DNA of 64,000 nucleotides. Source: Lathyrus oleraceus. Its lineage: Eukaryota; Streptophyta; Magnoliopsida; Fabales; Fabaceae. Numbering within the stretch: position 1 is the first letter of the stretch; each line of letters begins with the position of its first letter. Shown one piece after another: positions 1-64,000 of this stretch. The stretch lies in contig NC_066584.1 in NCBI RefSeq assembly GCF_024323335.1, positions 433,405,408-433,469,407 on the forward strand. The letters run 5' to 3'. The notes beneath the pieces were generated by a model, which saw nothing but the letters and a program-made list of their open reading frames with translations, ran no database searches and was not told the origin of the DNA. The position numbers and the translations under genes were made by a program.

Positions 1-331
1 TAATCCAAAGGAACTTGAGGATAAGCTCTGCAACTCTTGATGATGATAGAACCATGATGATGGTAATATATTCTTGCAAATAAGATGATGCTCAAGACCT
101 TTGAGGGATCAGGAAACCCTAATTGAAAAGCAAACCCTCAGATGGTTGATCATCAATTCATAGTAACACTCAGGCTTGAATCATGTAATTTCTCCATCTT
201 CTGAAAAGACTTTGGAGGATGACTTTCTTATTTTCATATGAGATGCAAAATGCAATGTCTAATGCTCTAAAAATGAAATTCAATGTATCAAACTAGTCTC
301 CAGAGAGGAGGGCAAATTTTGAGGTGTTACA
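1..331 (-). repeat. Element A 3' LTR (inner end only)
   Basis: The minus strand begins TGTAACACCTCAAAATTTGC at 331, the same terminus as the 5' LTR at 17980. The sequence to position 1 repeats 17665-17980 with few changes. The rest of this LTR lies outside the window. It is flanked at 332-340 by the polypurine tract. Confidence 0.9.
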
Positions 332-340
332 GCTGCCCCT
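332..340 (-). other. Polypurine tract of element A
   Basis: On the minus strand AGGGGCAGC directly precedes the 3' LTR. This is where plus-strand DNA synthesis is expected to be primed. Element B has the same tract at its 3' LTR, and E a close relative. Confidence 0.7.
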
Positions 341-522
341 ATTCAATCCACTGTGATCCTGTCGATATGAACAGCCCCGACTTTCAGATGATCAGGGTGA
401 AGAGTGGTTGGATACAAAGAACAAACGAACAATTTGCGCTCCGCTGGGAATTAAGTAACAATGCCTGTCAGAATCGGCAAAGAGGTGATCCTGAAAGAAG
501 AATCTGTCTGGTACGGAGAGAG

Positions 523-981
523 TCGGTCCGAACACCGAAAAGAATGTTAACCTGGATACCAAAATAAATGGTAACACAGAAATAACCATGGCCTGAATGC
601 CGCTCATCAGTCTGAATACTGGGAATGACTTCGATCTGAGCATCGGAAGATATGAGTTTTTTAACATCGGTCTGAACACCGAGAGACCGGCCTGAATGCC
701 ATTGCGGTCTGGATACCGGAAAAACTCGCCTGAATGCCACTTCGGTCTGAATACCGAAAAACTGGCCTGAATGCCACAAGTTGCATCGACCTGAATGTCG
801 GAAACTTCTTCGATCTGAACATCAGGAAAATTGGCCTGAATGCCACAAGTGCTTCGACCTGAACGTCGGAAACTTCTTCGATCTGAACATCGGGAAAATT
901 GGCCTGAATGCCACAAGTGCTTCGACCTGAACGTCGGAAACTTCTTCGATCTGAACATCGGAAAAATTGGCCTAAATGCCA
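523..981 (-). repeat. Mini-hairpin array with constant CTGAAY loop and changing stems
   Basis: About eighteen units share a six-base loop (CTGAAT, CTGAAC, less often CTGGAT, CTGAGC, CTAAAT) read on the plus strand. Each loop is flanked by arms of 3-6 bases that are exact inverted complements of each other. Examples are CAGT/ACTG at 608-621, TTCGGT/ACCGAA at 741-758, CGAC/GTCG at 787-800 and TGGC/GCCA at 968-981. The arms differ between units but pairing is kept. A related unit with loop CCGAAC sits at 523-538. In part of the array three stem types (TGGC, CGAC, CGAT) recur in order with a period of about 65 bp. Confidence 0.9.
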
Positions 982-1459
982 CATCCGCTGGGGATTTTCT
1001 CCTTGTCATTATTGCTATTTTTATTTTTGCCTTTCTTGAACCCGCAAAAACTTCTCTTGATTTTACTGCCAAGCAATGAACCCCGTTCTCCATTTGAACC
1101 TCGTTCTCCAGAAGACACTCTGCATCTCCTTTTCTCCTAATGGACCCCAATCTTCGCGCTGATCGCGTAACGTTCTTCAATCTTTATTTCCATCTCCGCA
1201 CGACGGAAATCTTCCTCCAATATCGCACTACTGGGGAATACCGTGGATTCAAAATCACGATGCCAAACTCCTCGTAGTAACATCTTCACCAACCAGCGAA
1301 ACCAATTCTCAAACGGTAACCACGACTCGAGACTAGTTTATGCTCGCAATGCTGATGCATGAGTTTTTACAACGTAATGCTCCATAACCATGGAATTGCT
1401 ACGCAATGAGTTATGCAATATGCTATGCTTTTCTAAATGATGAATGTATAAAAAGCATC

Positions 1460-1752
1460 CCCCTCAGGGGACGACACGAGCAACTCTGCTGAGGAACCCG
1501 ATATCTCTCCAATCTCCAACCCTGCTGGGGATAACACCGCTGCTGGGGAAAGCAACCCTTACCAAGGATGACCTCCGCTGAACCCGATCCGCTTGGGGAC
1601 TTCGCTGGGGAAACAGCTACCAACGCACACCTCCGTTGGGGAAACAGCAACCTTCAGACCTGCTGGGGAAATAACAATCTCACCCTACTAGGGGAAATAA
1701 CAAACTTCATACTTGCCTGCCGAGGAAACACCGACCTCGAACCCGCTGGGGA
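1460..1752 (-). repeat. Cluster of PBS-complementary motifs (CTGCTGGGGA on plus strand)
   Basis: Around ten copies of a motif near CTGCTGGGGAAA lie on the plus strand. Exact ten-base copies are at 1522-1531, 1540-1549 and 1660-1669; near copies occur at about 1591, 1603, 1634, 1690 and 1743. The element's PBS, on the minus strand at 12993-13010, ends in the same ten bases. Element-sense RNA would therefore carry TCCCCAGCAG here, able to pair with its own PBS. Single copies also occur near 988 and 1230. Confidence 0.75.
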
Positions 1753-2520
1753 GGTACATAATATTTGACATGGAACACCTATCGACTCGTCAAACACGGG
1801 TATTCACCATCTAACCATAATGTCAACTTTCCACCTCTTCCGACTTTGAAGAGTCTTCTTAATTAACCCTCTAGGATCGTCGCAAATATTTCGCCGTATC
1901 TACACGATTCTTCAATTTATCGTCCTTGATTGGACCTCAAAGGAATCTTTTGTCAAAAAGAAACGCTTCGCACCACCACCTGCAAGTGAGTGAAAATAAC
2001 CAACAGCACCTGCAAAAGAGATCGTTAGATAAAAACGGGCCCCAGGCGTGCCAAAATTTCAACACCTAGGTCACTCAACCTTCTGAATAAGATTTCAAGT
2101 TTTCAATCTTATAAACATGCATTGGAAGGGACCCCTATGTCTTAAAATGCAAAGATTCTTTATCAAAATAAACAGATGTTTTTGCAATCAAAGTGGCAAT
2201 TAAAAAAACAAAATTATTTGACTGAATATGCATTTTATTGATTGAAAAAGGTGGCTCGTATTTGAGCAATACACAGGAAGCAATCCCTGAAAAGAGGTGA
2301 TCGCGCACAAAAGGAAAATCTATCCTAATGGCAATGTGAACCCGTGATGTCATCGAGTTCCAACCCGGTTACAACCCATATGGCCTCAAGACTCTCCGCG
2401 CTTTCTGCCTTCTGAATAAGACGCTTCTGACCGATCTCTACCGGGGATTACCCATGTGTCATATCCACAGTACAAACGGTCATGCTAGACGCAGTTGCTC
2501 GTTTCATTCCCTCTTTTTCC

Positions 2521-2713
2521 TGGACCGCCCTTTCGGGTTTTCAGTCCACCGGGATACCCTTTTTTGCCCAAGCCGCCCTTGTGGGGTTTTCGACTTACCG
2601 GGTGTACAATTTTTCCTTTTTATCCCTAATTTTTTCCCGAACCTTTTTCATTTTTTTGGTTCGCCGGGATGCCCATTTTTGCCTGGACTATTTTATTCTT
2701 TTCCTCCAGCGGG
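2521..2713 (-). repeat. Four hairpins with shared CCGGG tails after pol (element A)
   Basis: Four stem-loops follow each other just beyond the pol stop. Read on the plus strand the arms are TGGAC/GTCCA (2521-2548), AAG/CTT (about 2570-2595), CGAACC/GGTTCG (2638-2663) and CTGGA/TCCAG (2683-2709). Each right arm is followed by CCGGG or CGGG. Element B has the same four units with compensating base changes. Confidence 0.7.
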
Positions 2714-2717
2714 TCTC

Positions 2718-4328
2718 TTATACGAAGTATTTTTTAACTGTGTCCGCATTCACAGGGGATGGAAAATCCTCGCCATCCATGGTCGTCAACAACAAGGCTC
2801 CGCCAGAGAAAACCTTCTTGACCACGAATGAACCCTCATAATTAGGTGTCCACTTGCCTCGATGATCGTTCTGAGGAGGAAGGATCCTTTTCAACACCAT
2901 ATCTTCTACATGGTATACACGAGGTCGCACCTTCTGGTCAAAAGCACGCTTCATCCGCTGCTGGTACAAGTGCCCATGACAAATGGCCGCCAACCTCTTT
3001 TCCTCAATCAGGCTCAACTCTTCATACCGAGTCCTTACCCATTCAGCTTCTTCCAATTTCACGTCCATCAGGACTCTCAATGATGGAATCTGGACCTCAA
3101 TTGGTAGCACGACTTCCATCCCATACACAAGCGAGAAAGGCGTTGCCCCAGTAGACGTACGCACCGAGGTTCGATACCCATGCAATGCAAACGACAACAT
3201 CTCATGCCAATCCTTATAGTTCACGACCATCTTCTGCACAATCTTCTTAATATTCTTATTAGCCGCCTCGACCGCCCCATTCATCTTCGGACGATAAGGA
3301 GAAGAATTGTGATGCTCGATTTTGAACTCCCGGCACAGTTCTGCCATCATCTTGTTGTTGAGATTAGAACCATTATCAGTAATGATTCTCTCAGGAACCC
3401 CATATCTGCAAATGATGTCTCTTTTCAAGAACCTGGCAACAACCTGTTTCGTCACATTTGCATAAGACGCCGCTTCCACCCACTTGGTGAAGTAATCAAT
3501 AGCCACTAATATGAACTGGTGCCCATTCGAAGCCGTAGGCTCGATCTTTCCGATCATATCAATGCCCCACATAGCAAACGGCCATGGGGACGACATCAAA
3601 CTCAACGGGTTTGGAGGCACGTGCACCTTATCAGCATAAATCTGGCATTTACGACATCTCCGCACGAAACTGAAACCCTGGGCCTCCATTGTCATCCAAT
3701 AATATCCGGCCCTTAACAACTTTTTCACCATCGCATTCCCACTAACATGGGTACCAAACGACCCCTCGTGCACCTCTTTCATCAATTGGCTCGCTTCTTT
3801 GTCATCGACGCATCTGAGCAAAACCCAATCGAAATTCCTCTTGTACAAAACCCCATCTTTGTTCAGATAGAACACCATGGCCAACCTCCTCAGAGTCTTT
3901 CGGTCCTTCTTAGATGTTCCCTCGGGATACTCCTGGGTCTCCAAATATCGTTTGATGTCACAATACCACGGTTTTTCATCATCAGGCGTTGTGTCGACAA
4001 CAAACACATAAGCTGGTCTATCCAATCGTCCCACCTCAACACTAGGGAATTGATTCCACCACTGCACTTTAATCAAAGCGGCCAGAGTGGCCAAAGCATC
4101 CGCCAGAGGATTTTCTTCTCTCGGAACATGGTGTAATTCCACCTTGGTGAAGAACGTCAACAATCTCCTCGTATAATCCCGGTACGGAATTAAGTGAGAT
4201 TGATGCGTATACCACTTCCCGTTAACCTGGTTTACAACCAAAGCTGAATCTCCATAAATGACAAGGTTCTTGATCCGCAAATCAATCGCCTCTTCGATAC
4301 CCAAGATACAAGCTTCGTATTCAGCCAC
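2718..4328 (-). pseudogene. Element A pol 3' part: archaeal-type RNase H end and integrase
   Basis: This 536-residue open stretch begins inside the second RNase H (the MAEYEACILG segment and YGDSALV) and runs through the integrase. The integrase shows the zinc-binding HEGSFGTH...CRKCQIYAD segment, then the D,D35E core with WGIDMIG, ITDNGSN and GAVEAANKN, and a C-terminal domain ending in KKYFV. No chromodomain follows, as is usual for the Tat lineage. It aligns along its whole length with pol of element B. It is out of frame with the upstream pol piece because of a frameshift at about 4328-4350, so it would not be made as part of the polyprotein. Its stop marks the start of the 3' UTR. Confidence 0.92.
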
Positions 4329-4348
4329 ATTGTTGGTGCATTCAAACG

Positions 4349-4981
4349 TTAGCCGGCGGCAAAAGGAATATGTGATCCCTTCGGTGTAACCAAAACAACA
4401 CCAACTCCACTACCATTCACGTTAACGGACCCATCAAACATCAAAATCCATTCGGACTCAGGGTCAGGCCCCTCCTCCGGGATCGGTTCCTCACAATCTT
4501 TCGATTTGAGAAACATGATGTCCTCATTAGGGAACTCAAACTTCATCGGTTGATAATCCTCAATAGGTTGTTGGGTGAGGTAATCAGACAATACACTCCC
4601 CTTTATTGCTTTCTAAGAAGTGTATTGGATATCATATTCAGTCAAAATCATTTGCCATCTCGCAACCCATCCGGTCAATGCTGGCTTCTCAAATATATAC
4701 TTGATCGGATCCATCTTGGAAATCAACAAAGTGGTATGAACCAGCATATACTGTCTTAGTCGGCGAGCAGCCCATGCCAAAGCACAACAAGTTTTCTCGA
4801 GCAGTGAATATCTTGTTTCACAGTCGGTAAACTTTTTGCTAAGGTAGTAAATTGCATGCTCTTTTTGACCAGACTCGTCATGCTGCCCCTGTACACACCC
4901 CATAGACCCCTCGAGGACTGTCAAGTACAGGATTAACGGTCGTCCCTCCACAGGAGGCATCAGAATCGGAGGCTCCTGCAA
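4349..4981 (-). pseudogene. Element A pol middle part: RT-linked RNase H and start of second RNase H
   Basis: Two open pieces in one frame (4613-4981 and 4349-4591) are split by a TAG at 4613-4615. The first covers the RNase H joined to reverse transcriptase (segments YYLSKKFTDCETRYSLLEK and LISKMDPIKYIFEKPALTG). The second enters the archaeal-type RNase H, with LMFDGSVNVNGSGVG. A TAA at 4985-4987 cuts it from the upstream part, and a frameshift near 4328-4350 from the downstream part. The same region is uninterrupted in element B. The call is firm because of the close match, and the breaks are read directly. Confidence 0.9.
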
Positions 4982-5194
4982 ATATTATTTTATCTTTTCA
5001 AATGCCGCTTGGCAATCATCATTCCACCTGACCGTTTGATCTTTTCTCAACAACTTAAATATGGGTTCACACGTGGCTGTTAGATGAGATATGAACCGTG
5101 AAATGTAGTTCAATCTACCTAAGAAACCACGAACCTCCTTCTCTGTTTTCGGTTCAGGCATTTCTTGTATTGCTTTTACTTTAGCAGGGTCAAC

Positions 5195-6268
5195 CTAGAT
5201 TCCTCTTTCACTCACAATAAACCCCAGCAACTTACCGGACCGCACTCCGAAAATGCACTTATTCAGATTCAACCTCAGTTTGAATTGTCTCAACCGGTCA
5301 AACAGCTTGGCCAAGTCTACCAAATGCCCCTCTTCTGTTTGGGACTTTGTTATCATGTCATCAACATAGCATTCGATTTCATGATGAATCATATCATGAA
5401 ACAAAGTCACCATAGCTCTTTGATATGTGGCACCAGCGTTCTTGAGACCGAATGGCATCACCTTATAACAAAAAGTGCCCCATGGTGTGATGAACGTTGT
5501 TTTCTCCATATCCTCTGGCGCCATTTTAATTTGATTATAGCCAGAAAAGCCATCCATGAAGGAAAACACCGAGAATTGAGCTATATTATCTACCAACACA
5601 TCGATGTGAGGTAATGGGAAATCATCTTTCGGGCTAGCTCTGTTCAGATCCCGGTAGTCCACACACATCCTCACCTTCCCATCCTTCTTCGGCACCGACA
5701 CAATATTCGCGACCCAAGGCGGATAATTAGTGACAGCTAGGAAACCAGCATCCAACTGCTTTTGTACTTCCTCTTTGATTTTCATGGCCATCTCGGGTCG
5801 AGTTCTACGCAACTTCTGCTTTACTGGAGGACAATCTGCTCTCAATGGCAACTTGTGCACAACGATATCGGTATCCAGCCCTGTCATATCTTGATACGAC
5901 CACGCGAAGATATCAACATACTCTTTCAACAGTGCTACCATTCTGCGCTTGACATTCACCTCCAAAGCGGCCCCAACCTTTACTTCCTTTCTGACCTCCT
6001 CGGTACCCAGATTAACAATCTCAACTTGCTCCTCGTGCGGTTGAATCACCTTCTCCTCTTGCTTCAATAACCTGGCTAATTCTTCTGGCAGTTCACAATC
6101 CTCTTCGCCTTCTTCTTCGGCATGATAGATCGGATTGTCGAAGTCATATGAGGGTGTAACAGGATTGTTATCAATGAGATCCGGAGAATGATCACATCTG
6201 CATGAATGTTGATTCATGCATTGCTTTAGAGTCGGGACGCGACAAATAAAGAAGGAAAATGAAAACAA
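5195..6268 (-). pseudogene. Element A pol 5' part: reverse transcriptase
   Basis: This 357-residue stretch holds the Ty3/gypsy reverse transcriptase, with VRMCVDYRDLNRASPKDDFP, FMDGFSGYNQI, VMPFGLKNAGATYQRAM and the catalytic YVDDM. The enzyme copies element RNA to DNA in the virus-like particle. A TAG at 5195-5197 stops it just after the palm/thumb segment LLGFIVSERGI. The sequence coding before about 6197 is probably not exon: an acceptor-like ATGCAG lies at 6198-6203, and the residues after it (CDHSPDLID) match the B reading phase. The N-terminal acidic DFDNPIYHAEEEGEEDCELP segment is shared with B. Confidence 0.92.
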
Positions 6269-6473
6269 ACATTGCCATTTTTATTTATTTTTATTAAACT
6301 GCAAAAATAAATGAAAAACAGGGAACACCGCTTTTAATGTGAAAAACATCCTTTTATTAATGATGCAAATATTGCAAAATGAAACACATGAGGTGGCCCT
6401 TACAATGAACCATTACGTTTCGGGCAAAACGTATGGTTTTCATGCAAACAGAATTGAAAAACAGAAATATTAC
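6198..6473 (-). other. Predicted Ogre intron between protease and RT (element A, 276 nt)
   Basis: Ogre elements are known to carry an intron between protease and reverse transcriptase. Here a donor-like GTAATA begins at 6473 and overlaps the TAA stop (6470-6472) of the protease frame. A T-rich tract and ATGCAG end the intron at 6198. Removal would leave two bases of a codon before and one base after the junction, so both frames would join. Element B shows the same donor, acceptor and phase, which is the main support. Confidence 0.7.
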
Positions 6474-8000
6474 TCTTCACGCATAGTGACAGTGATGATC
6501 TTTTCGGCCTTCCAGTTCTGGATCTCCATCCCTGGTACGCACAGTTTTATCCACGAGTCGAGCTCGCAGTCACTGTCAATCTCTTTACCCACCGCACAGA
6601 CGTGATCTGGATCTAGCATTCCAGCACTGGTGAACGTGAACGGCTGACGACGTCCTTTGCTCTGTCCAGACGAGCCTTGGCCCGACTGATAACCAATTCC
6701 GAACCTGTCCTCTTTCGCCGCAATGTCTATCATTCTTACCCAACCTAGGGCCTCTCCATTTTTCACCACTTCCGCGGCCTGTTTGTAAGAAGAAATGGAC
6801 GGTTTTTTCTCTTCCTTAGCAAAAATGGCATTCTCCACCTTAACGGTTTCAAACGCCTGACAAGGTGTTTCAAATATTTCACCGTCCATTTCCACATATT
6901 TGAACGTCCTACCCGTCCCAGATATACTTTAACTTCTGGTGCAAAGTCGAAGTAACTGCCCCAGCAGCGTGTATCCATGGTCGACCCAACAAGCAACTGT
7001 ATGCTGGCTGAATGTCCATGACATAGAACACAGACTTGAACACCTCAGGCCCAATCTTCACAGGGAGTTCAACTTCCCCAAACACAGCCCTCTTAGAGCC
7101 ATCAAAAGCTCTAACCACCAGATCAGTCGGCCTCAAAACCACTCCTTCACAATCCAACTTTGCCAGGGCCTTCTTAGGCAACACATTGAGTGACGAGCCG
7201 GTATCAACCAGAACGTGCGAAAGCACTGCTCCTTTACACTCCACCGAAATGTGTAATGCCTTATTATGATTATGCCCATCCACAGTAAGATCGAGATCAG
7301 TGAAACCTAACCCATGGCTGGCATTAACATTTGACACCACTGTCTCCAGCTGATTTACCGTAATCTCTTGCGGGACATAGGCCCTCTTCAAGATTTTCAA
7401 CAGAGCATCTCTATGCCCTTCTGAGCTCAACAGCAAAGATAAGATTGAAATCTTGGACGGAGTCTGCTGCAAGTGGTCCACAAGTTTGTACTCAGACTTC
7501 TTGATGATCCTTAAAAACTCCTCGGCTTCAGCATCAAGCTCTTTTTCTGACCCAACAGGCGCCGATGCCGCTTTAGGAGTACCCTCATTCACCACCTGTT
7601 TACCTTTTGCCCTGGCTAAAGCCTCGGCCTTATCTCTCTTTTCTTTTTCTGCCTCCCCACTCCTTAATGTGTCAGGTGCAAATAACCTCCCGCTGCGAGT
7701 GAAACCACTAGGTCCGACATCATCCACCTTTGACACGGTGGTATCACCTGCAACCTGATCTTCTACCTTTTCCCCATTACAAAACACCTCCCCACCATAG
7801 TCCCACGGCACAGCATCATCATTTTCATATGGGATGGGCCCCGACACCGTGATGGTAACCGGAGCCGCATCTGCCTGTGCTAACAAGTAGACAGGGTCAA
7901 AGTAAATGGTTATTGTGGAAACATCCTCCCTCTCCAAACCAACTTTATCGAACCTGAGACTTCCCTCATCCATCATCTTCTGAACCGTCTCCCTCAACAC
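6470..8000 (-). pseudogene. Element A protease region, frameshifted and deleted
   Basis: Two pieces make up this region. The upstream one (6909-8000) carries the retropepsin-like protease with VDTGSSLNVLP and the LLGRPWIHAAGAV flap-side motif; the aspartic protease cuts the polyprotein. The downstream one (6470-6895) carries the linker that ends at the predicted donor site. Compared with element B, about twenty codons after LKYIWDG are missing and the frame changes, so the pieces do not join. A TGA at 8007-8009 separates the protease from gag. The sequence before the protease (STITIYFDP, TRSGRLFAP) matches B and C. Confidence 0.9.
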
Positions 8001-8006
8001 TACACA

Positions 8007-9815
8007 TCAATTTGGAGCAACGGTGCAAGCAGCACAACAATTATCACAACCCGGAAAAACTCCATTCTTCAACAACTGTCTCTTGACCTCAGCCAATGGA
8101 GTTCTTAACTGATCCACGTTCATCAGCCCAATTTTCCTCTTATCCTCCGAAATTGCATTCACCCCTATCTGACCATGCGTCGGCATGGGATTAGCGTTAA
8201 CGTTCGGCGATGGTGTAAAATTGATGGCTTTAGAATCCACCAAATCCTGAACAACATGTTTAAAGGCCTTGGAACCCTCAATGTTATGCCCGGGAGCACC
8301 CGAATGGAATTCACACTTGGCATTCTCATCATAGTTAGCAGGCCTCTGATCTGGTCTCAACGGAGCCAATGTTCTCAGCTGAACCAACCACAGATCTTTC
8401 AACTTTTTTAACAGAAATGAATACGTCACGGGTGGCCTATCAAACTGACGATCAGTCATCCTCCCTCTCACTTGATACCCGGCCCGTTGTGTTCTCTGCT
8501 GAAATGGCTGTCGTTGTTGTTGCTGTTGCTGTTGTGCGGGTTGATTATCAGCAGGAATTGTTACAGCAGCAGTATGCTGGTAGTAACAATCCCTACCATG
8601 TCTTCTTTGGGCATACACAACACTCGTGTCACCCTCCTTCTTACGCTGACCATTACCAAAGGGCTTCTTCGATCCAGACGACGAAGCACTTCCCTGTATC
8701 TTTCCCATCTTCAGCCAACTTTCAATTCTTTCACCAGCCACTACGATGTCTGCAAAACCAATGACGGGACAACCCACCATCCTTTCAGCAAAAGTCCCCT
8801 GCAGGGTACCCATGAACAGATCAGACATCTCTCGATCTACCAACGGAGGTTGAACTCTGGCAGCCAACTCTCTCCACCTCTGTGCATACTCTTTAAACCC
8901 CTCATTTGGCTTCTGAAACATACCCTGCAACTGGGTACGGCTAAGTGCCATGTCAGCATTGAATTGGTACTGTTTAAAGAAAGCATCTCCCAAATCCTGT
9001 CAGCTCTTGATATCTGATGATCTCAACTTGGTATACCACTCAAAAGACCCACCAGATAAGCTATCCTGGAAGAAGTACATCCAGAGCTTCTAATCCATGG
9101 TGTAGGCAGATATCTTCCGGACAAAGGCCTGAAGATGAGTTTCCGGGCAAGAACTCCCATTATACTTATCAAACGTGGGTACTTTAAACTTCTGTGGGAT
9201 CACAATCCCCTCAACTAGCCCCATGTTTGTCATATTGATAGCCCTAGGAGAGGTATGGCTTTCCAGAGCCCTGATCTTCTCTGCCAGTACCTGAATTTCT
9301 TTGTTTGGTGGTTGAACACCATATTGACCAAACTGCTCATTCAGCACAGAGAACTAATCTTCTTCTTTATCCTCCATGGCCCCAAAGAAAGGAGGCAACT
9401 GATTATCCTTCAGATTGTTGCCTACAGGACCTAGCTCTCCGCCTGTAGCGAAACCAAAACCACCACCATTGTTGATCACTACACCAGATGTAGTTGCCTT
9501 CCTTCTGGGATCTCCACCATCCCTAGAACCACCAAGACCATTGTTGGAAACACCCTCTTGATTATTGCCACTATTGGCAGCCGAAGCCCGCTTAAGCTTC
9601 TCCACCTTCTCAACAAGTGCCTTCTGCCCCAAGGCGAACCCTTGCATGACATTGATCAGCTCACTCATCTTCTCTTTCAGCTCGAGAATGTCAGTGTTGG
9701 GTGGATCCATCAGTTTGGATTTGTTGCGCCTGGTAGGGTATCTGTGCGGACGAGCTACGTGCAAAGGAATGATTCTACGTGCGCGAGCAATGATTCCTGT
9801 AACAATCAAACACAT
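8007..9815 (-). pseudogene. Element A gag, broken by stops
   Basis: Three open pieces in one frame (9354-9815, 9090-9347, 8007-8993) cover the capsid protein. In-frame stops are TAG 9354-9356, TAG 9090-9092, TGA 9000-9002 and TGA 8007-9. Recognisable parts are HRYPTR near the start, a short coiled segment (LELKEKMSELINVMQG), the capsid-like YAQRWRELAARVQPP, a polyglutamine tract and the knuckle CEFHSGAPGH. The last cysteine of that knuckle, present in B and C, is a serine here, so metal binding is likely lost. Gag would form the particle that packages the RNA. Confidence 0.9.
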
Positions 9816-10248
9816 TAGAAACCGACACCTGCAAAATAGAAGACAAGTTATTATGATTCATGCATGAATGCAATGTCTATCCATATGAGGAACACTCTGT
9901 CTTCCGATCCTGGTTTCATCGAGACAGATAATAATCCGACAGCAACAGTTTGACATCAATCATCTGGTTTTGCCATACAAAACAGAGAATTATGATTTAG
10001 CAAAGATATCACCCGACCATGTGCGTGTTATGTGAGTGTACACAAAAAAGCAAATAAAGCTTGAAGATCAACCACTGAACTGATAATAACCATGGTATAT
10101 CAAAAGTGCGCCACACGTGCGACAGTCGTACATCATGTCTGATACAAATCAAATTTACAATTCTCCAGAATCATAAAGAAATACAAGCAAGTGAATTCTG
10201 TCAACATGCCTGACGGTAATCCAACACATGATAATACTACAATAAAAG
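9816..10248 (-). other. Spacer between ORF1 and gag (element A)
   Basis: This 433-bp stretch has no credible gene. It contains a CAG|GT site at 9829/9828 (minus strand) that is also present at the same place in B (54052/54051) and C (38974/38975), just before the HRYxTR start of gag. I see nothing else in it. Confidence 0.6.
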
Positions 10249-12006
10249 CTAATCTGAAGAAGGTCTCACAGAAGGCTCTGCATCATCAACCATCTTGGTA
10301 AACTTCACGACGAACCTGAGCTTAGTGTTCTCCAGCCGAACTCTTCCCACCTCTTTCTGATGAATCTTCATCTGTCGGAAATAATGGTCCCTCTCAGCAT
10401 GATAATGATCTCTCTCGGCCATAATCTTCGCGTTCTCTTCTTCCTTAACTTTCAGCTTTGCTTCCTAGTCTGCGGTAAGGACTTTGGCTCTAGCTTCTCT
10501 CTGAGCCTTCACAAGGACTTGTCTCTTCTTTTCATCTTCAATGACTTTCAAAGCTCTAGCCAACTTCTCCTTGGTGCGGTCGTGCTCCTTCGTGGATGAC
10601 TCTAAAGCTTGGTTGATATTATAGTAATAGGCGGTGTCTATCTCAAAGCGCTTCACCTCCAGAGCATGTCTCTTAGCCTGGTCTTCTGCTTTCCCCTTGA
10701 CTTCCTGATTAGCCATTTGAATTCTAGCAACACTCATTTCCAACTCAGTCTTCTCTGCTTGCAGTTGATCTCTTGCCCTCCTCATCTCGAGTAACTCTTC
10801 CATACTGACAACAGAACGTGGCTCCTCAATCACCGGATACCAAAGATCACCCACAGGAAATGGTAGATGCGTGAGCTCAACCCTCTTTTTGAGCCAATCA
10901 TCAAACGGAGGAAAAGACCTATTATTAGGTCTAACAAAAGGAACCTTGCCCTTCCTCTGAATGTGGCGCCATGCTCCAGACACTTGCCTTAACAATGCCT
11001 GATTATCCTCAACCGGGAAGTAGAAAGACTCCTGAATCTCACACTCGAGGGGAGGAACCTCCATAGCAAACCCCATTTGTCTCTTAAGAAGCGTCGGGTT
11101 ATAATTAATACAACCTTGAACTCCTATAAGAGGCACATTGGGAAAACTCCCGCAACTGCAAATGAAATCTCGTCCAACCACACCATTGTGAGTCCAAGCT
11201 ATGTCCTTGGCTCACAAACCCATTAACTTGGTTGCCCAATTAAACGTATGGTCAATAAAGATAAAGACACCCTTGGGCGGAAAATATCCCATGAACCATT
11301 TGCATAACAGTTGAGCACAACATCTAACCAATTCCCCATGCCGCTTCTCGTTCCGATCATGGACCGAATAATAGACATCCCCAACCAAGGTAGGGATAGG
11401 ATTCCTCTGAGCAAACACCCGGATGGCATTAATGTCTACAAAGTTCTTCTGATTAGGGAACAAGATGATTCCATAAATGCTTACAGCAAGTAAAGCACAA
11501 ACAGCCTTCCAATTACCCAAAACAACATGCTCCTTGGCTTTAGCCTTCAAGAAACTCAGATGAAAACCGGGCCACTTCCCTTTCTCCTTCAAACCTTCCT
11601 TAATCACTTCGGGGCTCAAATAAAGAGCACGAGAGATCTCACCAACATCAGGTTCTTCCTTAGTGACAAAGAAAGGAATCTGGTTTCTGACCTGAATACC
11701 CAGGATACCGGCATAGTCCTCCATCAAAGGTCCCAACAAGTAATCCGGGAAGACAAAGCATCTCAAACCAGGATCATAAAACTGGAGAAAAGTATGGATG
11801 GCGCTCCTATCCCCATCTGTAAGCCTGAAAACCATCTTCAAAATACCACCATAAGCCTCACGGAACATCCCCACATGGTCAGGCGTAATCAATGCTATCA
11901 TATCTTTCAGCACACCAATCTTTGGATCAAAGAAACTATAGACAACATTATCTTTTAGGCCGGCCCTCATGCTTGGAACAAGGATGTCTCTCAACCAGGA
12001 TCTCAA
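10249..12006 (-). pseudogene. Element A ORF1, two internal stops
   Basis: ORF1 is the extra Ogre protein before gag, with no proven function. This copy aligns with ORF1 of B and C. The N-terminal globular part has AIHTFLQFYDPGLRCFVFPD, then PFFVTKEEPDVGE and a conserved SFPNVPLIGVQGCINYNP segment. The C-terminal part is a charged coiled coil rich in E, K, R and Q. A TGA at 11212-11214 and a TAG at 10465-10467 interrupt it; the frame is otherwise open to a TAG at 10249-10251. The fold resembles the plant protein family I recall as DUF7745, related to plant mobile domains; this is from memory. The true start is uncertain. Confidence 0.85.
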
Positions 12007-12992
12007 TCAAGAATGTCTCCTACATATGGATAAACATGAGTTAGATGCGGATAAATGCAAAATGGGAATGATGCAAATGCATGAATACAATGCATAGTGC
12101 CATCCTCCAAGTCATCTGAACATCAACTGTACTGGATTCCGGTCTCTGAACTGATCACAACTATCTGAGGGACTTAGTAACCATAAATCCAACTCGGGGT
12201 TCCGAAATAAACGGAACGGAGGATACATCACCATCATCTCTGGAAAACCACTGATCGGATAACAACAAGATCCTCTGAACGAGTACCCTCAAATTCAACC
12301 CGGGGAATCCGAAATAAATGGAACCCGCTGATAAATACCACAGACAGAACTCCCACGTGTCGGGAATAAATATCCATAATCCAACTGAACCAAAGTCACC
12401 AACATAATCTGTATCTGTAGGAATCAAACCCTCCCCTCACAGGTGAATTCTAATAAGGTCATCTTAAGGCGGATAATGATCTCGACAATCGGACAAGATA
12501 CTCAACGGGTTTGCCCTTTCGGGTGTGCCGTTACAGCTCTCATAAGATCATCTAAACCAAAGATCCAGGAAAAAACGGTCACCGAAGTCAACAACTCAAA
12601 AGAGGTAACCCCAACCATAGTGGATACTCCACAAGGAAGGGCTTTCTCAGAAGAACCTCGTCCGACTGTGGTATGTCACGTCGCAACAACATGTTGATCC
12701 AGCATGTGAGGAGACGTGAGACCACGCTAATCCTAGGTGTATACTCATGCCTGGGTTTTAGCCCCACTCAGAACACCCACCCCAAATCAAAGGAACCAAA
12801 CATGTCCAGAATCCAGCACAATGATAATATGATGCATGCAAACATATATGCAAATATATACAATCACATTATAATAATCATAAATGCAATAAATAAGCAG
12901 TAAAAGCAACCCAAACTACCCTAACAACTACGCTAAAGAGCGCTAGGATTGACTCGCTTAGGGAAAACGGACCAGCAAGAGGTCAACTTCAG
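12007..12992 (-). other. Element A leader between PBS and ORF1
   Basis: No gene is visible in this 1-kb leader. It has loosely repeated segments with CGGGG and CCGAAATAAA near 12190-12320 and A/T-rich ATGCAA-type runs near 12050-12090 and 12830-12890. The short plus-strand open frames here have no recognisable features. Confidence 0.6.
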
Positions 12993-13010
12993 TCCCCAGC
13001 AGAGTCGCCA
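12993..13010 (-). other. Primer-binding site of element A
   Basis: The minus strand reads TGGCGACTCTGCTGGGGA two bases inside the 5' LTR. It is identical to the sites of B and C. Ogre PBS sequences are known to match the 3' end of a tRNA-Arg, which primes minus-strand DNA synthesis. Confidence 0.9.
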
Positions 13011-13012
13011 GC

Positions 13013-16000
13013 TATCGCAACGCGAAAAACAACCGGCGAAAAAAAAACAGTTTACAGAGCTGCCACCGACGCTATTCATCCTATGACGGAAAGGAAGCGC
13101 AAGACTAACCTAAGAAAGGGAAAGGAATGGTCTTATGACCAGAGATTGCAAGGTACCGGAGTCGGTTACGCAAGGGGAAGGTATTAGCACCCCTCACGTC
13201 CTCCGTACTCGACGGGATCCACGCTCAAAAGATAGCTCAAAGAATAGGATAAGGTTGCTAATAAAAACTGCTCAAAGAAATCTGCACAAACTGGAATAAT
13301 AAAACAGGTGGAAGAAGATGGAGGAAGTGGACTCGGCAGGATGTCGCATCCTGGGCCTACGTAGCTTTTCAGAAACAAACATCAGAGCCAACGTAGTTCG
13401 GGGAAATATGGAACATGCTCGCTAGGATATCGCACCCTATGCCTACGTATCTTCTCTATCCAGAGAAGAATCAGAGCACTCGTATCTCGGCTAACGCACG
13501 CCGAAACAAAACACTGAAAATAGACGCTGAGACGTCAAAAGAAACACTCAACAGGAAACAGACTGCCAATACATGGACTTACGCCCGACTCCTGACAACA
13601 AAAAGGAAACAGAATGCCAATACATGGACTTATATCCGACTCCAAACGAATACAAAACAAGGAAACAGAATGCCAATACATGGACTTATATCCGACTCCA
13701 AACAATAACAAATGCTAACCAGCAAACACCAAAGATGAACCCCAAAGATGAACCCCAAGTGAGTAATCACCACAAACGTCACAAATGAACCCCAAGTGAT
13801 ACATGGTAAACCCCCAAATGTGAACTCCAAACCAATATAGGTGAACCCCAATCTGAACCCCCAATGATAACAGAAGAAATCCTCAAGGTATAAACATACC
13901 ACACACGCACACGCTGAACAAACAAGTACTCACACCAAAGAAAACAAACAAAGGGTGAACACACACAAAATAACAAAAGAAAAAAGAAAAGGTTGAACCA
14001 ACACAGACTCAAAAAAGAAAAGGGTACCTAGAGAGATTGCTTACAACCTCCTGCCTACGTATCTCATCTGGTATGAGAATCAGGGCGACGTAGTTCCCCT
14101 TAACAGGGGTAAATCTCTCTCCTAACCAGAGACCAGGGAAACAACAAACTAAAAGGGAGACTGACTCGAGCCTAAAAGTTGTCATGCAATCCATAATCCC
14201 TAAGTTGAGGTCTCTAATCAGAACCTAACTCACACAGGAAGCAAGTCAGTTCAGAGGAAAGCAAATAAACACATCAACATAAGTGAACAAGCATCACACA
14301 CTATATACATACAAGAGGCCCAAACAATGGGTAGGCTTTAGTCAAGAGGGGTCATATCAACCTCGACAAACAAGCCAATCTGTAAGGGTAATTAACTGGG
14401 GCTCTTAACAACTAACTTTGAACGTTAGGGTGAGCAAATCAAAATGGTAATGAGGATGAGACCTCATATCTCTTAACCCTGGCCAGGGTGAGCTCAATGA
14501 CAATGAAAGCGTGGGGATCCAGAAAGAGGGACCCTATTCCACTTGACAGACTCTATACAAAGATCTTGGGTACATGTTCTGGAGCATCAACACGTAGTAC
14601 GAGCATAAAGAATGACTCACTGAATAACAGGGGACTGGTTACAAGTCCCTTCTATCTGTCAATTGCCTCTACTTAGAGGTCTTATCAAGTAACATGCCTT
14701 ATCATGGAGGTTTTTGGCACAATCTGTAAACAACCACAAACAGAGCCTCTTAAGGAGGACTTCAGAAATGCTTGCCAAAAAGGTGACAGGACTTCCAGAC
14801 TACATGGAGTAAGAGGCTAACTACCTAAGTGGTGTATCAACCACACTCCAAAGCTTAAGCAAAAGCTAGCAAGCAACTAATGTACCTGTACAAAAGCCAA
14901 CCAGTTAGTATCTCAGACAGAAAACCACCAGACAAACAGCGGAACTTTCCAATATTTACAACTCAATGAACAATGCTCAAGCACTCAAGTGAACTCATGA
15001 GCATCAATTAGAACCTACAAAACAACAAGAGTTAGTACTCAAAGGCATTTGTATCTCACAAAGTGAGAACAAATCAACCATCAATGCTAAATGTCCAAAC
15101 CTGAAACACAAAGCACAATTAGCTTATGTACAAAACACTAGTACAAAGACTAGGTTCAAAACCAAATCAAATGATCAAAACAGAAGTCAATCTTTTGCAC
15201 AAAGCAAGTTCAAACATGTCATAAGATGTCCTCAAAAGGACCAGCATCAATTCACAAGGAAAATGCATCAAATGATCAATGTAAAGAAAAGGCAAGCAAG
15301 TGTACACAAAATGGACAATCAAATTAGAAAATCCAAATCAAAACAGAAATGCATCCAATGGCTATGAAATTTTTTATGCAAGCTACTCATGTTATGAACA
15401 AGCAATGTGCCAAATATCAAATCCAGAAGAGCTCAAATGATAGGTGAACAAAAATGCACAAATTGAATACCAAAAATGTGACAAAAATTGTCACACTACA
15501 TCTTCATGTGTCCAAAACAGTGGTATCATATGATAAAAATTCCAAACCAATTCTCAAAAATCATATCATATGTGAGTATCAAGCATGCAAAAAATCAGGT
15601 CAATTGGATCAACATATAGCATTTCACAAAGCATTGATCATAACATGTCAAATTAACACAATGTTCAATCAAAAATTCCAAAATAAAAATCCAGAAACAA
15701 ACAAATCTTGAAATTAATACTAAAAAATACTAGACATTAAAACAAACACATGAAAAAAAATTGGAATCAAATTGAAGCATTTTACTATTTTTAATGCATT
15801 TTACAAAACAACTAAAATAATTGGATAAATAAATAAAATGGAGGGAAATTCAAATAATTTGAATTAAATCTGAAAAAGCCACAACCATATGATCTTGGAG
15901 CGCGCCTAATCTAATGGTCCAGGTTCAAAATCATGAAACGCGGCGTTTCATTTATGAGTCATCAGCCTAGTCACATGTTCAATGCTAGCGTGGCTATGGT

Positions 16001-17980
16001 CAACACAATTAGATCCAATCAACTGGACACGCAGGCGCTTGCATGGCACACACGTTGGACAAACCCTAGCAGAACCAGACGGCGGCGGCGGTCATCTTCT
16101 CCGGCCATGCAGGCGGCGGCGCCGCCGTGCAAAAGTACAGAAATGAATAAAACCTATACCAATCGAAAGATCTTGCCAAGCACATTCCAAATATCATACT
16201 AGTTTCATCTAATTCATCATGAATTCTCTGGATCGAGCACAAACATATTCATGAGCAAAACTTTAATTCATCACCACATGCTCATTTCTCATCCATTTTT
16301 AAATCTAAACCTATCAGCATGCTCTACTACAAGAGATCTACACAATGATAACAAGAAATCAGCAAATGGAGAGGATCAATTTTTCATCACCTGGAAATGC
16401 AAGTTGTTGTACACACGTGATCAAGCTCTCCAAAGTTCCAGATATGCTCCTCTATGCTTCTGTTGAAGTTTTGTGCAAGAAGAATCCACTAAAACCACTC
16501 GAATCTAGCTTAATTTCAAAAATCCATTTCCATGAAAGTGTTCTTGAACAACACGATTTCAGACTCAATTATCCAATCCAGATGATGATTCTTGCTCAAT
16601 GAATGATAATGAACAAGATTATGCAAGGATTTTGATGACTTGTGTGAAGAAAATTGAAAATCGAAGTGAGAGAATTCTTGGAGGGAAATGGCAAATTCTA
16701 GATCTCAAATTCTGTTATGAGCAAAATCAGTTAGGGTTTGGCTTATATATGGTGTGTTAATGACACTGAAATCTCAATTAGGAAATGGTTAAACAAGATT
16801 AGTGAAATATGGAGTGAAATGCAAAAAATGCAAAATGTGATATCATGGCCATGCAACATGTGAACAGTACCCATGCAAGCTTCATGTTCACTTAAAACCA
16901 ACCAATAAACATAATGGAATTGGTATTTGGCTTGCATGATCATCCAAATTTGAATTATCAAAATTCCCTCCAAAATGCACATGTATGAACAAGTGATCAT
17001 ATGAGCTTCTTCCATGCATGGCAAATGTTGATTTGGAATCTCTTGGTCATGACAAGCATTTTGCAAAACGAATGGACCAATTTGGAGTTTTGAATCAAAA
17101 GTTATGCCATCTTGAAATTCCATGTATACTTTGTGATCATTTGGCCATAACTTCTCAACCAATCATCAGATGATCATGAAATAGGACTTTTTAGAAAGGG
17201 GAGAGAAGGATATTCAACTTTCATTTTCACCAAAAATCCATTTTAAACTTCTTTGATGTTGATAATTCAAGTTGAATATGGACCAGAAACTTGCCATTTT
17301 TGGAAATTTGAAATTACAGGTCACTTTCCATTTTTGGAAAATTTTGCCATGACTTCAAAATCTTCAAGAGAAATGTTTAGAATGACAAATAGACCTCTTT
17401 TGAACATGACTGAGAGGTCTCAACTCATTTCCCCACCTCATAGCCCTCAGTTGACTGCACAATTGACTTTTTGGTCCACAGATGACCTTGAACTGTCTTG
17501 ATCAGTTTGAGCCTCTACCACTTGGGGAAATTGCTCAAAAATGAAACCCTAGCTCATGTAAGCTCCTTATGATAATCATGTGATTCTTCATCCCAAGAAA
17601 ATACCTCATCTCCTTGAGAAACCCTAGCTGGAAGAAAGGCATTGATTAGGGTTGACCACAGGTCAGAACCCTAATCCAAAGGAACTTGAGGATAAGTTCT
17701 GCAACTCTTGATGATGATAGAACCATGATGATGGTAATATATTCTTGCAAATAAGATGATAGTAACCCTAATTGAAAAGCAAACCCTCAGATGGTTGATC
17801 ATCAATTCATAGTAACCCTCAGGCTTGAATCATGTAATTTCTCCATCTTCTGAAAAGACTTTGGAGGAGGACTTTCTTATTTTCATATGAGATGCAAAAT
17901 GCAATGTCTAATGCTCTAAAAATGAAATGCAATGTATCAAACTAGTCTCCAGAGAGGAGGGCAAATTTTGAGGTGTTACA
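13013..17980 (-). repeat. Element A 5' LTR (4.97 kb)
   Basis: The LTR starts TGTAACACC on the minus strand at 17980 and ends two bases before the PBS. It contains no credible gene. It holds three near-exact copies of a roughly 60-bp unit around 13565-13700, a degenerate ATGAACCCC repeat near 13730-13860, a block shared with the LTRs of B and C near 14740-14800, a conserved TGTGACA/TGTCACA hairpin (15477-15495), and a block near 13174-13193 shared with all the Ogre LTRs here. Both ends match the LTR copy at the window start. Confidence 0.92.
15477..15495 (-). other. LTR hairpin TGTGACA/TGTCACA (element A)
   Basis: Seven-base arms flank an AAAAT loop. Hairpins with the same arm core lie at similar depth (2.3-2.5 kb from the LTR 5' end) in the LTRs of B and C. 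Confidence 0.7.
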
Positions 17981-18399
17981 ACCGCCACGTGTACGCCTAT
18001 ATTCAAGCTTCTTCGAAAAGATAAATCTATTGATTGGACCTAAGATTGCCAAAAAGCTTTTGACAGTATCAAGGAATATCTACTTGAGCCTCCGATTTTG
18101 TCTCCGCCTGTTGAAGGAAGATCATTGATCATGTATTTGACTGTGCTTGAAGAGAGTATGGGTTGTGTTCTTGGTTAGCAAGACGAAACTGTAAAGAAAG
18201 AGTATGTTATTTACTACCTCAGTAAGAAGTTCACCGATTGTAAGACTCAGTATTCTATGCTTGAGAAGACTTGTTGCGCATTGGCTTGTGATGCTAAGCG
18301 TCTGCGTCAATACATGTTGAATCATACCACTTGGTTGATATCCAAAATGGATCCAATCAAGTACATTTTTAAGAAACCTGCTTTAACTGGGAGGATTAT
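17981..18399 (+). pseudogene. Element F: decayed Ogre pol fragment (RT to RNase H)
   Basis: This 419-bp plus-strand piece is bounded by the outer end of element A on the left and that of E on the right. Read from 17981 it codes the end of reverse transcriptase and the linked RNase H: PIFKLLRKDK, AFDSIKEYLLEPPILSPP, YYLSKKFTDCKTQYSMLEK and ISKMDPIKYIFKKPALTG. Stops TAA at 18041-18043 and TAG at 18176-18178 break it. It is the oldest visible layer and the target in which both A and E sit. The rest of this element lies outside the window or beyond the nest. Confidence 0.88.
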
Positions 18400-21300
18400 T
18401 GTAGCGGTAAATTCATGACCATAAAGTTATGGATAAGATAGACGTCAATAAAAGTAGAGTCACCACCGCGCTTTTATTGTTTCCAAGGGAAAAGGGAAAA
18501 GTACGAACAAAATCCAAAAAGATAAGAATTTTCAAATCAAAACTAATAAAATGCCAGAGATTATTGGTAAGAGGGTTGGTTACACAGAGGGAAGGTGTTA
18601 GCACCCAAAGTGTCCTAGGTACTCCTAGGGAGCCCTTTCTTGTGTGCATATGTGTTTTTGTACAAAATGATGTTTGCAATAAATAGAGTGGAAGGATGAG
18701 AAAAGAATTCATTAATTATATTTTTGTGTTTGACAAGACCTTCAGACTTATGCCTATGTACCAACATAAAATGAGGGATCAAAACCTCGTAGTTTGTGGT
18801 ATCAATTTCAAAATGAGTGATTTGCTTTTAACAAAATTTAAGTTTGAAAGAGACACAAAAGGCCTAAAAAGGTTTGGATGAGTTTTAGTTCTTTTTGTCT
18901 TTTGAAAATTTTAAGTCAAGTATAGTTAAGTTCATTTACAAGTTTATTTAAGAAAAGAAATTTGAAAATGCAATGGCATAAAACCAAAGTTTCTAATTTG
19001 CAATATGGTCTAAGTTTAGAAAACAAGCACAATCAAAGAAGGTTTTATAAAGGGGAAGAGATTTTGAAATTAAAGAAGTGAGGAAGAGATGAAGAGACTA
19101 ATCCTAAGCATAAATTTAAAAGTTGAGAGTTGAAAATATCTGACCAATGAGCTGCAATCCAATAGACAAGAATGTCATATAGAAACCCAAATTTCCCTTG
19201 GACTTTAGAGTCAAGCAACAATCAATATACAAATAACAAGTTGAAGAGAAAGGCATCAAATAAAGATAGCCGCATCCAAGCTTAGCAACTCCATGATTCT
19301 CTTTAAAATTTCCCATGTATCAGGTGACTTCAAAGATGGAATTAGTTGCAGGTTCAAAATAACAGCTTCATAATGATCATGTTGTAGATGAACTCAAATG
19401 GATCTTCAATTTTGTATCAGATGAAAGTTCACTTTACAAGCATTTGGTTTCATGAAAGTTGGCATTGGCCAAGTCCTTTGCATAGGGAATATTGCCTAAA
19501 TTCTAAGTCCAATAGTCTCAGATCAAACCAACAGTCCACACAAAATGTTTTTTTAGAGTTTTTGTTCTTATTATGTACATTAAGGCCAAAAGACCATACA
19601 AACACACAAATATATACAAACACAATATATCACAAAATATGGTCCAAGTGGACAAAGGGAGAATGACATTAAAGTAAACAACTTGAACGATATGAATAAT
19701 GGCAAATGGATAAAGCTTAAAATTAAAGTGCATAAAAGTAAATGGCTTGAAATTAAAACTTAGTTGTTAGTTGATTAGAAGTTAGTATTATTTTTGCTTT
19801 TGTTTTGTTTAAGTCATTCTTTGGAGAATACTCAACCCACTTATCACAAGCATGGGTCCTTGAACCAAGACATCTTCCAAAGGAAGGAAAAAATGCCAAG
19901 TTCCCACACTATACCATGAAAGAGGGGAGACTTACAATCTCACTAACTAGAATGCTATGCCTTTTTGTGTCACAAATTTAGCACTATGTTAAGCAATCGT
20001 TATTGGACTTATGTAGAAGTCACAACGAATTGAGGTCGGGCAATAGAATTTTGGTGTTAATGTATGTTAGAGACATAGTATAATGGACTATGTTCATGAA
20101 ACATACCACACACAAAAAGAATATGCAAAATGGGGGACCTAATCTCATCCATACTTATGTTAATTTTGCAATCAACTAGCCTTAGGATATAGAGACATCA
20201 TAGGTCCATGATATGGATAAATAAAGAAGGGGAATGAGATGAAGAGGGAGGGGGAATGGATTCAACACAAATTGGTCAAAGGAGGACTTTTACCAAATTA
20301 ATATCATTCATTCATTTTGGGAGATGGAATGTACATTCCATCAATCTCCTAAATCCAATGATCTTAACCTAGCAAAGTCAAATCAACCTTGACCAAGGCC
20401 CAACAACACTAGTCAAATTTACAAAATCAATTAAAATGGCTATACACAATTAATTTGACATTTAAACAATTAAAAATAATAAAAATATGCATTAAATTAA
20501 ATTATGGTTAGTCAAATTCCTAAAACCTCATCAAAACACCAAAGAAATAGCCATGGGATTTATCATAGGTCAAACAAGGTCAAAGGACCTTGGAGAATTT
20601 TTTTCATAAATTTTGGAAACTTAAAAGCATTTTTAAATAATTAAAAATATTCACAAAATCAATTAAATCATGAAAAATATTAATAATGATCCAAAAAATA
20701 ATTTTAATTCAAAAAATGAAAGAGGATTTCATTTAATTTATTTTGGTGAAACTCTCATATTTTTTGGATTAATATTAAATTTAATATGAATTAATGAAAA
20801 TGAAACAAATAAAATGAAAATCAATTACTCTGAAAAAACGTGGTCCACTTGATCTCCCTCATTAATTGAGGTGACATATCAAGTGGATGAAAACCCGCGT
20901 TCCATCGTGCACTCGAGTTAGCGCGCCACACAATTGGTAATCAAAAGGAACGCTCATGATTAAAACAAATTGAACTGATCATGTGGTTCTGGACCACGCC
21001 ATCTCATTGCCAGAGCAAAGCGCCGGTCGTCTTCTCAGGCGACCTTGACCGGACTGGTCCACTCATCACCATCATAAAAATGAAAAAGAAGGACATGATT
21101 TTATAGTAAAAATGGCACTGATCACGAATCTGACCTCAATTCGTCCTAACTCCAAGTATATTGAGAGATACATGAAGTTGAAATGTAAGGTACATGAACT
21201 GAGTTGCTTCGATTTGGCCTCAAAGCAACTCAATCTTCTTTCCTACATTGGCAGGACTTTAGACAACCAAAGATCCAAGAGAATTGATGAGAATTGAGAG

Positions 21301-23112
21301 AGAATCGAAGAAAAGAAAAAATATGGAAAATACCTTCAATACTGTGTAGAACTTGATCTTTCTTGCTTCAATTCTTGTTTGATCTTGCTCAGGAAGCTTG
21401 CAGAAGTGGCTTAGGATTGAAACAAAGCTTTGGATCCTGGAGTTTTTAAATCTCCAAAAAGTGAGATTCAAACTCAATTTTCAAAGGAAAATTCTCAGGT
21501 GTTCCTTTCAAATGTGAGGGTTTCAAGTGTGGGAGGCAAAGCTGACGCACAAGGGTTCTCATTTCTGATGCCATGGGCTCTTATTTATAGCAAATTCAAG
21601 TGTTATTTGCACCTTCCAAAATGTTTCCAAATTTGGCAATTAAGTGTTGCATGCTTGTATGAGCGTGTACAGGCCCATGAAGCTACTCAATTAAGTCCAC
21701 AACTACATGTAATTGAGTCCGAAAGTGAATTGGAATGCAAGGCAAAAGTGTGTAGTTGTTTAAAGTTTGATCCTTGCCAAATGATGCATCCATGTTTGGA
21801 CCATGCGCAGACCATTCAAACTTTGTCCAAAATGGATGAAATTGGACTCTTTGGAATGGTTAGATCAAGAGGAACAAATCTTATGTTAAAAACGTTTCCA
21901 TTTGAAGCTTTTATCATGATTAATTTTGAGGTGTAAGTTTGGAAATTTCAATATGTCAATTTTTTTTCTAAGTGTCAAGCCATATGTTCAATTATTCCAC
22001 CTTGGCTAACTTTTTATGTGAGCTTCAAATGAGAATCATGTCTTCATCAAAGTTGTATATCTTTCCAAAAGCTTCAAAATGGTCACAAATTTGACCTCAT
22101 TTGGATTTGGTATGAATGAGTTATGAATTATTGAATTGAGGAAAATCACTTGTTCAATGGTATTTGTCCAAAATGACCTATAATGTATCCTCATATCACA
22201 TGCTCATAAAACTTTAATTATCTCTTCCTCCAAACATTAAAGTTGAAGTAGATACCTTTAAACTTGATTGTGCAACTTATAAATCTTTCATCTCATAAAA
22301 AATGATCAACTTATAGCCTTGGGAAGTTGACTTTGAAATTAGGGTTTAGACAAAATGACCTATAATCTTTCAACATGAAAAATGACTTTCCAAGCAAAAC
22401 TAGCTCTAGACCTAAACATGAAAGTTGTTTGGAATGCAATTTAGAGTAATGTTGCTCTTGGAATCATTTTCATATGATGAAAATTGTAGGAGATAGGGTC
22501 TAGGGGACCCCAATTTTGATTAGATGAATTCCTCTGGTCAACCACCATTAATCAACTTGCAAACTTGCAATTCTCTTGACTTTTTGGACTCATGGGAGAT
22601 CATATATGCATAAGATGATGAAAAATTTGATGTGTCCCTTGGAATATTTGATCCATTGGTGAAGAAGCTTTGTGAAGAAGTTACACAAGATACCCAGATG
22701 AACTAGGGTTTCCAAGGCAAACAAATTCCAAACTCTTGAAGAATTCTTGATCAAAATAACATGTAGAGATCATGGGGACTCATATATGATGCCTATAGCC
22801 TTTTTGGATCATTTCTTGGTTGAACTCATAGCAAAGAGGGTCTTAAACCCTAGACATAAACTTGATAGATCAAAGGTGATCAAGTGCCCTACCTACAAAA
22901 GAGTTAGACAAATGCAAAGACATATTTTTGGTTTTTTGGTTAATAAAGATGATAAAATACAAAGTATGATACAATCACATAGTACTTGGTGATCTCTTCC
23001 AATACAAACCTAATGAATGAGGGGGGAAGGAGGATGCCAAGGTATGATCCCAATGCTAATGCATATGATGAGATAACATGAGGGATCTTGGGGTCAAAAT
23101 TGGGATCTTACA
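18400..23112 (-). repeat. Element E 3' LTR (4.71 kb)
   Basis: The ends are TGTA...TACA in element orientation. The distal end carries GGGTGCTAACACC (18589-18606 region) and a TCCTAGGTACTCCTAGG segment near 18612 that is nearly the same as in element C. The middle (20400-20800) is very A/T-rich. A 168-codon plus-strand open frame at 21430-21936 has no recognisable domain and I do not call it a gene. Otherwise I see nothing coding. Confidence 0.85.
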
Positions 23113-23281
23113 GTTGCCCCTATATAAGGACATTCTAACTGAGGAGGTGAAGGTTACAATATTCATATCGACTCAGTAGAATGAGCTTAAATGTCAACAT
23201 ATAGAAACAAATTTTGGTCCCTGAGATACCTCATGATACATATGCTATGAATGTTAAAATAGATCTCTGTGGGGAAATGTT
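23113..23281 (-). other. Element E polypurine tract and 3' UTR remnant
   Basis: The first bases after the LTR give AGGGGCAAC on the minus strand, the polypurine tract. The following 160 bp have no coding signal and end where the copia element D begins. Confidence 0.7.
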
Positions 23282-24374
23282 TGAAGGAGAATGGCGATAA
23301 AAAATGCAACAGAATTTAAAATTTTCTCCTTTAGTGATCCTTATGAATGGGCATGGTCAGTGATAAAATCGTTACCTCTTGTGGCGATTGAAACCTTTGA
23401 TGCAGATCTACGGAGCGATCACGAAAGTTGAAGGATGACAACGCCTCAACTCAGTCTACACGAACGAATTCCTTCAATCTCAGTGCTAGCTGCTACAAAT
23501 GAAGGCTTTGAATGAGAGAGAGAGAAACGAAATTGAAACTACTCAATTTCTTTTGCACAAGGGTTCTATTTATAGAACCACTTGTGTGGGCTGCAAGCTA
23601 AAAAGCCCACTTAAGTGTATGTGGCCCATATCTTATAATATGCCAAAATCACTTAAGCGCGTGGTACCTTACCATATTTCGTATTATACTTAAGTACATC
23701 GTACCTTACGATGTTCTACAATTCACTTAAGTTCACCGTACCTTATAGTGTTCCTTAGTTACTCTATCTCTCATCAATCCGTCCTTTTGTGTGTGACCCT
23801 ATAGTTTTTCGCGGCATTGGCAATTATATTAAATCACGCATTTAACATAATAAACAGTAAGCGGAATCTAGCAACACATCACTGCTACCCAAGACACGAA
23901 AATGTCATGTGATCTGACAAATCCTTCTATGATAGTACTTATGTGTATAATTACCCTTTTACCCTTATGTCTATATTGAACACAAGGCGTAGACCGTGTC
24001 ATCCTTGTCCAGTTTAATATTGGGCCCATAGACATTTATCCTGTTACGCAAGATGCACAAATTCCATCTAGGTCACTCATGTCCCTTGGCATGCTTCGTG
24101 GAGTACCCATCAATTGTCTTTATGGTCATCCAGTTACGGACAACGTTTGATCAGTAACAAGGCACTCGACTCTACATCTAGGGTCCATAGTGGTTTCAGG
24201 TCGAAGGGCGGTATACACCATTATCACCATGAGAATAACTTATGACACTTTGCATAACATTCTATATAGTATTCTCATAGCGGGTCAATCCAGTATAAAT
24301 ATTACTCTTAATATTCATACCTATGTTTAAGACTTAATAACTCCTTATCCATGATCCATGAGATGTGATCATCA
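23282..24374 (-). repeat. Element D 3' LTR (1.09 kb)
   Basis: It pairs with 30031-30868, sharing for example the stretch after TGAAGGAGAAT at each left edge. The right edge ends ATCATCA at 24374, overlapping the polyprotein stop (TGA, 24372-24374). It includes the variable-stem hairpins at 23662-23674 and 23697-23713; a third at 23734-23750 has lost two pairs. Confidence 0.85.
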
Positions 24375-26490
24375 GTCTATATACATAATAGATCTAGTAT
24401 GGCCATCATACTTCTGCTGCGCAAGAGGCTTTGTCAGTGGGTCAACAATATTGTCAAGTGTAGGTACTCTGCATATTTTCACATCTCCTTTATCTATTAT
24501 CTCTCTAATAAGGTGATAACGCCTAAGTATGTGTTTGGATCGTTGGTGAGGTCTAGGCTCCTTAGCTTGTGCGATAGCATCATTGTTATCACAATAGAGA
24601 CCAATGGGATCCACAATGCTAGGAACTATGCCAAGTTCACTAATGAACTTTTTGATCCAAACAACTTCCTTTGCTGCACTTGAGGCAGCAATATACTCGG
24701 CCTCGGTTGTAGAATCAACAACTGTATCTTGCTTTGAACTTTTCCAGCTCACAGAGCTACCGTTTAAGCAAAACACATAACCAGATTGCGATCTAAAGTC
24801 ACCCTTATCTGTCTGGAAGCTAGCATCGGTGTATCCAATTACAGTCAGCTCTTCCTGACCTCCATATATCAAGAATGAGTCCTCAATCCTTCTCAAATAC
24901 TTAAGGATATTCTTGACAGCTACCCAATGAGCATCACCAGGATCAGATTGGTACCTACTCGTTGCACTTAAACCATACGAGACATCTGGTCGAGTACATA
25001 ACATGGCATACATGATAGATCCTATTGCAGATGCATATGGAATCTTATTCATGTGATCCCTTTCTTCCTTAGTTGAAGGGGATTGTGTTTTTATATAGAC
25101 ACAAGCCATGTTGCATAGGTATGAATCCTTTCTTGGAATCATGCATATTAAAGCGTCTCAGCACTTTGTCTATGTACCTACTCTGACTTAGGCCAAGCAG
25201 TTTTTGTGATCTATCTCTATAGATTCTGATTCCTAATATATAGGCTGCTTCACCTAAGTCCTTCATAGAAAAGCATTTCCCCAACCAAGACTTTACTTGT
25301 TGTAGGGTAGGGGCATCGTTTCCAATGAGTAATATGTCATCTACATATAATACCAGGAAAACGATCATGCTCCCACTAACCTTCTTGTAGACACAAGGCT
25401 CATCTTTGTTCTTGATGAATCCATATTGTTTTACTGTTTCATCAAAAAGAAGATTCCAGCTTCTGGAAGCTTTCTTCAATCCATAGATTGATCTTTGTAA
25501 CTTACATATCTTTAGGGCTTCTTCAGGTATGTCAAATCCTCTAGGTTGTGTCATGTACACATCCTTAAGAAGATTCCCATTAAAGAAAGCAGTTTTGACA
25601 TCCATCTGCCATATTTCATAATCATGATATGCAGTGATAGCAAGTAAAATCCGAACAGACTTAAGCATTGCAACTGGTGAAAAGGTTTCATCATAGTTAA
25701 CCCCATGAATTTGTTTATATCCTTTTGCAACCAGTCTTGCCTTATGGGTATGTACCTTACCATCCATGTCAGTCTTCTTTTTGAAGACCCACTTGCATCC
25801 TATAGGGTTAACTCCTACAGGAGGCTCTACCAAGGTCCAAACCTGGTTTGTGTACATGGAATCCATTTCAGATTTCATGGCTTCTAGCCACTTCTCAGAC
25901 TCGGGACCAGTTATGGCCTCTTGGTAGGTCACAGGCTCATCCTGATCCATGAGTAATACATCACCTTGATCAGTTATGAGATATCCATACCTCTCAGGTA
26001 GGTGACGTGTCCTGCTTGACCTACGCTGGTCTTGTTCTACTTGAGCAGGTTGCTCTTCCATAACTACTTGTGTTTCCTGCTCTAATTCCTCCATAGGTGT
26101 ATCAATGCTTTGTGATTCTTGAATTTCTTCAAGCTCTACTCTCTTCCCACTAATTCCTTTGGAAATAAAATCCTTTTCTAGGAAAACTCCAGTTCGAGCG
26201 ACAAACACTTTGCCCTTAGAAGGATTGTAGAAGTAATACCCTCTTGTTTCTTTAGGATACCCCACAAATAAGCATTTGTCAGATTTGGGCTCAAGCTTAG
26301 TTGAAATTTGTCGTTTCACATAAACTTCACAACCCCAAATCTTCATGTAAGACATATATGGTTTCTTACCACTCCATGTCTCATATGGTGTCTTCTCGAC
26401 CTTTTTGGATGGAACATGGTTAAGTGTGTAAGCTGCTGTCAGTAGTGCATGTCCCCAAAAGGAGTTTGGAAGATCGGCGTGACTCTTCAT
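24372..26490 (-). pseudogene. Element D reverse transcriptase and RNase H, frameshifted
   Basis: Two open pieces (25069-26490 and 24372-25142) cover the copia polymerase. The first has the linker after integrase, then RT with NPIGCKWVFKKKTDMDGKV, WQMDVKTAFFNGNL and the catalytic LYVDDILLIG. The second starts in the connection (ASAIGSIMYAMLCTRPD) and has RNase H residues in YTDASFQTD, TTEAEYIAASSAAKE and LYCDNNDAI, ending at HTRSIMYID. The two frames differ, so a frameshift lies in their overlap near 25070-25140. A TGA at 26494-26496 separates this part from integrase. RT-RNase H turns element RNA into DNA. Confidence 0.92.
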
Positions 26491-26493
26491 GGA

Positions 26494-27423
26494 TCAGACC
26501 ATGTCTATCAGGGTTCGATTTCTTGTCTCAGATACACCATTCCATTGGGGTCTTCTAGGAGGAGTAAGTTGTGATAGGATCCCACACTCTTTCAGATGGT
26601 CATCAAACTCTAGGCTTAAATACTCACCACCTCGATCTGATTGAAGAGTTTTAACATTCTTACCTAGTTGGTTTTGTACTTCATTCTTGAATTCCTTGAA
26701 CTTTTCAAAGGACTCTGATTTGTGTTTCATTAAATACACATAACCATATCTACTGAAATCATCAGTAAATGTGACGAAGTACTGAAAAACTCCTTTGGCT
26801 GGTATGTTTAGTGTTCCACATACATCAGTATGTATGAGGGCCAAAAGATAATTAGCTCTTTCACCTTTTCCTGTGAATGGAGACTTTGTCATCTTTACAA
26901 TTAAACAAGATCTATATGTCTCATATGATTCATAATCAAAAGAGTCCAAGAGTCCATCCTTATGGAGTTTGGAAATGCGTTTCTCATTTATGTGGCCTAA
27001 TCGACAATACCAAAGGTAAGTTGGATTTAACTCGTTAGGTTTCATTCTTTTAGTATTAATGTTATAAATAGGCATTTCAAGATCAAGGACATATAGTCCA
27101 TTGTTCATTTGTGCAGTAGCATAGAATATATCATTCAAATAAATTGAGCAACAATTGTTCTTTATTATAAATGAAAAACCAAACTTGTCCAAACAAGAAA
27201 CGGAAATAATATTCCTGCTAATTACAGGTACACAATAACAGTTCTCTAACTGAATTATTAAACCACTAGGTAAAGTCAATACATAAGTTCCTACGGCTAA
27301 AGCAGCAACCTTTGCTCCATTGCCAACTCGTAGGTCAACTTCACCTTTTGCCAAATCTCTACTCCCTTTTAGCCCCTTACACTTGTACAAATGTGAGAAC
27401 CGCATCCAATATCTAATACCCAT
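26494..27423 (-). pseudogene. Element D integrase with end of protease
   Basis: The 309-residue frame begins just after the protease active site and runs to the middle of integrase. It shows the LWYCRLGHIN zinc-binding start, the catalytic-core segments HTDVCGTL, TFTDDFSRYGYVYL, LQSDRGGEYL and QWNGVSETRNRTL. The zinc site and the three acidic residues are visible. It ends at a TGA (26494-26496), while the coding sense continues in the same frame. Integrase inserts the DNA copy. At its start a frame change in a T-rich run (around 27400-27450) cuts it from gag-protease, and the protease motif reads DIGC where DTGC is usual. Confidence 0.9.
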
Positions 27424-28288
27424 GATTCAGAAGTAGATAAATTAATTTCAATAAAAAAATACCTGAAGTTGAAGTCTCTACTCCATTCTTCATATCTTCC
27501 AGGTACTTTGGGCAGTTTCTCTTCCAGTGTCCGGTCTTACCGCAATGGAAGCACGTCCCTGCCTTTGCTATGCCTCCACTAGGCTTCAAAGCAGCAATAA
27601 TGGGTCTGGGTTTGGAAACTTCCTTTCCTTTCCCTTTATCACCCTGCTTGGTGGGTCTTTTGTTCTGTCTCTTTCCATTTCCGATCATCAGAATGGACTT
27701 CCCTTTTGACTTCAGATTCTGCTAAGCAGTTGTTAACATGGCTAGCAGTTCAGGAAGAGATTTGTCCATATCATTCATATTGAAATTTAGGACAAATTGA
27801 CTGAATCTAACTGGCAACGATTGCAAGATCAAATCAGTCGCAAGTTCCTTTCCGAGGGGAAAACCCAACCTTTCAAGGTTTTCCACATACCCAATCATCT
27901 TGAGCACATGGGGACCTACAGGGGTTCCCTCAGCTAACTTGCCTTGAAAAAGGGCTTTTGAAACTTCAAACCTTTCATGCCTTACTTGCTCTTGACAGAG
28001 CATCTTCAGGTGTTCAATCATATCGAACAGTGCCATGTTCTCATGTTGCTTTTGCAACTCTGAGTTCATGGTAGCTAGCATGAGACAAGCAGTTTCATTG
28101 GCATCATCGACATGCTTCTTATAAGCATCTCTTTCTGCCTTAGGTGCAGAACTAGGAGGTTCCTCTTCAGGAACAGGTTTCTCCAAGACATACAACTTTC
28201 TGTCATGTTTGAGGATAATCCTCAGATTTCGGTGCCAATCTAGAAAATTTGTCCCAAACAATTTTTCCTTGTCAAGGATTGATCGCAA
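27413..28288 (-). pseudogene. Element D gag with zinc knuckle, one stop
   Basis: Two open pieces in one frame (27722-28288 and 27413-27688) are split by TAG 27722-27724. The first is a copia capsid protein (LFGTNFLDWHRNLRI, LPVRFSQFVLNFNM). The second has a canonical knuckle CFHCGKTGHWKRNC of the form CX2CX4HX4C, used to bind element RNA. No usable ATG opens the frame: an ATG at 28325-28327 is followed at once by TAG (28322-28324), and the open part then starts within the coding sense. The protease that should follow is out of frame. Confidence 0.9.
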
Positions 28289-30016
28289 AATGTTGTTAGA
28301 GGTGTTTGTTGTCCTGGTAATCTACATGAAATTAATGAAAATATAAGTATCAATAACATATTTAATTAGGCCTTTAATTAAATATGCTCCCACTATTTTA
28401 CTCAAAACAAATGACCCTCACCATTTGATTCGGAAAATCCCGTTGGAAGATTTTCTATTGGGTCGAGATCCACATTTCACTTTGTTTTAAGTCTGCGTAG
28501 GCGAATTACACAAAACTAGGTTATTTAGGTAGGAACTCCTTCCAATTGTATCTAATACAACTCTCGAATATTTTAGTTGGGTGAATAACTCCTTATTCCA
28601 ATCCATCACATGGATCATTTCCAACTCTTGCTTCTAAACATATATAATCTTATTATAATTTGTTTAGTTAAGTTTGACCCATTGTTTTGGCAATTGGATA
28701 TTACAATTATCTCATCGCACCTTACTAATATAGAACATGTACCTCGCGTAGGCGAAACCTACATTATCCGATACTAGTCTTGATGAGTGCTAAAACTTGA
28801 AAAGCATAAACTTAATATTTAATTTGAGGGAATTTGCAACTATTCTGATCTCACCGGCTTATTTATCATATAAATCGTCTCTCACATGCATCGACATACA
28901 TTCACATGCATCAACATACATAATGAAACAGTTATGGCCCCTAGCGCAATTGTTCTCCCAAGCCAATGAGAGAGCCTAAGCTAACCTAATAACGATCTAA
29001 GCTTCTCCAAGCAAGATCTTCAAGGTTGTCCTCCTTTGGTATTGAACTCTTCTCTTTCTTCATAACATTACATTACATAAAAGAAACTCGTTTTACATAC
29101 GAGGGAGTGAGATGAGAAAAGAAGTTACATTAAGAGAAAAAAAGAGGCACGACACGCAGGTCGTATTTTAAAATCCCAAAATAGAATAAAGGAAAACTAA
29201 GGCCATAACCGATCACAAGACAATAATAATAAACACATTATTATTATTAATTTTAATTCTTTTAATTAATTAAAACCAAATTAAATTTCGGTGACCGATC
29301 ATACTAGGCAGAGTTAGCCGGGGTCCGCTGTCCGGTCATAAAACAGAAAAACAGAGAATACATACTCTGTGAATGTGACGACCGTCACAAAGCATGCTAC
29401 GACCGTCATGTCCAGGTTGTTACGACCGTCACAGGCCCATGACGAACGTCACACGGCCAAAATCAGCGCTTTGAACCAGTCAACAGACATGATCCAATAA
29501 GCCCTCAATTCACAACCCTTTGACAGCACAACCCTTGTGCAGTCACTAACCCTAATGCACTAATTTCAGACCGTCAAACACGCCTCGATTGTTGATTCAG
29601 TATGATTGATCAACAGGTCATTGCTTCACCATACTAATGTCGGATTCCAAGCAAACGACCATTGATCGCTCAAAGGAAAACAACCATTAAGTGTTTGAAT
29701 GAATGAAACAGAAACAATATATCATATACACCGTGTTTTGCATTAGGATTACTTATATCATATATACCGTGTTTTGCATTAGGATTACTTATATCATATA
29801 TAACTTGATTGATCTCAATTGTGTAACCTATGGACGATCGATGTATCGCTGCTTCACCATACTAATGTCGGTTCCGAAGCATAGTCAACATCAATCATCC
29901 AAATCGTACACACATGATGCCAAATTTTAATTACTCGTTTATTCTTTGATTCATTCTGTCTTTTAATCATACTTATATAGAAAATAAATAGCTATCAGAT
30001 GCATGGTTTCGTAAGT
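28289..30016 (-). other. Element D leader, non-coding
   Basis: This 1.7-kb stretch between PBS and gag has no credible gene. It contains four copies of ACGACCGTCA or a one-base variant (29378, 29399, 29422, 29442), a 40-bp direct duplication near 29715-29800, and a repeated TTCACCATACTAATGTCGG (29627-29645 region and 29851 region). The remainder is A/T-rich with no pattern I recognise. Confidence 0.7.
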
Positions 30017-30030
30017 GGCTCTGATACCAC
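30017..30030 (-). other. Primer-binding site of element D
   Basis: The minus strand reads GTGGTATCAGAGCC next to the 5' LTR. TGGTATCAGAGC is the standard plant copia PBS, complementary to initiator tRNA-Met. Confidence 0.93.
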
Positions 30031-30868
30031 TGAAGGAGAATAGCGATCCAAAACGCAGCGGAATTTAAAATTTTCTCCTTTAGTGATCCTTACGAATGGG
30101 CATGATCAGTGATAGAATCGTTACCTCTTGTGACGATTGAAACCTGTGATGCAGATCTACGGAGCGATCACGAACGTTGAACGATGACAACACCTCTACT
30201 CAGTCCACACGAACGGATTCCTTCAATCTCAGTGCTAGCTGCTACGAATGAAGGCTTTGAGTGAGAGAGAGAGAGAGAGAGAAAGAAATTACAACTACTC
30301 AATTGTTTTTGCACAAGGGTTCTATTTATAGAACCACTTGTATGGGCTGCAAGCTAAAAAGCCCACTTAAGTGTATGTGGCCCCATATCTTATAATATGC
30401 GAAAATCACTTTAGCGCATGGTACCTTACCATATTTCGTATTCTACTTAAGTACATCGTACCTTACGATGTTCTACAATTAACTTTAGTGCACCGTACCT
30501 TACGGTGTTCCTTAGTTACTCTATCTCTCATCAATCCGTCCTTTTGTGTGTGACCCTGTAGGTTTTCGCGGCATTGGCAATTATATTAAATCACACATTT
30601 AACATAATAAATAGTGAGCGGTATCTAGTAACACATCACTACTACCCAAGACACAAAAATGTCATGTGATCTGACAAATCCTTTTGTGATAATACTTATG
30701 TGTATAATTATCCTTTTGCCCCTATATCTATATTGAACACAAGGCATAGACCGTGTCATCCTTGTCCAGTTCAATATTGGGCCCATAAACATTTATCCTG
30801 TTACGCAGGATGGGAAAATTCCATCTAGGTCACTCATGTCCCTTAGCATGCTTCGTGAAGTACCCATC
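30031..30868 (-). repeat. Element D 5' LTR, truncated by element C
   Basis: It begins TGAAGGAGAAT next to the PBS and matches 23282-24130 in order. It ends at TACCCATC where element C starts; the intact left LTR continues AATTGTC at that point. A GA dinucleotide run lies at about 30259-30285. Three variable-stem hairpins lie at 30418-30432, 30454-30470 and 30491-30507. Confidence 0.9.
30418..30507. repeat. Three variable-stem hairpins with CCT loop (copia D LTR)
   Basis: The units are ATGGTA/TACCAT (30418-30432), CATCGTA/TACGATG (30454-30470) and CACCGTA/TACGGTG (30491-30507), each around a CCT loop. GTACCTTAC is constant and the outer three or four pairs change together. The left LTR keeps the first two (23662-23674, 23697-23713). 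Confidence 0.85.
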
Positions 30869-33241
30869 TGTAAGACCCCAATTTTGGCCCTAAGATCCCT
30901 CATGGCCCATATCATATCATATCATATCATGGCCTCAAGGATCATTGCATACCCTAGCTGCCCTATTAGTGGGTGAGATACCTTGTGAGTGTGGTTCTTG
31001 ATCACCAAGCATGTATTGCATTCGTATATCATTGCTTTTCATATGTTTACTAACCAAATGTACAAAAATATTGTCATCTAACCTTGTTGCTTGCAGATGA
31101 AGCAATCATCAGTCAATCAGTCAGATCAGGCTTTGAGCAATAAATGGTGGCCATTCTTGAAGAATTTGGACACCATGATCTTTCATAAAGAGTTCATATA
31201 ACTTGTGGTATCATTTGGAATCAAGATCTCAATTGAAAGAGGCTTGGAATTCATCAGAACTTGGCCCAATCAACCAAAAGTCAACAAAAGTCAACTGTGG
31301 TCAACTGTGCATTTAATCAGGGATTGGAAGGTGTGAGATGGTTAGAAAGACCTCATTCATGTCCATACAAGTCTCATTTGGCATTTCAAAGATCAAGGTT
31401 GAAGGATTTGAAGTCAGACAAAAAGTTTCCCAAAGTGGAAATGACCTGTAATTCTCACCTGCCCAAAATGGAAAGTTTTCCCCTCAAGATTTACTTCATG
31501 ATACAAGCTTCAAATCAAAATTTGTCCAACATGAAAGTTGAAGATCTTGTTCTCACCATTCCAAAAAGTCCAAGAACTTGAAAATCCCATGTGTGGTTGT
31601 CAAGATATGATCCAGTGAATTTCAAAAATGACCCGTAATCAGGAGGGCATAACTTCCACATGGATTGTCCAAATTGCAAGTTCTTTATATGCACAAACTC
31701 CATTTGACATGTACTTTCATGGTGCATAATTGGATTTCTTTAAAATTGCTCAATGCAAAAGCTCATTTTAGAAGTGAACTAATTAAAAGGGAGGGGCAAA
31801 ATGGTCCAAAATGCAAAGTATGAAGAATTTGGACATGAGACTAATTCTATCAGCTTCCAAATAAGATTTGTGATGTGTTCAAAAGGAAAAATTACTGCTG
31901 CAATGCTTCTAGCCATTCAAGGGCAAAAAGGCCAAATTCACACATAAGCTTCATTTGCTAATCACTTATTTTTTGCTAATCTTAATTATGAGTGGGATTA
32001 AGCAACCATATATAAGTCTAATTATAACTGTTTTCTGAGAGACTAATCACAATTCACAACTCCAAAAGAAAAAACTCTCAAATTCTCTCATTTTTTCCCA
32101 ATTTTCCACCAAGAACTTTTGCATTAATTCACCAATTTTCACTGATCTTTGTGCTAGCTCTTTGCAGATTCATCATTGGTACATGGTTTAGGATTTATGT
32201 TTGCAGGAATCGATTGGAAAATCAAGCAAAAATCGCAGCTGTTGCAAAGTGTTCTTCCATGGCAGTTAGCAAAATCTCTCGATTCGAGCGTGCTTGAGCT
32301 GGATTCTCTTCGTCTTGCACCTTCCACAACGATCCTTTGCATCTGTTTCTGCCATTCAAGCCTCAATACACGCGGAATCCATTGCTGCACTCCAAGAAAG
32401 GTTGGAATCGAATCTCGTAATTGCCTCAATTATGTTAGGGATTTGGTAGAGTAATCGTTGTAGAGTAGTCTGAAATTTGTGGATTGTAATTTCGTTGTAA
32501 ATTGATTGAGTTATCGTCGATTGAAATTTGTATGCGTTATCTTCTTTCGCTCGATTCGCTTTATATGTGAGGTTCTGGACGATTTCACTAGGATATTCGA
32601 GTTCTACTCGATTAAATCTTTCCAACGGTATGCGTTTCGTCGATTTCCATGGAGATTCGATCTTGCTGGGATTTCCAGCCAAGAACATGGAAGAACTTGA
32701 TGAAGTTCTTGAAGATTTTCTGCAGAACGCGTTTTGATCCTGAACGCATGGCTTCTATTCAAATTTCGTGTTTCCCTCTACACTCCAGCGAATCAAATAG
32801 CGCCACGTCATTTAATTACACGGTCGCGTTTTGGCCCTGGCTCACTTAATTACCGTTTTGCCATTTCGTCCACAATTAATTAATTAAATCTATATTAATC
32901 CTAAATAATTATTTCAATGATTCAAGAAACTTCAAAAAATCATAGAATATTCAGTTTTAATCCAATTAATTTGAGACTTTTTTTGATAATCTCCATTTTT
33001 AATCTATTATTTTTTAGACATAGAAATTAAAATTGTGCTCGGTAAAAATTTTAATTGGCATAGGGATGTTCATCATGTGTGTTATTTTGATGTGTTTTGC
33101 CATTTTGATAATAAAATAACCATGCTAGCTCCAAATGAATTGAAATTTTAGAGGGTGATTCTTGATACACTTCTGGAGATTTTGACATATGATTTGTAAT
33201 TTTTGGACCTCTGATTTGCTAGATGTGATTAATTCTTTTTG

Positions 33242-33264
33242 AGTGTGACAATATGTGTCACACT
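33242..33264 (+). other. LTR hairpin AGTGTGACA/TGTCACACT (element C)
   Basis: Nine-base arms pair perfectly around an ATATG loop. The B copy has a G-C pair where this one has A-T at the outer end. See the matching hairpins in the LTRs of A and B. Confidence 0.75.
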
Positions 33265-34919
33265 TTGATCTGTTGAGTTCACCAATTATTTTTCCATGCT
33301 TCCCTTTGGCCTATGGCCTTGATTTTTTGCATGAGATACCTTTGACATGTTAACTTTCAACATGAATTTTTGTGGATTTTAATAATCCATTTTCTAATCG
33401 ATTAGGATTTTTGTCTACTGCTTAGCATTTTTAGGGCTTTGCTTGTGTAACATTTTTTCCTATGTTGCCAAATCCTCATCCCTAACCCTATGAATGTGAA
33501 ATTTGGTGGAGTAGTTCCTGACATGTATAGCTTTTATTTGGCTTTGGTCCTACTCATTTCCCATTTAATATCACTGTTTACCATTTGATTGAAGTTGGTG
33601 CACATTTGTTGGCTTGATTTGGTTGTGTTTTTGCATGCCTTGACATGTTGAATTAATTCCCATAGCTCCACTAGTCCAAATGGCATAAAAATTGACATGT
33701 AGCTTGTTGAATGTCCTCTGTTTAGGATATAATTTTTGTGGAATTTTCTATGCTGTTTTGATATTTTTTGTGATGTAATCATTCTGGTTGTTCATATGTG
33801 ACTCAACATTGCTTACTTAGCCTTAATTTGTGCATAAAATGAAATTAGTGCATAGTGTGGATATGAGACCAATTGGGATCTCTTCTTATTGGAATCATCT
33901 TGACTTTGATTATGTTTTACTTGCTGTTTTAAGATTTTTCCCTCCTTTGGACCCTAGGCTTGTCCTAGTGGTCTTGTTACTTATGTTTGAGCTTGACTTT
34001 GACTTTTCAGGTTAAAAAGCTAATGCCTTAAGGAGGTTGATTCATAATTGAGTTGTTTACGTTGACCATTGTGAACTAATTTGTTTGTGTTGTAGGGCTT
34101 GGTTCACTTGATCTTTGTGCTATGCACATGTTGCACATTATTGTTTGATTGTACGTTGGTTGATTCTTATTGTTGTTGTTTTGTTTATGTTGGGATGCTG
34201 ATCATTTTTGACTGATTCCAGGTACCCTTAGTTGCTCAGTTCTCTTAAGAACTTGCATTGCTTTGCTTATAAGCAATTGGCATTGAGGTATAGAACCTTC
34301 TTCTTCATGTAGTCTGGAGACCCGGCCTATTATTTGGCCGGGCAAACTGTCTGAAGTCCTCCTTAAGAGGCAATGCTTGTGTGTGTTTATGTTTGTCCCA
34401 AGCAGGAAAAGTCCTCATTTGAGGCAATTGGTGGGTATAAGAGATATGTAGCCTATCTCCCACTATTCTGTGAGTCTTCTCCTTGCTCCCATTACATGGT
34501 TGTAGCATTGAGATCCAAACCCAAGATCTATCGAGTCTAATTGGGGAAAGAGTTCCATCTTTCTGAACTCCCCCACATTCTTATATTTACATGCTCTCTC
34601 GGACCTGAGATAGAAGCAATGAGGCACACCCCTCATATCCTTTCATCTGCTTCACCTTAGCCCCTCAATGGCAAGGTTAAGAGCGACGCTTACCTCTTAC
34701 AGTGGACTTTCATAGTCAAACCCTTTTGCTTGAGCCTCATTGAATGGTTATAGCGTGTGCTACTTGAATTTATGTGATTGATTACTTGATTCATTTATAC
34801 ATGATTACTTGATTTGCCATTGTGCATTTACTATCATTGATTGCCGTTGTGCATTTATCATCTTTGTTTGCCATTAGTGCATGATCATTTCTTTTGTCCT
34901 TGTGACATTGATGTTTTCC

Positions 34920-35260
34920 CATTGAGGACAATTGTAAGTCCATATTGATTGGCTTTTGTTCCTATGACATGGAAGAGATAGAGTGTAAGACCTCATTGGT
35001 CACTCATATCTTCTTTGCTCTTTGTTTGAGCATTGTTGTTGTATGTGAGGATTCATTGTAAGTCCCTGTGATGTGGCATTTGTATTCCTAGGATCATACT
35101 GTGGAGGTTAACATAAGTCCAGATAGATTGGCAGTTGACTTCCCTGTTTTGTTGTTTTTGTTTTATTTTGATGGAGATTAGTGTAAGACCATAGAGTGGC
35201 TTCTGATATCCTTACTTGTTTTAGGAGACAGGTATAAGACCATTGAGTGGCATCCAGTAT
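34920..35260 (+). repeat. Six imperfect ~60-bp tandem repeats in the element C LTR
   Basis: Successive units carry a core near GGAGATTAGTGTAAGACCAT followed by a TGGC-containing segment and a T-rich run. They are too diverged to give an exact unit length. They are non-coding. Confidence 0.6.
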
Positions 35261-36228
35261 CCGCTTTTATTTACTTTCATCTGTTACCATGTTCATATTA
35301 TTGCTCATTTGTAGCCTATTCCTAAGGACCCACTTGAATCATCTTCTATATGATTTCAAGAGGTGGACCCTTCTAAGAAGTTTTACATTCCACCATTATC
35401 CATTCATCCCATTGTGTCCTACCTTTTCACACATACTTTTAAAAACTTGAAATAAGTGTTGTGCAAACATTCCCACCTTCTTTCCAAATTAGAAACTTGG
35501 ACCTTAAGTCCATGATTTTTCAAATTCCATTTTGTAAATACTTCTTTGAATTGACTTTAATCATACTTTGACCTTTTTGTGAATAATCCAAATAACTTCA
35601 CCCATTCAAATGATTTTGTGGCTGTGTCCATGTTTGTTAAGTTTTCATACATTAGCTATAGGTTTGATTTACCCTAGTTGGTTGATATTAATCTCACCTA
35701 TTTGTCCTTAGTTGATTGAATTGTAAGTCTTCCTTGCTTATTATAGGGTTAACCCCTCTCTAGCAAGTTGAAGCTTTTCTCACATGGTGGACTTGTTGTT
35801 TCTTAAGGTTGAGTTTTCTCCCGTGGGTAACGTAAGACCTTTGAGCTTGTGTTTTAAAATTGAATCCACTAATTTTTGGAAATCTTTTAGCCGAACTACG
35901 GCGTTTTGATCCTTACCTTTGATGGAAGGTACGTAGGCAACGGGTTCATCCGTTCAAACACAAAAATAATTAATTTGTACATTCTTTCCTCATCATTCCA
36001 ATCATGTTTGCACAATACTTATGTCATGACAAATAATAATTTTTCAAACAACAAAGTGTGAAAAGGGCTCCCTAGGAGTACCTAGGACGCATTGGGTGCC
36101 TAACACCTTCCCATTGCGTAATTTACCCCTTACCCCGATCTCTGATCTTTTTATTAGTTTTCTACGAGTAAAACTTCTTAGGCTTTTGTTCGCTTTTTAG
36201 CCAGTCCTTAGGATAAATAAAAGTGCGG

Positions 36229-36238
36229 TGGCGACTCT
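36229..36238 (+). other. Second copy of the PBS 5' half inside the LTR (element C)
   Basis: TGGCGACTCT repeats the first ten bases of the PBS 82 bases upstream of it, within the LTR. The B LTR has TGGCGGCTCTG and the A LTR TGGCAGCTCTG in the matching place. Confidence 0.6.
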
Positions 36239-36310
36239 ATGTTTATTGTATACTTTGCTTATGATTTAACCAATAGATCATATAGCGACGAATACACCGC
36301 TACAGAAAAG

Positions 36311-36328
36311 TGGCGACTCTGCTGGGGA
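36311..36328 (+). other. Primer-binding site of element C
   Basis: TGGCGACTCTGCTGGGGA lies six bases after the LTR end, identical to the PBS of A and B (tRNA-Arg type in Ogre elements). Confidence 0.92.
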
Positions 36329-37325
36329 ACATAATTCCTTGGTGGTATTGCCTACTTTTCATCATTGTTGTGTGATATATTATTATTTGTTATTTGACAT
36401 ATTTTTGTACAATTTGGGATAACTGTATTGATTGTAACGTTTGAATTGCTTGATATACAAATGCTGTTTGCTTTGGTGATCTCTGTGAGATGAGTTCTAT
36501 ACCCGAACTCGAGTGCACTCTAGGATAGGAGAATGGCGTAGTCTTGTTGACTGGTGTGGAGTATTCCTTAGCCAGTTGACTTGCGAGTCCATTCACTTGG
36601 TGGAGGTCATGTTGGATTGATAATGTCACACAAGTTATTTGTGGTTAGGCATTATTCGTTCAATCATGTGCCTTAGAAGCCAAGGACCTTAGTTTACCAA
36701 ACCCATCTTGGCCTATTTTTAGGACGTAGTGCGGAGGTCGTTCAGATGTAAGATCTGATGCGATTGTTACGCGATACTACACTCATAAGAGTCTCTCTTG
36801 AGAATATTTTTGGAATACGAGTATTCGTTCCTCCGATAATATTCGAAAGATGGAACGATGATTATGGGAACCTCTGGTAGAACATGTCTGGCAGGTTTAA
36901 ACCCTAGTACACTCCCTTTGGGTGGTTCTTAACCGAGACTCCATGCTCGTGACTCTCAGCAAACCCGTGATTCGTGGTTGAGTCGTTCAAACATCGTTAA
37001 TATCAATGGATCCCGGATCAGGTGTAAAACCTAAAATCCACCAAAGCGGCTGGTTGATATTAAGGATGATTGAGCCGGTTCATGTACCGTTAATATCAAT
37101 GGAACTTGGGTGTCGATAAGGTGAAAACCTAAATCCACCAAAATGGATGATTGATATTAGGGATACGTTGAGCTTTCCCATGACCTTTGTTTGGTGTGCT
37201 TTGCTTGATCCTTGAGTGTGATTGTTGCATTCATACATTCATGCATTCATCTACATCTCATGTCAAAAAAAAAGAGAGAAAATTTTCAAGGAACTTAAAA
37301 GGGTTTATTTGCAAAATTTTCAGAC
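36329..37325 (+). other. Element C leader with two tandem long-range hairpins
   Basis: This 1-kb leader before ORF1 is non-coding. Two tandem copies of a unit of about 95 bp each carry ten-base inverted arms: TTAATATCAA/TTGATATTAA at 36997-37006 and 37054-37063, and TAATATCAAT/ATTGATATTA at 37091-37100 and 37150-37159. Between the arms both copies have AAAACCTAAA-like and TCCACCAAA segments. The place is where packaging or dimer signals of retroelements usually lie. Confidence 0.65.
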
Positions 37326-38774
37326 ATGGAAAGACCAAAGAGGCATACGAAGAAGTACAGTTTCCGACAGCCTGATGTAAAGGAGTTAAGGAATCTGACA
37401 TCTTATGTATTAGATCCCTTGGGTTTCAAGGCTCGATATGGGAAGCTTCTACCTCTGCTGACTACTCAAGTTGATGAGGGATTGATGAGCACTCTCGCTC
37501 AATTCTATGATCCACTCTATCATTGCTTCTTATTTCCGGACTTCCAGCTGTTGCCTACTTTGGAAGAGTACTCTCACATTATTGGGATTCCTATTCTGGA
37601 TCAGGTGCCGTTCAGTGGCCTAGAGAGTATTCCATCTGCCCGTGAGATTGCTAGTCTATTGCACATAGATGAAGACCTGATTAGAGCTAATCTGATTACC
37701 AAAGGTGGAATTCAGGGTTTTTCTTCCGAGTTCCTTGTCGCTCAAGCTACCTTTTATGGAGAAGCCAGGAGTGAGGATGCCTTTGAGGCTTTGTTTGTAT
37801 TACTCATCTATGGGTTGGTTCTATTTCCCAACTTTGACAAGTTTGTGGACATGAATGCTATTAGGATCTTCTCGGTTCTTAATCCTGTTCCGACTTTGTT
37901 GGGTGATGCATATGTCTCTCTACACCTAAGGAATATGAAGGGTGGTGGAGTTATCGTCTGTTGTCTGCCTTTGCTGTACAAGTGGTTTATTTCGCACTTG
38001 CCGCAGACACTTGCTTTTAAGGAGAACAAGAGTTGTCTACGGTGGTCTCAGAGGCTCATGTCTCTCACTAATGACGATATCTCTTGGTATGATCGCGTGT
38101 ATGATACTGTGCAGATCATTGATTCCTGTGGTGAATTCCCGAATGTGCCTCTTCTTGGTACATGTGGTGGGATCAGCTACAATCCTATACTTGCACGTCG
38201 TCAGCTTGGGTTCCCCCTAAAGGATAAACCTCGTAACATTCTGTTAGAAGGTGTGTTCTTTCAGGAGGGTAAAGATCCCCAAGGCTTGAAAGCCAGATTC
38301 GTCTGCGCTTGGCGCAGTATCCACAAGAAGAGTAGGAATGAATTGGGTCCAAAGAATTGCATTGCTGTGGAACCATACACTTCTTGGGTCAGACAGAGAG
38401 CTGCCACTTACTTGATGCCATACGACCATCCGAAGCCTACACCGTTGGATGTGGCTGGGCCTTCAACCCTCCCTACCCAACGTGTAGAGGAGTTGAGAGA
38501 AGAAGACCTTTCACGTGCTTGGATCCGTGAAAGAGAGGAATTGTTGCAACAGATTAAGGAGAAGGATGCTCTGATAGAGTTTCTTGAGCATCAGGTGATC
38601 GATGACCCGAACGACACCTGGACTTCTTTGCTTCCTCAGTCTTCCAGGTTTTGGAAGAGGAAATATGATCAGCTTGCTAAGGCAAAGGCAGATATGGAAG
38701 CTGCTTATGAGAGAGAGATCAAGAAGCTGTGCACCTCTCGTCTTCCAGCATCCAGAGCTCCTAGGGATCCATAG
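37326..38774 (+). CDS. Element C ORF1 protein (482 aa, function unknown)
   Basis: This is an intact copy of the extra protein that Ogre elements code before gag. The ATG at 37326 is the first in frame and is followed by a basic stretch (MERPKRHTKKY). The globular part, about residues 15-350, contains LAQFYDPLYHCFLFPDFQ, LPTLEEYSHIIGIP, PVPTLLGDAYVSLHLR and FPNVPLLGTCGGISYNP, all shared with ORF1 of A and B. The last 100 residues form a charged coiled coil. No transmembrane segment or catalytic motif is visible. It resembles the plant family I recall as DUF7745, with some likeness to the plant mobile domain; that link is from memory. The role in the element is not known. Confidence 0.88.
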   Translation: MERPKRHTKKYSFRQPDVKELRNLTSYVLDPLGFKARYGKLLPLLTTQVDEGLMSTLAQFYDPLYHCFLFPDFQLLPTLEEYSHIIGIPILDQVPFSGLESIPSAREIASLLHIDEDLIRANLITKGGIQGFSSEFLVAQATFYGEARSEDAFEALFVLLIYGLVLFPNFDKFVDMNAIRIFSVLNPVPTLLGDAYVSLHLRNMKGGGVIVCCLPLLYKWFISHLPQTLAFKENKSCLRWSQRLMSLTNDDISWYDRVYDTVQIIDSCGEFPNVPLLGTCGGISYNPILARRQLGFPLKDKPRNILLEGVFFQEGKDPQGLKARFVCAWRSIHKKSRNELGPKNCIAVEPYTSWVRQRAATYLMPYDHPKPTPLDVAGPSTLPTQRVEELREEDLSRAWIREREELLQQIKEKDALIEFLEHQVIDDPNDTWTSLLPQSSRFWKRKYDQLAKAKADMEAAYEREIKKLCTSRLPASRAPRDP

Positions 38775-39076
38775 GATGTTGTTTTCCTTTTCTCCTTGTA
38801 ATTGAATCAAACTGATGTACTTCTTTGTCTCGAATATATTGAATGAGATATTTTCCATGTGAAATATAAAATGCTTTTAATGCTCAAAATATTGCAAATA
38901 ATGCCCTAAGGGTTCCTTGAAAATAAAACAAAAGCATCTGCACAAGCATGTCATGCATCATGTTGCATAAGCAGGTACCTTGTTTCTGGCCTCCCTGTCC
39001 TAACTCTGTGTTCTTCATTTATTTTGAAGACAAGCTGACTCACCGGTATTACACCCGAGCCAATTCTGCAAGAGTA
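38775..39076 (+). other. Spacer between ORF1 and gag (element C)
   Basis: It is A/T-rich with no gene. GCATAAGCAG|GT at 38974/38975 matches sites before gag in A and B and could be a splice site. Confidence 0.55.
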
Positions 39077-39376
39077 ATGGATCAGCTAGAACAAGAGAAC
39101 CGTGAACTGAGGGATGAAGTCGCCAGACTTGGCGCTCTGATGGAGCAACTTCTTGCCGCTCAGAATCAACCTGCTCAACCGCCTGCAACTCCCCAAAGGA
39201 CTGTAATCTCTGAAGTGGCCGTTCCGACTGTGCCTGCTGTCAACGCTCCTTATATGCCCAATGCCATGCCAGCCGGGTACCCGTGGGGTATGCCTCCAGG
39301 TTTCATGCCTGACATCCCTGCTCCTACCTTCGTTCATATGCCGGCATCTAGCCCGGTCATTACTGCTGCTCCTCCT
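39077..39376 (+). CDS. Element C gag, N-terminal part (cut by element B)
   Basis: The ATG at 39077 opens a frame that starts with a short coiled coil (LEQENRELRDEVARLGALMEQ) and continues into a proline- and alanine-rich stretch. It is preceded by HRYYTR, conserved before gag in A and B. The frame is interrupted at 39376 by the insertion of element B. The frame that appears to continue to 39547 is only LTR sequence of B. The remaining part resumes in the same frame at 61832. Confidence 0.88.
39372..39376. other. Target-site duplication of element B, left copy (CTCCT)
   Basis: CTCCT directly precedes the LTR of B here and directly follows it at 61827-61831. A 5-bp duplication is standard for LTR retrotransposons. 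Confidence 0.95.
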
Positions 39377-40387
39377 TGTCGCATCACGCGAAAAACCGAC
39401 GGGAAAACAAGAACAACAGAGCCGCCACCGTGCGTTATTTATCCCAAAAGAGGGAAAGGAAACGCTCAGAGTAAACCTGGAAAGAACATGGTCTCGCGAC
39501 CAAAGAGAATGGGTTCGGGAGTCGGTTATGCGAAGGGAAGGTATTAGCACCCCTACGCATCCGTCGTACTCGACGGGATCCACGCACAATAGGAAGGAAA
39601 ATGGTTGCTAAAACACTGCTCAAACTCACACACACTGGCTGAAAGAGACACAAGAAAACAAACTGAAACTGACTCGGCAGGATATCGTATCCTGGGCCTA
39701 CTTAGTCTATCAGGCATAGACATCAGAGTCGAAGTAGTTCGGACTGGGGAAACAACACATGCTCGCTAGGATATCGCATCCTATGCATACGTATCTTCTC
39801 GGACGAGAGAAGAATCAGAGCATTCGTAGCTCGGCTGACACGCACACAAACAAACACAGGCAAAGGCAAACATGGAGCCTGAATGCCAATCACTGGACTT
39901 ACATCAGCATCCGAACCAGAACACACACAAGAAGGCAAACATGGAGCCTAAATGCCAATCACTGGACTTACATCAGCATCCGAACCGAAACACACACAAA
40001 CACTGGAACCCGAATGCCACTCGATGGACTTACATCAGCTTCCAAGCACACAACAACATAACAAGTTAATAGGGAGTCGGGGACTCGAGCCTATAACTGT
40101 CAAGCACACACTCAAACAAACAGACAACAAATTGCTAAGGAGTCAGGCACTCGAGCCTAGCAACTGTCAAACAACACACAAAAAGAAAAAAGGCGCCCGG
40201 AGAGATCAGCTCAATCTCCTGCCTACATACTTCATCTGGTATGAAGATCAGGGCGATGTAGTTCCCCTACAGAGGGATAAAGGACTAGCCTAACCAGATA
40301 ACAGAGGGAGACATAACACTAGGGAGACTACGACTCGAGCCTAGATGTTATCATGCAAATCATCCCTAAGTTAAGGCTTCTAGCTAA

Positions 40388-40536
40388 CTGGCACAGGGAG
40401 CCAGACTATCCTAATCATGACTTGCACAGGAAGCAAGCCACACACACACTTAACTTGCACAAGAAGCAAGCCAAGCAAAACCTAACTTGCACAGGAAGCA
40501 AGTCTAAACTAACCCTAACTTGCACAGGAAGCAAGT
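40388..40536. repeat. Five variable-stem hairpins with ACAGGAA loop (element B 3' LTR)
   Basis: One unit is CTGGC/GCCAG around ACAGGGA (40388-40404). Four are CTTGC/GCAAG around ACAGGAA or ACAAGAA, starting at 40421, 40454, 40486 and 40519; in the last two the stem extends to ACTTGC/GCAAGT. The 5' LTR has the same set at 57848-57996. Confidence 0.8.
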
Positions 40537-42097
40537 CAAACAAACACACAAGCACAGATAGCACACACTATACACAAGCAAGTGGCTCAAACAAGGGTTA
40601 GGTTTTAGTCGAGGGGTCATATCAACCTCAACAAGCAAACCTCTGGAACGGGGTAAATGTGCTCTTAACCTTACCATTGAGGGGCTAAGGTGAAGCAGAT
40701 GAAAGGTGAGTGAAGATAAGACTTCACAGCTCTTATCCCTGGCCTGGGAGAGCTTAAGACAAGAATGTGTGGGTTCAGAAAGTGGGAACCCTTCTACACA
40801 TTTGATACTGACTCAACTGTGCAATTGCACAAGATCTTGGGTGTTTATCTGTAATGCATCAACACAGTGGTGTGAGCAAAGCAGATGACACACTGAATAG
40901 CAGGGGATAGATTGCATATCCCTTGGGTTCTGCCAATTGCCTCTTCACTTAGGAGGTCTTTGACTCTATGCAAGGACAAAAGTAAACAGTCACAAACATT
41001 GCCTCTTAAGGAGGACTTCAGACAGTTGCCTGGCCAAGTAACAGACCAGGTCTTCCAGACTACATGAAGATTAGAAGCATACCTCAATGCAAATTTCTTA
41101 TACAAGCAAAGCAAAGCAAAAGTTCACAAGGAACTGAGCAACTAAAGTACCTGAAACAGTCAAGCACAGTTAGTATACAAGCCAAAGTTAAATCAGAAGG
41201 AAACAAAGGTTAACAGTCAGCACAAGCAGATAAATGTGCAAGGCACAAGGTTCAGGGCATGTGAGCCAAGCCACCTACAAAACAAAGAGGTTAGCTCATG
41301 ATAATCAAATGAACTCAATCAAATTGTAGTGATCTCTTTGAAGCATTTGTAGCTTAACCTGAAAACATGAACTCAAACATAAGTCACAGGACCACTAGGA
41401 CAAGCCTAGGGTCAAAAATGAATGAGAAAGTCAAAACAGCAAAGGGCAAGCATCCAAAATCATGTTCAAACAATTAAGAAACACAACCAATTGGGTTCAC
41501 ATTCATATCAATCATCATCATCATTTCATGAGCAAATTAGGTCAAGGCATAGCAAACAGAAGCTCATAGAAGTCAACAGCAAGACTTAACTCAAAAGCAA
41601 TCTTAAACATTTCCAAAAATCACCAAGTAAATCATGGTCAATCACAATCCATAGCATGGTATGCATGTCAAATTTCATCTCATTTGGACAAGTGGAAGGA
41701 AGTCAATGAATATCAGAAAGTCAAAGCAATTTTGAACATGCTCAAAGAAGTCAACCAAACATGCATCAACTTAGAAAAATCATAAATCAGAGATGGTGTA
41801 TGATAAATGAATGGGACTAAAACCATGGCAAATATGAGGATGTCTAGTTATCTCATGTAAAATTTCATGTCCATCTAATAAAGTATGAGAATTTCAAAAA
41901 TGAAATGGGAACATGTGTCACAAAAAGTCAACATTTGACTATGCAGGGGAGAAAATCTCAAACAATTAGGAAATGCCTCAAATAATTCCAGGAAAATTCA
42001 CATGTAAACTAGACATACAAGAGTAGGTTCATGCAAGAAATCAATCCATTGGAGGTCAAGAAGCATGGTATCAAAAATCATGAAGTTGGACATCAAA

Positions 42098-42120
42098 GGT
42101 GTGACACAAATTGTCACACC
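42098..42120 (-). other. LTR hairpin GGTGTGACA/TGTCACACC (element B 3' LTR)
   Basis: Nine-base arms pair perfectly around CAAAT. The other LTR has it at 59559-59581. Related hairpins lie in A (15477) and C (33242). Confidence 0.75.
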
Positions 42121-44498
42121 CTACTTCAAAAATTCATAACTCTCAAACCACATAAGATAAATTCACAAACTCTACACCAAAATCACCATGAATGTGTCTA
42201 GTTTAAGCACAAAAAATTTGGGTGCCATTGGGTAAAGCATCATCATTTCACAAATGTTTTGGCAAAGTGTACAAAATATGCATACATGTCACAAACCCTC
42301 ATACAAATTAAAATCCATTGATCACAAAATTCTGGAAAAATTATGATAAAAAAGTAGAGATCATGATGAAGATGATGCAAAAAATCCCATTAAATTTGGA
42401 TTAAAATTGGAGATGTTATGATTTTTGTAAGTTGGTGATCAAAAATGGAATAAAATGAAAAACAACATGAGTTTAATAGGTCATGTGCCACGACCGGTGG
42501 CATTTTTGTAATTCCTTGGACTTTTTAATGAAACGTGGCGTTGCGTTTACAGGCGTGGCGAGATGCTAGTGGTCCATGCTAATCCAACAGAACAAAAACC
42601 ATGCAGTAACGTACAAACAAAATCTGGAAAAATGGTTTTTTAGGGTTTCCAATGAACAGTAAACTCCATCTTCCTCCTTCAATCGTGATTTTTCAAAATG
42701 CCCAGAAATCTCAATTGAACACACACAAATGATCATCAAGCAACACACATCAACATTCCAAACTCCATTTTCATTAAATCAAGTTAAACAAAAAGAAATA
42801 AGCAAAAACAAGTTTGAATCATCCACATTCATTTCAACATAACTCAACCATTACTCAACCATTTTTCATGATGTAAAGCTTATTGGAATCAGCACATCAA
42901 GACCTACACTAAGCACGTCATAGTTTTAAAAAAGGTTGAGGTCGAAAACTCACCTAAGTTGAAGAACAGTCGTGGTACAGTGGTTTTTTGATGTTGTTGA
43001 TTCGAAACAGATGAAGCAAGGCCCTCCAAATGATGATTGGTGAAGAAAGCTTGGTTCAAAACAACTTGCAATGGCTTAAAACAAACTCTGCCATGGATGA
43101 TGTCTCTTTAAAATAGCAGTGGAAAAGGAGCTTCCAGTTGGAAAAATATAGTTGCAACAGGTCCACAATGTTGCTTGGATGTTGTTTTAGGCAAGGCAAG
43201 GCTTAGTCTCTTGGAAGTTTTTGACAGACTTTGAGAAATGCACAAAAAATGAGTTTTTAGAATGAGTGAGGTTCTGTTGGTTTGTGGCTGCTAGTTGGGC
43301 TCTCATTTGACAGAAAATGATGTTAATTTCTGCTGTTTTGTGGTTGCTTGTGGAGTGCTCAACATGGTTCATGAAAATGTGGAGTAAAGTTGTTGAAAGT
43401 TGTACTTTTCTTCCAATTTTCAAGCAAGTTAGCATGGGCTATGTGTACTGCACGAATTTGACTTTGTAACATGACCAAAACCACATTTCTGAACTATTTC
43501 AATTGGCCAAATGGTTAAAAGATGATTATTTTGAAAAGTCAAAATTCAACTCACTTGAAATTAATTAAGGCAAGTTCAAAAATGCCATTTTGCATGGTGA
43601 AGTTTTGGTGAATGAAAGTTACATTTTTGGAAAGAGGGGATCAAATGTGACTTGTAGGAAAAAACCCCACCCAAATTGGCCAAATGGTTTGAGAGATATG
43701 GCCTTTTGAAGTTCAAGAATTTTTGAAAACGATTCGATCATAACTTGCCAACCATACATGGGAATTGAGTGTTCTTGGACTTTTTGGAAATGGGAGAACA
43801 AGATCTTCAACTTTCATGTTGGGCAAAAATTCATTTGAATCTTGTATCATGATGTAAGTTTGAGGATCAAGACTTTCCATTTTTGGTAAGTTTCAGTTAC
43901 AGGTCCAGTTTCCATTTTTGGAAATTTCTGATCTGGCTTCAAATTCTTCCATGATGGTGTTTGCCATGATATATGAGGACTATATGGACATGAATGAGAC
44001 CTCTCAAACCAATTTCCATCATCAAATCACTGATTAAATGGACAGTTGACCAACAGTTGACTTTTAGGGTTTCTGACTGATTGTGCATTGACTGATGACT
44101 TCTGAACATCCAATCCTTGACCTAAACTTTTCAAATGGACCCCCAAGTTATGTGAACATGTTGGACCAACCCTAGGGCCTTGGCTCAATGGAATTTGTAC
44201 TTGCTTGCTTGACTGACTGATCTCCTGACCAGTTTGACCTAATTTCTTGATTGGCTTGCACTTGAGGCAAATGGGACAATGCAATGCTATGCAGTGGACC
44301 ATGATATGCTATGACCTAATATGAAAATGTATGTATAACGATAGGTGCAAATTTGAGGTGCTACAGCTGCCCCTATTCAATCAGCTGGGAACCCGAACGG
44401 ATGATAGCGACGGCTGTCAGACTTTCAGGGTAAACAGGGATTGAATACCAAGAACCGTAGAAATTTGCACTCTGCCGGATATGATACAAGAAGAACCA

Positions 44499-45489
44499 CG
44501 TCATTTACCGATGACGCCTGCCATTGACAACTTCAGAAAAGCGAAACCATTTACCGATGGTTAGAAACTGGTAACTTGATATTTACCGATATCAACTTCA
44601 GCAAGACCATTTACCGATGGCTGTTGGGAAACAAATCTGATGTAAAAGGAGGCAAAACCATTTACCGATGGCGGCTTCAAAGAAACTTGACATTTACCGA
44701 TATCAACTCCAACTTGACCATTTACCGATGGCTACTGCAACTGGGGATCCGATATTTACCGATATCGAAGCATACGGGGCCATTTACCGATGGCGTCTCC
44801 ACTTGAGGAGGAACAAAATCTTTGTGGTGTAATCAGACAAGACGTTTACTGACGACTTCTGGGGATCTTGATTTTATCAACAAGGAAACAAAGCATGACC
44901 AGACATTTACCGATGACTGGGATGAGACTCGACGTTTACCGACATCGAAAGATGATGTTTACCGACATCAAAACAAACGACCAGACATTTACCGATGACC
45001 GGGGAACACCTTACTAAGGAAAAAACGAAAATTTGCAACTGGAAACCAGATAGGACATTTACCGATGACTCTACTGGGGATTTCTAGCTGGGGATTATCA
45101 GACATTTACCGACGACTGCAGAAAAGACTCGATGTTTACCGACATCGAAAGATGATGTTTACCGACATCAAAAATGAAATGACCAGACATTTACTGATGA
45201 CTGGGGAGAAAACCCGATGTTTACAGACACCGAAACAATGGTGTTTACCGACACCAACAATAATGATGACCAGACATTTACTGATGACTGGGGAGAAAAC
45301 CCGATGTTTACAGACACCAAAATAATGATGACCAGACATTTACTGATGACTGGGGAGAAAACCCGATGTTTACAGACACCGAAACAATGGTGTTTACAGA
45401 CACCACCAATGATGACCAGACATTTACTGATGACTGGAGAGAAAACCCGATGTTTACAGACACCGAAACAATGGTGTTTACCGACACCA
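44499..45489 (-). repeat. Mini-hairpin array with constant TTACCG loop and changing stems (about 29 units)
   Basis: On the plus strand the six-base loop TTACCG (variants TTACTG, TTACAG) repeats about 29 times, each flanked by complementary arms. Perfect examples are CGTCAT/ATGACG (44499-44516), AACCAT/ATGGTT (44545-44562), TTGATAT/ATATCAA (44576-44595), CGATAT/ATATCG (44750-44767), TCGATGT/ACATCGA (45129-45148) and TGGTGT/ACACCA (45239-45256). A frequent unit, CCAGACAT/ATGACTGG, has one mismatch in eight pairs. From 45180 a longer repeat of three stem types with loop variants appears. Confidence 0.92.
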
Positions 45490-45557
45490 AACAAAGAAAC
45501 ACACGCGGGTGCTAGCATGACACCTACCGGTATCTTAGATATGTCAAGGCAAGGTTG

Positions 45558-46160
45558 ACCACTTGCTGGGGATCTCACTGGGGAGAAACAAACTTTCTGT
45601 CACCAACGGGTGAAGTAATAAACTTCTGTGGGGATATCAACCCTGAATGCTATTAAGAGCAACTGTAGCAGACTTGCTGTGCTGATGTTGAATGAAATGA
45701 TCCGCCTCTGCCGGGGATACGGTCTGATTGGGTTAACACATGAATGCATATGTTTGAATTTTTCTATGGCGTAATGCTCCATATTGAATGGGAATGCTAC
45801 GCAGTTTGAGGATGCAATGATCACTAAAATGCAAAAATGCAAAAATGATGAAGAACTCCGGCTGGGGAGCCAAAACTGATCGGGTACTCTGACTCTGTGG
45901 GGAGACTCCTCTTGGGGAAATACCCTGCGGGGAACTCTGCTTGGGGAATGGTAAACTCCGCTGGGGATATCCTTCAGTCCACAGATAGGATAAATGTTGG
46001 AGATAAATTTCAATGAGACGGCCTCACTCGGGGAGGAAATCGGCAAATACAGGCCTGCTGGGGATGGGCAATCCTATAGATCTGTTGGGGAATAGAAGGC
46101 ACTATCCACAGACGTCTCCGCAGGGGAACATAGCTCTGATAGCTTCCAAACTTGCTTGGG
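45558..46160 (-). repeat. Cluster of PBS-complementary motifs (element B)
   Basis: More than ten copies of a motif near CTGCTGGGGA lie on the plus strand, exact at 46055-46064 and with one or two changes elsewhere (for example 45563, 45861, 45951). The element's PBS on the minus strand ends in the same ten bases. A few more copies lie inside the hairpin array (about 44741, 44861, 45075, 45090). Confidence 0.7.
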
Positions 46161-46697
46161 GGAAAATATCTGCTGAGAAAACGTCCTCACAGATGCCAAC
46201 CTGAAAAACAACAAAATGCCCCCAGGGGATACATGGACAAGATACGCTCAAGTGTCCTCAACATTCAAAATGATTTTCAAATGTTTTGTCATCCTGCAAG
46301 CCATTGTTTAGCCTTCATGTTCTTATATGCAATGCTTATCAAAAATTCGGACGTTTTTGCAAACAAAACAGTAAAAACAAAAACAAAAGAGCTATTTATC
46401 TGAATAACGACTTTTATTGATTGAAAATGTGCCTGAAGAGGCAAATACACTGGGAAGCAATTCCTAGAAAGAGGTAATTGCGCATAAAAGGAAAAATCTA
46501 TCCTAATGGCAACGTGAACACGGCATCCACTATTTCCCAATTCTGTTATAACTCACATATCATCAGTTTTCCTCCCAACTCCTTGCTTTCTGAGAAGAAT
46601 GACTGGACGGATCACATCTTTCGAGATGGCAGACGACAAAGCTCGATGAAGTACAGACAACTCAGACTGTAGTCTTCGCTTTAATCCCTCTTTTGGC

Positions 46698-46895
46698 TGG
46701 ATCGCCCTTTCGGGTTTTCAATCTACCGGGATGCCCATTTTTGCCTAAGTCGCCCTTGCGGGTTTTCGACTTACCGGGTGTACAAATTCTTTTCATTTTA
46801 TCCCTAATTTTTGCCCGAACCTTTTCTTTCTGTTTTTTAGTTCGCCGGGATGCCCTTTTTTTGCCTGGACTCTTTTTTCTTTTTGTCCAGCGGGT
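46698..46895 (-). repeat. Four hairpins with shared CCGGG tails after pol (element B)
   Basis: Read on the plus strand the arms are TGGAT/ATCTA (46698-46725, one G-T pair), AAGTC/GACTT (46747-46772), CGAAC/GTTCG (46816-46844) and CTGGAC/GTCCAG (46865-46890). Each right arm is followed by CCGGG or CGGG. Element A has the same four in the same order. Confidence 0.72.
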
Positions 46896-46899
46896 CAAT

Positions 46900-49800
46900 T
46901 TATGCGAAGTATTTTTTGACTACATCTGAGTTGACAGGAGACGGAAAATCTTCACCATCCATAGTTGTAAGCATCAAGGCTCCACCGGAGAATACCTTCT
47001 TCACAACATATGGACCTTCATAATTAGGGGTCCACTTGCCCCTGTTATCTGCACCGGGAGGGAGGATCCTCTTCAAAACTAGATCACCGATCTGATAGCT
47101 TCGAGGACGCACTTTCTGATCAAAGGCTCGCTTCATCCTTCGCTGATACAACTGTCCATGACATACAGCTGCTAGCCGTCTTTCTTCGATAAGGCTCAAC
47201 TCGTTAAACCTTGTTCGAATCCACTCGGCTTCGTCCAGCTTGACATCCAATAAAACTCTCAGAGAAGGAATCTCCACTTCAACAGGTAGGACAGCTTCCA
47301 TACCATACACAAGGGAATAAGGGGTTGCCCCGGTCGACGTACGTACTGAGGTACGGTACCCATGCAAAGCGAAAGGCAGCATCTCATGCCAATCCTTGTA
47401 CGTAACGACCATCTTCTGCACAATCTTCTTGATATTCTTGTTTGCCGCTTCTACAGCACCATTCATCTTTGGTCTGTAAGGAGAAGAATTGTGATGTTCA
47501 ATCTTGAAATCTTTACAAAGCTCTTTCATCATTTTGTTGTTGAGATTTGAGCCATTGTCAGTGATGATTCTCTCAGGAACTCCATAACGACATATGATTT
47601 CTTTCTTGATGAACCGGGTAACCACTTGTTTGGTAACGTTAGCATAGGAAGCTGCTTCCACCCATTTGGTGAAATAGTCAATCGCTACCAAAATGAAGCG
47701 ATGTCCATTCGAAGCAGTGGGCTCAATCTTCCCAATCATATCAATGCCCCACATGGCAAACGGCCAAGGCGAATTCATGACATTCAGAGGGCTTGGTGGT
47801 ACATGCACCTTATCGGCATAGATTTGACACTTATGGCACTTCCGAGCATACTTGAAACAATCGGATTCCATAGTCATCCAGTAATAACCCGCTCTCAACA
47901 ATTTCTTAGCCATTGCATGTCCGCCGGCATGAGTACCGAAGGAACCTTCATGAACTTCCTGCATTAACATGTCTGCCTCGGGTCTGTCCACGCATCTGAG
48001 CAAGACCATGTCAAAGTTTCTCTTATACAGCACATCATCCTGATTCAAATAGAAGCTTCCAGCTAGCCTTCTCAGGGTTTTCTTGTCATTCTTCGACGCA
48101 CCTTCAGGATACTCCTGAGTCTTGAGGAAGTTCTTGATGTCATAATACCACGGCTTCTCATCACCCACAACAGACTCGGCTGCAAACACATACGCAGGCC
48201 TCTCGAGTCGATTCACCGCAACATGTGGCACATGATTCCACCAATGAACTTTGATCATAGATGACAAGGTCGCCAAAGCATCGGCCATCTGATTCTCATC
48301 CCGGGGGACATGATACAACTTCACCTTCTTGAAGAACGTCAGTATTCTTCTGGTGTAATCTCTATACGGAATCAAATGCGGCTGATTCGTATTCCAATCT
48401 CCATTGACTTGATTGATCACTAGAGCGGAATCTCCATAAATGTCAAGCGTTTTGATCCTCAGATCAATGGCTTCTTCTATCCCCATGATACAAGCCTCAT
48501 ACTCAGCCTCATTGTTGGTGACGTCAAACGTCAATCTGGCAGAAAAAGGTATATGAGCACCTTTAGGATTGATCAAAACTGCCCCAACACCGTTACCATT
48601 CATATTCACAGCCCCATCAAACATCAGTGTCCATTTGTCATCCGGATCCGGTCCTTCCTCGACAAGAGGCTCTTCACAATCTTTCATTTTAAGATACATG
48701 ATGTCTTCATCAGGGAATTCAAACATCATAGGCTGATAATCTTCAATCGGTTGCTCGGCGAGGTAGTCTGACAGAATACTACCTTTGATGGCCTTTTGTG
48801 ACGTGTACTGAATATCATATTCTGTTAAGATCATCTGCCAACGGGCAACACGTCCGGTGAGAGCTGGTTTCTCAAAGATGTACTTCACTGGATCCATCTT
48901 AGAAATCAATAAGGTAGTATGGTTCAACATATACTGCCTCAGTCGGCGAGCAGCCCAGGCCAAAGCACAGCAAGTTTTCTCGAGCAGTGAATATCTTGTT
49001 TCACAGTCGGTAAACTTTTTGCTAAGGTAGTATATGGCATGCTCTTTTCGACCAGACTCGTCATGCTGTCCCAATACACACCCCATCGAGTTCTCAGTCA
49101 CTGACAGGTACATTATCAGAGGTCTCCCTGGAACTGGAGGTATAAGGATTGGAGGTTTCTGTAAATACTCTTTAATCTTGTCAAAAGCCTTCTGACAATC
49201 ATCATTCCACTTGATCGCCTGATTTTTTCTGAGCAGTTTGAAAATTGGTTCGCACGTGGCTGTTAGATGAGATATGAACCTTGCAATGTAGTTCAACCTC
49301 CCTAAAAACCCACGGACTTGTTTCTCCGTTTTCGGTTCAGGCATCTCTTGGATAGCTTTGACTTTCGCTGGATCAACCTCAATCCCTTTCTCACTGACAA
49401 TGAAGCCTAAAAGCTTCCCTGATCTCACCCCAAACGTACACTTGTTCGGATTCAACCTCAGCTTGAACTTTCTCAACCGATCAAACAGCTTCTGCAAATT
49501 AACCAAGTGCTCCTCTTCTGTCTGCGACTTCGCAATCATATCATCTACGTACACTTCAATTTCTTTGTGCATCATGTCATGAAAAAGAGTCGTCATTGCC
49601 CTCTGATAGGTAGCACCAGCATTCTTTAGCCCAAATGGCATCACCTTATAGCAGAACGTGCCCCAAGGTGTAATGAATGTCGTCTTTTCCATGTCTTCTG
49701 GCGCCATCTTGATCTGGTTATATCCGGAGAAACCATCCATGAAATAGAATACCGAGGATTGAGCCGTATTATCAACCAATACATCAATGTGAGGTAATGG

Positions 49801-50367
49801 GAAATCATCTTTCGGACTCGCTCTATTCAAATCCCGGTAATCGACACACATTCTGACTTTACCATCCTTCTTCGGCACAGGAACGATGTTGGCCACCCAT
49901 GGGGGATAACTTGTAACAGCCAAAAAACCCGCATCCCATTGCTTCTGAACCTCTTCCTTGATCTTAGTTGCCATGTCAGGACTCGTTCTACGAAGCTTCT
50001 GCTTGACCGAAGGACATCCTTCTCTGAGAGGTAATCGATGCACCACAATATCTGTATCTAACCCAGGCATATCTTGATATGACCAGGCGAATATCTCCAC
50101 ATATTCTCTCAGCATCTCAGTCAGCCTCCTCTTGACAGAGTCCTCTAAAGCAACCCCAATCTTGATTTCTCTTTTGGCGTCCTCAGTACCCAAATTAACA
50201 ACCTCCAACTCCTCCTGATGAGGTTGGATGACCCTTTCCTCCTGCTTCAGCAATCTGACCAATTCTGCAGGGAGTTCACAGTCTTCCTCACTCTCCTCTT
50301 CAGCTTGGTAGATGGGATTGTCGAAATCATACTGAGCCATAACAGAACTGTTCATAGTGAATGCCAT
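46900..50367 (-). CDS. Element B pol: reverse transcriptase, two RNase H domains, integrase (1155 aa)
   Basis: The frame is fully open. An acidic linker (DFDNPIYQAEEESEED) is followed by reverse transcriptase at about residues 100-340, with the palm motif MDGFSGYNQI near 210 and YVDDM at 273-277. The linked RNase H spans about 370-530. A second, archaeal-type RNase H follows at about 575-705, with FDG at 583-585, NEAEYEA near 620 and YGDSA near 645. Integrase spans about 800-1090: zinc residues H806 or H813, H817, C844 and C847, and the triad D876, D937, E973 with exact D,D35E spacing. No chromodomain follows. Expression probably needs the intron at 50378-50628 to be removed, so the ATG at 50367 may not be the real start; the exon would open at 50377. 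Confidence 0.95.
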   Translation of the reverse strand: MAFTMNSSVMAQYDFDNPIYQAEEESEEDCELPAELVRLLKQEERVIQPHQEELEVVNLGTEDAKREIKIGVALEDSVKRRLTEMLREYVEIFAWSYQDMPGLDTDIVVHRLPLREGCPSVKQKLRRTSPDMATKIKEEVQKQWDAGFLAVTSYPPWVANIVPVPKKDGKVRMCVDYRDLNRASPKDDFPLPHIDVLVDNTAQSSVFYFMDGFSGYNQIKMAPEDMEKTTFITPWGTFCYKVMPFGLKNAGATYQRAMTTLFHDMMHKEIEVYVDDMIAKSQTEEEHLVNLQKLFDRLRKFKLRLNPNKCTFGVRSGKLLGFIVSEKGIEVDPAKVKAIQEMPEPKTEKQVRGFLGRLNYIARFISHLTATCEPIFKLLRKNQAIKWNDDCQKAFDKIKEYLQKPPILIPPVPGRPLIMYLSVTENSMGCVLGQHDESGRKEHAIYYLSKKFTDCETRYSLLEKTCCALAWAARRLRQYMLNHTTLLISKMDPVKYIFEKPALTGRVARWQMILTEYDIQYTSQKAIKGSILSDYLAEQPIEDYQPMMFEFPDEDIMYLKMKDCEEPLVEEGPDPDDKWTLMFDGAVNMNGNGVGAVLINPKGAHIPFSARLTFDVTNNEAEYEACIMGIEEAIDLRIKTLDIYGDSALVINQVNGDWNTNQPHLIPYRDYTRRILTFFKKVKLYHVPRDENQMADALATLSSMIKVHWWNHVPHVAVNRLERPAYVFAAESVVGDEKPWYYDIKNFLKTQEYPEGASKNDKKTLRRLAGSFYLNQDDVLYKRNFDMVLLRCVDRPEADMLMQEVHEGSFGTHAGGHAMAKKLLRAGYYWMTMESDCFKYARKCHKCQIYADKVHVPPSPLNVMNSPWPFAMWGIDMIGKIEPTASNGHRFILVAIDYFTKWVEAASYANVTKQVVTRFIKKEIICRYGVPERIITDNGSNLNNKMMKELCKDFKIEHHNSSPYRPKMNGAVEAANKNIKKIVQKMVVTYKDWHEMLPFALHGYRTSVRTSTGATPYSLVYGMEAVLPVEVEIPSLRVLLDVKLDEAEWIRTRFNELSLIEERRLAAVCHGQLYQRRMKRAFDQKVRPRSYQIGDLVLKRILPPGADNRGKWTPNYEGPYVVKKVFSGGALMLTTMDGEDFPSPVNSDVVKKYFA

Positions 50368-50377
50368 AAGATCGCTT

Positions 50378-50628
50378 CTGCATGTTTAATGCTTTGTTTT
50401 AGAAAAAGAGTTCAATAAAGTCACAAAAAACAAAAACATTGCCATTTTTATTGTTTTGAAAAAAGATGAAAACAAAAAATAGAAAGACAGGGATCACAAA
50501 GTTTGATTTCAAAAAATGTCCTTCATTAATGATAATCATTAAAACATGATGAGGCCCTACAATGAATCACTACGCCTTGGGCAGATCGTAGGATTTTCAT
50601 GCAAAATGACAAAACAAAAGAAAATTAC
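50378..50628 (-). other. Predicted Ogre intron between protease and RT (element B, 251 nt)
   Basis: Intron start GTAATT at 50628 overlaps the gag-protease stop (50625-50627). The end, ATGCAG, lies at 50378. The sequence between is T-rich in element sense. The exon before ends with two bases of a codon and the exon after begins with its third base, so splicing would remove the stop and join both frames. Element A has the same sites and phase. An intron here is an established Ogre feature; these exact borders are my inference. Confidence 0.75.
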
Positions 50629-53615
50629 TCTGTCAGAAGAGTAACTTGAACCACTTCTTCAGCCGTCCAGTTGTTGATAGACCCCCCTGGTGCACACGGG
50701 CGAACCCAGTTGTCCAGATCACAATCACTGTCACAGTCTTCACTACCGGTTGCAGAGACGTCGCCATGATTCATCAGCCCAGCGCTGGTAAAGGTACTCG
50801 GACCCGCTTGACCATTCTGCTCTACTTGGAGAGGCTCATAACCAACGCCAAATTTGTCTTCTTTAACTGGCAAGTCCACCATCTTGCCCCAGCCTTCAGC
50901 TTTGCCAGAATCAACAACCTCCTTAGCCTGCTTGTAAGAAGTAATTGAAGCACCTGGCTTCCTCTGCTCAGCGTACGCCACTTTCTCAAGAGCCATAGTC
51001 TCAAACGCCTGGCATAAGGTTTCGTGGATCTCGCCATCCACCTCAACATATTTGAACGAGGATAGGTGACTCACCAGAATCTCTTCTTCACCGCACACAG
51101 TCACAATCTGACCGTTCCAGACATACTTGAGCTTTTGATGGAGAGTCGACGAGACTGCCCCTGCTGCATGAATCCATGGACGCCCCAATAAACAACTATA
51201 GGCGGGCTGGATGTCCATAACATAGAAGATGACATCGAATACCTCAGGACCTATCTTCACAGGCAAGGTAACTTCCCCACACACAGAACGTTTGGATCCG
51301 TCGAAAGCACGAACGATCAGGTCACTGGGAGTAAGCACAAACCCTTCCACATCAATCTTCTTCAGAATCTGCTTAGGCAGCACATTCAGCGACGACCCGG
51401 TGTCTACCAATACGTGAGACAACACTGCCCCCTTGCACTTCATGGTGATGTGCAAGGCTTTGTTATGGTTCCGCCCTTCAGGCGGTAAGTCCAGGTTGGT
51501 GAATCCTACACCATGCCTGGTGCTCACATTGGCCATCACACCCTCCAGTTGATTGACAGAAATCTCCTGAGGCACGTAATCCAGATTCAACATCTTCAGC
51601 AAAGCATTACGGTGTGCCTCAGAGCACAACAACAGTGAAAGTATAGAAATCTTGGACGGAGTTTGGTTCAACTGATCTACAATCTTGTAGTCACTCTTCT
51701 TGATTATCTTCATAAACTCCTCCACGTCCTTCTCAAATGACCCCTCGGGCGCTTCCTTCTGGACAGGTTCTTCCTCAACCACAGCTTGCTTACCCTTTGC
51801 TTTGGCGAGAGCCTCAGCATTATTGTCCCTCAAAGGTTGCGGTGCGAACAGACGACCGCTTCTGGTAAAACCTCCTGGACCTCCTACATTATCCACAACC
51901 GGACCAACAGTTGCAGGAACTCTATTCGGTAAACCAATTGTCACTGGAGTTTGATTCACTGGTCTCGTCTGACTTTCAGCCCTTCTGTAACTGCGGTGAG
52001 CATTATCATACTTCCACGGCACGGCTCTACTATTCTCAACAGCCCTTCTTCCAGATGCGGCGATAGTAGTTGGAGCACTGATGGTTACAGGCACGGAAAT
52101 GGTAACTGGGGTACCATTCGTTGCAGGTGCACTAACGACCCTTTGTCCACGTTCTTCAGACGGTTTAAAGTAAATGGTGATAGTTGACACTGTCCCACGA
52201 TCTTTTACGGCCCTACTGAATTGCAAACAACCCTCATCCATCATACCCTGGATACCGGCCCTTAACTGGTCGCAACCATTCTCAGATTCTGCACAGCCCA
52301 AACAATCCTCATCACAGCCCGAGTAGACACCCCCATTCAGCAGACGGCCCTTCACAACTAGCAGAGAAGTCTGAACATCATCAACATTAACAACCAGATC
52401 TTCAGCTTCTTTCCCCTCAATATTGTTCACTCTATGCCCACCATGCTGAGGCATAGGGTTGTTTACGACGTTAGGCACTGGAGCGAAGTTGATCGCCTTG
52501 GCATCGATCAAATCTTGGACCTTGTGCTGGAGAGCCCGACACTTCTCAGTATGATGCCCTGGTGCCCCAGAGTGAAAGTCACAACGGACGTTGGCATCGT
52601 ACCCAGGAGGTAATACTGTAGGCGGAGCCATTGTACGCAACTCAACCATCCCCAACCTGAGTAGTTCGGGCAGCAGTTCGGCGTACGACATGGGTAGCGA
52701 ATCAAAACGTCGATCAGGCATCCTTTGTCTGGGCTGATACGGACGTTGCTGTTGTTGTTGTTGTTGTTGTTGCGGTTGTTGAACTCTTTGTTGTTGTTGT
52801 TGACGAGGTTGAGGTGCCGGAATGGTTACTGCAGCAGCTTGACGGTATTCAATTCTGTTCTGATCTCTGCGGTGTTGAACAGCATTAGTTTCACCCTCTC
52901 TTCGACGAGGTGCCCCAGCAAACGGCTTCTTAGAAGAAGAGGAACCAGCATCTTGGATCTTCCCAGTTTTAATCAAGCTCTCAGTCCTCTCTCCACAAAT
53001 GACAACATCAGAAAAACTACCGAATGGGCAGCTCCCCATCCGGTCCATAAATACACCTTGAAGAGTACCGATAAACATATCTGTCAACTCCCTCTCCAGC
53101 ATAGGGGGTTGAACTCTAGCAGCCAATTCACGCCACCTCTGGGCGTACTCCTTGAAGCTTTCGTTGGATTTCTGACACAGGCTCTGCAGCTGAGTCCGGC
53201 TCGGTGCCATGTCCATGTTGTGTTTGTATTGCCTCAAAAAGGCCTCACCCAGATCCCTCCAACAGCGGATAGAATCTCTCTTTAATTCCATGTACCAGTC
53301 CAAAGAAGCCCCAGATAGACTATCTTGGAAAAAATACATCCACATCTTTTCATCATCGGTATACGCAGAGATTTTTCGATAATAAGCCTGCACATGGGTG
53401 CGAGGGCAAGAAGTACCGTTGTATTTATCGAAGGACGGTGCTTTGAACTTGTAAGGGATTCTCAAACCTTCCACCAACCCCATATTGGTAACATCAAAAC
53501 CGAGAGAATTCTGACATTCCATAGCTCTAATTTTCTCAGCAAGGGCATCAACTTTACGATCCCTCTCATTAACCCTTCCCAGAACGTCTTCGTCTTCACT
53601 GAGCAGAGAAAACAT
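50625..53615 (-). CDS. Element B gag-protease, main part (996 aa)
   Basis: The frame continues from the N-terminal gag piece across one TAA. It opens with the capsid region (residues about 10-190: ALAEKIRAMECQNS, YFFQDSLSGASLDWYMEL, YAQRWRELAARVQPP). A polyglutamine tract follows near 270-295. A knuckle of the unusual form CX2HX5HX4C (CDFHSGAPGHHTEKC) lies near 340. The aspartic protease is near 690-850 with VDTGSSLNVLP at about 737 and LLGRPWIHAAGAV. The tail is acidic and ends at the predicted splice donor. Gag forms the particle, and the protease would process it. The ATG at 53615 is simply the first after the stop. Confidence 0.93.
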   Translation of the reverse strand: MFSLLSEDEDVLGRVNERDRKVDALAEKIRAMECQNSLGFDVTNMGLVEGLRIPYKFKAPSFDKYNGTSCPRTHVQAYYRKISAYTDDEKMWMYFFQDSLSGASLDWYMELKRDSIRCWRDLGEAFLRQYKHNMDMAPSRTQLQSLCQKSNESFKEYAQRWRELAARVQPPMLERELTDMFIGTLQGVFMDRMGSCPFGSFSDVVICGERTESLIKTGKIQDAGSSSSKKPFAGAPRRREGETNAVQHRRDQNRIEYRQAAAVTIPAPQPRQQQQQRVQQPQQQQQQQQQRPYQPRQRMPDRRFDSLPMSYAELLPELLRLGMVELRTMAPPTVLPPGYDANVRCDFHSGAPGHHTEKCRALQHKVQDLIDAKAINFAPVPNVVNNPMPQHGGHRVNNIEGKEAEDLVVNVDDVQTSLLVVKGRLLNGGVYSGCDEDCLGCAESENGCDQLRAGIQGMMDEGCLQFSRAVKDRGTVSTITIYFKPSEERGQRVVSAPATNGTPVTISVPVTISAPTTIAASGRRAVENSRAVPWKYDNAHRSYRRAESQTRPVNQTPVTIGLPNRVPATVGPVVDNVGGPGGFTRSGRLFAPQPLRDNNAEALAKAKGKQAVVEEEPVQKEAPEGSFEKDVEEFMKIIKKSDYKIVDQLNQTPSKISILSLLLCSEAHRNALLKMLNLDYVPQEISVNQLEGVMANVSTRHGVGFTNLDLPPEGRNHNKALHITMKCKGAVLSHVLVDTGSSLNVLPKQILKKIDVEGFVLTPSDLIVRAFDGSKRSVCGEVTLPVKIGPEVFDVIFYVMDIQPAYSCLLGRPWIHAAGAVSSTLHQKLKYVWNGQIVTVCGEEEILVSHLSSFKYVEVDGEIHETLCQAFETMALEKVAYAEQRKPGASITSYKQAKEVVDSGKAEGWGKMVDLPVKEDKFGVGYEPLQVEQNGQAGPSTFTSAGLMNHGDVSATGSEDCDSDCDLDNWVRPCAPGGSINNWTAEEVVQVTLLTE

Positions 53616-53621
53616 ATCCTC

Positions 53622-53951
53622 TTATCTGTCAACAATCGGAGCAGGATTATGGGCCGGGGCACGGACTGCTCTGGCATTAGCGGCATCTGGAACAATAGGT
53701 TGACCGTTGATTCGAATACCCCCCAACTCATCACCTACAGCATAGTTGTTGATGGGTACAGCAGCAGCAACATTATTATCATTGACTGGGCCTCCCTCTG
53801 GCGGAGCATGGTTGACCGGTGGAATTGCAGCCTCTTGTCTCTGAACCATGGCTCGAAGCTCTTCTTGACCTTGTGCAACCCCTTGCATCATATTCATAAA
53901 CTGGGCCATGTTAGCCTTCATCTCAGCCAACTCCGCTTGAACTTGATCCAT
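53622..53951 (-). CDS. Element B gag, N-terminal piece (109 aa, ends at a TAA)
   Basis: The ATG at 53951 matches the start region of gag in C (MDQLEQ...) and A. The piece begins with a heptad-like segment (VQAELAEMKANMAQFMNMMQG) and a proline- and alanine-rich part. A TAA at 53622-53624 ends it, only two codons before the ATG of the main gag frame and in the same frame. Upstream, the conserved HRYSTR segment is also cut off by an in-frame TAG. Confidence 0.85.
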   Translation of the reverse strand: MDQVQAELAEMKANMAQFMNMMQGVAQGQEELRAMVQRQEAAIPPVNHAPPEGGPVNDNNVAAAVPINNYAVGDELGGIRINGQPIVPDAANARAVRAPAHNPAPIVDR

Positions 53952-54361
53952 ACCTCTCTATTGATTCAGTCTGGTTGAGTAGCGGTGCGGACGTTGATCA
54001 GCTATCCTGCCTGAACAGGAACCAAGAGTGAGAAGTCACGACCAAGAACACCTGTTATGCAAAATGATATGAGTATGGTGCTAATGATGCGTATGATGCG
54101 CATGATATGTTCATTCCTCAGGCATTCAAAGAGCCTGAGTCACCCTCAAAAGATGGCAACCTGCAGCAAGAACAACGTCGAAGCACAGAAACAACATACA
54201 CAAGAGTGATGAGTACAAGGTGAAACCAACAACCTCATCTAAATGAGTAACAGGATCATACAACAAAGTCGACAAAGAAAATCCAAACAATCGGAGTACA
54301 ACAACGAATCCCATCCAACAAGCCTGGAGGTGATTCTCAACATACATATCAAAGATACAAG
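53952..54361 (-). other. Spacer between ORF1 and gag (element B)
   Basis: No gene is visible. GCATAACAG|GT at 54052/54051 corresponds to the sites in A and C. The rest is unremarkable. Confidence 0.55.
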
Positions 54362-56002
54362 CTAAGACAAACGGCCTCCCGGAATGAGAGTCTTCAAGTA
54401 CTGACACTGGTCTATCAACAGGTCACATTCTGAACATTCTGGCAAAAGAGTGATCTTCTCCTTCAGTTGTCGTCTAAGCTCTACCACTTCTCCTCCAAGG
54501 TGGTTCTCTGATGCCTGTCTCAAGTCTACTTCCTTCTTCAACTGGACGTCTTTATCTCTGAGCTGCTTCTCCAAGTCTCCGATCTTCTTCTGATAGCTGG
54601 CCTCAGCTCTCTGCAGCCTCAAGCACTCCCGGTGTTCTGCATCTAACATGCTCTCCACCTCCTCGTAGGATCTCTTCTTGCTTCTTAGTCTGCTAGCATC
54701 TTCTTCTCGCACTCCTCTGAGTAGATGAGCCAAGTTCAAACTATCAGCTTTGGCTTTGTACAACTCCATCTGGGTATCTTGCTCCTTCTCTCTCAAACGA
54801 CGATTCTCCATCAAGGCTTGCTTGTAGTGCTCCGCAGGCACACTCTCTGCAAGGATCAAAGGTGGTTGCTCCTGCAACGGCTCCATCCTGTCGTAGGGTA
54901 ACAACAAAGTTTCTACTCTCTCCTTGACCCAATCAGTGTAATCAGGCATAGCAACGGCAAACTTCTTCCCTAAGACAGATCCATCCTTCACACCAATAGA
55001 CTTCCAAGCTCTCCCTATCTGCTCCAATCTAGCCGGGTCACTCTGCTTCTCAAAATACACACTTTCAGCTACCTCAGCCTCAAGTGGTCTTCCCTTCATC
55101 ACAAACCCCAACTGGCGAAGAGAAAGAACCGGGTTGTAATTGATGCAACCCCTAGTCCCTACGAGTGGCACATTACGGAATCCTCCACAGCTCATAATGA
55201 CGTTACGCACATCCATCCGGTAAGATTGCCACCTGATATCATAGGAAGTAAGAGACATAACCCTCTGAGTCCACTTATGCGTGCTCTGAGCATCCACAAA
55301 AGGTCCACTGACTGGCAGGAGAGACAAGAACCATCTGAGCAAAAGCGGGAGACAACACCTGATAGCCCCACCCTTACCATGCCTACTGTGAATAGCATAG
55401 TAAGTGTCAGCTAATAGAGTAGGAACTGGATTTCCTCCAATGAAAATACTGACTGCAGCATAGTCAACAAAATTGGGCATACTCGGAAACAGGACGATCC
55501 CATAGATCATGACGGCCAACTGAGCATGAAAGGCTTCCCAACTTCCCTTCTCTGCTTCTTCTCTAGCTACCCTCAACAGAAACTTCAAAGGCAATCCTAC
55601 AACATCCCCACTGGACTTCCAACTATCACTGACTTCCTTGATACCCAAATGGAGAGCTCTGGCAACAACTCTGAAATCAACCTCCTTGGGCACATCCAAG
55701 AAAGGAACCTGATACCGGACCGGGACACTCAGCAGAATGGAGTACTCCTCAAGAGTAGGCGCCAACTGATAATCTTGAAAGGTGAAACAATGAAGCTCTG
55801 GGTCGTAGAACTGTAGAAGAGTCTGCAACGGCACCGGATCGACTACCATCTTCAACAGTGTCAGAACACCTCCATACTGGTCAACAAACCCCTTCTGGTT
55901 ACCACTGGTCATAAGGTTGCTCAACTCAATCAGAGACGTCAAAGGTTCACGGTGAAAGCTGTAGGAACAAGTCTTCCGCTTCAACTCTGGGACTGTTGCC
56001 AT
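54362..56002 (-). CDS. Element B ORF1 protein (546 aa, function unknown)
   Basis: The frame is open. I chose the ATG at 56002 (MATVPELKRK): the 49 codons before it are a lysine-rich low-complexity run with no counterpart in C. The globular part, about residues 20-350, includes LLQFYDPELHCFTFQDYQL, APTLEEYSILLSVPVRYQVPF, NPVPTLLADTYYAIHSRHGKG and FRNVPLVGTRGCINYNPVLSLRQLGF, shared with A and C. The C-terminal 150 residues are a long coiled coil (E, K, R, Q, L rich) that probably drives self-association. No catalytic motif is seen. It resembles the family I recall as DUF7745; role unknown. It is longer than the 482-residue copy in C mainly in the coiled coil. Confidence 0.88.
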   Translation of the reverse strand: MATVPELKRKTCSYSFHREPLTSLIELSNLMTSGNQKGFVDQYGGVLTLLKMVVDPVPLQTLLQFYDPELHCFTFQDYQLAPTLEEYSILLSVPVRYQVPFLDVPKEVDFRVVARALHLGIKEVSDSWKSSGDVVGLPLKFLLRVAREEAEKGSWEAFHAQLAVMIYGIVLFPSMPNFVDYAAVSIFIGGNPVPTLLADTYYAIHSRHGKGGAIRCCLPLLLRWFLSLLPVSGPFVDAQSTHKWTQRVMSLTSYDIRWQSYRMDVRNVIMSCGGFRNVPLVGTRGCINYNPVLSLRQLGFVMKGRPLEAEVAESVYFEKQSDPARLEQIGRAWKSIGVKDGSVLGKKFAVAMPDYTDWVKERVETLLLPYDRMEPLQEQPPLILAESVPAEHYKQALMENRRLREKEQDTQMELYKAKADSLNLAHLLRGVREEDASRLRSKKRSYEEVESMLDAEHRECLRLQRAEASYQKKIGDLEKQLRDKDVQLKKEVDLRQASENHLGGEVVELRRQLKEKITLLPECSECDLLIDQCQYLKTLIPGGRLS

Positions 56003-56815
56003 CTCTATCAGTGAACAAGCTCTGGAATGTACCTGAGAAATGATATGCATGCAGGGATTAGTTTTTTTTGTTTTCTTTTTCCCCTTTTCTCTTTTTTTTG
56101 TATCTTTTTTATTGCGTTTCTTTTGAAAAATAAATATGCTATGATGCAAATGATGCAGACACGACTGGTTGGCTGTGTCCCTCGGAACACAGGATCAAAG
56201 CTTCGGCTTGAACTCGGAACCACAAATTCATCTGAAACCCAAAGTCATCTGAGACCCCAAAATTCTGAACCAATAGTCACCAACAGGATCACAAGTCACC
56301 AACAAGTCACCAACAAGTCACCAACTGTACCTGTAATAATGGTCATTCCCTCCCCACTCACGGGTGTCATCTAGGCCAGGGTAAGGTCGAGAGAAACGCA
56401 GCATAAATAACCTTTCGCAGAATATCATCATATACACACCCGAAGTATGTAACGATAACATCCCACCAGGGTCTGAACTGCTCGTGATATCAATGTTCCG
56501 CTAAGTGGCGCAATACCACCCGCTTCACATGAATCACTCTATTCCTAAGTATCCTAGATTTCACTCATGGCCTGGGTATTGGGCCTTTTACCTCATGTAA
56601 CTCCCACCCCTCAGAGAGAAACAGACAACCAGCCAGATGAATAATGAATGTGAATGAATGCAAACATAAGTGCAAACATAAACGCAAACAATAAATGCAC
56701 ATATATACAAATGAATGCAATAAATAACAGCACAAAGCAACCAAAGCCCTAACCTAGAGAGCGCTAGGAGAGACTCGCTTAGGGAAGATGGACCAGCATA
56801 GGTCAACTTCTCTAT
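56003..56815 (-). other. Element B leader between PBS and ORF1
   Basis: This 0.8-kb leader has no gene. It contains a poly-T run near 56060-56100 (plus strand), a short run of CACCAACAAGT repeats near 56280-56325 and ATGAATGCAAA-type repeats near 56640-56730. Confidence 0.6.
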
Positions 56816-56833
56816 TCCCCAGCAGAGTCGCCA
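56816..56833 (-). other. Primer-binding site of element B
   Basis: The minus strand reads TGGCGACTCTGCTGGGGA two bases inside the 5' LTR, the same as in A and C. Confidence 0.92.
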
Positions 56834-56835
56834 GC

Positions 56836-59800
56836 TGTCGCATCACGCGAAAAACCGGCGGGAAAACAAGAACAACAGAGCCGCCACCGTGCGTTATTTA
56901 TCCCAAAAGAGGGAAAGGAAACGCTCAGAGTAAACCTGGAAAGAACATGGTCTCGCGACCAAAGAGAATGGGTTCCGGAGTCGGTTATGCGAAGGGAAGG
57001 TATTAGCACCCCTACGCATCCGTCGTACTCGACGGGATCCACGCACAATAGGAAGGAAAATGGTTGCTAAAACACTGCTCAAACTCACACACACTGGCTG
57101 AAAGAGACACAAGAAAACAAACTGAAACTGACTCGGCAGGATATCGTATCCTGGGCCTACTTAGTCTATCAGGCATAGACATCAGAGTCGAAGTAGTTCG
57201 GACTGGGGAAACAACACATGCTCGCTAGGATATCGCATCCTATGCATACGTATCTTCTCGGACGAGAGAAGAATCAGAGCATTCGTAGCTCGGCTGACAC
57301 GCACACAAACAAACACAGGCAAAGGCAAACATGGAGCCTGAATGCCAATCACTGGACTTACATCAGCATCCGAACCAGAACACACACAAGAAGGCAAACA
57401 TGGAGCCTAAATGCCAATCACTGGACTTACATCAGCATCCGAACCGAAACACACACAAACACTGGAACCCGAATGCCACTCGATGGACTTACATCAGCTT
57501 CCAAGCACACAACAACATAACAAGTTAATAGGGAGTCGGGGACTCGAGCCTATAACTGTCAAGCACACACTCAAACAAACAGACAACAAATTGCTAAGGA
57601 GTCAGGCACTCGAGCCTAGCAACTGTCAAACAACACACAAAAAGAAAAAAAGGCGCCCGGAGAGATCAGCTCAATCTCCTGCCTACATACTTCATTTGGT
57701 ATGAAGATCAGGGCGATGTAGTTCCCCTACAGAGGGATAAAGGACTAGCCTAACCAGATAACAGAGGGAGACATAACACTAGGGAGACTACGACTCGAGC
57801 CTAGATGTTATCATGCAAATCATCCCTAAGTTAAGGCTTCTAGCTAACTGGCACAGGGAGCCAGACTATCCTAATCATGACTTGCACAGAAAGCAAGCCA
57901 CACACACACTTAACTTGCACAGGAAGCAAGCCAAGCAAAACCTAACTTGCACAGGAAGCAAGTCTAAACTAACCCTAACTTGCACAGGAAGCAAGTCAAA
58001 CAAACACACAAGCACAGATAGCACACACTATACACAAGCAAGTGGCTCAAACAAGGGTTAGGTTTTAGTCGAGGGGTCATATCAACCTCAACAAACAAAC
58101 CTCTGGAACGGGGTAAATGTGCTCTTAACCTTACCATTGAGGGGCTAAGGTGAAGCAGATGAAAGGTGAGTGAAGATAAGACTTCACAGCTCTTATCCCT
58201 GGCCTGGGAGAGCTTAAGACAAGAATGTGTGGGTTCAGAAAGTGGGAACCCTTCTACACATTTGATACTGACTCAACTGTGCAATTGCACAAGATCTTGG
58301 GTGTTTATCTGTAATGCATCAACACAGTGGTGTGAGCAAAGCCAGATGACACACTGAATAGCAGGGGATAGATTGCATATCCCTTGGGTTCTGCCAATTG
58401 CCTCTTCACTTAGGAGGTCTTTGACTCTATGCAAGGACAAAAGTAAACAGTCACAAACATTGCCTCTTAAGGAGGACTTCAGACAGTTGCCTGGCCAAGT
58501 AACAGACCAGGTCTTCCAGACTACATGAAGATTAGAAGCATACCTCAATGCAAATTGCTTATACAAGCAAAGCAAAGCAAAAGTTCACAAGGAACTGAGC
58601 AACTAAAGTACCTGAAACAGTCAAGCACAGTTAGTATACAAGCCAAAGTTAAATCAGAAGGAAACAAAGGTTAACAGTCAGCACAAGCAGATAAATGTGC
58701 AAGGCACAAGGTTCAGGGCATGTGAGCCAAGCCACCTACAAAACAAAGAGGTTAGCTCATGATAATCAAATGAACTCAATCAAATTGTAGTGATCTCTTT
58801 GAAGCATTTGTAGCTTAACCTGAAAACATGAACTCAAACATAAGTCACAGGACTACTAGGACAAGCCTAGGGTCAAAAATGAATGAGAAAGTCAAAACAG
58901 CAAAGGGCAAGCATCCAAAATCATGTTCAAACAATTAAGAAACACAACCAATTGGGTTCACATTCATATCAATCATCATCATCATTTCATGAGCAAATTA
59001 GGTCAAGGCATAGCAAACAGAAGCTCATAGAAGTCAACAGCAAGACTTAACTCAAAAGCAATCTTAAACATTTCCAAAAATCACCAAGTAAATCATGGTC
59101 AATCATAATCCATATCATGGTATGCATGTCAAATTTCATCTCATTTGGACAAGTGGAAGGCAGTCAATGAATATCAGAAAGTCAAAGCAATTTTGAACAT
59201 GCTCAAAGAAGTCAACCAAACATGCATCAACTTAGAAAAATCATAAATCAGAGATGGTGTATGATAAATGAATGGGACTAAAACCATGGCAAAGATGAGG
59301 ATGTCTAGTTATCTCATGTAAAATTTCATGTCCATCTAATAAAGTATGAGAATTTCACAAATGAAATGGGAACATGTGTCACAAAAAGTCAACATTTGAC
59401 TAAGCAGGGGAGAAAATCTCAAACAATTAGGAAATGCCTCAAATAATTCCAGGAAAATTCACATGTAAACTAGACATACAAGAGTAGGTTCATGCAAGAA
59501 ATCAATCCATTGGAGGTCAAGAAGCATGGTATCAAAAATCATGAAGTTGGACATCAAAGGTGTGACACAAATTGTCACACCCTACTTCAAAAATTCATAA
59601 CTCTCAAACCACATAAGATAAATTCACAAACTCTACACCAAAATCACCATGAATGTGTCTAGTTTAAGCACAAAAAATTTGGGTGCCATTGGGTAAAGCA
59701 TCATCATTTCACAAATGTTTTGGCAAAGTGTACAAAATATGCATACATGTCACAAACCCTCATACAAATTAAAATCCATTGATCACAAAATTCTGGAAAA

Positions 59801-61826
59801 ATTATGATAAAAAAGTAGAGATCATGATGAAGATGATGCAAAAAATCCCATTAAATTTGGATTAAAATTGGAGATGTTATGATTTTTGTAAGTTGGTGAT
59901 CAAAAATGGAATAAAATGAAAAACAACATGAGTTTAATAGGTCATGTGCCACGACCGGTGGCATTTTTGTAATTCCTTGGACTTTTTAATGAAACGCGGC
60001 GTTGCGTTTACAGGCGTGGCGAGATGCTAGTGGTCCATGCTAATCCAACAGAACAAAAACCATGCAGTAACGTACAAACAAAATCTGGAAAAATGGTTTT
60101 TTAGGGTTTCCAATGAACAGTAAACTCCATCTTCCTCCTTCAATCGTGATTTTTCAAAATGCCCAGAAATCTCAATTGAACACACACAAATGATCATCAA
60201 GCAACACACATCAACATTCCAAACTCCATTTTCATTAAATCAAGTTAAACAAAAAGAAATAAGCAAAAACAAGTTTGAATCATCCACATTCATTTCAACA
60301 TAACTCAACCATTACTCAACCATTTTTCATGATGTAAAGCTTATTGGAATCAGCACATCAAGACCTACACTAAGCACGTCATAGTTTTAAAAAAGGTTGA
60401 GGTCGAAAACTCACCTAAGTTGAAGAACAGTCGTGGTACAGTGGTTTTTTGATGTTGTTGATTCGAAACAGATGAAGCAAGGCCCTCCAAATGATGATTG
60501 GTGAAGAAAGCTTGGTTCAAAACAACTTGCAATGGCTTAAAACAAACTTTGCCATGGATGATGTCTCTTTAAAACAGCAGTGGAAAAGGAGCTTCCAGTT
60601 GGAAAAATATAGTTGCAACAGGTCCACAATGTTGCTTGGATGTTGTTTTAGGCAAGGCAAGGCTTAGTCTCTTGGAAGTTTTTGACAGACTTTGAGAAAT
60701 GCACAAAAAATGAGTTTTTAGAATGAGTGAGGTTCTGTTGGTTTGTGGCTGCTAGTTGGGCTCTCATTTGACAGAAAATGATGTTAATTTCTGCTGTTTT
60801 GTGGTTGCTTATGGAGTGCTCAACATGGTTCATGAAAATGTGGAGTAAAGTTGTTGAAAGTTGTACTTTTCTTCCAATTTTCAAGCAAGTTAGCATGGGC
60901 TATGTGTACTGCACGAATTTGACTTTGTAACATGACCAAAACCACATTTCTGAACTATTTCAATTGGCCAAATGGTTAAAAGATGATTATTTTGAAAAGT
61001 CAAAATTCAACTCACTTGAAATTAATTAAGGCAAGTTCAAAAATGCCATTTTGCATGGTGAAGTTTTGGTGAATGAAAGTTACATTTTTGGAAAGAGGGG
61101 ATCAAATGTGACTTGTAGGAAAAAACCCCACCCAAATTGGCCAAATGGTTTGAGAGATATGGCCTTTTGAAGTTCAAGAATTTTTGAAAACGATTCGATC
61201 ATAACTTGCCAACCATACATGGGAATTGAGTGTTCTTGGACTTTTTGGAAATGGGAGAACAAGATCTTCAACTTTCATGTTGGGCAAAAATTCATTTGAA
61301 GCTTGTATCATGATGTAAGTTTGAGGATCAAGACTTTCCATTTTTGGTAAGTTTCAGTTACAGGTCCAGTTTCCATTTTTGGAAATTTCTGATCTGGCTT
61401 CAAATTCTTCCATGATGGTGTTTGCCATGATATATGAGGACTATATGGACATGAATGAGACCTCTCAAACCAATTTCCATCATCAAATCACTGATTAAAT
61501 GGACAGTTGACCAACAGTTGACTTTTAGGGTTTCTGACTGATTGTGCATTGACTGATGACTTCTGAACATCCAATCCTTGACCTAAACTTTTCAAATGGA
61601 CCCCCAAGTCATGTGAACATGTTGGACCAACCCTAGGGCCTTGGCTCAATGGAATTTGTACTTGCTTGCTTGACTGACTGATCTCCTGACCAGTTTGACC
61701 TAATTTCTTGATTGGCTTGCACTTGAGGCAAATGGGACAATGCAATGCTATGCAGTGGACCATGATATGCTATGACCTAATATGAAAATGTATGTATAAC
61801 GATAGGTGCAAATTTGAGGTGCTACA
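56836..61826 (-). repeat. Element B 5' LTR (4,991 bp)
   Basis: It runs from TGTAGCACCTC at 61826 (minus strand) to two bases before the PBS. It carries the same hairpins and blocks as the 3' LTR: ACAGGAA-loop hairpins 57848-57996, CCTGGCC/GACCAGG 58490-58511, GGTGTGACA/TGTCACACC 59559-59581, and the GGTATTAGCACCCC block 56994-57013. No gene is seen. The promoter should be in here, but I cannot place a TATA box with confidence. Confidence 0.95.
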
Positions 61827-61831
61827 CTCCT
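61827..61831. other. Target-site duplication of element B, right copy (CTCCT)
   Basis: It is identical to 39372-39376 and directly follows the LTR end. Confidence 0.95.
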
Positions 61832-64000
61832 GTAGTGCATACCTTGCCAAGGGCAGATGAAACCATATATCATTCCGAGCCATCTGAGGGCCCGGACGTT
61901 AATGAAAAAATGGATGCTATGAATGACCAATTCCTTGAGCTGAGGAAGGAATTGAAGACCCTCAGAGGTAAGGACCTATTCGGCAAGTCTGCTGCCGAGC
62001 TCTGCCTGGTTCCTGGAGTCAAAATACCCATCAAATTCAAAGTTCCTGACTTTGAGAAATATAAGGGGAACACCTCTCCGCTTGCACACCTGGTTATGTA
62101 CGCCAGGAAGATGTCCACTCAGACTGACAACGATCAACTCTTGATCCACTACTTCCAGGACAGGTTGTCTGGTGCTGCGCTTCGTTGGTACATGAGTCTG
62201 GACAGTGCCAACATCAGATCATTCAACGACCTTGGCGAGGCTTTCGTCAAGCAGTACAAATATAACGTCGATATGGCGCCTGACAGAGATCAACTCAGGT
62301 CTATGTCGCAAAAGGATAAGGAGACTTTTAAAGAGTACGCCCAGAGGTGGCGAGAGCTTGCAGCGCAGATCACTCCACCGCTCGAGGAGAAAGAAATGAC
62401 TAAGATTTTTCTGAAAACTCTTAGCTCATTTTATTATGAGCGAATGGTGGCTAGTGCTCCCTCAGACTTCACTGAAATGGTGAATATGGGGATGAGACTT
62501 GAAGAGGGTGTCCGTGAAGGACGTTTGGCTAAGGATGAAGGCTCTTCTAGCAAGAAGTATGGCTCTTTTGCTAAGAAGAAGGATGGGGAAGCACATGCTG
62601 TGCAGTCCCATAAATCCAGGAAACCTCCCGTTCAGAGGAAACCGACACGCCGTGCAGGTCATCAGCATCAGGTGACCCATATTGCTCCTGTCTTCAAAGA
62701 GAGTGCCCAGCAGCAGCAATATCATCCTCAGCAACAGTATCAGCAACCTCAATATCAGCAGCAACACAATCAACAACAACCTTCTCAACAGTATCGTCAA
62801 CAACTATCTCGCCCACAGCAACAGGCTTACCAGCCTCGGGGTAGCACCAGTAATCAAGCGAACATGAACTACGATAGGAAAAAGATCAGTTTCGATCCAA
62901 TTCCTATGTTGTATGCAGAGCTGTACCCTTCTCTAATAGAGCGGAACCTGATTACTCCAAGAGATCCTCCGGCTATACCGGTCAACCCTCAGTAGTGGTA
63001 TAAGCCTGATCTGCATTGTGTCTACCATTCTGGCGCTCCGGGCCATGATATAGAGAACTGTTTTCAGCTAAAGACTAAGGTTCAGGACCTTGTGAGATGT
63101 GGTATTCTGAGTTTCGAAGACTCAAGCCCAAACATCACCAAGAACCCATTGCCCGCGCATGGGAAATCTGTCAATATGGTCCAAGGGTGCCCTGGGAAAT
63201 ACAAAGTCAAATATGTGAGTCATATTAGACAATCGTTGGTGGAGCTACATCGCCTGCTGTGTCAATATAGCCACATGGAGCATGACCACGATAAGTGCCG
63301 TATCTGCTCAGTTAACCGCTTGGGTTGCAACCAGGTCCGAAGAGAATTGCAAGAGTTATTAGACGAAGGAACCATTGAGATTCTCCAGAATCGCAATGTC
63401 GACGAAGATGAACCTGAGGTTAATGTCATATCTCCAGTGTTCAAATTGCCAGAGCCTGTTGTTATTCGCTACGATAGCAGCAAGCCAAAAACTTCTCCCT
63501 CCTTGGTGATTAAGCCAGCCGGCCCTGTGCCGTATTCATCCGATAAAGCTGTGCCGTTCAGGTACAACCCGGTTGCCGTGCAAGATGGGGTGGAAGTGCC
63601 TTTGCCTTCAACTGCTGTGACCAATATTGCCAATGTAAGCGGCCTGACCCGGAGCGGTCGAGTTTTTTCTGCACCTGCTAAAGCTCCTGTTGCTTCTGAA
63701 TCTTTTGAGCGTCTAGTTAGGACTGCTGTCAATAGTCAGAATCCGGCACTTGATGTTGCCAGACCCTCCATACAAAAAACTCCTACTTCTTCAGTTGGCC
63801 CGAGTGGCATTGTGAACGAAGAATCTGATGAGATGCTGAGGCTCATCAAGAAAAGCGAGTATAATGTTGTAGACCAGCTTCTACACACGCCATCCAAAAT
63901 CTCCATACTATCCTTGCTGTTGCATTCAGAACCCCATAGGGAGGCTCTGCAGAAAGTCTTGGATCTGGCGTATGTTGATCACGACGTCACTATTGAGCAA
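61832..64000 (+). pseudogene. Element C gag continued towards protease, one TAG, runs off window
   Basis: This is the continuation of the frame broken at 39376; with one target copy removed the phase is kept. The capsid region shows KFKVPDFEKYKGNTSPLAH, YFQDRLSGAALRWYMSL, KQYKYNVDMAP and YAQRWRELAAQITPP. A very glutamine-rich part follows (about 62700-62830). A TAG at 62993-62995 stops it, but the same frame continues open to the window end with the knuckle CVYHSGAPGHDIENC (CX2HX5HX4C) and then the pre-protease region (LTRSGRVFS, IKKSEYNVVDQLLHTPSKISIL). The protease itself lies just outside. The open sequence after the TAG suggests a recent single change. Confidence 0.9.

Follow-up and report, generated by a model that had tools for sequence, protein, structure and literature searches.

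We found that the 3' UTR of element B, which judging by its sequence is a young Ogre/Tat LTR retrotransposon in a 64-kb window of pea DNA (the whole stretch analysed), contains an array of mini hairpins in which a near-constant loop sits on varying, paired stems in one orientation; other Ogre copies carry arrays with other loops. The pairing of the arms is well supported, and selection at the RNA level moderately supported. In our preferred reading, to which we give an even chance, the array represents short stem-loops kept in Ogre/Tat genomic RNA as repeated, family-specific protein sites, with packaging by Gag as the leading guess. A copying process that rebuilds the arms is the main rival.

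The hairpin arrays of elements B and A

Element B lies on the minus strand and runs from 61826 to 39377, as delimited by LTR alignment and by the sequence CTCCT that flanks it at both ends (39372-39376 and 61827-61831). Its aligned LTRs (5' LTR, 56836..61826; 3' LTR, 39377..44365) are 99.56% identical across 4991 positions. Between them, all on the minus strand, we found a putative primer binding site (56816..56833), named by its position adjoining the 5' LTR, an ORF1 with DUF7745 (54362..56149; domain match E 5.9e-115), a gag-protease ORF (50625..53615; protease matches under the Pfam cut-off), a pol ORF that by domain search encodes RT, RNase H, a second RNase H and integrase (46900..50367), and a putative polypurine tract GAATAGGGGCAGC (RNA sense; 44366..44378), also named by its position directly before the 3' LTR. 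An extra ORF upstream of gag, a mark of Ogre, is thus present (54362-56149, DUF7745). So is the additional RNase H domain (aRH) by which the Tat clade is defined in the relevant part of PMC6317226: RT_RNaseH and RVT_3/RNase_H occur in separate stretches of one ORF. The gag-pro and RT-RH-INT ORFs are 257 bp apart (50367 to 50625), a gap that in pea Ogre is an intron with a mean of 274 bp (same part of PMC6317226). By its title, a 2003 paper in the reference list of PMC6317226 reports constitutive transcription of pea Ogre. Finally, there are tandem repeats between pol and the 3' LTR, as expected of a Tat/Ogre 3' UTR.

The array of 29 mini hairpins occupies 44499..45489 on the minus strand. Since this is between pol and the polypurine tract, the initial annotation was right to place it in the 3' UTR of element B, and its estimate of about 29 units agrees with the 29 occurrences of the DNA loop TTAC[CTA]G that we counted at 44499-45489. 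In RNA sense a unit consists of an arm, the six-base loop C[G/A/U]GUAA and a second arm. All six arm pairs named in that annotation were located in the array. Its description of the arms as exact complements holds for 10 of the 29 units when at least six bases are considered (14 units for at least four bases); the rest include G-U or U-U cases. Pairs 1-6 are all Watson-Crick or G-U in 16 units and pairs 1-5 in four, while in the remaining nine pair 4 is an inner U-U, with a second mismatch, at pair 6, in one of them. The loop-closing pair is U-A in every unit. At pair 2 we counted 12 G-C, 16 A-U and one G-U, and at pair 3 12 U-A, 15 C-G and two U-G. The 19 distinct arm pairs comprise 114 cells, of which 96 are Watson-Crick; 10,000 re-pairings gave a mean of 64.6 and a maximum of 83. 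This is in line with the original claim that the stems vary with pairing retained.

Half of the array (45093..45494, minus strand) has clear higher-order repeats of 62-87 bp with two or three hairpins each (TRF periods 62, 84 and 87). At matching places of these repeats, a correspondence inferred from the order of the units, the stem is UGAUGU/ACAUCA in some units and UGGUGU/ACACCA in others, with both sides altered. The neighbouring stem is either CGAUGU/ACAUCG or CGGUGU/ACAUCG, the latter being a G-U half-way state.

When the 64 kb were scanned for one loop combined with several stems, array B ranked first with five distinct stems and the array of a second element, A, ranked second and third (four and three stems). 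The best cluster in each of 20 shuffled windows had two or three stems, so that the third entry shows no excess by itself, and no cluster in the window beyond arrays A and B exceeded the shuffles. Array A (520..985), of which the initial annotation of array B makes no mention, is in the 3' UTR of element A, on the minus strand like element B. Its loop, [A/G]UUCAG and variants, differs from that of array B, and its stems are UGGC/GCCA, CGAC/GUCG, CGAU/AUCG, CGGU/ACCG and CAGU/ACUG; its re-pairing was counted both with and without one hit, at position 552. Two further elements share the window. A copia-like element, judged from its ORFs, spans 23282-30868 on the minus strand with end repeats 92% identical across 838 positions, and the window scan found no hairpin array above shuffles in it. 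Element C, on the plus strand, is apparently interrupted by element B (36315-38774 and 61814-64000); it has an ORF1 with DUF7745 (37326-38774), a gag-like ORF (61814-62995) and a PBS-like sequence at 36315, and its 3' UTR falls beyond the window. Rfam gave no match at gathering score in the window and five loci, the two best matches in the 3' UTR of element B (E 0.76 and 0.97) being below that score. No relatives were found in IMG/VR and GTDB contigs at the sensitivity used.

Pairing in other pea copies

A search of the pea genome (3.795 Gb) with a 21-base polypurine-tract/LTR junction, allowing at most one mismatch, gave 31,815 matches and none for a control pattern. We sampled 60 3' UTRs by this junction alone, blind to hairpins. 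Among the first 100 places listed they are numbers 1-50 and 91-100, and all come from the first 20.5 Mb of contig C1, making this a local and not a genome-wide sample (L031-L060, 1500 bases each; L061-L090, 2200 bases each). In the first 30 loci the best loop was combined with one, two, three, four, five and six distinct stems at 4, 6, 13, 5, 1 and 1 loci, the single-stem cases therefore numbering four; 300 shuffles gave one, two and three stems in 276, 22 and 2 cases.

After viewing the sampled loci we recognised, by eye, five loop classes (CNGUAA, NNYC[A/C]G, AGCCNGA, UGAG and CGUU), which are sequence groupings whose separateness as families is not backed by a tree. At least three paired hairpins with at least two stems of one class are present in 49 of the 60 3' UTRs, and in 0 of 60 in each of 20 rounds of shuffling. 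The design, with this or other loops, is accordingly not special to element B, for which it was first described. The other 11 loci fall below this threshold for all five classes, and several of these carry other repeated hairpins. Pairing exceeds that of re-paired arms in all five classes: four Watson-Crick pairs were counted in 235 of 558, 330 of 969, 50 of 83, 33 of 56 and 100 of 334 occurrences, against re-paired means of 50.5, 42.5, 12.3, 7.2 and 19.3 and maxima of 69, 59, 20, 14 and 31 (200 rounds). When one arm was slid by 1-3 bases, pairing fell clearly in three classes (UGAG, from 0.67 to 0.20-0.30; AGCCNGA, from 0.55 to 0.11-0.21; CNGUAA, from 0.56 to 0.17-0.36). For NNYC[A/C]G (0.325, with values up to 0.291 after sliding) and CGUU (0.557, with 0.473 at -3) this control was weak. 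Paired units are oriented 777:8 sense to antisense overall (by class 235:0, 342:8, 50:0, 36:0 and 114:0) and are located near the 3' LTR. Indeed, at the 30 loci with longer flanks, the best loop had one, two, three and four stems in 6, 15, 5 and 4 loci between -900 and -200, and one or two stems in 24 and 6 loci between -2200 and -1500, where hairpins are sparse.

The stem repertoire is small, each loop class having 5 to 8 four-base stems with perfect pairing; therefore much of each array does arise by duplication and exchange of units, and independent compensations are few. This small number, together with the clear 62-87 bp higher-order units of array B, is what one would expect if ordinary tandem duplication of a few ancestral hairpins had simply passed their pairing on, without any present role. 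We consider this explanation unlikely, given that compensated stems still arose repeatedly, and in five unlike loop classes. UGAG, the cleanest of the five, also speaks against it. All four Watson-Crick pairs are used at pairs 2 and 3 of this class, with 23 of 27 paired at pair 2 (expected 8) and 21 of 27 at pair 3 (expected 7), and its units with different stems mostly have unlike flanks (over 34+34 bases, nine paired units have a mean identity of 0.29 and a maximum of 0.53).

Further copies could be read through database proteins. Array A is open in one reading frame, and with this frame as query 12 proteins were found; a profile search found 35, those 12 included. All 35 contain at least two array motifs. 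The 14 with a named organism are all from pea, and derive from the same pea assembly, so they may overlap the sampled loci. By their sequences, these proteins look like translated hairpin arrays, some of them fused to other pieces. Their codons reveal the bases of the arms, and codons that do not fix a base were set aside. For the A type, over distinct contexts, pair 2 is Watson-Crick in 72 of 74 (expected 42.8) and, in the other frame, in 71 of 83 (44.7), while pair 4 is so in 50 of 58 (27.1 if the arms were independent). Pair 1 is Watson-Crick in 62 of 73 (36.7) after excluding frames that are not hairpins; the tally that includes them is 68 of 89 distinct (44.0). Pair 3 is near constant and gives little information (53 of 58 against 51.2). 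The B type is represented by eight proteins from short ENA and JGI contigs. Here pair 3 is Watson-Crick in 16 of 20 (10.5) and G-U, as read in RNA, in the remaining four. Pair 2 is Watson-Crick in 11 of 12 (6.8) and 4 of 4 (2.5), and pair 4 in 7 of 20 (4.9), with a further eight G-U and five mismatches; the 3 of 3 from another reading of pair 3 carries no information. The initial annotation had named two outcomes that would speak against its claim, namely arms that vary independently in other copies and as many paired units in shuffled sequence. Neither occurred: pairing lies above the expectation from re-pairing or independence, and the shuffles stayed below the first two entries of the window scan and below the count for the 60 loci.

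Several pea 'hypothetical proteins' (e.g. P0002, P0009, P0021, P0022 and P0023) resemble frames through non-coding hairpin arrays, some of them fused to pol or DUF7745 pieces. Pea gene annotation may thus be inflated by array-derived 'hypothetical proteins'.

How the stems change, and at which level

A strand-blind process predicts as many G-U as A-C mispairs. Among distinct five-pair stems with exactly one inner non-Watson-Crick pair we counted 21 G-U, 8 A-C and 21 others. The 21:8 ratio has a one-sided P=0.012, a value that is too small because the distinct forms share ancestry. That G-U outnumbers A-C favours selection in RNA. For the CNGUAA class alone the ratio is 8:6, or 11:8 with six pairs. 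The A-type proteins, with G-U:A-C of 8:3, 6:5, 3:3, 0:2 and 0:1 in distinct contexts and hence no clear G-U excess, speak against the RNA level, as does folding energy, which gives the sense strand no advantage. By prediction the hairpins are weak, with class medians from -2.3 to -5.1 kcal/mol; 19 of the 29 hairpins of array B appear in the local minimum-energy fold and 13 in the global fold. The local z-score is -4.5 in RNA sense versus -5.8 on the antisense strand, and the global fold of array A in RNA sense is not unusual (z 0.1). As the antisense strand is the more unusual, we rejected the argument that folding energy in the sense strand proves a role in RNA. Likewise, G-U asymmetry within the window alone was rejected as evidence, as it involves too few independent events and a biased composition.

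Could the sites be read in DNA instead? The arms are inverted repeats in DNA too, either as a dyad-symmetric site for a dimeric DNA-binding protein or as a cruciform in double-stranded DNA, and folding relative to shuffles is at least as strong on the other strand. A dimer reading half-sites, however, would fix the arms and leave the centre free, which is the opposite of what we found. Moreover, the asymmetric loop points the same way in 777 of the 785 paired units, and the G-U excess also argues against DNA sites. We regard them as very improbable.

Copies of the B array provide a closer look at how stems change. We compared 30 copies, including the window's own (L001), setting aside 23 of 174 pairs whose commonest state is not Watson-Crick; 157 of 174 loop, 318 of 348 stem and 443 of 489 spacer sites were used. 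Variants present in one or two copies include 22 G-U and 22 A-C, the equality that a strand-blind process predicts. Those common to at least three copies comprise four G-U, two A-C (both at the outermost pair), one other single change, three double Watson-Crick changes and one double mismatch. Two of the three double changes belong to one unit, are found in the same seven copies and look like an exchange of the whole unit; the third is found in three copies within about 55 kb of each other. Double changes within B copies thus reduce to about two events. Both routes of stem change, G-U half-way states and whole-unit exchange, do occur. Shared variants are rarer in hairpins, with 25 in 475 loop and stem sites (9 in 157 loop and 16 in 318 stem sites) against 42 in 443 spacer sites (P=0.016), which is unexpected under duplication without a role. 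Singletons, however, number 0.153 per loop site, 0.179 per stem site and 0.190 per spacer site, and once normalised by these the depletion across the 30 copies is not significant (P=0.11).

Alternatively, the copying process itself might make the pairing. During reverse transcription the nascent strand could fold back or switch template at the hairpin, using one arm to rewrite the other (quasi-palindrome correction), and neighbours could swap units; no function would be needed. Repeats and hairpins invite template switching, and in 7 of the 30 B copies (L011-L017) three pairs at one position differ jointly, like a whole-unit exchange. Furthermore, an origin of the Tat 3' UTR repeats by illegitimate recombination or abnormal strand transfer has been hypothesised (PMC7004042, in the part that concerns these repeats). 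What such copying leaves unexplained is a fixed loop with changing stems. The inner U-U is kept in nine of the 29 units of the window, 17 of the 60 loci have one such arm pair and 28 have one G-U form, and mispairs retained across units and loci are therefore not efficiently corrected. Variants in one or two B copies include one double Watson-Crick change versus 58 single changes, although the majority of them probably date from after insertion and are thus poor evidence on reverse transcription. Nor would such copying lead one to expect more G-U than A-C. On balance, we view copying without function as rather unlikely.

Possible function and known systems

Under our preferred reading, that of protein sites kept in genomic RNA, selection would act on the RNA hairpin, through a factor that reads the loop sequence and needs the stem only as a shape. 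A fixed loop on stems whose letters are free would indeed point to a protein that reads the loop, with the stem as mere support. The most likely reader would be one encoded by the element, Gag/nucleocapsid being the first candidate and ORF1 the second, because with a host protein as reader one would expect all elements to have the same loop; as the loops differ between Ogre copies, we infer that the reader differs too, and hence could be the element's own protein. Many weak copies might provide avidity, comparable to viral packaging signals. Duplication and exchange of units, probably via template switching in reverse transcription, would let the array grow and reshuffle, while selection would remove units that are no longer paired. 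We also considered the loops as splice signals, GUAA being the motif of the 5' site and YCAG that of the 3' site, and dropped the idea since the other three loop classes resemble neither motif.

A bolder version, which we put forward tentatively and hold to be rather unlikely as a whole, is a family-specific RNA loop code. Each family would carry its own loop (CNGUAA, NNYC[A/C]G, AGCCNGA, UGAG or CGUU) on interchangeable stems as a multivalent address for its own Gag or ORF1, and would thereby pack or copy its own RNA in competition with the others. Combined with the repeated complements of the primer binding site, this could make the 3' UTR a platform for RNA assembly and end-joining, and the source of satellites would be a functional, selected structure instead of junk. 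We know of no stated reason for the existence of the Tat/Ogre 3' UTR repeats, and covarying hairpins offer a testable one, namely cis-acting RNA sites. If the 60-locus sample is typical, then, considering the 31,815 junction matches, few structured non-coding RNA elements in pea would be commoner than this design. Should it be the element's own proteins that read the loops, the packaging specificity of plant retrotransposons would become open to experiment.

Tandem repeats in Ogre 3' UTRs are known, as the initial annotation stated; those of Tat/Ogre elements are hypervariable and are described as a source of satellites (passages of PMC7004042; for Retand, of PMC11963269). The former cites Macas et al. 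2009 for them. The pea arrays share with them the clade, the place (from pol to the 3' LTR) and the family-specific repeats. In the passages concerned, however, the repeats are tandem monomers varying in sequence, length and number, whereas in pea the repeated thing is a fixed-loop hairpin with covarying stems, and one class is mostly outside tandem repeats. The word 'hairpin' is absent from the text covered of PMC7004042, PMC6317226, PMC2206039 and PMC11963269, a set that excludes Macas et al. 2009; 'palindrom' appears twice in PMC11963269, the context of both places being outside the literature comparison. Within the literature searched, the scope of which leaves out that key 2009 paper, we found no account of retrotransposon arrays with a fixed loop and changing stems. 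The tandem repeats and their link to satellites are therefore known, and fixed-loop arrays with covarying stems are apparently undescribed in those texts.

The nearest working analogue is the packaging signals of RNA viruses. In the sections of PMC6281560 on single-stranded RNA viruses and hepatitis B virus, these are many stem-loops with a short common motif, varying surroundings and varied affinity that act jointly. The pea arrays resemble such dispersed signals in their many stem-loops, common loop motif and varying stems. In contrast, the pea units are concentrated in one 3' UTR, their carrier is a plant retrotransposon and they are known from sequence alone. Nor are they spread along the genome of the element, being sparse at -2200 to -1500 (30 loci), with no other cluster in the window above shuffles. 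The palindromic GC clusters of yeast mitochondria are mobile elements and are also short repeated hairpins with constrained structure; there, according to the portion of PMC4478555 that treats them, it is mostly the loops that vary, on conserved stems, the opposite of pea, where the loop is conserved and the changes are in the stems.

One locus offers food for thought on satellites. In L078 (RNA sense, -1230 to -560 from the polypurine tract) a homogeneous tandem array of about 23 bp alternates two hairpins, with the loops UUGUU and UCUGUCCG in 30 and 26 exact copies. This is possibly a satellite in the making.

A second short motif accompanies the hairpins and is separate from them. Through and beside array B (44741..46091, minus strand) there are 17 copies of UCCCCA, 12 of them UCCCCAG. 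The motif is complementary to the primer binding site GCUGGGGA in its 3' half; in the window its antisense form CTGGGGA is seen at 44741-46091 and 988-1752. As guesses, these copies may help to join the RNA ends, or may stem from copying of the primer tRNA. In Ty3, too, primer binding at the 5' end involves sequences from the 3' part of the element RNA, but there the tRNA binds both parts, whereas the pea UCCCCAG is complementary to the primer binding site itself. Across the 60 3' UTRs (L031-L090) we counted 303 sense copies in 59 loci and no antisense copy, against 19.3 in shuffles. The bases after UCCCCAG tend to extend the complement (CAGAGUC), with a mean of 3.19 matches out of 7 over 241 contexts and 1.75 for permuted targets.
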